From a virus: a stretch of DNA of 33,699 nucleotides. The notes under the pieces are model-generated. The model saw nothing but the letters and a program-made list of their open reading frames with translations. It was not told where the DNA came from and made no database searches. The DNA is taken from positions 1 to 33,699 of IMG/VR virus record IMGVR_UViG_3300042691_022238; one strand, written 5' to 3'. Positions within the stretch are counted from its first letter, which is position 1. The number at the start of each line of letters is the position of its first letter. The position numbers and the translations under genes are program-made. Below, piece by piece: positions 1 through 33,699 of this stretch.

Positions 1-207
1 GCAGACGCCGCTCTTGACCGACGACGCAGGCGGCAGCGAACAACAGGATGAGGGCCAGAAGCGCAGCGTGACCGTCGCATCTGTCAGGTTGATCGGCCCG
101 TTGGCATTCACGATCTGGGCATACAAAGCAGGCAGAGTGTCGCCCCGCTTGATCGAGAAGCGTGGCTGCGCGTATCCGGTCTGAAGGATGACCTTGATCG
201 GTGTCAT
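1..207 (-). CDS. Partial baseplate/fibre-associated protein, N-terminal part
   Basis: This gene runs off the left edge, so only the first 69 residues are visible. The start ATG overlaps the stop of the upstream gene (ATGA). The visible part has the pattern of small beta-sandwich modules on phage baseplate and fibre proteins: a short lead, then RGDTLPALYAQI and GPINLTDATVTLRF. This resembles the N-terminal fold of BppU-type upper baseplate proteins and other peripheral tail proteins. It follows another small beta-rich protein in the tail operon and is probably a distal tail component. The family assignment is inference from pattern only. The last 20 visible residues look less typical, so an error or a family-specific insert near the edge cannot be excluded. 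Confidence 0.6.
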   Translation of the reverse strand, partial: MTPIKVILQTGYAQPRFSIKRGDTLPALYAQIVNANGPINLTDATVTLRFWPSSCCSLPPASSVKSGVC

Positions 208-623
208 GTCGGCTCCAGCATGCCAAACCCAGCAGCAGCAGAGACATACAGAGGCGACGTCGGGATCAATGCTTCTCGATCGTCATCCAGTCGAGTCCAG
301 ACGTCGTAGCAGAGAGCGCCGGGTCGGAAGTTCACCGTAGTCTCAAACGGAAACACGAACTGCCAGTATTCCACACCGAGGTCTGGCCGAGCAGATCCAA
401 CGGAACCCGCAAGTACGACCAGATCCCGAGGGTTCTTTCGGACGGCCATACGGAAGTCTCGCCCATCCACCGGCACCGGCACACCCCCCGGCGTCAGCAC
501 CCGCATGATGAGCGTCAGCGTCTCGCCCTGCACGATTCGGAGGCCATGCCGGGAGTCATACGGCACCCCAGGCGCTCTGGGCGCCCCCGTCTGCAACACT
601 CCGGTGACGTATTGGGTCGACAT
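204..623 (-). CDS. Small beta-rich tail/baseplate protein, 139 aa
   Basis: I do not recognise a named family with certainty. The protein is short, has no membrane segment and looks entirely beta-rich. It has the phrase GLRIVQGETLTLIMRVLTPGG followed by PVPVDGRDFRMAVRKNP, the same layout (request-type strand, then polar loop, then strand) as the N-terminus of the next gene downstream. The two may therefore be divergent copies of one module. The start has a GGAG Shine-Dalgarno 7 bases upstream and lies 1 base beyond the stop of the preceding gene. Its place after the fibre-like genes at the end of the tail operon suggests a peripheral baseplate or fibre-attachment role, which is inference. Confidence 0.65.
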   Translation of the reverse strand: MSTQYVTGVLQTGAPRAPGVPYDSRHGLRIVQGETLTLIMRVLTPGGVPVPVDGRDFRMAVRKNPRDLVVLAGSVGSARPDLGVEYWQFVFPFETTVNFRPGALCYDVWTRLDDDREALIPTSPLYVSAAAGFGMLEPT

Positions 624-624
624 G

Positions 625-1851
625 TCACAACTCCCAGAAGGTCAGCGTGGCGGCGATGGCCTTCGGACTGGTTGACCCGGATGCGATCTGGCCGGTGAAT
701 CCAACAGGATCAGTGATGTCGAATGGCGCCCAGAAGCCCGCTGATGTTTCCTGCGCCGAAGAACCAAGAGTGAACGAAGATCCGAAGGTGGCCAGCGTTC
801 TCGCGTTTTTGACCTTCAGTGTGGTCACGACCGCATATGGAGTTGCTGCCCACACCTTCACGGTCGCAAGGATTGTCGCAGCGTTCGCACCAAGATCCGG
901 AACGAACTGACCGTGGTAGGTGCCGATCGACGGCGTGTTTGTCCCCATCGGCAACCAAGACTCAGAAGCATTCGATAGATCCGTCGTCGCGTTGCTTCCG
1001 AACTCAACGGTCTTGATGCGCGGCACTCGGTCGCCATAGACCATAACATCGACCGTGCCTGACCCGGGAGTGCCGCTGCTCCAGCGCACGACCTTTCCGA
1101 TGCATCGAGATTTGCTTTCGGCATCCGGAATCGCATCAGTGAATCCGCCAGCCCCGTCTGAATACAGAAACGGATAATCAACGCCAGTCGTGCCGGTAAA
1201 CGTCAATCCTTGAAATAGACCAGAGATCCTGACGAGAACCACATCGCCCGGACTGGCACTGGCCCCGCTTGGCGTTCCCACAGCGAATCCAACAAGAGGA
1301 GCACGCGGATCCACATCGTCGAACGCGAACGGCATCGCCCGCGCACCAGGGGTTGTTGGCAATTTCACTTCAGATCCCGGAGATCCTGTCGGATCTGATG
1401 GGTCGTAACCGATCGTAACCGGCTGACCAATCGAGATCGCCTGTGCCGCTGAACATGCGATCACTGCCGGTTGCTCTCTCGCAAGATCCAACGCCCGAAG
1501 CATATTCCCAGCACCTTGATCCCAGCCCGTCGAGCCAGCCTCAATAGTCTCTGCGTATGCCGGAACCCGCAGGCCGCTGGCGATCGAAGGGACCGCCAAC
1601 ACGGTCGTCTCTTGGATCGTTCCGGAGCCAGTCGTGGCCGTCAGTCGGATCAGATAAGTGCCTTCGCTCGACGGCGTGAGGCTTGCGGTTGACGTTGCGG
1701 CGCCCGTCAGGCTTGCTGTGTTGGTTGGAGGTGCGCTGACGATCGACCACGAATAGCTAACGATTCCTGTCGTTGTCGTGGTGAACGAATACGGCGTCGA
1801 CACCAAGGCGTCGAGTTTTGATCCAGTGATTCCATTGATTCGGATGGCCAT
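625..1851 (-). CDS. Tail fibre/baseplate protein with Ig/PKD-like N-terminus, 408 aa
   Basis: A likely structural protein at the distal end of the tail operon. Residues 1-90 form a Thr/Ser-rich beta domain resembling a PKD/Ig-like fold: an SYSWSIVSAPP phrase, then EGTYLIRLTATT. Domains of this kind on phage surfaces often act in weak carbohydrate or surface adhesion. The middle (about 125-280) is rich in Gly, Pro and Asp, with short strands typical of phage appendages. The C-terminus again looks like a beta sandwich. The gene starts after TAGGAG, where the stop of the previous gene forms part of the Shine-Dalgarno, so translation is probably coupled. A receptor-binding or fibre role is inferred from place and composition only. 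Confidence 0.7.
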   Translation of the reverse strand: MAIRINGITGSKLDALVSTPYSFTTTTTGIVSYSWSIVSAPPTNTASLTGAATSTASLTPSSEGTYLIRLTATTGSGTIQETTVLAVPSIASGLRVPAYAETIEAGSTGWDQGAGNMLRALDLAREQPAVIACSAAQAISIGQPVTIGYDPSDPTGSPGSEVKLPTTPGARAMPFAFDDVDPRAPLVGFAVGTPSGASASPGDVVLVRISGLFQGLTFTGTTGVDYPFLYSDGAGGFTDAIPDAESKSRCIGKVVRWSSGTPGSGTVDVMVYGDRVPRIKTVEFGSNATTDLSNASESWLPMGTNTPSIGTYHGQFVPDLGANAATILATVKVWAATPYAVVTTLKVKNARTLATFGSSFTLGSSAQETSAGFWAPFDITDPVGFTGQIASGSTSPKAIAATLTFWEL

Positions 1852-1860
1852 CAGAGACTC

Positions 1861-3105
1861 CTACTGCGCGATGCGCGTGACCTTGGCTCGAATGGTCATC
1901 CAGCCGCCGGTTCCCGGGGAAGTCCATGACGCAGGGAACGAAGTGTCGTTCAGAGTCGTCGAACCGCCCTCTCCGCCATAAAGGTTGAATGCCAGAAGAT
2001 CTTGACTGACCGAGACAGCAAGGGACGGCACGCCGTAGTTCACGAGATTGTTCTGGAGAGTCCCAGGCGATGTCGATGCGGTGTACGGCGTTGTGACCGT
2101 AGTCAATCCATTGGTCATTCCGTAGTACGCAGCGGTGATGGCAACCATCCCTGTGTCGTACGAACCGAAATGCACAGACGCATCAGTAATTTCGTACTTC
2201 GACGTATCCCCGCATCGGATATAGAACGTCCCACGCATCTTCGTCTGGTTGTTCGATCCGTCAAGGAACGGCACGAACGAACAGTAGACGCCGGGAGGGG
2301 CGCTGACGGTCGTCTCGGAGAACGAGAAATAGGTGTCGAGTTCAACCCGCGTTCTCAAGCAGACGTCGAACGATCCGTTCTGTGAGATGACGTTGCGAAC
2401 GTCTTGGATGTGATACCCGGTGATAGACGACATGCCTTGGTACACGCGAATGATGGCCAGTGTCACATATCCAGATGTCGCGCTAGGGGGACTGGCTGAT
2501 CCAAGTGAAGCCTCTGCACCTTGTTTTCTCGATATTCCTGCCGTGCTTGCGCTACTCGCAGAGACGGATCCAATGTCTCCATCGAGCGAATAGGACATGG
2601 TTTTCTTGAGAAGATCCGTCCCGAAAACGCCTGTGGATGGGTCAAGGACCGGCGTTGTCGATGTGGACAATCTGCGATCAACCTTGACCTCAATCCGATC
2701 GAACCTCTCGTTCCCAACGGTTGACACAGAAGGAATCGTGACGTTCTGCGTCGCTGACAGCGCCAGCGGCGAGTACAGCGACAAGTCGTTTAATCCGCTG
2801 ATGGAATCAATCCCGCTGGTCACGCTTGGGTTCGACAGAAAACCGATCCCCGAGAGGATGTTGACCGACATGTCGTCAGGATTGTTGGGGACGACCATGA
2901 AACTGCCGCCGACAAACCCAGCCGACATTGCGGGATAGCCGATTCCGATCTCAGACGAGAGAGACGTGTTGGCCCGGAAGTTCATCAGCGCCATCATCGT
3001 GTCGCGCAGCGACCGATCCGACTCGGACGTGTTGAGGTTCCAGTCGGTGGAAAGCGCCTTCTCCAGCGGGTTCCAGACGACGCGATCAAAGGGCAAGTTG
3101 GCCAT
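1861..3105 (-). CDS. Baseplate/tail-fibre structural protein, 414 aa
   Basis: I chose the start MANLPFDR because its ATG overlaps the stop of the preceding baseplate gene by one base (TAATG); a longer reading frame upstream is just the neighbour in another frame. The N-terminal 60 residues (PFDRVVWNPLEKALSTDWN, then ESDRSLRDTMMAL) are polar and helical, like a segment docking to a baseplate. The rest is rich in Ser, Thr, Gly and Val, beta-type, with no catalytic motif or membrane segment. It follows two baseplate-J-like genes, where phages commonly encode proteins linking baseplate and fibres. The exact function is unknown. Confidence 0.72.
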   Translation of the reverse strand: MANLPFDRVVWNPLEKALSTDWNLNTSESDRSLRDTMMALMNFRANTSLSSEIGIGYPAMSAGFVGGSFMVVPNNPDDMSVNILSGIGFLSNPSVTSGIDSISGLNDLSLYSPLALSATQNVTIPSVSTVGNERFDRIEVKVDRRLSTSTTPVLDPSTGVFGTDLLKKTMSYSLDGDIGSVSASSASTAGISRKQGAEASLGSASPPSATSGYVTLAIIRVYQGMSSITGYHIQDVRNVISQNGSFDVCLRTRVELDTYFSFSETTVSAPPGVYCSFVPFLDGSNNQTKMRGTFYIRCGDTSKYEITDASVHFGSYDTGMVAITAAYYGMTNGLTTVTTPYTASTSPGTLQNNLVNYGVPSLAVSVSQDLLAFNLYGGEGGSTTLNDTSFPASWTSPGTGGWMTIRAKVTRIAQ

Positions 3106-4073
3106 TATGGCTCCCAGGGCAAGAGCAGTAGCGTTGCCGTGATACCGGCGGCTTTGGTGGCTTCTATCGCGAACCACAGCGTAGCGGTAGCGGCATTGAA
3201 CTCTTCGTCCGTGATGCCGGATGGCTTTCGGAGACAGACAGCGAACCCGTTGGTCACGGTCTCTCGCGAAAGCAGCCGGCCATGCAGCGGCGGTTCAGCA
3301 CGGGGGTCGTTGAGTGCGATGCCGTACTGATCCACGGTCGAATCCAAGCATCCCTGCGCGTCGGTCTCCCATCCCTCAATGATCGTCGCTGGATAGGCTG
3401 GGTACAGAGAGTTCCAGAACCGATCGACGGCACGCTGGACTGCGTTCACCGACACGGTGTCTGGCAAGTCTCGGATGCGCCGGCGGTACTCTTCGATGGG
3501 TTCATTGGCGACTCGAGGATAGCCACGGTCTGCGCCGAGGGCGTTGATAGATCCCCATGCGCCACCAGTCGTTGCCGTAGAGGACGAGATATAGATGCTG
3601 GGGTCGCCGTAGGCTGGATTGAGTATGAGTTTGACCGCTTGGTCGATGAGATTTGGCTCTTCAAGGATGTACTGATATGCGGCCTCAACTGCACGAACCA
3701 AGACCGTTGACTCCAAGTCTCCTGATCCCAGGAAGCCAGTCGAGATGGTGACAAACCGTCGATCCACACTCGAAGCGCGGACGATCGATCCGGTTTGGAT
3801 GGTAACAACTCCAGCATCTGCATTCGGTCGTCGGAATGTCACTGTCCCCGTTGCGTACACGGGGTCTTGAGCCGTGAGCATGAACAGGCCGCAACCAAGA
3901 CGCTCTGCGGCCTTGGACACGCGAGCCATGACTGCTGCGTCAGTGGCGAACACCTCGTAACCGGCGCCCGTGTTCACGCTCATCGGCGTGTAGTACTCGG
4001 ACGGCAGGATCCGCTCGACGACGTCGAGCAGTTCTTCCTGCGTGTAGGCTTCAGTCGGGCAGGCGGTAGACAT
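3105..4073 (-). CDS. Baseplate J-like protein 2 (wedge component), 322 aa
   Basis: Likely a second baseplate wedge protein related to gpJ. The central part has the block order of J-like proteins: TVTFRRPNADAGVVTIQTGS, a polar beta segment, VLVRAVEAAYQY, then NEPIEEYRRRIRDLPD and SVNAVQRAVDRF. The phrase EYRRRIR followed by a helical stretch corresponds to the D-x-E-Y-R-x-R region of classical J proteins. The gene lies directly after the larger J gene, with 2 bases between stop and start, and is followed by the fibre-like proteins. Wedge proteins of this kind assemble around the central hub. J family membership is fairly secure; its division of labour with the neighbour is inferred. Confidence 0.75.
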   Translation of the reverse strand: MSTACPTEAYTQEELLDVVERILPSEYYTPMSVNTGAGYEVFATDAAVMARVSKAAERLGCGLFMLTAQDPVYATGTVTFRRPNADAGVVTIQTGSIVRASSVDRRFVTISTGFLGSGDLESTVLVRAVEAAYQYILEEPNLIDQAVKLILNPAYGDPSIYISSSTATTGGAWGSINALGADRGYPRVANEPIEEYRRRIRDLPDTVSVNAVQRAVDRFWNSLYPAYPATIIEGWETDAQGCLDSTVDQYGIALNDPRAEPPLHGRLLSRETVTNGFAVCLRKPSGITDEEFNAATATLWFAIEATKAAGITATLLLLPWEP

Positions 4074-4075
4074 GG

Positions 4076-5251
4076 TTACCTCGCCGACAGCGGATTGAGG
4101 TCAGCGATCGCGCCAGCGGTCACCAGGGCAAGGTTCGTTCGCAGTACCTGGTAGTTGCCGACAACCACGTTGCCTGTCGGGCTGGCGATGGCACTCCCAT
4201 TAAAGGCGAGGCCCGCGATGCTGTTGAGGATGGCGTTCGCGGCATCCAGTTCAAAGTCGGCGCCAGGCTGCAGTTGGTTCACGTAGTTCGTGATCGCAGC
4301 CCGAGCGAGGCCGGCGACCGTGTCCACGTTCGCGCCAGCGATGAAGCTGAGTTGCAGGATGACCGGCTGCAAGATGACCTGCGCCACGCGGCAGCGCACG
4401 AACACGCCACAGGCCCGCACGTCATCCAGCGTCTCGACGACAGCGGCAGCGAGCGCATCCGACTGCGCGTCGTAGGCCGGGATGGTCGATCCCGTGTTCG
4501 CGAGCGCGTCCGTGTACCCGTCTGAGATGACGAGTTCCACGATCCCGCCGGGACCGCCAGCATCGTTCAGAATCTCGAATGCCCGCGCCGTGCGCACGCC
4601 AGGGACGGCCAGTGCTGCCTGTTCGAGAGCAGCGCGGGTTCCACGGCGCAGCGTCGTATAGAAGATCCGCGCCCTCGCCCGGTACTCCGAGTCCGACTCT
4701 TGGTTGTTCCCGCCAGCGGTAGCCAGAGGGTTCGTCACCGTCAGTCCGGCAGGGGCCGTGGGCGGATAGGAGATGATTGATGTGATGCTGTTCGATGCCG
4801 CCATCTGCGACGAACCGGCCAGCACGCTGCGCACGTTCACGTCGAGGAACGTCGAGGTGGTCAGGAAGGTGTCGTCGAACAGCGTGACGAACTGCCGACC
4901 GTCAGGCGTCGAGAGCAGGGTGCCAGCAGGGATCAGGAAGTTCGACACCGGCGCAGACGCCAGCGAGAACCGCACCACGCCGAGCGCCGCACTGGCAGGC
5001 TTCCGGGACAGGCCGTAGCGGTCGAACACGAGGCGGTCGAGGTCCGCTCCGGTCGCCGTGTCGAGGAAGGCCGATCCGCCGACTCGAGCCACCTGGGCCG
5101 AGATCTCGTCTCCGATCGATGCGGCCGTCGCAACGAGGATGTTCGCGTCGCTTCCCTCTCGGTCAACGACAGCGGTCGTGATCTGCGAAGGCGGCGCCGT
5201 GATCGTCGTCCGACCAATGCGAAACAGGTCTTGGTATGTCGGTCGATCCAT
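4076..5251 (-). CDS. J: Baseplate assembly protein J (gpJ-like wedge), 391 aa
   Basis: A clear Baseplate_J family protein. Key features in order: a helical N-terminus, TGADLDRLVFDRYGLSRKPA (about 65-85), the beta segment with FLIPAGTLLSTPDGRQFVT (about 105-125), the loop GGNNQESDSEYRARARIFY with the D-S-E-Y-R-x-R motif, and ALEQAALAVPGVRTARAFE followed by a GGIVELVISDG strand. This order is diagnostic for P2 gpJ and related wedge proteins that form the periphery of contractile-tail baseplates. The length is a little above that of P2 gpJ. It sits between the gp25-like gene and a second J-like gene, the usual order in contractile tail operons. Confidence 0.92.
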   Translation of the reverse strand: MDRPTYQDLFRIGRTTITAPPSQITTAVVDREGSDANILVATAASIGDEISAQVARVGGSAFLDTATGADLDRLVFDRYGLSRKPASAALGVVRFSLASAPVSNFLIPAGTLLSTPDGRQFVTLFDDTFLTTSTFLDVNVRSVLAGSSQMAASNSITSIISYPPTAPAGLTVTNPLATAGGNNQESDSEYRARARIFYTTLRRGTRAALEQAALAVPGVRTARAFEILNDAGGPGGIVELVISDGYTDALANTGSTIPAYDAQSDALAAAVVETLDDVRACGVFVRCRVAQVILQPVILQLSFIAGANVDTVAGLARAAITNYVNQLQPGADFELDAANAILNSIAGLAFNGSAIASPTGNVVVGNYQVLRTNLALVTAGAIADLNPLSAR

Positions 5252-5258
5252 CGGTCAC

Positions 5259-6074
5259 CTACGCTGCTCGTTGGAGGGCCACATTGAGTTCAGTCCCGCT
5301 TCGGAGTTGGGCTGCAATGCGAACGGTCAGAGTACCATCCCTCGACATCGAGAGCGAGACGGATGCGGCAGCGACACCGCGCTCTTGTCGCACTTCGCGT
5401 TCGATTCGGCGCTGAAGGTCGGACAACTGCGACGGATTGTAGGTCGTCTTTGCCGACAGCCCGAATCCGTAGTTGGGCAAGTGCTTGAATCCGCCCGTAG
5501 GCGTAATCAGGCGACGGATGATCAACTTCCGGATGGTCGCGGCCTCGTTCTCAAGCACGTAATCGTTACCCAAGACCACGAGCGTACCGCCCGCCGTCAG
5601 CGTCTGGCCCGACAGTAGATCCTGGCCGAGCGCAGGCGTGTTCTTGAAGTCGAGATTGCCAGTCTGGCCAGCGCTGGCGAACGGAGCGACGCCGAGGCCG
5701 TAGAATGTGGCCGACTTAGGATCCGTGATCAGCGTGCCGATGAAGCTGACAAGCGTCGTCGAAGACACCCGATGCTGCACATGCTGGTTGCGCAGATGCT
5801 CCAGCGTCTGAATGTCGAACGTCGAAGCGTCCAACCGGACCACGTTCGTGATCGTGAACGGGATCCAAGTGCTGCCGTCGTAGTACTCAAGCGTCCATGT
5901 TGCAGGATTGAGAGCGTCACCCGCACCAGTCGGAGACACGGCCCTCGCGATCCCGTTGAGCGATACGCGAACGATGGTCTGCGCCAGAGGGAACGCGCCA
6001 GCGATCGAGATGCCCGTGCCGACGCCAGCACCCCATGCGCCTGATCCCCATGCTCCACTGCCCCAGCCGCTCAT
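5259..6074 (-). CDS. gp25/gpW-like baseplate wedge protein with GW-repeat N-terminus, 271 aa
   Basis: Two parts are visible. The N-terminus carries a short Gly/Trp repeat (WGSGAWGSGAWGAG) followed by a beta-rich region of about 130 residues. The C-terminal 130 residues match the gp25/gpW-like wedge family: RRLITPTGGFKHLPNYGFGL, then DLQRRIEREVRQERGV and a strand pattern ending SRDGTLTVRI. In T4 and P2 this protein connects the sheath initiation ring to the baseplate wedge. Typical members are 100-140 residues, so this one is fused to an extra N-terminal domain that may project outwards. The stop overlaps nothing, while the start overlaps the end of the spike gene by 4 bases. Confidence 0.85.
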   Translation of the reverse strand: MSGWGSGAWGSGAWGAGVGTGISIAGAFPLAQTIVRVSLNGIARAVSPTGAGDALNPATWTLEYYDGSTWIPFTITNVVRLDASTFDIQTLEHLRNQHVQHRVSSTTLVSFIGTLITDPKSATFYGLGVAPFASAGQTGNLDFKNTPALGQDLLSGQTLTAGGTLVVLGNDYVLENEAATIRKLIIRRLITPTGGFKHLPNYGFGLSAKTTYNPSQLSDLQRRIEREVRQERGVAAASVSLSMSRDGTLTVRIAAQLRSGTELNVALQRAA

Positions 6075-6733
6075 GATGCCTCCACTGTCTCAGATGCCGA
6101 ATTGATCTTGCCAGAGAGTGTGGCGGATCCTGGGGTTATTGTCGCCGTACCCAGATTGATCGAACCGATGACAACAGGGACGACCGAACCTGGCGGCGTG
6201 TAGTTGAATGTGGCTATAGTGCCAGCGCTCGTAATCGAGAACGTCCCATTCGCCGTCGTGTCATCGAGCCGCGCCACGCCCTTGGCTGACGCTTCATCGC
6301 CCATCACAATCTTCCCGCCGCCCGACACGAGCAGGCGCAGCGTCTGGCCCTCCTCGACCTTCAGTAACACGTCCTGCGGGTTGCTCGCGGCTTCCGCCGG
6401 CGGAACGTCAGACGGGCTCCAGAGACGGCCAGTAATCACCAGACCTTGGCTGGGATCGCCAGACGGCGCACAGACCATGACCTCATCGTCGACCCTGGGC
6501 GGCGCGTAGAACCCGAATCCGTTGCCCGCGTAGGCTGCGCCAAGACGTGCTGTCTCCTCAATCTCGCTTGGCATCAGCGTGATGCCGCAGAACACGCCCT
6601 CGTTGGGGTCGACCACCACCGAGTTCACGACAGCCAACGACACCCATGTTCGAGGATCGATCCCAGGCCGAGAGACGGCGCGGGACAGACGGCCCATGTC
6701 CAAAATTCCAGAAACGCGAGATCGACTCAGCAT
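6071..6733 (-). CDS. V: Baseplate spike/assembly protein V (gpV-like), 220 aa
   Basis: Likely the central tail spike. Residues about 25-110 form the OB-fold expected of gpV/gp5 proteins, with FCGITLMPSEIEETARLG and the diagnostic PPRVDDEVMVCAPSGDPSQG followed by ITGRLWSP. The second half (about 125-220) is a series of short hydrophobic strands (TFSITSAGTIATFNY, ATITPGSATLSGKI), as expected for the trimeric beta-helix that punctures the outer membrane. It sits between hub and gp25-like genes, the normal order. An AGGAGG sequence lies 11 bases upstream of the start. No lysozyme domain is present, as in P2 gpV and unlike T4 gp5. Confidence 0.9.
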   Translation of the reverse strand: MLSRSRVSGILDMGRLSRAVSRPGIDPRTWVSLAVVNSVVVDPNEGVFCGITLMPSEIEETARLGAAYAGNGFGFYAPPRVDDEVMVCAPSGDPSQGLVITGRLWSPSDVPPAEAASNPQDVLLKVEEGQTLRLLVSGGGKIVMGDEASAKGVARLDDTTANGTFSITSAGTIATFNYTPPGSVVPVVIGSINLGTATITPGSATLSGKINSASETVEAS

Positions 6734-6735
6734 GA

Positions 6736-8400
6736 CTACGGAGTCCTCCTGACGGTCGGTTGGTTGGCGCCGCCCTCACGCGAGCCTTCGATGTAGTTCT
6801 GGAAGTCGAACGAGATGCGCATGCCGCTCTGGTTCGACCATGAATACTTCACGTTTCCGACTCGGAAATACGGTTGCGCCGTGGGCGTGCCGCGCTTCGC
6901 GGACTGCGCCAGCGCCGCCGCAACGGGAGCGGGAAAGCCACGGGTCTGGTAGATGGCGTCCAGTTGGGCTTCGCTCAAGGTCGTGTCAGCGAGAGTGCCA
7001 GACAGCCCCAGCACAGTGGACTGCATCACGCCGATCCGGATGGCGTCGCCAGGGCGCAGATACAGAAGGTCCGGGTCTGCGTTGGTGCCACCGAACGACG
7101 CGAGGTTGCTCGTCTCGCATGATCCGCCCATCTCGCCGCGACCCTTCTCTTGGTAGATCGCGTCGGCGACCAATTCCAACTGCTTCTTGCTGGTCACGCC
7201 ATAGACGTAGATCGTGTCGACGTCGGTGTAACCGATGTCACCAACCGGCCCGATCTGGCCCGCTTGGATCCTGGGGATCTGTTCCTTCGTCGCTCCAGTC
7301 AGTTTTGCCTTGTTCTTCCGGACAATGAGTCCCTGTGGCCGGGTGACTTCGAGCAGTTTCTGTGTCCCACGCTGTTTGCTCGACGTGTTCAAGCAAACGA
7401 CGCGAATCCCGCGACCCTTCGATCCTTGGAACTTGCGCTCAAACGAGAGCCGAGCAATGTCGCGTCCGTACATCAGTTCGCGGACGACGATCTGTCTGCC
7501 ATCGTCGGTATCTCGAATAAACTGCCTGTTGGGCGCGTTTTCCTGTTCATAGTAGGTACGCAGCGGCTGGATGATCAGACGAGACTCTGCGTTCTGATTG
7601 CGTGTCGTCGTGAAGTACGGAACCACGCCACACACGTAGCAGTAGTTCACGATCAGATCCCAGAACGAGACTTCTTCTGCCGATGCCGCAGCAGTCGATC
7701 CCTTGCCGTCAGCCCCGAGTTGCACACGAGTTGCGTCGCCCGAAGCGTATGGTGACGGAATGCCATCGGGGAAGTCACCAGGTGTCGTCTGAAGGATTGA
7801 CTTGAAGTACGGACCGAACGGATGCTGGTCGAGGATCTGACCGACAACATCGACGATATTCTTGCGGAGGTTCAGTTTTGAGAACACCGCCGCCGGAGCC
7901 TTGCTGTCGGCAAGAATGCCACGGAGATCACGGCCTTCCAGTTCGATGAAACTGCCTGTGTCCGTGTGTTCCACGAAGGCAGTGTCGGCCACGCCGACCA
8001 TGACGCCAGAGAAGCGGTTGGGATCCGGTTGAAGTAACGCGCTTCCGGAACCGAATCGAGCAGACTGACTCGCCGCTACAGTCCCGAAACGGATCGTCAC
8101 GGCAACCGCCGAGAATACTCGAGGGTCAAACGGAACGTCCCGGTAGTTCATCCGGATCTTGAACTTGCCAGCGCTGCGGATATTCGGGATCTCGACGTCG
8201 CAAGAGATCGGGATGACCACCTTGCGGAACGAGTAGGCGTCTTGTCCCCCAGTCTGCAAAAACAGCAGAGACGACGACGCATTCGGCGCCGGAATGTCCG
8301 GTTTGTCGTTCACCAGCACAGACTCAGGCGCGATGTACGTCGGATCGAATCGATAGACGAGTTCGACTGATGCGACCGGGTAGTAGGTCTGGTCAGCCAT
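6736..8400 (-). CDS. Tail hub protein (gpD/gp27-like), 554 aa
   Basis: Probably the trimeric hub that links the tube to the spike. The protein is long, has no membrane segment and shows the hub phrase IELEGRDLRGILAD (about 150-165), followed by NIVDVVGQILDQHPF. The corresponding region of late-control gpD and related hub proteins carries the same G-R-D-x-x-x-x-L element. The C-terminus has DAIRIGVMQ and KYSWSNQSGMRISFDF, typical closing strands. Of two ATG codons 6 bases apart I chose the downstream one (MADQTYY): GGAG lies 9 bases before it but only 3 before the other. The gene overlaps the LysM gene by 8 bases. Confidence 0.82.
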   Translation of the reverse strand: MADQTYYPVASVELVYRFDPTYIAPESVLVNDKPDIPAPNASSSLLFLQTGGQDAYSFRKVVIPISCDVEIPNIRSAGKFKIRMNYRDVPFDPRVFSAVAVTIRFGTVAASQSARFGSGSALLQPDPNRFSGVMVGVADTAFVEHTDTGSFIELEGRDLRGILADSKAPAAVFSKLNLRKNIVDVVGQILDQHPFGPYFKSILQTTPGDFPDGIPSPYASGDATRVQLGADGKGSTAAASAEEVSFWDLIVNYCYVCGVVPYFTTTRNQNAESRLIIQPLRTYYEQENAPNRQFIRDTDDGRQIVVRELMYGRDIARLSFERKFQGSKGRGIRVVCLNTSSKQRGTQKLLEVTRPQGLIVRKNKAKLTGATKEQIPRIQAGQIGPVGDIGYTDVDTIYVYGVTSKKQLELVADAIYQEKGRGEMGGSCETSNLASFGGTNADPDLLYLRPGDAIRIGVMQSTVLGLSGTLADTTLSEAQLDAIYQTRGFPAPVAAALAQSAKRGTPTAQPYFRVGNVKYSWSNQSGMRISFDFQNYIEGSREGGANQPTVRRTP

Positions 8401-9595
8401 TGGCATTCACTCCGGGAATCGTCAGAACGAGGCCCGCAGGCACGTTGCTGCTTTCGTTGTAGTCAGCCAAGGCTTCCTTGTTCTTCTCTTGGATCTCGGT
8501 CCAGCGGCCTGGTGTGCCATAGAACAACGTCGAGATGCCTCGCAGGTTATCGCCATTACGGGTGACGTAGAACGTGTCAGGCACCGGCTCAAGCGAAGCG
8601 TTGATCTGCGACTGAAGGTCTTGAAGCAGGCGCACCTGAGCGCGAGCAAGCCGCTGGGCTTCGGACTGATAGAAGACGCTCGACAGCACGCTCGTAGGGT
8701 CTGTCTCGCTTGGGTTGAGCGACGCCATCGTCACGCCAGCGCCTTGGACAACTTGACTCCATTGCTGCATGAACAGGATCGGCAAAGACTGGAATGATCC
8801 GACTGTCGAGCCAATAGAATTGGCGACGCCCAGAACATCAAGGCCAGTCGACGATGCCTGATTGATGATGGCCAGTGATTCCGTGATCAGTGATCCGATC
8901 AGACCTGAGATCTGCCGGGCAGTCTGAGACACTGGTTGGCCCAGCGATGATGCCTGTGAAACGACATCGCGAACGCTTGATGCTGCCGATGATATATTGG
9001 TTTGGATCTGCTGAAACCAGGACGGCCTTAGTTCCAGCGGAAGTCCGGTCGCTCTCTGAGTTACGACAAAACCCTCAATGTCGACAGGAACACGGGACAG
9101 AGGCAATGGTTGAGGCGTCACCGTCGTTACTTCGTCGATTGTCGCAACGGTCTCATTGCTCGACCACAGAAACTCCATCTCCCATTCGCAGTCGTGCTCC
9201 GTCGTCCAGGTGTGCGAGAAGGATCGGAGATAGCCTACTCTTTTGATGGTTGACCAAGACACACTCAGCAAACGACCAGATCGACGAATGCCATCGAATA
9301 CGCCAACTATGTTTTCAACTGATGTGAGTGGGATATTGTCAATCGCAGCGACAGGGGATTCAACTCCGTTTGCATATTGCTGCGCCAGAAACCGATCCTT
9401 CCACATCCCGTTGACGGTCGTGTTCTCCTCGTGAGGGCCAAGGACTTGCACGGTGGCGCGGTCGTAACCGGGATACCAAGTCTGCTCGAGTTGCTGCGTT
9501 CCTTGGAACTTGAGGGGCCGATACGGCAGAGCGCGGCCCGACAGGACGATGCGCCGCCCGCCGATCTCTTCGATGATGAATGCTGGACCAGCCAT
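8393..9595 (-). CDS. LysM-domain baseplate/hub-associated protein, 400 aa
   Basis: A structural protein between tape measure and hub. Residues 1-75 (IEEIGGRRIVLSGRALPYRP, then QLEQTWYPGYDRATVQVLG) resemble the N-terminal region of Mu-type DNA circularisation/tail proteins that precede the hub. The last 60 residues form a LysM-type domain, YVTRNGDNLRGISTLFYG, GRWTEIQEKNKEAL and VPAGLVLTIP. LysM modules bind glycan chains and are common in baseplate proteins placed between tube and hub. The middle is helical, with Ser- and Ala-rich stretches and no catalytic motif. The place and domain order make a role at the baseplate-tube junction likely. Confidence 0.82.
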   Translation of the reverse strand: MAGPAFIIEEIGGRRIVLSGRALPYRPLKFQGTQQLEQTWYPGYDRATVQVLGPHEENTTVNGMWKDRFLAQQYANGVESPVAAIDNIPLTSVENIVGVFDGIRRSGRLLSVSWSTIKRVGYLRSFSHTWTTEHDCEWEMEFLWSSNETVATIDEVTTVTPQPLPLSRVPVDIEGFVVTQRATGLPLELRPSWFQQIQTNISSAASSVRDVVSQASSLGQPVSQTARQISGLIGSLITESLAIINQASSTGLDVLGVANSIGSTVGSFQSLPILFMQQWSQVVQGAGVTMASLNPSETDPTSVLSSVFYQSEAQRLARAQVRLLQDLQSQINASLEPVPDTFYVTRNGDNLRGISTLFYGTPGRWTEIQEKNKEALADYNESSNVPAGLVLTIPGVNANG

Positions 9596-9604
9596 CTGCT
9601 ACCT

Positions 9605-11308
9605 CTACGTTCCCGCGCCAACAGCGGGAGAGAACTGCGAGTAGACCTTCATCTCGCCGAGGCGGGCGACGCCGTTGGCGAACGCCACTGCGATGCGGTC
9701 AGGATCGAAGCCCTCCGCAAACTGCTGCTTGATGTCGAAGCGGGCGTTGTAGAACTTGATCTCGGTGCCTTTGTCTTTGCCGGTAAAGTCCATAGAGGGG
9801 CGACGAAGAAATGGAGGCACTTGAGCAACATCCGGATAATACATTGGCTCCGCAGGCATTCTGGCCTTTGCTCGAGTAGCCGCGCTCGCGTTCTGATACA
9901 TCTGGAAAAGACTCATCTCGTATGCTGCGTAGTCTGTTTCCCGTCCTTGGCCTTGGAAATACATAGGAATATCGCCAAACATATCGTCGATGTTCGCCTT
10001 GATCTTTGCTGCAACATAATTGAATGCCGTGGTCAGTCCTTCCGTGATCGACTCGACGAGCGAGGCAAATGCGGTCTTTTCGTTGGCACTGAGTTCTGGA
10101 ATCAGTCGAAGGATCGCTTCCGACAGGGCAGTCGCGGCGCCGAGCAGCCGCTGCCGAATCTCTCCCGTGTCCTTCAAGATCGCGGCGAAGGTTCCCGCAA
10201 TCAAGGTCGCAGCCGTGATGACGAGACCAAATCCGGCAAGACTAGATGTGACGGACGCCAAGAAGGCCGTGGCTCCAGCCATCCCTCCTGCTGCGGGGAC
10301 GGCCACGCGGATCGCGGGAGCGATCATTTTCCCGATCACTCCAGAAATCGCTGCCCCACCCATTCTCGTCCCGATACCAAATAGGCCGGAAACCACAGGC
10401 ATTGATACTGAAACGGCTTTCATTGCGATAGCAAGTTTGGCGACCTCGATAGCCAGCATCGCCATGTTTCTGACCGTCTTCTTGATCTCTATGTCGTTCT
10501 TGGTGAAAGCCTCATTGATGGCTAGGGCGCTCGTGGTCACTTCATTGACCAGCGGCTTGATGCCTCCGATCAAGGCCATCTTCATGTTCGACGTGACTGC
10601 CCCGAAGATGGCATCGATGGACGTCGCCTGCTGCTGGATCATGCCATCCATCTTTGCTATCGCTTCGCGCACTACTTGTAGACGACGCTCTGGGTTCAGT
10701 TTCCGGAACGCATATTCCGGCATATTCATAATCCGCAGCATACGGATCACGATATCGCGCTGCATCATACGTGGGTGCAGCGAAAGCATCTTGTTTAGCG
10801 ATTCACCGACGTTGTCTGCGTTATGCTTCGCATCCATCATTACGGCGGCGAAATGGGACGTGAATTTGGCGATCTCCTTCATGTCTGTCACGCCAGCGCG
10901 AAGGGCTTCCGGAAGGCCACGCTCAAAGACGGTCACATAGTCTTCGGTCTCGCCAGGTAACGCAGCGGCGTATTGGTTCAAGATCTTGTATGCGCTGACC
11001 GAAGCACTCAGCGCCTGCTCATGGGTCTTCATCGCACCCATGCCTTCAATCACGCCTGTCAGTCGCAGAACCTGCTGCTCGTAATCAGACGTGATCTCCA
11101 TGACCTTCTTGAAGCCAGAGACCGCAGCAGAGAAGGCTACGGCGGTGCCAACCAGTTTCATCGAGTTACTGACGGCATCCATCCGCTGCTGCGTCTGCTG
11201 CGCGGTGCGGTTGATCACCGTCATGCGTTGGTTGATCTTCACGAAGACCGGCGATGCCCTGTCGGCCACCGTGAAGATCGTCTGGATGATCGGAGTTGCT
11301 GTCGCCAT
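9605..11308 (-). CDS. Tail tape measure protein, 567 aa
   Basis: Tape measure proteins set tail length and lie inside the tube until ejection. This one begins with FTVADRASPVFVKINQRM, the D-x-A-S-x-x-F motif found at the start of many tape measures. A helical region follows with ITSDYEQQVLRLTGV and long amphipathic helices. A hydrophobic centre (about residues 290-395: AMLAIEVAKLAIAMKA, GGAAISGVIGKMIAPAIRV, GLVITAATLIAGTFAAIL) contains several probable membrane segments. It is short for the family; at about 1.5 angstrom per residue it would predict a tail of roughly 85 nm (inference). It directly follows the chaperone pair, as in most phages. Confidence 0.87.
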   Translation of the reverse strand: MATATPIIQTIFTVADRASPVFVKINQRMTVINRTAQQTQQRMDAVSNSMKLVGTAVAFSAAVSGFKKVMEITSDYEQQVLRLTGVIEGMGAMKTHEQALSASVSAYKILNQYAAALPGETEDYVTVFERGLPEALRAGVTDMKEIAKFTSHFAAVMMDAKHNADNVGESLNKMLSLHPRMMQRDIVIRMLRIMNMPEYAFRKLNPERRLQVVREAIAKMDGMIQQQATSIDAIFGAVTSNMKMALIGGIKPLVNEVTTSALAINEAFTKNDIEIKKTVRNMAMLAIEVAKLAIAMKAVSVSMPVVSGLFGIGTRMGGAAISGVIGKMIAPAIRVAVPAAGGMAGATAFLASVTSSLAGFGLVITAATLIAGTFAAILKDTGEIRQRLLGAATALSEAILRLIPELSANEKTAFASLVESITEGLTTAFNYVAAKIKANIDDMFGDIPMYFQGQGRETDYAAYEMSLFQMYQNASAATRAKARMPAEPMYYPDVAQVPPFLRRPSMDFTGKDKGTEIKFYNARFDIKQQFAEGFDPDRIAVAFANGVARLGEMKVYSQFSPAVGAGT

Positions 11309-11311
11309 TCG

Positions 11312-11895
11312 CTACCCACCTGTGGCCATGTCGTCGAACTGCGAGGAACCGCGCTCCTCCTTGACCAGTTCAGACGTCTGTTTGGCGATCCCATGCAGGT
11401 CGCGAATCGTCGCGTTCCACATGGAGTGCATATCTTGGTGGGCGTAGCGCCCGAGGAACGCGAACAGGCGGTAGATGTCCCGCTCGCGCTCCCCAGGTTC
11501 CAACTGTGCCGTTCCTGCGCACAGATGGGCGAGGTTCAGCCCACTTCGACCGTCGCGCTTCCCAAAAAACCCTCCACCTCGTCGCTCTCCGGTTGATGAA
11601 TCCGGGTGTACGCCTGGAGGACGAGGCTTCGGATCTTCGGGTGCATGTTCTGCCAGGCACCATCATGCTCGCCGCTCGCCCGCGACAACGTCTTTCCGTT
11701 CATCTCCACGAGAGACGACTTCGCCAACTCGAACGCGATGCGCATCGTGTCGGTGCCGGCCTTCTTGGTGGCCTGCATTTCCTCAATGGCGGTCAGTTCG
11801 ACAAGCCCGACCGACTGCACACCAGTGGCCTCTGCCATCGAGGCAGGGATCTGGAAGACGTGCTTCGGGCGAACGGTGGACGGGGGAGCCAGCAT
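11312..11895 (-). CDS. Tail assembly chaperone, -1 frameshift fusion (GT-like), about 194 aa
   Basis: The second reading frame starts without a good start codon of its own: its first plausible codon is TTG at 11503, with no Shine-Dalgarno, and the frame is already open upstream back to the slippery site. Shifting -1 at T TTT TTG (codon 111 of the short form) joins the frames and adds 83 residues: GKRDGRSGLNLAHLCAGTA, then ERDIYRLFAFLGRYAHQD and TSELVKEERGSSQ. The added part looks like the T domain of lambda-type and myovirus GT proteins, where the fusion links the chaperone to the tape measure. The stop lies 3 bases before the tape measure gene. Shift efficiency is unknown. Confidence 0.85.
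11536..11895 (-). CDS. Tail assembly chaperone, short form (G-like), 119 aa
   Basis: The zero-frame product of a two-frame chaperone locus between tube and tape measure genes. It is helical and charged, with VELTAIEEMQATKKAG, DTMRIAFELAKSSLVEMNG and KIRSLVLQAY, and lacks membrane segments. Chaperones of this kind bind the tape measure before the tube polymerises around it. The last part of the gene contains a run of six T between GGG triplets (minus strand, 11572-11561), where ribosomes can slip into the -1 frame (see next entries). Without slipping, translation ends 8 codons later after VEVG. A good ribosome-binding site precedes the ATG, and the tube gene ends 14 bases upstream. Confidence 0.88.
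   Translation of the reverse strand: MLAPPSTVRPKHVFQIPASMAEATGVQSVGLVELTAIEEMQATKKAGTDTMRIAFELAKSSLVEMNGKTLSRASGEHDGAWQNMHPKIRSLVLQAYTRIHQPESDEVEGFLGSATVEVG
11563..11569 (-). promoter_or_regulatory. Programmed -1 ribosomal frameshift slippery site
   Basis: Read on the minus strand, the codons are GGT TTT TTG GGA, giving the heptamer T TTT TTG in the correct phase for tandem tRNA slippage by -1. The downstream frame lies exactly in the -1 phase. A small inverted repeat (TGGGC ... GCCCA, 11543-11526) about 19 bases further on could act as a stimulatory hairpin, though its distance is larger than usual. Confidence 0.85.
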
Positions 11896-11909
11896 GTTTT
11901 CTCCTGGGC

Positions 11910-12338
11910 CTAGACGAACACGACGTCATTGGCCTCAAAGTTCAGCGAGAACGTGACGTACTCGGAACGACCGCCAACGGTTAGCGGAATCTCTCCGAAG
12001 AAGCAATCGTTGATGTTCACGAGCCGGAGATCGCCATTCGGGAACTGCAACTGGGCCTGGATGTTGACCGTCGTGCCAGCCGTGCGGCGCTGCGCACGGT
12101 CCAGCAGGGACTCGAAGATGTTGAACACATCTCCGCGCTCCATGTGCAGATCCATCTTGCCGGTCACCCCGCGATACACGTCGTCGCGACGATCGGTGAA
12201 CTCGCCGAGGTAGCCTTCCTTCAGCACCTCGAGTTGCATCCCGATCTCGAACGAGCGGATGTCATTGAGTTCAGTGCGGACTTGGCCATCCTGCACGAAC
12301 CGGACGGTGACTTCCTGACCTTTGATACGTTGAGCCAT
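11910..12338 (-). CDS. Tail tube protein, 142 aa
   Basis: The protein is the right size (about 140-170 aa) and lies between sheath and chaperone genes, the conserved place of the tube gene in contractile phages. Visible features are a beta-rich N-terminus (VTVRFVQDGQVRTEL), a charged central part with YRGVTGKMDLHMERGDVF, and a long C-terminal strand pair GRSEYVTFSLNFEANDVVFV. Of two ATGs 6 bases apart, the downstream one (MAQRIKGQ) has GGAGG 6 bases before it, whereas the upstream ATG directly abuts GGAGG. The tube is one of the most abundant virion proteins, and a strong terminator-like hairpin precedes this gene. Confidence 0.85.
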   Translation of the reverse strand: MAQRIKGQEVTVRFVQDGQVRTELNDIRSFEIGMQLEVLKEGYLGEFTDRRDDVYRGVTGKMDLHMERGDVFNIFESLLDRAQRRTAGTTVNIQAQLQFPNGDLRLVNINDCFFGEIPLTVGGRSEYVTFSLNFEANDVVFV

Positions 12339-12353
12339 TGGCATCCTCCAAGT

Positions 12354-12388
12354 AAAAAGCCGACGCCCCATCACTGGGAAGCATCGGC
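12354..12388 (-). terminator. Rho-independent terminator-like hairpin between sheath and tube genes
   Basis: On the minus strand the sequence GCCGATGC pairs with GCGTCGGC (8 bp with one G-U), and inside it CCCA-GTGA-TGGG forms a second stem with a GNRA loop. A run of five T follows. This is a good intrinsic terminator shape in the direction of transcription. Yet the tail operon continues, so it probably gives partial termination, mRNA processing or 3' protection of the sheath message. A second small hairpin lies just before it (12395-12408). Confidence 0.75.
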
Positions 12389-12394
12389 CCTATT

Positions 12395-12408
12395 CCACCC
12401 GAAGGTGG
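12395..12408 (-). other. CCACC-TTCG-GGTGG tetraloop hairpin upstream of the terminator
   Basis: On the minus strand CCACC pairs perfectly with GGTGG around a TTCG loop, one of the most stable RNA tetraloops known. It lies in the same 109-base gap between sheath and tube genes, upstream of the terminator-like hairpin, and could shield the 3' end of the sheath message from exonucleases. This function is inference. There is no T-run directly behind it. Confidence 0.6.
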
Positions 12409-12447
12409 CGCGGCGTGGAAGCATTATCCACACCGCGCTCAGTCAGA

Positions 12448-14478
12448 TCAAGATGCAGTCACCTGCACGAACTCGCCGATCTGGCTGTTCAGCACGATCA
12501 CGTCAGCGGAGGCCAGCGTCTGCACGCGAACCACAACGACGTAGATCCCCTGGGCTTCGAGAGCGGGCGTGTTGCCGCTCTTGCCGTCCACGGAATAGGC
12601 GGCGATACGCTGGGTCTCCGGGTTGGTCGCCGAGAGCAGGGAGGCCAAGAAGGCATCCGTCTCGCCGAGGATCGTGTTGCGAAGGGCAGCGTTCAGCGGC
12701 TGCTTGGCGAATCGGTTGTACTGACGCGCCAGCGAGTCCTGGATGAAGTCGGCCATACGACGACGAGCAACGGTCTTCTCGCCGCTGGTCACGGACGACG
12801 TGATGCCCGACTGGATCACGGGACCATCGCTCACGTCGAAGCGGATGGCGCTGACGCCGAACTGCTTCATCGTGATGTAGTCATTGATGCCGAGGGTCGT
12901 CGGGGCGCCGCGCTGGAGGCTGTTGGCCGAAGCGAGGCAGTTGCGGGTGATCGTGGAGAGTTCGCCAGGGTTCCGCTCCGGGGCGAGGTTCGACAGCACC
13001 GAGGCGTAGTGGCCAGACATCGGGACGTCGATCAGGCCGCTCGTGACGGATGAGCCATCAGCACCGGCGATCGTGGAGGTCTGAGCCTCCGAGAACAACT
13101 GCTTCACACCGGGCCAGGTGTAGATCACGCGCTCGTTGCGCTCCGAGGCGCCGCTGGAAGCCACGCCAAAGGTCGCCGTGGTGGCCGACGCGGCAGTGGT
13201 GCTCCCCGCAGCGGTAGCCACGGTCTGCACGCCCTTGCCCGTGCCTTCAGCGCCGAGGCCCGGAGCCACGATCGCCATGCGGCCGAGACCCTGCGAGGAA
13301 GCGGTCACGACGTGGTTCTTGAGCGCGGCAGCGATGCCGGCCGAAGACCGGGCGCAGATGACGATGTTCGTCTGGTTCTGCGGCATGACGTCGGCGAGCA
13401 GCACGTCGAGAGCGTCGCTGTAGGCGGTGTTGAGGTCGCTGCTGTTGGCGGCATTCGCTGCTTGGACGGCGGCGGTATAGGTAATAGCGCCACCCACGCT
13501 GGCCCGAGCGCCGAGACCGGACAGCGGGTTCCAGGTGTTCTCCGTCTGTGCCGCAGGAGCCACATCGGGAGTCAGGACAGCGCCCGACGTGATGGTGTCG
13601 GCCAACGGGCGTGCCAGCACGGTGTATCCAGCCGCCTCGCTCGCCTGATGCGTAGCGTCGCTGTCAGCCACTGAGCCGGCGTAGATGGAAAACTTGATGC
13701 TGGTAGCAGCAGCGAATGCGAACACCGCCCCATCCAGTCGTTCGAGATCCAAAGCGGTCGCAGAACCAACCGCCTTGACGCGATAGGTCCCCTTCCCGGC
13801 GCCAGTGCTGGCGTAGGTCCCGAGCACGATCACGTCGCCTTCGGTAACGCCGTTGGCGACAAATGCGCCGGTCGCCGACTGGAACGTCATCACGGAATCC
13901 GGACCCGTGCCAAGGATCTCTCCATCAGCCTTCGCGACCTTCGGAAGCGACGCGCTGAATTGAACAGGAGAGGCGGTCAGGACGGCGTCAGCGCCTTCCT
14001 TGAACTTCGTTCCGGCGGCGACGAAAGCGGCGGTCAACGGGACGATAGGTGTCGGCGCAGCAACGTCTGTCTTGTGCAGCGGCAGTTCACGGAACACCCG
14101 CATACCCCGCGAGGAAGCCAGGTTGATCGGCACGGTGATCAGTCGCGTGAAGGTCTTGCCAGCGACCATCGCGTAGCCGTTGCCGAACGCGCCGCCGAAC
14201 TCTCCAAGCGTTGCATCGAACCCGCCCATCTTGGCGATCAGATCCACAGAAGACACGATCTCTTGGGGCTGATACCGAGTCGACACGGCGCCGGTTGAGG
14301 CGTCGATCGTCGTCGCGTAGGTGCAGTCAGCAAACTCACCGACGAGCGCGACGGTTCCCGTCCCGACGCCAGTGATCGCCTGCGGCTGCGGCAGGTCAAG
14401 GATCGCAACACCTTCAATCTGATTGAGAACAGCAGCGTCGGGTTGAAACCCGTAGCGGCGAATGAATCCAGCGCCCAT
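12448..14478 (-). CDS. Tail sheath protein, 676 aa
   Basis: Sheath subunits form the contractile outer tail. The size fits (T4 gp18 is 659 aa) and the gene directly precedes the tube gene. Visible features include a G-rich N-terminus with VAILDLPQPQAITGVGTGTVALVGEF (split by a short loop), a variable central part with many Ala/Thr/Ser strands (probably surface domains), and a conserved-looking C-terminal third: SGHYASVLSNLAPERNP, a YITMKQFGVSAIRFD strand and RRRMADFIQDSLARQYNRFA. That last helix contacts neighbouring subunits in known sheaths. A GGAGG lies 6 bases before the ATG, and a terminator-like structure lies behind the stop. Confidence 0.9.
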   Translation of the reverse strand: MGAGFIRRYGFQPDAAVLNQIEGVAILDLPQPQAITGVGTGTVALVGEFADCTYATTIDASTGAVSTRYQPQEIVSSVDLIAKMGGFDATLGEFGGAFGNGYAMVAGKTFTRLITVPINLASSRGMRVFRELPLHKTDVAAPTPIVPLTAAFVAAGTKFKEGADAVLTASPVQFSASLPKVAKADGEILGTGPDSVMTFQSATGAFVANGVTEGDVIVLGTYASTGAGKGTYRVKAVGSATALDLERLDGAVFAFAAATSIKFSIYAGSVADSDATHQASEAAGYTVLARPLADTITSGAVLTPDVAPAAQTENTWNPLSGLGARASVGGAITYTAAVQAANAANSSDLNTAYSDALDVLLADVMPQNQTNIVICARSSAGIAAALKNHVVTASSQGLGRMAIVAPGLGAEGTGKGVQTVATAAGSTTAASATTATFGVASSGASERNERVIYTWPGVKQLFSEAQTSTIAGADGSSVTSGLIDVPMSGHYASVLSNLAPERNPGELSTITRNCLASANSLQRGAPTTLGINDYITMKQFGVSAIRFDVSDGPVIQSGITSSVTSGEKTVARRRMADFIQDSLARQYNRFAKQPLNAALRNTILGETDAFLASLLSATNPETQRIAAYSVDGKSGNTPALEAQGIYVVVVRVQTLASADVIVLNSQIGEFVQVTAS

Positions 14479-14496
14479 TGAAAACCTCCGTGAGAA

Positions 14497-15195
14497 TTAT
14501 TGCACGTCCAAGTCAATTCGAGGCCGTGCGTCAGGATAGCCAACCAAACGTATCACAGGAATCGCAGCATTGAGTTCGATCTGAGCGCGACGGAATCGGC
14601 GAGCGACCATCTCGTCGCCGTCCATGTACTCGATGCTCTTCATCTCATACGTCACGCGGGCGCCATAGTAGTACGGAACATCAAGACGAATCCCGTACAT
14701 CCAGTCGAACGGGCAGATCGCAGACTCCAGAGCGTTGACCAGTGCGGCGCGTCCCTTGGTGTCCGTCGCCCAGACATCGACCACCATGATGGCCGTCAGT
14801 TCCGACAACTGGACAAGATAGCGACCATCCGGCAGATCGAGCCTTGCGAACGGATTGAGATTCGGCACCAGACTCGCCGCATCGTAGGTGGCCGGTCCCG
14901 CGACAGAAATGTAGGCACTGGGGAACTTGGCCTCCACCTCGTTGTCTGGATACGTGTCGAACACGCGACCGTCGAACACCATCTTCCGACCAGCGGGAGC
15001 CTCGACAACGAGTCCCTTGAGGTAGTCCGACAGCGCCCGCGTCATGGCCGTACGAGCATCGACCTCGCAGCGGTCTGTGTAGACCATCGGGATGTTGGGT
15101 CCGGAGACGACAACGATCTCGCTGCCACCGTAGAGCAGAGGGCCACCAGTATCGCTCACGGGCAACGCCCTGGTCGGCGTGGAGCATGTCGTCAT
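14497..15195 (-). CDS. Putative tail terminator / tail completion protein, 232 aa
   Basis: Probably the protein that caps the tube and sheath at the head end. Evidence is positional: it lies between neck proteins and the sheath gene. The protein is mixed alpha/beta with no membrane segment; recognisable pieces are YLVQLSELTAIMVVDVWATD, a helix ALVNALESAICP and a C-terminal set of strands (RRAQIELNAAIPVIRL). The strand-helix-strand order fits gpU/gp15-like terminators, but the sequence alone does not prove it. I chose the start MTTCSTPT because GGAGG lies 6 bases upstream and its ATG overlaps the previous stop (ATGA). A longer open frame upstream overlaps the neighbour and has no such site. 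Confidence 0.68.
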   Translation of the reverse strand: MTTCSTPTRALPVSDTGGPLLYGGSEIVVVSGPNIPMVYTDRCEVDARTAMTRALSDYLKGLVVEAPAGRKMVFDGRVFDTYPDNEVEAKFPSAYISVAGPATYDAASLVPNLNPFARLDLPDGRYLVQLSELTAIMVVDVWATDTKGRAALVNALESAICPFDWMYGIRLDVPYYYGARVTYEMKSIEYMDGDEMVARRFRRAQIELNAAIPVIRLVGYPDARPRIDLDVQ

Positions 15196-15758
15196 GAGAA
15201 TCCTCCGCGAGCCATCGCAGCGTTCAGTTCTTTCACTAACGAGAGATAGACCGTCATGGTCATTCTCGCCTGCGTGTTGTCGTTGTACAGGACTCGCCGA
15301 CCAGGCAGAAGGCCGCGCCGCGAAATGGCTCGTCGGATGTAGAAGATGAACCGACGACGGGCCGATGGACTCAATCCTACTGCGATGCCTTTCGCTTGGA
15401 GCCATCGATCGATCGCACTGGACGGCGGCATCTTGGCGCCCACACGCCGACCGAACTCGATCACGCCAGCGTACTCAGACCGGGCGTGCATTCGCATCGA
15501 GACTTCCTTGGGGCCGGACATGTATGGGAGGCCGACCTTCCAAGACTGCCTGTAGCGACCGGAGGCAATCGCCGGCATGTTCATGCTTCGCGTGCTGGGG
15601 GCCACACCCTTCGTACGCTGGATGCTGTCGAATACGGCCGTCAACAGAGCGGGAGACGCCTTAATCAGCGCCCTGCGGCCCGCAGTGATCATGCGAGGGC
15701 CAGCGAGTAGCGAGTACCGCTGGAACTCCGGAATCGACATCACGCGGGAGGGGAACAT
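15192..15758 (-). CDS. Head-tail joining / tail completion protein, HK97 gp10-like, 188 aa
   Basis: Small, basic, helical protein at the neck position. The middle has EYAGVIEFGRRVGAKMPP followed by AIDRWLQAKGI, which resembles the YA-x-x-V-E-x-G pattern of HK97 gp10-like completion proteins. The C-terminus is Arg-rich (SARRRFIFYIRRAISRRG) and could contact nucleic acid or the acidic connector ring. It overlaps both neighbours by one to four bases, so the block is translated as a unit. Family assignment is moderately sure; its exact position in the neck is inferred. Confidence 0.72.
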   Translation of the reverse strand: MFPSRVMSIPEFQRYSLLAGPRMITAGRRALIKASPALLTAVFDSIQRTKGVAPSTRSMNMPAIASGRYRQSWKVGLPYMSGPKEVSMRMHARSEYAGVIEFGRRVGAKMPPSSAIDRWLQAKGIAVGLSPSARRRFIFYIRRAISRRGLLPGRRVLYNDNTQARMTMTVYLSLVKELNAAMARGGFS

Positions 15759-16297
15759 CAGGCGTATCGATCCGCAGATCGATCCTCGATGGCCTTCTCA
15801 AGCCGCAGGCGCCACTCGAACTTGTCTGCGAAATAGGACGGCGTTCCGCGCAGCGTGAACCGGCGACGGACACCATCTCCATCCACGCTTGGGTAGCGAA
15901 TCTCGTAGAAGACCTGCTCATTCGGGCCGGGAGGCTCACCGTTCTGGCCGTAACCTGTCAGGTAGTCTTCGGTGTACCGGCCGCTGATCTCAGACACCAT
16001 CACGGTGCCTTCTTCGATCGCGCCGACAGACTCGAAGACCCGGTTCACGGTATCGAGGCCCATGACGAGCGGAGTTGGCGTCAGAGGACGTTCGTCGACG
16101 AGGAACTCCGCGCCTTCCCCTCGCTGCTCTCCGGTCCACTGGGTCCGGATGATCCGCACTTCGTACTGCCGAAGGCCCAGGCGCACGCCGACAGCGCGAG
16201 CGGCATCCACGGTCGGGATGAGCCGCCGCAGCAGGCTGTTGGCCAGTTCATCAGCACTGGGCTGACGGTATGGGTCGATCGGAGGACATCCGGCCAT
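15758..16297 (-). CDS. Putative head closure / neck protein, 179 aa
   Basis: I do not recognise a specific family. The N-terminus is helical (SADELANSLLRRLIPTVDA) and followed by a region with RLGLRQYEVRIIRTQWTG and a beta-rich C-terminal half, DYLTGYGQNGEPPGPNEQVF and RRRFTLRGTPSYFADKFEWR. No membrane segment or enzyme motif is present. Its place between a probable connector adaptor and the HK97 gp10-like protein suggests a head-closure ring or neck role, which is inference. The stop shares a base with the start of the next gene. Confidence 0.62.
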   Translation of the reverse strand: MAGCPPIDPYRQPSADELANSLLRRLIPTVDAARAVGVRLGLRQYEVRIIRTQWTGEQRGEGAEFLVDERPLTPTPLVMGLDTVNRVFESVGAIEEGTVMVSEISGRYTEDYLTGYGQNGEPPGPNEQVFYEIRYPSVDGDGVRRRFTLRGTPSYFADKFEWRLRLEKAIEDRSADRYA

Positions 16298-16298
16298 G

Positions 16299-16721
16299 CT
16301 AGTTCACCATCCGGAGGTTCGCGGCAGTCGGGATGTTGGTTGCGCCGGTGAGGTTCGCTTGGAACCGACGCGACAGCGGGTAGATCGGCGTGCCGAGGAC
16401 GTCGGCAAGGCGGTACGCGAGGCGCTGATAGAGTTCCTCAAGCGCACGCTGCTCATCCTTGCGCATCTTCACGGTGCCGACAGACTCGGTCTGCATCCGA
16501 TCACGGGAGTTGGCCAGTTGGCACTCAACCTGATCGAGTTGGCAGACGAGGTCTCGAACAATCTGCTCTGCTTCCGGCAGGATCGCGTCCATGTTGTATT
16601 CCAACACGAACAGCGTCTGACGAGCCTGTGGCTGGCCAGCGTACAGCGTCTGTACCGGCTGGACGTTGGGATAGCCAAGATGGAATCGGACCTTAGCCTT
16701 CTCCGTGCTGGTCAATGCCAT
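16299..16721 (-). CDS. Head-tail adaptor/connector protein, 140 aa
   Basis: Probably the adaptor that docks under the portal after DNA packaging. It begins with MALTSTEKAKVRFHLGYP, a phrase typical of small helical connector proteins in many phages. Long helices follow with DAILPEAEQIVRDLVCQLDQ and RKDEQRALEELYQRLAYRLA and a C-terminal loop. I chose this start because GGAGG lies 5 bases upstream. A longer frame upstream overlaps the preceding small gene. The 29-base overlap with that gene suggests coupled translation. It lies two genes after the capsid gene, as expected for adaptors. Confidence 0.75.
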   Translation of the reverse strand: MALTSTEKAKVRFHLGYPNVQPVQTLYAGQPQARQTLFVLEYNMDAILPEAEQIVRDLVCQLDQVECQLANSRDRMQTESVGTVKMRKDEQRALEELYQRLAYRLADVLGTPIYPLSRRFQANLTGATNIPTAANLRMVN

Positions 16722-16917
16722 TGGCCCCTCCGATCTGCTCGTACGGAATCCCATGATCGATCCAGGTTTGCTCAATCTTGTCAGACGTGGTTCCAGCGGG
16801 AACAAAGAACCGCACGCCCATCAGACGAACCCACCTGTCTTCCAAAACACGAAAAGAAGGAGGGGACATTTCCACGGATTCAGTTGAGATCAATGTCTTC
16901 CTTGAACCGCGAGCCAT
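16693..16917 (-). CDS. Small conserved-type head-region protein, 74 aa
   Basis: I do not recognise a family. It has an Arg/Lys-rich start (MARGSRKTLI), then FRVLEDRWVRLMGVRFFVPAGT and KIEQTWIDHGIPYEQIGGAN. No membrane segment or Cys cluster. The start is well supported by GGGAGGGG a few bases upstream; longer versions have no such site. It is the first gene after the structured gap behind the capsid gene and overlaps the adaptor gene by 29 bases. A head- or neck-assembly role is likely from place alone. Confidence 0.62.
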   Translation of the reverse strand: MARGSRKTLISTESVEMSPPSFRVLEDRWVRLMGVRFFVPAGTTSDKIEQTWIDHGIPYEQIGGANGIDQHGEG

Positions 16918-17105
16918 GTCCCCTCCCATATAGAGGGCGATCCACATCGAATCATTCCGGCGCGTTCCCACCTGTAACGTCGGTAGTTTACGGTGCGCCT
17001 TCGTTCAACGATGCTTCACGAACGATCCGGAATATCCGGAAAGTTCTTGACGCCAAGCGTCATGCCCAAGTTGTCACAGGGAAATCATCCGAAATCCCTG
17101 GAGAT

Positions 17106-17170
17106 GTGAGAGGTTGGAATGACCGCCCCTGCGGCCACCTCTCACTGTTCAACGACAAGGCTTTCCAACC
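17106..17170 (-). other. Mutually exclusive inverted repeats (possible RNA switch or attenuator)
   Basis: Two perfect inverted repeats share three bases. GTGAGAGGT (17106-17114) pairs with ACCTCTCAC (17137-17145) and encloses a smaller CCGC-CCCT-GCGG stem. GGTTGGAA (17112-17119) pairs with TTCCAACC (17163-17170). Because 17112-17114 belong to both, only one complete stem can form at a time. Arrangements of this kind occur in attenuators and switches, but a ligand or leader peptide is not visible. Confidence 0.5.
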
Positions 17171-17206
17171 CTGCGAGCAGCATTCCAGATGCTGCCGTTG
17201 AACGAC

Positions 17207-17253
17207 AAGAAAGATAGGGCGGTGTGGCTCCGATTGCAAGCCCACACCGCCCT
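17207..17253 (-). terminator. Strong hairpin, probable terminator of the capsid message
   Basis: On the minus strand AGGGCGGTGTGG (17253-17242) pairs perfectly over 12 bp with CCACACCGCCCT (17227-17216). The loop is 14 bases and a T-rich ATCTTTCTTG follows. It begins 18 bases behind the capsid stop codon. The T tract is interrupted, so termination may be partial, or the stem may protect the capsid message. Confidence 0.72.
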
Positions 17254-17271
17254 GAGCGCCATCAGGCGTGA

Positions 17272-18711
17272 TTACTCGCCGTGAGCCACCACGAGTTCAC
17301 GCTTGAAGCGAGCGGCGTCGCCGGTGGCGGCGTCGGTGCGCACCACGAAGTCGCCGACCCATTTCCACGAGGTCGACACGACGTCCTGGAGGCGGTTCAG
17401 CGGAGCACGCATCACGAGCTGGATGCGATCCGAGAACACCTCGATGCCGTTGTTGGTGATCTGGGGAGCAGCCACCTTGCCGTTGAGGCCGGCGTCGCTG
17501 ATGTACTGCGACAGGTCCTGGTAGTACTCGTTCAGAGCCTGCTGGCCGGTGAACAGAGCGCGGTGGATCTGCACGTTCTGCTTGTTCCACACGATGCCGC
17601 CGAAGTTGTCCTCGACGCTGTAGCCATAGGTCCCGCTGCCGCTGTAGGCGGTTCCGGATCCCTTGACGGTCTCCGGCACAGGACACTCGGTGTTGCGCAT
17701 GAACGCCACGCCGAGGAGCTGGCCGATCGAGAACTGCTTGTACATGTAGTAGTCCGGCAGCGAGGTCAGCAGACGAGCGAACTGGTCGTCGTTGAAAATC
17801 TGCGCTTCCGACACGGGGTCGAGGTGGCAGTGGTAGAAGCCGTCAGCGTACTCCGGCACGTTCTGCTGGCGGAAGCGAGCCACCGCAGCGCGGATGTGCT
17901 TCAGACGCAGTTCGTCTCCAGCGGCGATGGCGTCGTCGGTCAGGGGATCCTTGCCCGAGGCCGAGGCCACGCGCACCTGCTGGCTGCGGTCACCGGCGAG
18001 CACGCCAGCCTGATCCACCACGGTCACAGCGGCCGAGAGCAGCAGCAAGCCGGGGCCGAACTCGTCGCCAGCGGTGTCGGCGGTGAAGCCGATCACGTTG
18101 ACCGAGGAGTAGACCGGAGCAGCGAGCGTTCCGGTGTTCACCGTGATGGCCAGCGGGTTGCTGCTGGACACAGGGGCGAACCGCACGGCCGAGCCACCGG
18201 AGAGGCTGGGGTTGCGGGCGCTGGTGAACCCGTCGATGCGCAGCACGCGCAGCGAGGTCACGCTGGACTGAGCGCCAGCGGCCATCGTCGAACCGGCCAT
18301 CGCGGCGTTGTACAGCGCGTTGCGGGCCTTCCGGTTCAGCGTCTGAGCAGCGTTCAGACCGAGCTGCTGCGCGTTGCGCAGGAACAGGTCAGCGATCGCG
18401 TTCACGCTGGTCGGCATGTTCGTGTCGATCGAGTTGGCGTACTGGTTGAGCTGGGCCGTCCACTGCTCGTAGGTGTACGAAGCGGGCAGCGGGTCAGCGC
18501 CGGGGGCGATGGGCTTCATGTCCACGCCCATCAGTCCCACGCCGGTGAAGGCCATGCTGTCACCGACGTGCGCCGGCCAGGCAACGACCTCCGCCTCCCC
18601 ACGGAACAGCATCTTGGGGAAGAGCGCATCGTGAAACGCACGCTCGAGCAGGTTCTCTTGAACAATCGCCCGAATCGCGGGCGAGGACGCAATCACGCTG
18701 AAATCAGCCAT
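17272..18711 (-). CDS. Major capsid protein (HK97-fold type), 479 aa
   Basis: The main shell protein. It lies directly after the scaffold gene and before connectors, the canonical place. The N-terminus is helical (SPAIRAIVQENLLERAFHDA), followed by FPKMLFRGEAEVVAWPAHVG, with an extended beta segment typical of the E-loop region. A helical spine follows (NAQQLGLNAAQTLNRKARNA). The central beta-rich part (about 155-245) looks like an inserted domain, and the axial-domain-like C-terminus contains IQLVMRAPLNRLQDVVST and WKWVGDFVVRTDAATGD. No N-terminal cleavage region (delta domain) is evident, in agreement with a separate scaffold. GGAG lies 6 bases before the ATG. Identification rests on context, size and fold pattern, not on a single motif. 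Confidence 0.85.
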   Translation of the reverse strand: MADFSVIASSPAIRAIVQENLLERAFHDALFPKMLFRGEAEVVAWPAHVGDSMAFTGVGLMGVDMKPIAPGADPLPASYTYEQWTAQLNQYANSIDTNMPTSVNAIADLFLRNAQQLGLNAAQTLNRKARNALYNAAMAGSTMAAGAQSSVTSLRVLRIDGFTSARNPSLSGGSAVRFAPVSSSNPLAITVNTGTLAAPVYSSVNVIGFTADTAGDEFGPGLLLLSAAVTVVDQAGVLAGDRSQQVRVASASGKDPLTDDAIAAGDELRLKHIRAAVARFRQQNVPEYADGFYHCHLDPVSEAQIFNDDQFARLLTSLPDYYMYKQFSIGQLLGVAFMRNTECPVPETVKGSGTAYSGSGTYGYSVEDNFGGIVWNKQNVQIHRALFTGQQALNEYYQDLSQYISDAGLNGKVAAPQITNNGIEVFSDRIQLVMRAPLNRLQDVVSTSWKWVGDFVVRTDAATGDAARFKRELVVAHGE

Positions 18712-18743
18712 TGGACACTCCGAAGAAGGGTTCTTGATTGGAA

Positions 18744-18767
18744 AGTCGCCGAACCCAAGTGGCGACT
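18744..18767 (-). other. Hairpin between scaffold and capsid genes
   Basis: On the minus strand AGTCGCC pairs perfectly with GGCGACT around a 10-base loop, and TTCC follows. It lies in the 69-base gap behind the scaffold stop and about 30 bases before the capsid start. It may cause partial termination or mRNA processing so that scaffold and capsid are made in different amounts; the T tract is too short for a confident terminator. Confidence 0.55.
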
Positions 18768-18780
18768 GTGACTATCCTAC

Positions 18781-19545
18781 CTACAAGCGATTCGAGTTGA
18801 TACCCAGTTGCGCGAGGCGCTTCTTGAATTCGTCTGCGCTTGCGGTACGGGCATCAAAGGTTCCGTTCTTGGCGATCTGCTGGGCGGCAGTCCCAGGAGC
18901 GGGAGCCGCAGGAGCAGAGGCGCCACCGGCCGTTCCGGTTGTCGCCGGGACAGCCACTTCGCCGAACAGGTACGGGTGCGACGAACGCAGAGTCTTGAAG
19001 TACTCAGTCTCATTGAAAGACTTGAGGTCCTCCTCGCTCTTGGTTTCGATCGCTCCGGTGAGCAGATGCACGGCGTAATCGACGTCACGAATGCCGGTCT
19101 GGAGCGCGATCTGCTTCAGTCGGAACTCCGCCTCTTTCGCGTCGAGCATCTCTTGCAGACGGCGCTTCTCCCGCGAGGCTTTCTCTGCCTCCTTCCGCGC
19201 ACGCTCCAGTTCACGAGCCATCTTGTAGGCTTCGTCGCTGGTCTTCTGCTGCTGCGCGGCAGGCTTGGCCGCAGGCTTCTCTTCTGCAGGCTTCGTCTGG
19301 CCCTTGTGCATCGCCGTCATCGCGTTCACAAAGGAATCGAAGTCGCTGAATCCATGTTCCTTGATTTTGGCTTCAAACTCACTGGACGCAGCCTTGCGGC
19401 CCCGCTCTTCCGCCTCGCGCTTAATCTTGCTGAAAGCGCTCGTGGGAACCGACACCGTCTTCGCCTCTTCCGAGGGCGCAACGGGTGCAGGATCAACGCT
19501 GGGTGCAACTTCGACAGGGATTTCGTTCTGGATCTGATCCGACAT
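18781..19545 (-). CDS. Capsid scaffolding protein, 254 aa
   Basis: Scaffolds guide capsid assembly and then leave or are degraded. This protein has the typical make-up: a Pro/Glu/Val-rich acidic N-terminus (EIPVEVAPSVDPAPVAPSEE), a highly charged central coiled coil (YKMARELERARKEAEKASRE, then LQEMLDAKEAEF), an Ala/Pro-rich linker and a basic C-terminal helix (ADEFKKRLAQLG) that would bind the shell. It lies immediately upstream of the capsid gene. I chose the start MSDQIQNE because GGAGAAGG precedes it. A longer frame upstream has unnatural composition. No protease motif is visible. Confidence 0.87.
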   Translation of the reverse strand: MSDQIQNEIPVEVAPSVDPAPVAPSEEAKTVSVPTSAFSKIKREAEERGRKAASSEFEAKIKEHGFSDFDSFVNAMTAMHKGQTKPAEEKPAAKPAAQQQKTSDEAYKMARELERARKEAEKASREKRRLQEMLDAKEAEFRLKQIALQTGIRDVDYAVHLLTGAIETKSEEDLKSFNETEYFKTLRSSHPYLFGEVAVPATTGTAGGASAPAAPAPGTAAQQIAKNGTFDARTASADEFKKRLAQLGINSNRL

Positions 19546-19624
19546 CAGCCTTCTCCGTGGATTAAACCGCTCACGTGGGCGTGGCGGCTTCGGTCGGAAG
19601 TTTGCTGCCTGATTGGGGGGAGGA

Positions 19625-19656
19625 TTGCGGCAGAGCAGGCAACACCCCTGCCGCAA
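19625..19656 (-). other. Hairpin between decoration-candidate and scaffold genes
   Basis: TTGCGGCAG and CTGCCGCAA form a perfect 9-bp stem with a 14-base loop directly behind the stop of the 100-aa gene. On the minus strand a C-rich, not T-rich, stretch follows, so it is not a classical terminator. It may stabilise the upstream message or limit read-through into the scaffold gene. Confidence 0.55.
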
Positions 19657-19669
19657 CCCGTTCAGAGCG

Positions 19670-19972
19670 TTACTTCAGCAGCGAGGCCGAGGTCACGTAC
19701 ACGATCACGGCGCCGGTCACGCCGGCCGAGAAGGTCAGCACCTTGCCGTCGATCTTGCAAACGCCAACCTCAGAGCCAACGGGAACCACGACGCCATCGG
19801 CATCGGACACGCAGTACAGGCCAGCGCCGACAGCGCCGGCGGTGACGCGCACCGACTGGACCATCATGGGCTCCTGGTCGAGCGTGATGGTGGTGGCCGA
19901 GGACTGAGCAACGACGGCCTTGACCTTGATGAGTTCAGGGGAGATCAACTGCGTGGTGAGCGTGATGGCCAT
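19670..19972 (-). CDS. Putative capsid decoration/stabilising protein, 100 aa
   Basis: A small protein made almost only of beta strands (ELIKVKAVVAQSSATTITLD, then VLTFSAGVTGAVIVYVTSAS), with no membrane segment or catalytic residues and just two cysteines. It lies just upstream of scaffold and capsid genes, where decoration and head-stabilising proteins (lambda gpD type) are commonly encoded. The hairpin behind the stop fits a highly expressed message. Decoration function is inferred from size, composition and place. Confidence 0.65.
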   Translation of the reverse strand: MAITLTTQLISPELIKVKAVVAQSSATTITLDQEPMMVQSVRVTAGAVGAGLYCVSDADGVVVPVGSEVGVCKIDGKVLTFSAGVTGAVIVYVTSASLLK

Positions 19973-19981
19973 GACAGCCTC

Positions 19982-20365
19982 CTATGCGAGAGCGCCGAGT
20001 ATGAGTCGGACGGTGACAGCAGAAGTACCAGGGTTTGTGATCTGGATTTCCGCAATTGAGTTCGTGGAATCCTTACGAACATAGAACACGCCGCTTGCTG
20101 ATACACCAAACGCCGTTTCGACAAGAGTCACTCGATTCGTCGAAGCGTAGAAGACAAAAGCGGCAGAACTGCCGAGAACGGTCGACATCGTGAATGTGCG
20201 CGATGCGCCGGCGGCGAGCGAGAACGTCTGATCAACAACGGCCTTCATGTTGGCCGCTTCGCTCAGAATGGCCGCGCTTTCCGTTCCGCCAACGACAGGT
20301 ATCGAAGGCTCAATGGTCAGTGAGCCAGCAATTCGGATCGTTTGCGGCGTGGATACGATGGCCAT
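19982..20365 (-). CDS. Beta-rich head protein A (paralogue of the next gene), 127 aa
   Basis: An all-beta, Ala/Ser/Thr/Val-rich protein without membrane segments. Its N-terminal IRIAGSLTIEPSIPVV, a mid-section with a strand after an LAAGASRTFTMS loop, and its C-terminal IQITNPGTSAVTVRLILG correspond in order to elements of the gene on its right (IQITNPSLTSAASVQITLG), so the two are likely paralogues. Such tandem pairs near the capsid gene are often head fibres or decoration proteins. The identification is structural inference; no enzymatic role is suggested. Confidence 0.65.
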   Translation of the reverse strand: MAIVSTPQTIRIAGSLTIEPSIPVVGGTESAAILSEAANMKAVVDQTFSLAAGASRTFTMSTVLGSSAAFVFYASTNRVTLVETAFGVSASGVFYVRKDSTNSIAEIQITNPGTSAVTVRLILGALA

Positions 20366-20369
20366 TGAA

Positions 20370-20765
20370 CTACACCTCGTTGAATCCCAGCGTGATCTGG
20401 ACGCTCGCCGCGCTGGTCAGCGACGGGTTGGTGATCTGGATGGAAGTCGCCGCGATCACCGGAGTGGACGTCGAATTCCCGATGATGATGAATGTTCCTA
20501 CCGCCTTCATCGATGCGGCGCCAGCGTCTTGCACTGCTACCGGCACGTTCGATGTCAGCATCATCACACAGGGGAAGAGCGTCCCGATGGCTGAAAGCGA
20601 CAACGTGATCGATGAATTGGCAGGGACGACCTTCTCGATCACGCCAACGGATGCATACACGCTCACCGGGAACGCCAGCGGGATCCTCGTCGAGAACCCA
20701 CCGGAAGCCGATGTCGCGCTCTGCGCAACCGTTGCCGTACCGGCGATCGTGATAGTGGATGCCAT
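20370..20765 (-). CDS. Beta-rich head protein B (paralogue of the neighbour), 131 aa
   Basis: Like its downstream neighbour it is made of short hydrophobic strands with Ser/Thr/Ala loops: TITIAGTATVAQSATS, then VVPANSSITLSLSAIG and IQITNPSLTSAASVQITLG. The shared order of an AG-x-x-T start, a P/G-A-x-S turn before a strand and an IQITNP end suggests duplication and divergence. The two genes are separated by only 4 bases. It is probably a virion surface protein on the capsid. Confidence in the gene is high, in the function low. Confidence 0.63.
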   Translation of the reverse strand: MASTITIAGTATVAQSATSASGGFSTRIPLAFPVSVYASVGVIEKVVPANSSITLSLSAIGTLFPCVMMLTSNVPVAVQDAGAASMKAVGTFIIIGNSTSTPVIAATSIQITNPSLTSAASVQITLGFNEV

Positions 20766-20771
20766 TGTGAC

Positions 20772-20927
20772 CTACTTGAACGGCTTGGGCTGGGGCTTCA
20801 TCGGCATCGAAGCCTCAATGGGCTTGTGGACGGCACTGTACTTGCCGTACTCGGCATCGTACACGTCATTCACGGTCTTGTCCTCACCGGCTTGCTTCAC
20901 GTACTCAGACATCGGCATGTGCGGCAT
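20772..20927 (-). CDS. Very small head-region protein, 51 aa
   Basis: A short gene that fits exactly between its neighbours. GGAG lies 6 bases before the ATG and is formed partly by the preceding gene's TAG stop. The protein starts MPHMPMSEYVKQAGE, continues with VNDVYDAEYGKYSAVH and ends with KPIEASMPMKPQPKPFK. The ending resembles the end of the next gene upstream (KEIKPSMPATPQAKPFK), so the two probably share a C-terminal peptide of common origin. No known family is recognised. The Pro/Lys tail may be a docking peptide for another virion component (inference). Confidence 0.65.
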   Translation of the reverse strand: MPHMPMSEYVKQAGEDKTVNDVYDAEYGKYSAVHKPIEASMPMKPQPKPFK

Positions 20928-20936
20928 GTGTAACTC

Positions 20937-21158
20937 CTACTTGAACGGTTTGGCCTGCGGAGTCGCCGGCATCGAGGGCTTGATCTCCTTCGGAACGACC
21001 TCTTTGTAGGTCTGTCCGTAGGCGCCGCCCACAACACCAGGCATCATCCCAGACGAGTCAATCATCGGAGCAGGCATGAGATGGCCAGCGTCAACGCCCA
21101 TCTTCTCAGCCTGCGTGCGCGGGGTACGCGAGGGCTTCCCCTTGATTCCAGAATACAT
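20937..21158 (-). CDS. Small Pro/Met-rich head-region protein, 73 aa
   Basis: I do not recognise a family. It is basic at both ends (GIKGKPSRTPRTQAEK at the start; SMPATPQAKPFK at the end) with a flexible centre rich in Met, Pro and Gly (LMPAPMIDSSGMMPG). The C-terminal peptide is shared with the 51-aa neighbour. No Cys pair, membrane segment or catalytic motif. The first base of its start overlaps the end of the upstream gene's stop. Likely a minor head component or assembly peptide. Confidence 0.62.
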   Translation of the reverse strand: MYSGIKGKPSRTPRTQAEKMGVDAGHLMPAPMIDSSGMMPGVVGGAYGQTYKEVVPKEIKPSMPATPQAKPFK

Positions 21159-21355
21159 CAGCGGCCTCCTTTCAGATCCTTGTAAGGCTTCGTTCCGGCA
21201 GGGATGGCCTTCGGCTCCATCAGAACGCCGAAACCGACATCGCCAGCGGCCTTGCGCTGGGCGTCGGTGGTCTTGATGAGGGCCATCTCCGGCAGAGCAG
21301 CATCACGTCCAGCGATTCCCTGGGGGAACCGTCCAAGCCATTCTTTGCGGTCCAT
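21158..21355 (-). CDS. Small head-region protein, 65 aa
   Basis: Unrecognised. It begins MDRKEWLGRFPQGIAGRD, has a short helical stretch (MALIKTTDAQRKAAGDV) and ends with a Pro/Lys-rich tail (EPKAIPAGTKPYKDLKGGR). Both ends overlap the neighbouring genes by one base, so the whole set 21714-20772 appears to be one translational unit. Its function is unknown; it may be a minor capsid or assembly protein. Confidence 0.6.
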   Translation of the reverse strand: MDRKEWLGRFPQGIAGRDAALPEMALIKTTDAQRKAAGDVGFGVLMEPKAIPAGTKPYKDLKGGR

Positions 21356-21714
21356 CAGTCCTCCAGCGAGTCGCCCATGACGAACTTGCCGCCCATGAGC
21401 TTGTAGAGCGCGGCGGCGACACGATACGGATGATCGTACTTCGCGCCAACGCCTTCGGGGTCGATGACCTTGACGGCCTTCTTCCAGAGACCGCCATCGG
21501 CAACATACTCAGGCTTGTCGTCCTCGTCGGGATCGAACCCGAGAAGGGCGTCGGCCACCTCATCGTCCTCATCGGCCATTTCGCACGCCTCGTCCAACAT
21601 CGACTTCATGGCGCCGAAATCAGGAGACGGCTTCACCTCAACCTCCGGTGTCTCGTCTTCTTCGACCTCGCTGCGGACTTTCTTCATTGCCATCAGCATG
21701 TGTACGGGAATCAT
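21355..21714 (-). CDS. Acidic small protein in the head operon, 119 aa
   Basis: A strongly acidic protein: RSEVEEDETPEVEVKPSPD near the start, MLDEACEMADEDDEVADALL in the middle and DEDDKPEYVADGG later. The C-terminal part (AAALYKLMGGKFVMGDSLE) looks globular. Acidic proteins of this type next to head genes can serve as chaperones, minor scaffolds or DNA mimics; none of these is provable here. The start ATG has AAGG directly before it and GGAGG 7 bases further up. The gap to the morphogenesis gene is 45 bases. Confidence 0.63.
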   Translation of the reverse strand: MIPVHMLMAMKKVRSEVEEDETPEVEVKPSPDFGAMKSMLDEACEMADEDDEVADALLGFDPDEDDKPEYVADGGLWKKAVKVIDPEGVGAKYDHPYRVAAALYKLMGGKFVMGDSLED

Positions 21715-21759
21715 CCTTCGACCTCCAGATCTGACGATATGCTGTGAGCCTTGCGCTGT

Positions 21760-22716
21760 CTACATCGGGATTCGCTCGCCGCGCACCATTCGATACGCCG
21801 GAACGCCCCAGCGCGAACTCCACGGTTGCCCGACCGCTCTATCATACGGCCGATTTGGTGGTCGGATATATCGACGGCCCCACCAATCCGACCTGACACG
21901 TTCGTCTCGTGGCATCTCGAATCCGCCGACCAGTTGCGCAGACGTTCTGGCAGACGACGGTAGATCGTATCCGATGAACGCCACCTGACCATGCAGGACA
22001 AGCGAGTCTTCAGCCACTCGGTTGTCGAGAGGCTTGCCTGTCTGGTCGTCGACCTTCTCGCACCAACGGAGGCCGATCTCGCCCAATTCCTTCGAGCCGA
22101 CAGAGACGCCCCTTGCCATGCCGAGGTTGTACGCGGACGCAATCTCTGTCCTCGCGATCCGCTCGATCTTCCAAAACTGAGAGTCCAATATGTCTTCAAT
22201 GTTGTCGAGAGTGAAGACCATTGTTCCCCGGCGAAGCCCGCTCTGCATGATCTCGTTGGTTAGAGTCGCACCCAAGGTCGTCATCACTAGCATCATCGAC
22301 TGGTCGTGATTCCGCTCGATCGGTGCGCGATCTTGCTCAATAGCCTCATCCATCTCTGCCGCATCGTTCAGCGACAAGGCGACAGTGCGGTTCGCGAACT
22401 TCTCCTCGAACCTCTCAATCTGGTCGACTGCTGATCGAAGGCCATCCCGCTGCGCGATCTTGGACACCTTCGCCAGATCAGACGACAGCGCCTTGGCAAT
22501 CGTCAGTTGGGCCGCACGGATGCGCGGCAGAAAGGTACTGGTCATCGCGGGATCCAGCGTGCGCGACGTCGACTTGCGTGCCTGTGCGCGAAGGCTTCTC
22601 AGCAGAGTATCGACGGCAGCGTTGTATCGCTTCCGTAGGACTGCAGTCCCGTGCCTGTCGGCCAGAGACTCAAGCAGATTGATCTGCTGCACGACCTCAC
22701 GCATGGAGGCATTCAT
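21760..22716 (-). CDS. Phage head morphogenesis protein (Mu gpF / SPP1 gp7-like), 318 aa
   Basis: A minor head protein. The first 130 residues are helical and charged. Residues about 170-235 carry the family core: FWKIERIARTEIASAYNLGM (R-T-E and A-x-N), then LRWCEKVDDQTGKPLDNRV, where the W-x-x and D-x-x-x-G-x-x-L-D-x-R-V layout is typical of the Mu F-like domain. Proteins of this kind enter the prohead with the portal and are needed for infectious particles in SPP1 and Mu. The C-terminus is Arg/Trp/Pro-rich. It overlaps the upstream small gene by ATGA. Confidence 0.85.
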   Translation of the reverse strand: MNASMREVVQQINLLESLADRHGTAVLRKRYNAAVDTLLRSLRAQARKSTSRTLDPAMTSTFLPRIRAAQLTIAKALSSDLAKVSKIAQRDGLRSAVDQIERFEEKFANRTVALSLNDAAEMDEAIEQDRAPIERNHDQSMMLVMTTLGATLTNEIMQSGLRRGTMVFTLDNIEDILDSQFWKIERIARTEIASAYNLGMARGVSVGSKELGEIGLRWCEKVDDQTGKPLDNRVAEDSLVLHGQVAFIGYDLPSSARTSAQLVGGFEMPRDERVRSDWWGRRYIRPPNRPYDRAVGQPWSSRWGVPAYRMVRGERIPM

Positions 22717-22886
22717 CTCTTCTTCGCCTTCGCCAGTCGCGCCAACGGCTTGACGCGCTCCGGCAGGCGTTTCAGTTTGCCCTTGGGCGTTTCCTTCACG
22801 AACTTCTCGGCCGTACCGGCAGGAATCTCTTTGCGAGCCTGGGCTGCGAAGAGATAACGCAACTGGGCCTTACTCTTGAGCGGCAC
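22713..22886 (-). CDS. Small basic phage protein (MPLKSKAQ-type), 57 aa
   Basis: Starts with GTG preceded by GAGG 6 bases upstream, overlaps the HNH gene by 17 bases and ends with ATGA into the morphogenesis gene. The sequence opens with PLKSKAQLRYLFAAQ, followed by FVKETPKGKLKRLPERVK. Short proteins with this opening and an ETP-x-x-K-x-L-P segment occur widely next to head genes of tailed phages, where they have no assigned function. It is very basic (many Lys/Arg), so contact with DNA or an acidic partner is plausible. Confidence 0.72.
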   Translation of the reverse strand: MPLKSKAQLRYLFAAQARKEIPAGTAEKFVKETPKGKLKRLPERVKPLARLAKAKKR

Positions 22887-23187
22887 GTTCTACCTCGTCA
22901 TGGCATGGCGCACACAGGGTGACCAGGTTTCTTGCCACGTCCTTCTTGATCAGATGGTGCAGTTCGAGATCCGTCTTGCTCCCGCAGCGCACGCACTTCC
23001 ACCCGTCTCGGCGGAACACGCCCAGCGCCAGAGAGGGAGCCACGCCGCCACCATTCTTGTGGGACAGCGTAGCGCCGGCCGTCTTGGCTTCACGACTCGT
23101 GACGTCAACGACCCTCTGCTCGTCAGCGGACAGTTCGACGACAGGCTTCTTTGGAATAGCTTTTGCGTACGTGGCGACGAGACTCAT
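22870..23187 (-). CDS. HNH endonuclease, 105 aa
   Basis: The C-terminal half is a classical HNH domain: CVRC (65-68), DLELHHLIKKD with the His pair at 77-78, ARNLVTLC with Asn87, and CAPCHDEVE with the last zinc Cys pair and His96. The two CxxC pairs bind structural zinc, and the central His pair is the metal and catalytic site. Many tailed phages encode an HNH protein near terminase and portal that works with the large terminase in DNA cutting; others are homing nucleases. Its place inside the head operon, without disrupting another gene, fits the packaging-related type. I chose the start MSLVATYA because it overlaps the previous stop (ATGA). Confidence 0.87.
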   Translation of the reverse strand: MSLVATYAKAIPKKPVVELSADEQRVVDVTSREAKTAGATLSHKNGGGVAPSLALGVFRRDGWKCVRCGSKTDLELHHLIKKDVARNLVTLCAPCHDEVERAAQE

Positions 23188-23450
23188 TCTTCCTGATCCT
23201 CCATCAGAATCTCTTCTCGAAGCAGTTCGAGCGACTCCATCCGAGATTCTGCTGACATATTGGACGTCCACCTGGTCGAGACATGCCCGTTCACGTCCCA
23301 CATGATGACCATTGCCTCTTGGATGTTGCCGCCTGCTGCTTCGACCGATGCGTCCTTGAGAAGTCCCCGAACATCATCCGCCCGCTTGTCCAGATACGCG
23401 GACAGGCGGTCAATGGAATGCCATTGGAACCGGCTCATAGAGTCGCTCAT
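23184..23450 (-). CDS. Small head-operon protein, 88 aa
   Basis: Not recognised. The protein is acidic and helical: MSDSMSRFQWHSIDRLSAYL, ADDVRGLLKDASVEAAGGN, then a strand pair with VIMWDVNGHVSTRWTSNM and a very acidic end (REEILMEDQEE). The alpha/beta order could form a small globular fold. The start shares ATGA with the previous gene's stop, and longer upstream open sequence belongs to the neighbour's frame. Its place between two small proteins of the head operon suggests an assembly or regulatory role. Confidence 0.62.
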   Translation of the reverse strand: MSDSMSRFQWHSIDRLSAYLDKRADDVRGLLKDASVEAAGGNIQEAMVIMWDVNGHVSTRWTSNMSAESRMESLELLREEILMEDQEE

Positions 23451-23782
23451 CCCTTGGCCCTCTTGAGTCGAGCGAGGATCTTGTTCCTTGCGCCACGTGC
23501 GAACTTCTTGCCCGGCTCGCCGCCCCACAGGTTCCATGCGATGCGACCGGCAGACGGGTAGCCTTCGTCGCCGGGATAGAACCCTTTGCCCTTCTTGTCC
23601 ACCTCATGCCGAGAGAAGAAGGAATGCATTCGCATTACCGTCGAGTCGGACAGGTTCTTGCCGCCGGCGAGATCACGCGCCCGAGCAACGCCCACAGGCG
23701 TACCGCCGCGACCGAATTCTCGGCGCTGTTCGAGGCCAACCTCTGCTGCTTTCCCTGCGGCCTTCGGCGGTTTGAACGGCAT
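23447..23782 (-). CDS. Small phage protein with W-G-G motif domain, 111 aa
   Basis: A basic protein with a recognisable phage domain: GVARARDLAGGKNLSDSTVM, HSFFSRHEVDKKGKGFYPGD, EGYPSAGRIAWNLWGGEPGK and a C-terminal helix rich in Lys/Arg. The order L-S-x-x-T-V-x-R-M, then F-x-R-H, then G-Y-P-S-x-G-R-I-A-W-x-L-W-G-G recurs in short phage proteins and at the C-terminus of some head-maturation proteins. Its function is not known to me. The high charge suggests contact with DNA or with an acidic head protein. GAGGTG lies 5 bases before the start. Confidence 0.7.
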   Translation of the reverse strand: MPFKPPKAAGKAAEVGLEQRREFGRGGTPVGVARARDLAGGKNLSDSTVMRMHSFFSRHEVDKKGKGFYPGDEGYPSAGRIAWNLWGGEPGKKFARGARNKILARLKRAKG

Positions 23783-23785
23783 GGG

Positions 23786-24049
23786 TCACCTCTTCGCTTT
23801 CGATAGTTTGGCAAGAGTCTTGACCATGACCGGCTTCTTGAGACTCTTGACCTTGCTGATTGCCTCGCGCTTTCGACGAATGGCGCTCTGGATTTCAGTG
23901 GACGACATCTTGGCAGCACGGGCGGCAGGAACGCACTTGGGATATGCCTTTCGCTCTGCCTCTGAACGGCCACACGGCTCGAATCCGCCGCCAGGCTTCG
24001 GCCTCGACAGGTCAACCCACTTCTCCTTGAACCATTTGCTCAGGCTCAT
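23786..24049 (-). CDS. DUF5872-like small phage protein, 87 aa
   Basis: The N-terminus KWVDLSRPKPGGGFEPCGRS, followed by AYPKCVPAARAAKMS, matches a widespread small phage protein with the order W-V-D-x-S-R-P-x-x-G-G-G-x-x-P-C-G and Y-P-K-C-x-P. The family label DUF5872 is from memory and should be checked. The C-terminal half is Lys/Arg-rich and helical. Two conserved Cys residues could be a metal or disulphide pair. The function in phages is unknown. The start overlaps the previous small gene by ATGA. It is part of a run of small basic proteins behind the portal. Confidence 0.72.
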   Translation of the reverse strand: MSLSKWFKEKWVDLSRPKPGGGFEPCGRSEAERKAYPKCVPAARAAKMSSTEIQSAIRRKREAISKVKSLKKPVMVKTLAKLSKAKR

Positions 24050-24180
24050 TGGAATGTGCCGCCCTTCGCCTTGTACAGTCTAACCAAGGCACCCGAAGCG
24101 TAGGCGGAGGGCCAGGTCTTGTACCGCTGCTTGATGATGCGCTTCAGCGACGCCCAGAGCTTCTTGTTCGACGGTGTCAT
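24046..24180 (-). CDS. Very small basic phage protein (PSAYAS motif), 44 aa
   Basis: A short gene joined to both neighbours by ATGA overlaps. It reads MTPSNKKLWASLKRIIKQ, then YKTWPSAYASGALVRLYK and ends AKGGTFQ. The order L-W-x-x-x-K, P-S-A-Y-A-S, Y-K-x-K-G-G is a pattern I associate with small phage proteins often found with the neighbouring KWVD-type protein; together the two may be separated parts of one domain family. It is strongly basic. The overlaps on both sides and the intact motif make it a real gene despite its size. Function unknown. Confidence 0.7.
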   Translation of the reverse strand: MTPSNKKLWASLKRIIKQRYKTWPSAYASGALVRLYKAKGGTFQ

Positions 24181-24554
24181 TTCCCGGTTGCTCCGACCAT
24201 GATCGGGATGTCCTTGGGGCCACGATCAATCTCGACCAGCACATAGTCGGGCAACTTGGCAGCGGCGACCTCCAAGTCCTTCGAGTGCATCGTACACGCG
24301 AAAGCATCTCCGATGCGCACCATCGGCCCGTATGTCGTCGGCAACGTCGGCATCTTGCCCTTGCTCTCAGCCAGAATGGCAGCGAGAACACCGGGGTTCG
24401 CCTGACGAGCGAATTCCTTGGCGTGCATGAAGGTCTTGATCCGGACAGCGGCAGGGATACCGCATTCGCAGCGTCGCCCGTTCCACGCGAACTTGCGATG
24501 CGCCTCGACCGGAGACAGTTCGCCATTCATGAACTTACGCACTTTCTTTGCCAT
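24177..24554 (-). CDS. Hypothetical protein with CxC pair, 125 aa
   Basis: Unrecognised. The N-terminus is basic (MAKKVRKFMNGELSPVEAHR) and followed by FAWNGRRCECGIPAAVRIKT, where C-x-C lies in a strand-turn region. The rest is mixed alpha/beta, with LAAILAESKGKMPTLPTTYG and a C-terminal DYVLVEIDRGPKDIPIMVG. GGAGGACGAC precedes the start, and the gene overlaps the HAD gene by 20 bases. No known catalytic motif. It may be a minor structural or regulatory protein of the head operon. Confidence 0.63.
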   Translation of the reverse strand: MAKKVRKFMNGELSPVEAHRKFAWNGRRCECGIPAAVRIKTFMHAKEFARQANPGVLAAILAESKGKMPTLPTTYGPMVRIGDAFACTMHSKDLEVAAAKLPDYVLVEIDRGPKDIPIMVGATGK

Positions 24555-24969
24555 GTCGTCCTCCAAGCACGATGCCGAGTTCTCGCCACTCGAATCCATC
24601 CGCGCCAAAGTGGTAGGCCCGATCGTCGATGAACAGGTCAACCAAGGGTTTGCCTTGCTGCCCGTCATCCACCGCAGCAAACACGCCAGGCAGTTCCTTC
24701 CTCACGAAAGCTAACATCTCTTGGTAGCGGCGCTCGTATGTGGGCTGCGATCGCTGCCATGCCGCTTCGTTCACTCGGCGCACGCCCGCTTGAACGAGCG
24801 GATCCAGTCGAGGGTTCTCGCGCAGCGCACGGTTCGCTCTGGCCGAGAAGAGCAAGAGAGCATGTCCCGCTTGCTTCATCGAGGAGAGCGCGTCCTTTGC
24901 TCCAGGCTTCAGACGCAACTCCCCTCCGTCCTCGACGACCGTGCCGTCAAAGTCCACGCCAATGATCAC
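24535..24969 (-). CDS. HAD-superfamily phosphatase-like protein, 144 aa
   Basis: Motif I is VDFDGTVVED, with nucleophile Asp6 and general acid Asp8. Motif II is LLLFSAR with Ser42. Motif IV is DLFIDDRA, with Asp115/Asp116 for Mg. These are the residues of the haloacid dehalogenase fold. Such small proteins without a cap domain remove phosphate from small molecules or nucleic-acid ends; phage examples include nucleotide phosphatases and the 3'-phosphatase part of polynucleotide kinase. There is no kinase domain here. Its substrate is unknown. The start overlaps the portal gene's stop by ATGA, an unusual place for an enzyme, so expression is late. Confidence 0.83.
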   Translation of the reverse strand: MIIGVDFDGTVVEDGGELRLKPGAKDALSSMKQAGHALLLFSARANRALRENPRLDPLVQAGVRRVNEAAWQRSQPTYERRYQEMLAFVRKELPGVFAAVDDGQQGKPLVDLFIDDRAYHFGADGFEWRELGIVLGGRHGKESA

Positions 24970-26768
24970 GGGAACATCCCTTCGGCACGCTCACGGGCGA
25001 TCGGATAGGAGATGGTCACCAACTCGATCGCCGCCTCTCGGTCGAGTTCGCCACGGTTCACCGCCTGCACGAGTTCCTGCAGCGCCTTCACCTGCGAACC
25101 GTTCAGTCCTTCATCCACAACGGGACCGCCGATCCCCATCGCCATCGCGTCGAGCTTCGCCTGAGCGTCATGCTCCGACTGCTGCATACGGTCGAGCATC
25201 AGTCGCACATCCTCGATCCGGAAGAACGGCGACAGCATGGTCGCAGCGTGAACCTGATCGACCAGTTTGGCAGACACCGCCATCGCAGCAGCGTCGACGG
25301 CCATCTTGGCGTCAGCGAGCGTCGGCTCAAAGTACCCAGGCCAACTCAGGTGCAGGAACTGCCCTTCGCCGGGCGTGCGCTGCTTGCGCTCGATAACGCG
25401 GCCAGAGGGGTCACGAGTGACCTTGGGCGGCACAGCGATCATGCCTCGCACGATGCGGCCTTCGGCGTCCACACGGCCCTCAGAGAGCCTGCGAACGGCC
25501 GTCAGCATCATCGACAGCAGAGGCTTGATGCCGCGCTCGCCGTACTGCTCGCGAAGGATGTCTGCACGAGCCATCATGGCGGCGTAGGCCCGCTCGACTT
25601 CCGTCGCGGTACGCTCCTTGTTGGTCGCCGTCTCGTCCTCCAGCACACACTGGCAGACTTCAAGCACCCGGCGCCGGAACATGTCGGCCAGTTCCGTAGC
25701 AGCACGGGATCCGGCACCCTTCAGTTCCAGGTACTCGGCCCGGCTGTTCGCCGGCAACTTGATCGGAGCATTGCTGCCCTTCGAGAGATCCGGAGGCAGT
25801 TCCGCGTCCGTCGAGATCACGAGCGTCGGGTCGGCGTTCGCGATTGTGCCGCGATTCGCCTGGGCGAGCAGCATGTCGATCGTCCGGATCATCTCGAAGG
25901 CGCCGTGGCAGTCGGGATCGCCATCGGTCGAATCGATCATCGGCGTGTTCTGGATCCAGACGACAGGACAGAAGCCCAGCCCGTGCTCGATTTCCCTCTC
26001 CACCTCAAAGTACGGGCGATCCTCGTTCACCGGGATTGGCTTGTAGAGGATGTCCTTCTCTTCGGTGATCACGCGCCGATACCAGTGCGGCATCTCGTGC
26101 CACATGCCGGTCTCAGGGTCGCGGATTTCGACCGGGTACTGATAGACCTTCTCGATCGACTTCAGTTCGAGCGAGTGCCGATCCTTGAACACCGGCGTGA
26201 CCCAGCGCGGATCGTGGACCTCAAGCACAGGCTTGCCATCGACGAACTGGAATCCGACAGCCACCGAACCCATCGCGCCGCCCAAGGTGCGGGCCAGGAT
26301 CATCGTGGACCACAGGCGCGAAGACTCAGCCAGAGCGTTCAGATAGTCCTCGGTGTCCATGTCGTCGTCACACCGGATGTGCGGGTGACGACGCTCGCCG
26401 AACAGCATGGACGTGAAGCGGTCGACGATGACCTTCGCCATCGCATACGGCGCAGTCGGCCGGCGGAACCGAAGAGGCAGCAGTGAGCCGGAGTCATAGA
26501 AGCCTGGAGGAATGTACGCGCCGGAGGCGATCGCTTCAGCCTCCATCGTCCCGACAACCTGTCCACCGTCCCAGTCGACCTTGCAGGCGCCGTAGGTCTC
26601 ACAGCGGTACACGGCCCAGGCACGGTTCAGTTCGATCTGCCGGGGCGACATGCCGAGCCGCTGCATCTTCTCGGCAGTCTCAGCAGGATCCTTCACCGGA
26701 CCGCCGCCGATGTAGTTTCCGACGATGTTCTTGAACGCGCTGAAGTCGATCTTGATTCCGCTGCTCAT
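24966..26768 (-). CDS. Portal protein, 600 aa
   Basis: The dodecameric ring through which DNA is packaged. Visible features are an N-terminal helical region (QIELNRAWAVYRCETYGACK), MAKVIVDRFTSMLFGERRHP, then VLEVHDPRWVTPVFKDR and an EKVYQYPVEIRDPETG strand series (clip/wing). The region GFCPVVWIQNTPMIDSTDGD, followed by SDAF-like helix IRTIDMLLAQANRGTIANAD, is the portal core. A long helical stem follows with ADMFRRRVLEVCQCVLEDE and ERTATEVERAYAAMMARADI, then MLTAVRRLSEGR. This order is seen in large portal proteins. I chose ATG at 26768, which has GGAG 6 bases upstream. Both ends overlap or abut neighbours. Confidence 0.92.
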   Translation of the reverse strand: MSSGIKIDFSAFKNIVGNYIGGGPVKDPAETAEKMQRLGMSPRQIELNRAWAVYRCETYGACKVDWDGGQVVGTMEAEAIASGAYIPPGFYDSGSLLPLRFRRPTAPYAMAKVIVDRFTSMLFGERRHPHIRCDDDMDTEDYLNALAESSRLWSTMILARTLGGAMGSVAVGFQFVDGKPVLEVHDPRWVTPVFKDRHSLELKSIEKVYQYPVEIRDPETGMWHEMPHWYRRVITEEKDILYKPIPVNEDRPYFEVEREIEHGLGFCPVVWIQNTPMIDSTDGDPDCHGAFEMIRTIDMLLAQANRGTIANADPTLVISTDAELPPDLSKGSNAPIKLPANSRAEYLELKGAGSRAATELADMFRRRVLEVCQCVLEDETATNKERTATEVERAYAAMMARADILREQYGERGIKPLLSMMLTAVRRLSEGRVDAEGRIVRGMIAVPPKVTRDPSGRVIERKQRTPGEGQFLHLSWPGYFEPTLADAKMAVDAAAMAVSAKLVDQVHAATMLSPFFRIEDVRLMLDRMQQSEHDAQAKLDAMAMGIGGPVVDEGLNGSQVKALQELVQAVNRGELDREAAIELVTISYPIARERAEGMFP

Positions 26769-26769
26769 T

Positions 26770-26970
26770 TCACGCTCCAACTTGGAATCGACCCGCCGAG
26801 ATGTTGGTCTGGAATCGAATATCGCGGTTACGATAGCACCAAACCTGACCGTTTTCGTCCAATGCGGTCACCCAGAGCAGATCATGCTCGATGCCATAGT
26901 CGATCAGGATGTGGGCCAGTCCCTTGCCTTTCGGAGTCTCGATCGGGACTGGTGGATCCAGTTGAAGCAT
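26770..26970 (-). CDS. Small hypothetical protein upstream of the portal, 66 aa
   Basis: The reading frame stays open further upstream, but that part overlaps another small gene and starts with a poor GTG. I chose the ATG of MLQLDPPVPI, which overlaps the previous stop (TGATG) and has GGAG 9 bases before it. The protein has KGKGLAHILIDYGIEHDLLW, then WVTALDENGQVWCYRNRDIR, a strand-helix-strand arrangement that could form a small open-face sheet. No family is recognised. Its coupling to the portal gene suggests a regulatory or assembly role. Confidence 0.63.
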   Translation of the reverse strand: MLQLDPPVPIETPKGKGLAHILIDYGIEHDLLWVTALDENGQVWCYRNRDIRFQTNISAGRFQVGA

Positions 26971-27089
26971 CAAGGGATTCTCCAGAGGCGAGCCAAAGCA
27001 CGCTTCGCCATCATCTCGACACGTTTGTTTTCGCAAAAGAAAGCGTAGCTCAAGATCTTGAGCCACCTGTTCGCCCTTCTGATTCTCAT
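26970..27089 (-). CDS. Very small basic protein, 39 aa
   Basis: A short gene with AAGGAGG 2 bases before its ATG, lying 8 bases behind the thioredoxin-like gene and ending TGATG into the next. Its product is MRIRRANRWLKILSYAFFCE and then KRVEMMAKRALARLWRIP, strongly basic with two amphipathic helical segments and one Cys. It could bind nucleic acid or membranes, or merely couple translation of the portal message. The tight fit at both ends is the main evidence for the gene. Confidence 0.6.
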   Translation of the reverse strand: MRIRRANRWLKILSYAFFCENKRVEMMAKRALARLWRIP

Positions 27090-27097
27090 CGCCTCCT

Positions 27098-27487
27098 TCA
27101 TGTTGTCAGGATCTGGGCGATGGACCCAGCGATGATGTTGCGAGCCTGCTGGCCCGTGAAGCGATACCGCTCGACATTCCCTGCGTCGTAGATGATCAGC
27201 GTAGGCACCGCTTGAATGCCAAGCGCCTCGGCCAGAGGCATTTCTGTCGAGATGTCGATCCGACGAATCGGCACACCGTATTCGTTGGCCACCGACAGCA
27301 CTGTCGGTTCAAACGCTGCACATGGCCGACATGTCGGCGACTTAAAGTACTCCATTCGAGCCATTGGTTTTCTCCGCATCAGTCCGGCCGACAACACTGT
27401 CGCCGTACGTTCCGGTTGCACAGTTTCAACCTTGAATTCTACAGGTCGAGTCTTGACCACATCCGATCGGCGCCAGACTTTGATCAT
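27098..27487 (-). CDS. Thioredoxin-like protein with N-terminal extension, 129 aa
   Basis: Residues 44-129 form a thioredoxin-type fold: MEYFKSPTCRPCAAFEPTVL with active-site CRPC (53-56), a VANEYGVPIRRIDIS strand, and IQAVPTLIIYDAG with the cis-proline after Val94, followed by VERYRFTGQQ. Thioredoxins reduce disulphides; phage versions act as cofactors (as host TrxA does for T7 polymerase) or keep proteins reduced. The C-R-P-C active site is rare compared with CGPC, so the redox potential is unclear. The start that overlaps the Tad2-like gene (ATGA) adds about 40 basic residues; an internal ATG at MARMEYF would give a standard-size protein. Confidence 0.85.
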   Translation of the reverse strand: MIKVWRRSDVVKTRPVEFKVETVQPERTATVLSAGLMRRKPMARMEYFKSPTCRPCAAFEPTVLSVANEYGVPIRRIDISTEMPLAEALGIQAVPTLIIYDAGNVERYRFTGQQARNIIAGSIAQILTT

Positions 27488-27708
27488 TCGACAATCCAGT
27501 CGTCCGAGAGCAGATCGGACTGTGACGGAACCCATCCTGGGAACCATTGCCGATTCGGCAGGCAGAGGATGTAGTATCCAGCGATATTGATCGGCTCAGG
27601 CCCGTCCAGCGACACGCGAGGCGGCATGAACAGAACAGACTCAACCCAGCCATTCCGCTTGATCTTCTTGCCAGAGAACAGCTTCTTCGATGCTTCAGCG
27701 AACGTCAT
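27484..27708 (-). CDS. DUF2829/Tad2-like protein, candidate anti-Thoeris protein, 74 aa
   Basis: The sequence has the two ends typical of DUF2829 proteins: an N-terminal MTFAEASKKLFSGKKIKRNG followed by W (F-x-x-A-x-x-x-L-x-x-G-K-x-x-x-R-x-G-W) and a C-terminal GWVPSQSDLLSDDWIVE (W-x-P-S-Q-x-D-L-L-x-x-D-W). The best-known member, Tad2, forms a homotetramer that traps glycocyclic ADP-ribose, the alarm molecule of Thoeris defence; relatives sequester other cyclic nucleotides. The length here is slightly short for the family (many are 85-110). Its place in a cluster of small proteins outside the structural core fits an anti-defence gene. Function is inferred from the family only. Confidence 0.8.
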   Translation of the reverse strand: MTFAEASKKLFSGKKIKRNGWVESVLFMPPRVSLDGPEPINIAGYYILCLPNRQWFPGWVPSQSDLLSDDWIVE

Positions 27709-27875
27709 TGATTTTCCTTGCGGGAGGCGAAATCGAACGCCTCTGCCATCAGACGCAGGAACCCAGGCTTCGACATCCCGACCTCGATTGCCTTCTCTGA
27801 TACAAGGTCAATCAAGTCACTGACGTCGTCGTCAGTCGCGTTCTTCATCAGTTTTCGGATCTCATTGATTGCCAT
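27705..27875 (-). CDS. Small helical protein, 56 aa, first gene of the leftward cluster
   Basis: The product starts MAINEIRKLMKNATDDDVSD and continues with LIDLVSEKAIEVGMSKPGFL and a last helix with FDFASRKENQ. It is helical, mixed charge, with no Cys and no known family; the helix arrangement could suggest a small helix-turn-helix-like or coupling protein, but this is weak. It ends ATGA into the Tad2-like gene. A TTGACA box stands 31 bases upstream, shared in wider context with the promoter at 32.3 kb. It lies divergent to the collagen-like lipoprotein gene, 46 bases apart. Confidence 0.63.
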   Translation of the reverse strand: MAINEIRKLMKNATDDDVSDLIDLVSEKAIEVGMSKPGFLRLMAEAFDFASRKENQ

Positions 27876-27881
27876 GCTCAC

Positions 27882-27911
27882 CGTCTAGCCGACCACCGCG
27901 AGGTGTGTCAA
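27882..27911 (-). promoter_or_regulatory. Possible second leftward promoter (TTGACA box)
   Basis: The minus strand carries CGTTGACAC, identical over 9 bases to the -35 region of the promoter at 32.3 kb, followed 18 bases later by TAGACG. The -10 fit is weak (3 of 6), and the start point would lie at or near the ATG of the 56-aa gene. The repeated 9-mer is a fact; the promoter is a possibility. Confidence 0.35.
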
Positions 27912-27921
27912 CGGAGGAAGA

Positions 27922-29241
27922 ATGCTCATCAAGTACCTACCCATGATCCTGTTCGTCAGTGGTTGCATCGGGGAACCGATCAAGAAGACCGACCTGTACG
28001 GAGCCGACTCGATCACCCGTCAACGTCCAGCAGACTGCGATGGGGCGACCATCGACTTCGGCGTGGACGATAACCAAGACGGGACGCTATCAGACTCTGA
28101 GGTCGACCATACGGTCACTGTGTGCAACGGAAAGGATGGGGCCGATGGAGTGGATGGTGATGCTGGCAGCGTTGGCCCTGCTGGACCGCAAGGCGCCACG
28201 GGAGCCACTGGAGCAACCGGCGCTGATGGTAGCCCTGGTGTGGATGGTCGCGATGGACAGACTGGTGCTACTGGTCCCGCTGGGCCTGCTGGTGTACCGG
28301 GCGCAGACGGGAAGGATGGAGTGAATGGTGCTGATGGCTCACCGGGTGTTGCTGGACCTGTTGGTGCAACCGGCGCTGTGGGCGCTACTGGTGAGGCTGG
28401 TCTTCCGGGTGCTGCGGGCGCACAGGGCGAGAAGGGAGAGACTGGAGCAAGCGGCGCCTCCGCAGTCTTCCGCGAGGAAGCCATCAAGCCTGGCGCAGAC
28501 TGCCTCAAGGGCGGGACCCGGCTCCACTACGGAACGACAGAACGAGAGATCGGGTCGATCCTGATCTGCGCTCAGTCCTGCGGGTCGTACCAGTGCGGAG
28601 GCGAGTGCGGCACTTGCTCGACAGGGTACGACTGCCAAGACGCCATGTGCGCCGACATCGATGAGTGCCTACTCGAGGATGCTTGCCAAGGCTGCGAGAA
28701 CCGGCCGGGATCCTTCTTCTGCCCGCCTCTCTGCGTAGCTCCGCGCCTTCTGTGCGACACGGGATGCGTGAACCCAGCCGAAGACACCGTCAACTGCGGC
28801 GCCTGCGGGATCCAGTGTGCCATTCAACAGGCATGCGTCGCCGGCGTGTGCGTCGGCAGCGGCCAACTCCGCTTCTCGTCCACCTGGTCGCGCCCCGGCG
28901 ATATCGACGTCTGGGTCACCACGCCCAACGGCATCAGCATCGGCTGGCAGAACCAACGTGCCGATGGAGGCCAGCAAGACAAGGACGACACCAGCGGCAC
29001 CGGCCCTGAGAACATCTATTGGGAAGTTATGCCCGTATCTGGCAGTTACAACGTCTGCGTCGCAACGAACTACATCCAGCCAAACGCCGCGTCCCCTGTC
29101 ACCGTTCGCGTCGTTGTGGCGCGGCCGGCAGCAGAGGACGAGGTCTTCGAGCGTGAGTACACGGAGAGTCGACCCTTCGGACGGACTGATCGCTGCTCAC
29201 CGGAGCATCCGACCTATCTGGGGTCAGTGACGATTGAGTAA
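27922..29241 (+). CDS. Collagen-like, cysteine-rich lipoprotein (moron candidate), 439 aa
   Basis: The only plus-strand gene. Residues 1-15 form a lipoprotein signal with lipobox VSGC (12-15); Ile16 follows, so outer-membrane sorting is likely in a Gram-negative cell. Then come an acidic [12 protein letters not shown] loop, 37 uninterrupted Gly-X-Y triplets (70-180), a Cys-rich part with an EGF-like [20 protein letters not shown], a module [18 protein letters not shown] (282-299) typical of myxobacterial secreted proteins, and a C-terminal beta domain (about 315-390; DUF2135-like, [14 protein letters not shown]). GGAGGAAG precedes the ATG. It may coat the host cell and block receptors for other phages, or change adhesion. 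It has no tail-fibre features. Confidence 0.85.
28129..28461 (+). repeat. Collagen-like Gly-X-Y coding repeat (37 triplets)
   Basis: Repeating GGN-NNN-NNN codons without interruption, dominated by G-A-T, G-P-A, G-A-D and G-A-x. The DNA copies vary in third positions, so it is a protein-level repeat rather than a recent slippage array. Phage and bacterial collagen-like regions of this length form stable triple helices, so the protein is probably trimeric. Confidence 0.9.
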
Positions 29242-29249
29242 CGCCGACG

Positions 29250-29597
29250 TTACCAAGGATCGAAGTTAGTCACGTTCACGTGATCAGCGAGGAACCTCTG
29301 GTCGACCTTGGCGACCTCCTCGCTGGCCATGATCAGGAGTCGGAGTTTCTCTCCCTTGACATCACTGTTGTTGATCGCCAGTTCCCTGATCTGATCGAGG
29401 GCGGCATTGATGGCCGATTTCACGGCACGTGCCGCCACGATCTTCGCCCTGTCATCAAAGTGCCGATTGATCACCGACAGCAGGTTGTCGTCGTCGTCCG
29501 TGTTTGCCGGGAACTCCTCTCGGATTTCGTCGAGTTCCCTTTCTAGCAGTGAAATTCGATAATTCGCCGACTCCAGCGGATCACTTTCCCATTCCAT
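29250..29597 (-). CDS. Coiled-coil small protein, 115 aa
   Basis: No family recognised. The N-terminal part MEWESDPLESANYRISLLER, then LDEIREEFPANTDDDDNL is acidic and likely a coiled coil; a second helical segment (AKIVAARAVKSAINAALDQI) is more basic. The start MEWESD has GAGGAG 7 bases upstream and overlaps the previous gene by 17 bases. Its 3' end lies 8 bases from that of the collagen-like gene, so the two are convergent with no room for a shared terminator. Last gene of the small-gene array. Confidence 0.65.
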   Translation of the reverse strand: MEWESDPLESANYRISLLERELDEIREEFPANTDDDDNLLSVINRHFDDRAKIVAARAVKSAINAALDQIRELAINNSDVKGEKLRLLIMASEEVAKVDQRFLADHVNVTNFDPW

Positions 29598-29958
29598 GGA
29601 ACGCTCCTCTCTTGATGCACCGTCTGCGATACCGCACCGCCCAGATGGCCATCGCGAGAGCAGCTTTACGTGTGTAATCCTCGCTCCCTTGGATGGTCTT
29701 CGAGTCGCAGAGGACACCATCTTCGTCGTCGCCGAACAGTCGGATCGTGACCATCACCTTCCACTTCGACAACCCTTCGTCCGTCAGGATGACGATGCGG
29801 GCGCCCTGGTAGGTTGCTGTCGAGACGAACACTCCCGGCATCACAGAGTCATGCCAGTCCACCGTCACCGTCTTCGCCTTCAGCCTGGCGGATTCCTTGT
29901 GATGCTTCCCGCACATGCAGCGGGCTTCTTCTTGGCTGCACCAGTCGCAGATGATCAT
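29581..29958 (-). CDS. Zinc-binding-type small protein, 125 aa
   Basis: The N-terminus MIICDWCSQEEARCMCGKHH has C-x-x-C (4,7), C-x-C (14,16) and a His pair, a plausible metal site. The body is beta-rich, with KTVTVDWHDSVMPGVFVSTA, ARIVILTDEGLSKWKVMVTI, and ends with a helix containing AIWAVRYRRRCIKRG. No known family. The start overlaps the previous stop (ATGA). Like two other genes of this array it opens with a Cys cluster, so they may bind nucleic acid or modify host proteins; this is inference. Confidence 0.65.
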   Translation of the reverse strand: MIICDWCSQEEARCMCGKHHKESARLKAKTVTVDWHDSVMPGVFVSTATYQGARIVILTDEGLSKWKVMVTIRLFGDDEDGVLCDSKTIQGSEDYTRKAALAMAIWAVRYRRRCIKRGAFHGMGK

Positions 29959-30140
29959 CCTTCCCCCTTCGTCAGATCGTGAGCCAGATGCTCGTAGACG
30001 TCGGCCAGCAGCAGACTGATGTTCCGGTCTTCCGAATCACGGGTCGTTCGCGCCTGCTCTCTTGAGTACTCCGCCTTCCCCAGTAGACGCTTCCGGATGC
30101 GTTCGCGTTCCTGTGTCACTGCGTCAGTATCAGCGCCCAC
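29955..30140 (-). CDS. Small charged helical protein, 61 aa
   Basis: Starts with GTG preceded by GGAGG 6 bases upstream. The sequence is almost all helix: TQERERIRKRLLGKAEYSRE, then ARTTRDSEDRNISLLLADVY and EHLAHDLTKGEG. It has no Cys and no membrane segment. Family unknown. It overlaps the previous gene by 11 bases and the next by 4, so it is translated as part of the array. Confidence 0.6.
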   Translation of the reverse strand: MGADTDAVTQERERIRKRLLGKAEYSREQARTTRDSEDRNISLLLADVYEHLAHDLTKGEG

Positions 30141-30516
30141 GACGCGCCTCCCATTCCTCTCTGGTGATCTCCACGTTCACCCCGTTCTCTCGGACGAAGA
30201 TCCCCGTCCCGACCCGGCGCGGCGTCTCCACTGAATTGAACCATCGCTCGATCGCGCCCATCCACGAGGCCCGACACGCCTTACACACACGAAGGCTGAA
30301 CATCTGGGCGTTCAGTTCGCCAGTCGGTTCCTCTGAGAAGACCGGGATCTCCAAACCGTTGCTCAGTTCCTTCGTTCCCGTCCTCTTGCGCAATGTCCCA
30401 TGCGCCCGCTCCGACACGAATGGCACGTTCAGTTCGTCCATCGCGTAGAAGCACGCCATCCGCAGCGTTCGCCGGTCTTCCCCTTCTTCCCCACATCGAA
30501 CACATCGTTCGCTCAT
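30130..30516 (-). CDS. Zinc-ribbon small phage protein, 128 aa
   Basis: The N-terminal MSERCVRCGEEGEDRRTLRM, followed by ACFYAMDELNVPF, and a second pair in LRVCKACRASWMGAIERWF give two C-x-x-C pairs about 80 residues apart, a typical split zinc ribbon. The block C-x-x-C-G-x-x-G-x-D-R-R-T-L-x-M-A-C-F-Y-A-M-x-E-L is a pattern I have seen in many phage small proteins with no assigned function. I chose MSERC, not the GTG 7 codons further up, because AAGGAAGGGA lies at proper distance. Possibly DNA- or RNA-binding. Confidence 0.72.
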   Translation of the reverse strand: MSERCVRCGEEGEDRRTLRMACFYAMDELNVPFVSERAHGTLRKRTGTKELSNGLEIPVFSEEPTGELNAQMFSLRVCKACRASWMGAIERWFNSVETPRRVGTGIFVRENGVNVEITREEWEARRGR

Positions 30517-30533
30517 GGATTCCCTTCCTTCTG

Positions 30534-30821
30534 TCACGACTGCTCCAAGGCAAGGAACGCCTCAAGGTCGCCCTTCAGTTCCTTGGCCTGGTTTTCCAGA
30601 TTCCGCAGTCGCATGCGGATGTTTTCCACTCGAAGCCGAATCGCCTCTGCTCGCGTCGTCGCGATGAGTTCCGCCGCCATGCCTTGCTTCGGGATGGATG
30701 TCAGAAACCCGAAAGCCAAGAGTTGCTCGGTTGTCCGGAACGACATCGGCCTCTCTTCAGCCTCCGTTTCGACCACCTCAACGGATCCGTTCAGATTGAT
30801 CTTGGTTCCGTAGAGCTTCAT
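30534..30821 (-). CDS. Small coiled-coil protein, 95 aa
   Basis: Unrecognised. The start MKLYGTKINLNGSVEVVE overlaps the previous stop (ATGA); longer upstream sequence is in the neighbour's frame. After a beta hairpin the protein has FLTSIPKQGMAAELIAT and a long C-terminal helix, ENIRMRLRNLENQAKELKGD, with heptad-like hydrophobic spacing. This suggests an oligomeric protein. No Cys, no membrane segment. Confidence 0.63.
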   Translation of the reverse strand: MKLYGTKINLNGSVEVVETEAEERPMSFRTTEQLLAFGFLTSIPKQGMAAELIATTRAEAIRLRVENIRMRLRNLENQAKELKGDLEAFLALEQS

Positions 30822-31144
30822 TTGCCATCCTTCGGCAATTCCAGCGCTCGAATCTCCATCGCGCACTGGAGCGTCTCAGAGATACCGAATCGTCCATATC
30901 GAGACGACAGCATCCAGAACGCCTCGGCTCGCATCTTGTTCGCGCCAAGCATGAATGAGTCCTGGTCGACGTCACCCTGCTCCGCCAACGCCGCATCGAT
31001 CCGGGACACCAGACCGCGCAGCCGCTCGCAACCCTTGCAGTCACAAAAGAAGTCCGGGTCGTCGATGCCTACGACGTTCGACTCCAGCGCATCCTTCGAG
31101 ATTTCCCGCGCTTCCATGAGCAGTGCTCGCAGTTCCTTGATCAT
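30818..31144 (-). CDS. Small protein with CDCKGC motif, 108 aa
   Basis: A helical protein: MIKELRALLMEAREISKDAL, then DDPDFFCDCKGCERLRGLVS with the three Cys of C-x-C-x-x-C, followed by FMLGANKMRAEAFWMLSSRY and a C-terminal QCAMEIRALELPKDG. The Cys set may bind metal with another residue. No family recognised. GGGGGAGCG immediately precedes the ATG. It belongs to the translationally coupled array of small genes. Confidence 0.64.
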   Translation of the reverse strand: MIKELRALLMEAREISKDALESNVVGIDDPDFFCDCKGCERLRGLVSRIDAALAEQGDVDQDSFMLGANKMRAEAFWMLSSRYGRFGISETLQCAMEIRALELPKDGK

Positions 31145-31159
31145 CGCTCCCCCTTGGCG

Positions 31160-31528
31160 TCAGACCGTCTCGATGTCGCCTTCGATTCCGCGGAAATAAT
31201 GGAACTCAGAGTTGTCTCCGAATCCATATTTCGCCAGATGCTGCGAAACCTCATCGTTGATGAACACGTTCTTGTCTTCAATCTCAAGGTACTTCTGAAT
31301 GCTTGGCCCATCGCTCTCAGGCATCCTCAACACCGAATCCATAAGATAAAACTCGTATGCCGTTTCATTGAACATGCTGGCGATCTCGGCCTTCAAGGCG
31401 ATTCGATCCTGACTGCACTTCTCTCGATTCTGCAGGAAATGCTGCTGGATGTATCCAAGAAAAGCATGGATCGTCGACCAGAAGTCGTTGTCGTGAAATC
31501 GGATACCGATGCTTATATTCTCACCCAC
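31160..31528 (-). CDS. Hypothetical small protein, 122 aa
   Basis: Starts with GTG behind GGAGG at 6 bases. The sequence is helical and aromatic: FHDNDFWSTIHAFLGYIQQH, RIALKAEIASMFNETAYEFY, and ends in an acidic EDKNVFINDEVSQHLAKYG, then FGDNSEFHYFRGIEGDIETV. Composition is less GC-rich and richer in Asn/Phe/Tyr than its neighbours, which may point to a separate origin. No family, Cys cluster or membrane segment. Confidence 0.63.
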   Translation of the reverse strand: MGENISIGIRFHDNDFWSTIHAFLGYIQQHFLQNREKCSQDRIALKAEIASMFNETAYEFYLMDSVLRMPESDGPSIQKYLEIEDKNVFINDEVSQHLAKYGFGDNSEFHYFRGIEGDIETV

Positions 31529-31718
31529 GAATCGCCTCCTCCGCCTTGGCCATCGCTTCGGCCTTGGTCTCCATCAGCCCCTGTCCGATGATCTCGCTCG
31601 ACCACTTCTCGTAGGCCACCCAGGACCATCCGCATCGCTTGCCTTCGACGAAGGCCAGTCGGCCATCAAGACCGCAACTGTGGTTCTGCTTGTGCGAATC
31701 CCAGCGCAGGTCACTCAA
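31521..31718 (-). CDS. Small protein, paralogue of the 52-aa gene at 31.9 kb, 65 aa
   Basis: I place the start at the TTG that overlaps the previous stop (TTGAGTGA) because the open frame further upstream lies inside the zinc-ribbon gene; no strong Shine-Dalgarno is visible. The sequence has SCGLDGRLAFVEGKRCGWSW, then VAYEKWSSEIIGQGLMET and a helical end AEAMAKAEEAIRG. The order C-x-L-x-G-R-x-A, D/E-G-x-x, W-x-A-Y and a closing A-x-x-A-E helix is repeated in the gene at 31863-32021, so the two arose by duplication. Confidence 0.62.
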   Translation of the reverse strand: MSDLRWDSHKQNHSCGLDGRLAFVEGKRCGWSWVAYEKWSSEIIGQGLMETKAEAMAKAEEAIRG

Positions 31719-31881
31719 TGTCGCGTCCGCATCCGGCGTGCTTCTTCTCGAAAGCCTCGGAAATCGCAGCAAGATCGTCGATCCAGATCGGCAGCACGAC
31801 ACTCACCCGCCGGCCGCATCCTTCACACCTGATCGGCAACACGCCATCACTGCTCTCGCAAATCACGATGTGGCTATGCAT
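31711..31881 (-). CDS. Small zinc-ribbon protein, 56 aa
   Basis: GGAGG lies 4 bases before the ATG. The protein reads MHSHIVICESSDGVLPIRCE, then GCGRRVSVVLPIWIDDLA and ends with FEKKHAGCGRDIE. The Cys in ICE, CEGC and HAGC, with nearby His, form a plausible zinc ribbon. It overlaps both neighbours (19 and 8 bases), standing between the two paralogous genes. The order gene-zinc ribbon-paralogue may be a duplicated unit that lost one copy. No known function. Confidence 0.67.
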   Translation of the reverse strand: MHSHIVICESSDGVLPIRCEGCGRRVSVVLPIWIDDLAAISEAFEKKHAGCGRDIE

Positions 31882-32021
31882 GAAGCCTCCAGCGCCCGCT
31901 CCGCCTGATCAATCACCTTGCCGCCGAACCTGTCGTACGCAATCCATCGGCATCCGTCGATCAACGCAAACCGGCCCTCGAGGGCGCACCACCCTCGGTC
32001 TCCGTTCCAGCACCAGTTCAC
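31863..32021 (-). CDS. Small protein, paralogue of the 65-aa gene, 52 aa
   Basis: Starts with GTG that overlaps the previous stop (GTGA). The product begins MNWCWNGDRGWCALEGRFAL, then IDGCRWIAYDRFGGKVID and ends AERALEASCIATS. It matches the 65-aa gene in C-A-L-E-G-R-F-A against C-G-L-D-G-R-L-A, and W-I-A-Y-D against W-V-A-Y-E, with an 8-12 residue insertion in the longer copy. The W-rich first part and four Cys could bind metal. Function unknown. Confidence 0.66.
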   Translation of the reverse strand: MNWCWNGDRGWCALEGRFALIDGCRWIAYDRFGGKVIDQAERALEASCIATS

Positions 32022-32272
32022 AGCATGATCCGCAGTTCGTCTCGCGACTCCTTGTACAGCCCCAGCACGAACTCCGTCGCGTCGATCAGCGCATCAAGAT
32101 GCGCGATCCGAGCCGCGATCGCAGCATCCTTCGTCTCGCCCAAGAACTTCTTCGCCAGTTCAATGTCGTGGACGAACACTGTCCCATCGATGACCCATCC
32201 AGGGCCGCTCCGCTCCGCTTCCACCTCGACCAACTTGTACCGGCCTCCCGGCAGTTCCTTCGTCGTCCACAT
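32018..32272 (-). CDS. First gene of the small-gene array, 84 aa
   Basis: I chose MWTTKELPGG because it lies 30 bases behind the predicted start point of the promoter and has GGGGG 6 bases upstream; longer versions would begin before or at the start point. The protein has RYKLVEVEAERSGPGWVIDG, TVFVHDIELAKKFLGETKDA and a helical end IDATEFVLGLYKESRDELR. The alpha/beta order resembles small phage proteins of unknown role. As first gene under a strong promoter it is expected to be well expressed. Confidence 0.65.
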   Translation of the reverse strand: MWTTKELPGGRYKLVEVEAERSGPGWVIDGTVFVHDIELAKKFLGETKDAAIAARIAHLDALIDATEFVLGLYKESRDELRIML

Positions 32273-32308
32273 GACGAACCCCCATCCGCGCTCCATGCGC
32301 GAACAGGG

Positions 32309-32337
32309 GCTATAGCGAACACGCATGCCAGTGTCAA
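32309..32337 (-). promoter_or_regulatory. Sigma70-type promoter for the leftward small-gene array
   Basis: The minus strand reads TTGACA (32337-32332), 17 bases, TATAGC (32314-32309): 6 of 6 and 4 of 6 consensus matches with optimal spacing. The expected start point is near 32302, about 30 bases before the ATG of the first array gene. The -35 box contains the TGA stop of the upstream membrane-protein gene, so promoter and coding end overlap. Confidence 0.8.
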
Positions 32338-32669
32338 CGCGAAACGATCCATGCACCCAACAAGATCCCAGTGACCAGCGATACCCCACCTCCGATCAGT
32401 ACCGCCTTCTTGAGTCCACTGTTCGCTGCGTCCAGCGTCGTGATCTGTCCGGCCATCCGACTCATCGCCGCATCCCGCTCGACAACCGCTTCCTTCGATG
32501 CCGTCAGCGCCACAGCACACTTCTCCGCCGCAGCCCTCGCGTCGATCGTTGCGTTCACAAGCTTCGTGAACCCAGCCTTCTCACAGACCACCGTGCCGTC
32601 CGGCATGTTCCGGCACGGCGTCTGCGCGAAAGCCAACCCTGGAACCAAGATCAGGATGGCCAGTCTCAT
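32334..32669 (-). CDS. Membrane-anchored lysis-region protein (spanin/holin-like position), 111 aa
   Basis: A signal peptide (MRLAILILVPGLAFA, cleavage before Q-T-P-C) is followed by NMPDGTVVCEKAG, a helical coiled-coil-like middle (ATIDARAAAEKCAVALTASK) and a C-terminal membrane segment, AVLIGGGVSLVTGILLGAWI. The order signal - periplasmic coiled coil - membrane segment gives a type I membrane protein. Directly behind endolysin genes such proteins are spanin- or holin-related; neither is proven here, and no lipobox is visible. Earlier open sequence before the Met is basic and unnatural. The stop lies inside the -35 box of the next promoter. Confidence 0.65.
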   Translation of the reverse strand: MRLAILILVPGLAFAQTPCRNMPDGTVVCEKAGFTKLVNATIDARAAAEKCAVALTASKEAVVERDAAMSRMAGQITTLDAANSGLKKAVLIGGGVSLVTGILLGAWIVSR

Positions 32670-32670
32670 G

Positions 32671-32862
32671 TCACAACCCGTTGATGATGTCGTTCGCCGC
32701 GTCCACTGAGTCTTTCGCCTTCGCTTCTTCCGCCTTCTTCTCGATCGCCGCATGCACCTTCGCCACGAACTCCTCCCGGCGCACGTCCGACTGCTCGATC
32801 TTCTTCAGTTCCTCCTTCGGGAAGAACCACGTCCGGATCAACGTCATCAGCCAGGAGATCAT
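32671..32862 (-). CDS. Small lysis-region protein with hydrophobic N-terminus, 63 aa
   Basis: The first 15 residues, MISWLMTLIRTWFFP, are hydrophobic and aromatic, followed by a charged helix (EELKKIEQSDVRREEFVAKV, HAAIEKKAEEAKAKDS). This could be a membrane-dipping or N-terminally anchored protein with a cytosolic or periplasmic coiled coil. It overlaps the endolysin's stop by ATGA and ends one base before the next gene's ATG. In lysis cassettes the gene after the endolysin is often a holin, antiholin or spanin; here only position and shape support that. Confidence 0.65.
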   Translation of the reverse strand: MISWLMTLIRTWFFPKEELKKIEQSDVRREEFVAKVHAAIEKKAEEAKAKDSVDAANDIINGL

Positions 32863-33395
32863 GCGATCCTCGAGTCGCTGGAGTTGTACGCCTCATACGT
32901 CGGCTTGCCCGCCACCACGAACATCGACAACTTGTCCCCGCGCTGCTTGCCCGTCTTCGGATGCAGATGGCCAACATGCACCCACGTCGGCTCGCAGATC
33001 ACCTGATCCAGTTTCAACCCGGCCTTGATGATCGCGTCACACATCCCCTTCCGGGTCACCTTCAGCGGTTTGATGTCCGCCGCCAGCCCGTACGAATGCG
33101 CCGACGTCAACGATCCACCCACCGCCTTGTTGATCGCGTCCGAGCGGTAGCCAGAATTGATGTGCATCGGCCCGATCAACGCTCGAATCGGCTCCAGCGC
33201 CTCCACACACAACTTCCGCAGGTTCGCCAACACCTCCGGCGAAGGCTCGTTCGACAAGCCCTTCGACCGGCCAGTCCCCGAATCCAACATCTCCGACAGT
33301 TTGAAGTGCGGCGAGAGTTGCTCGTCCGGCACCTTCCCCGTCTGCTTGCACAATTCACACTTCTTTCCCCAGCAGCGCGGACAATCCATCATCAT
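32859..33395 (-). CDS. Endolysin, peptidase M15-type, with N-terminal Cys cluster, 178 aa
   Basis: Residues about 30-150 form an M15 peptidase: HFKLSEMLDSGTG, HINSGYRSDAINKAVGGSLT, then SAHSYGLAADI with zinc ligands His and Asp (S-x-H-x6-D), and WVHVGHLH with the last zinc His. M15 endolysins cut the peptide stems of peptidoglycan (L-Ala-D-Glu or D-Ala bonds) at lysis. The N-terminus MMMDCPRCWGKKCELCKQTG carries two C-x-x-C pairs, a zinc-knuckle-like addition that is uncommon for this family. There is no signal peptide, so a holin is needed for export. The first of three successive ATG codons overlaps the previous stop (ATGA). Confidence 0.87.
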   Translation of the reverse strand: MMMDCPRCWGKKCELCKQTGKVPDEQLSPHFKLSEMLDSGTGRSKGLSNEPSPEVLANLRKLCVEALEPIRALIGPMHINSGYRSDAINKAVGGSLTSAHSYGLAADIKPLKVTRKGMCDAIIKAGLKLDQVICEPTWVHVGHLHPKTGKQRGDKLSMFVVAGKPTYEAYNSSDSRIA

Positions 33396-33699
33396 TTGGC
33401 ACCAGCCTTCTTCTTCGCAGCAGTCTCCATCTTCGAGATCCGCCGACTCAGAGCCTCCATCTTCGGGTCGATCGCATCAATCTTCTCGGATACCGCCTTC
33501 AACGCCGCGTTCGTCTGCTCCGGGATCGCCTGCACCTGACCAGCCAATCCCTGCATCTGGCCAGCCAGTCCCTGTACCTGAGCCGCGAGCGCAGCATTCT
33601 GCACCGCACAAGCCTTGTGGTCGCCTTCCTTCTTCTCGCTTTCCATCTTCTTCATCTCAAGTTCATGCTCCCGCTTGCCCTGGAGCATGTCCTTGATCT
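33392..33699 (-). CDS. Coiled-coil protein, 5' end probably beyond the window
   Basis: The frame is open to the right edge. An ATG at 33688 exists but has only a poor AAGGA one base before it, and the upstream codons (I-K-D) look natural, so the gene is likely cut. The visible product is rich in Lys/Glu (EHELEMKKMESEKKEGD), has a repeated GLAGQ segment (VQGLAGQMQGLAGQVQAIPE) and a second coiled-coil part (VSEKIDAIDPKMEALSRRI) ending in KKKAGAK. It probably oligomerises. It stands upstream of the endolysin and could be a lysis accessory or tail-related protein. Confidence 0.62.
   Translation of the reverse strand, partial: IKDMLQGKREHELEMKKMESEKKEGDHKACAVQNAALAAQVQGLAGQMQGLAGQVQAIPEQTNAALKAVSEKIDAIDPKMEALSRRISKMETAAKKKAGAK

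Follow-up and report, generated by a model that had tools for sequence, protein, structure and literature searches.

An uncultured myovirus carries, antisense to its late genes, a gene for a lipoprotein with a long collagen-type stalk, which is probably a host-derived phage moron making a host-envelope lipoprotein of the infected cell. The initial annotation of this DNA had read the protein as lipid-anchored in the envelope of the host and not as a virion fibre, and the present analysis upholds that position on account of a conserved lipobox, the opposite strand, fibre matches that lie on the Gly-X-Y tract and the presence of domains belonging to Myxococcota lipoproteins.

Results

The window and its phage group

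The DNA analysed here (the window) is a fragment of 33,699 bases, IMG/VR virus record IMGVR_UViG_3300042691_022238, and represents the late region of an uncultured myovirus in which the virion genes are all on the minus strand (Table 1). The phage group is regarded as uncultured because its portal and capsid are only 26–32% identical to those of the nearest cultured phages, which are Komagataeibacter phages (26–28%) and Streptomyces phage Kromp (32%). The host is probably a social soil bacterium of the Myxococcota; a portal profile applied to 195 Myxococcota genomes found no prophage of this group, and the host is therefore not proven by the portal profile. No integrase was found in ten of 11 related contigs, which is weak evidence of absence because all of these contigs are fragments.

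Several other minus-strand genes in the window may be recorded. A phage thioredoxin-like protein (27098–27547; Pfam Thioredoxin, 1.1e-9) is encoded between the portal and lipoprotein genes, while a small HAD-like protein adjoining the portal (24535–24969; PHROG phosphoheptose isomerase, 1.9e-12; Pfam HAD, weak) is kept in relatives. An HNH endonuclease gene (22870–23301) lies inside the head gene cluster, and three consecutive genes for proteins of 100–131 aa (19670–20765) run from a scaffold-like gene to the small head genes; two of these proteins are alike in relatives and are perhaps duplicated decoration proteins. The gene at 625–1851, situated below those of the baseplate, encodes a PKD-type domain (3.3e-7), and its product is a candidate part of a fibre or spike.

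Table 1. Features of the collagen-stalked lipoprotein gene, its neighbours and the principal late genes of the window.
Feature	Position	Strand	Basis or remark
Baseplate J	4076–5251	-	
Sheath	12448–14478	-	weak match
Capsid	17272–18711	-	
Portal	24966–26780	-	
Divergent neighbour, 55 aa ORF, no assigned function	27713–27877	-	53% identity in L002
Ribosome-binding site GGAGG	27913–27917	+	read in sequence
Collagen-stalked lipoprotein gene, 439 aa	27922–29241	+	open frame; dN/dS; orthologues L002, L057, L058/L059
Type II signal peptide, lipobox VSGC (V12-S13-G14-C15)	27922–27966	+	sequence; Cys invariant in orthologue alignment
DUF7151 domain, residues 40–68	28039–28125	+	Pfam PF23657, E 4.5e-7, over cut-off
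Collagen-type stalk, 37 Gly-X-Y triplets, residues 70–180	28129–28461	+	Pfam Collagen, 3.6e-17
Degenerate second DUF7151-like segment, residues ~182–217	28465–28572	+	alignment with L057, L058
Cys-rich segment, residues 218–243	28573–28650	+	cysteines invariant among orthologues
EGF-like remnant, residues 245–271	28654–28734	+	alignment; Pfam on orthologues
Myxobacterial Cys module with NCGACG, residues 276–311	28747–28854	+	species-genome scan
YfaP/DUF2135-type C-terminal domain, residues 313–439	28858–29238	+	profile comparison with E. coli YfaP
Convergent neighbour, 156 aa, no assigned function	29250–29720	-	ORF list; weak match in L002
M15 endolysin	32859–33395	-	

Anatomy of the gene and its product

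The initial annotation had called an open reading frame, a lipobox and an uninterrupted run of 37 Gly-X-Y triplets, all of which were borne out: the frame has exactly the boundaries given in Table 1, the lipobox cysteine is invariant among orthologues and the longest Gly-X-Y run in 2000 shuffles of the protein was 6. All four distinct orthologues, the window counted, have GGAGG shortly before the start codon. The N-terminus, basic and hydrophobic, leads into a lipobox whose Cys is residue +1, and the two form a lipoprotein signal; acylation is predicted at Cys15, such that the mature protein would start CIGEPIKK. By the length and continuity of its Gly-X-Y tract and the corresponding Pfam match, the product is a collagen-like protein. 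Pfam added a DUF7151 domain to the features named previously, and in L057 and L058 it detects a second DUF7151 after the stalk, which is thus flanked by this domain on both sides.

Two further claims stood in part. The proposed EGF-like piece is real, being a full EGF_CA over the Pfam cut-off in the orthologues, but the window copy is degenerate, without 3 and ~13–17 codons and without two EGF cysteines. The C-terminus had been described as DUF2135-like; the Pfam DUF2135 model itself gave no match to the protein at E up to 1, but when profiles were compared, E. coli YfaP, itself a DUF2135 protein, matched with a probability of 96.5% and 33% identity over 70 residues. This match falls in the region N-terminal to the DUF2135 of YfaP, and so indicates kinship to the YfaP domain, not membership of Pfam DUF2135. 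The intervening Cys module is weakly STIG1-like, with a Stig1 match below the cut-off.

AlphaFold2 modelled the head (last 162 residues, five sequences) as all-beta at low confidence (mean pLDDT 66). With an E cut-off of 0.001, Foldseek found nothing for this model in PDB or among viral models; in VIA-align the best score was Z 6.6 (DUF4425), while TerD scored 5.0 and others were tied. The model would suggest at most a common beta-sandwich.

Orthologues and selection

Four contigs (L002, L057, L058 and L059), which represent three distinct related phages besides the window, carry orthologues; L058 and L059 encode an identical protein, so there are four distinct proteins when the window is counted. 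L002 derives from a related phage (84% identity in DNA, 93% in the portal) and has the gene in the corresponding place, encoding a lipoprotein with 81% identity over aligned residues. L057 and L058/L059 are among the 36 loci obtained by a portal profile scan; their portals are 57% identical and their orthologues, encoded opposite to the portal, are 58–59% identical over aligned residues. The lipobox and its surroundings are kept in all four distinct orthologues, and the number of Gly-X-Y triplets varies across the four proteins (37, 24, 39 and 32).

The lipoprotein gene is nowhere in the 91.8 kb record of L006 (portal 52%), nor in the available DNA of the remaining portal loci, many of which are short or cut. 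Only the same four contigs were returned when the viral collection was searched with two other profiles, one for the C-terminus, with cellular sequences added, and one for the N-terminus. Relatives defined by the endolysin comprised 46 loci, from which seven records were searched and gave no lipoprotein; in two endolysin relatives, L012 and L013, little else of the window was matched. Matches in DSS3 roseophages were rejected as orthologues, since they concern a different 660 aa protein with only the YfaP-type domain in common; in Roseophage DSS3_VP1 (L007:3804–5786) this protein has no assigned function and its YfaP-type domain a profile probability of 97%.

Values of dN/dS are 0.14 for the window and L002 and 0.19 for L057 and L058, which are rough because synonymous sites are near saturation. 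Divergence between the window and L002 by codon position is 13/11/43%, and this, together with the dN/dS of 0.14, indicates that the plus-strand frame is translated. By these sequence comparisons, the lipoprotein gene is under purifying selection. A chimeric assembly was considered and rejected, since the related phages that carry the gene come from several different metagenomes.

Genomic setting

As previously noted, the gene stands between a small-gene array (29250–33688) and the portal cluster (24966–27877), that is, between endolysin and portal, and is antisense to its neighbours; the minus-strand ORFs stop at 27877 and restart at 29250. It had also been described as the only plus-strand gene. 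No other plus-strand ORF has clear coding support, and the one at 16296–17201 is conserved less among related phages than the minus-strand ORF that overlaps it, though its second half (~16806–17201) might be an exception.

The order in L057 is terminase, lipoprotein (antisense), a 255 aa protein, endolysin and portal, and L058 has an extra 293 aa ORF between terminase and lipoprotein. In every phage carrying the lipoprotein gene, it occupies the terminase–portal interval with an orientation opposite to the late genes; since the neighbours differ between phages, the gene therefore shifts within one interval while its orientation is kept. The extra ORF in L058 (L058:5554–6435, plus strand) resembles a D12-class DNA adenine methylase by eye, with nothing in Pfam at 0.01, and the divergent neighbour in L002 is a DNA methylase gene (L002:8511–9533, minus strand; Pfam N6_N4_Mtase, 4.3e-35) that is absent from the corresponding place in the window. 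Long inverted repeats lie directly 3' of the lipoprotein gene in L057 (CAACTCTCC...GGAGAGTTG) and L058 (CAACCCTCC...GGAGGGTTG); their arms show matched changes between the two contigs and are terminator-like. The window has no such inverted repeat directly 3' of the gene.

Probable Myxococcota origin of the protein domains

The NCGACG module had been called myxobacterial, in agreement with a scan of one genome per species (84,980 species) that located it at 80 loci with titles nearly all from Myxococcota or Deltaproteobacteria. A search of Myxococcota with the C-terminus, as the initial annotation had suggested, was also productive: a C-terminal profile matched 17 of 21 genomes at 1e-8, this set being chosen by the Cys module. 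An earlier scan of genome contigs with the C-terminal 260 residues found nothing. When at most eight candidates per genome were scored with the full-length profile, 19 of 195 Myxococcota genomes matched at 1e-25, and these matches cover the C-terminal or the N-terminal half, never both; a complete homologue could have escaped notice under this limit. DUF7151 is present in 116 of 189 Myxococcota genomes and in none of 14 controls. One locus among the Myxococcota genomes drawn (L148, genome G039, 9 Mb) bears the title 'Comamonas sp. KCTC 72670' and is probably mislabelled.

Some of the Myxococcota DUF7151 proteins are DUF7151-collagen lipoproteins, and EGF-Cys-YfaP lipoproteins are also found in the phylum. 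The former (for example L216, L219) resemble the phage protein in their lipobox, DUF7151 and long Gly-X-Y tract, but have other C-terminal parts, with no EGF/Cys/YfaP end seen. The latter (for example L174, L183, L190) have the same order of EGF, Cys module and YfaP-type domain, a lipobox in several cases and C-terminal domains that align at full length with the phage domain (38–48% identity over the aligned C-terminal part); unlike the phage copy, they are chromosomal, sometimes in tandem arrays, and have no collagen stalk or DUF7151 in front. In one Myxococcota genome such an array contains four EGF/Cys/YfaP-type lipoprotein genes (G159:C174:9265–15225).

Both halves of the phage protein are, to judge from their sequences, typical of Myxococcota lipoproteins, and the fused architecture was seen in phages only. 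A tree of 38 C-terminal domains, the root of which is not known, places the phage proteins in one group (100/98) among Myxococcota rows. The simplest reading of these sequences would be a single acquisition before the phages diverged.

Discussion

Predicted localisation and a possible role in exclusion

Lipoproteins of M. xanthus that have neither Lys at +2 nor Ala at +7 are sorted to the outer membrane (PMC3222651), and the outer-membrane location of SitA was inferred using the same rule (PMC5562445). The mature starts, CIGEPIKK in the window and CDGDPIT in L057/L058, likewise have neither residue at these positions, so an outer-membrane location is predicted for the phage protein provided that the host sorts like M. 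xanthus. Against this, the Asp at +2 of L057/L058 would direct a lipoprotein to the inner membrane in E. coli, and surface exposure does not follow from an outer-membrane location, since many lipoproteins of that membrane face the periplasm. We propose that the protein would be lipidated at Cys15 and sorted to the outer membrane, where the Gly-X-Y tract would trimerise into a rod of ~32 nm (111 residues at ~0.29 nm each) and hold the Cys-rich/YfaP head away from the membrane. Such a rod is hard to fit upright in the periplasm, which favours the outside, and the lipoprotein may well be exposed on the cell surface. The head or coat could then mask the cell surface or a phage receptor, and progeny and competing phages would fail to adsorb to the infected cell or its debris.

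That the protein serves exclusion in this way, by blocking re-adsorption, is a tentative proposal made by analogy. The precedent is Llp of T5 and BF23, a phage-encoded lipoprotein made in the infected cell, where it blocks the receptor (PMC4728585); the proposed effect would be alike, but no sequence relation is shown, and the window protein is large and stalked. No known exclusion protein, Llp included, is related to the lipoprotein in sequence, and PADLOC returned nothing.

Alternative explanations

Instead of masking, the stalked head might alter the binding or recognition of neighbouring cells, or pass between cells by outer-membrane exchange, which we consider possible though on the unlikely side; we are just as guarded about the corollary that infection would thereby be spread or protected without phage adsorption being blocked. 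Adhesive proteins often contain collagen and EGF modules, whose presence here favours adhesion, as do matches to the NCBIfam Scl and Lcl adhesins, which are due to the collagen tract alone. Outer-membrane lipoproteins pass between myxobacterial cells, a route used by SitA, which is encoded by the prophage-like Mx-alpha of M. xanthus, is predicted to lie in the outer membrane and provides a precedent for mobile-element lipoproteins in myxobacteria (PMC5562445). SitA differs, however, in its polymorphic C-terminal toxin domain and its immunity gene; the C-terminus of the window protein is a conserved YfaP-type domain, the next gene is convergent, there is no toxin domain or immunity gene and a myxobacterial host is no more than probable. 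Masking is placed slightly ahead of a change in cell contact because it requires the infected cell alone and fits phages in whose contigs, all fragments, no integrase was detected.

It is improbable that the gene is a captured host gene that merely hitchhikes, being useless to the phage or serving the host only. Every module does occur in host-type lipoproteins, but purifying selection operates in phages whose portals differ by 43%, and both interval and orientation have been kept.

It is also very unlikely that the protein belongs to the virion, as a fibre or a decoration protein with the kind of collagen shaft found in other phages. Phage collagen repeats sit mostly in tail fibres (PMC3368898) and PHROG tail-fibre families match the protein, but the best-scoring of these matches are on or around the collagen tract, and outside it Pfam finds no phage-fibre domain in the window protein or its orthologues. 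EPclA and EPclB, tail fibres of E. coli O157 prophages, likewise have a Gly-X-Y tract in a phage gene, but they possess phage-fibre domains at both ends and no lipoprotein is mentioned (PMC3368898). Conservation of the lipobox and the antisense orientation of the gene relative to the late genes also argue against a fibre, while the baseplate and likely fibre genes are at the other end of the window (4076–5251 and below). Near-identical genes acting as fibre components in unrelated phages, which the initial annotation had regarded as evidence against its own reading, did not appear; the gene is limited to one related group, and no finding ties it to tail fibres.

A small phage lipoprotein encoded near an endolysin often proves to be an o-spanin, the outer-membrane part of the lysis machinery, and the lipoprotein gene of L057 has the M15 endolysin two genes away. 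Typical o-spanins are short, however, and do not resemble a 439 aa protein built from collagen, EGF and YfaP modules; moreover, its gene is on the strand opposite to the endolysin and in the window is separated from it by several small genes, making this explanation barely credible.

Significance

Lipoproteins with which phages alter the cell they infect are already known, as are collagen repeats in phage fibres; the literature searched contained no conserved phage lipoprotein combining a long collagen stalk with a host-type head. Returning to the host-envelope lipoprotein that we favour, the phages, whose host would be a social bacterium that exchanges outer membrane, may have fused two host lipoprotein types to re-dress the infected cell, and so to control contact or infection, although we offer this as conjecture. 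The protein suggests that phages use collagen on the host surface, instead of on the virion, and its Myxococcota-type parts offer a clue as to which host this uncultured group of myoviruses infects. If that host is a myxobacterium, the finding points to phage interference with contact-dependent behaviour.
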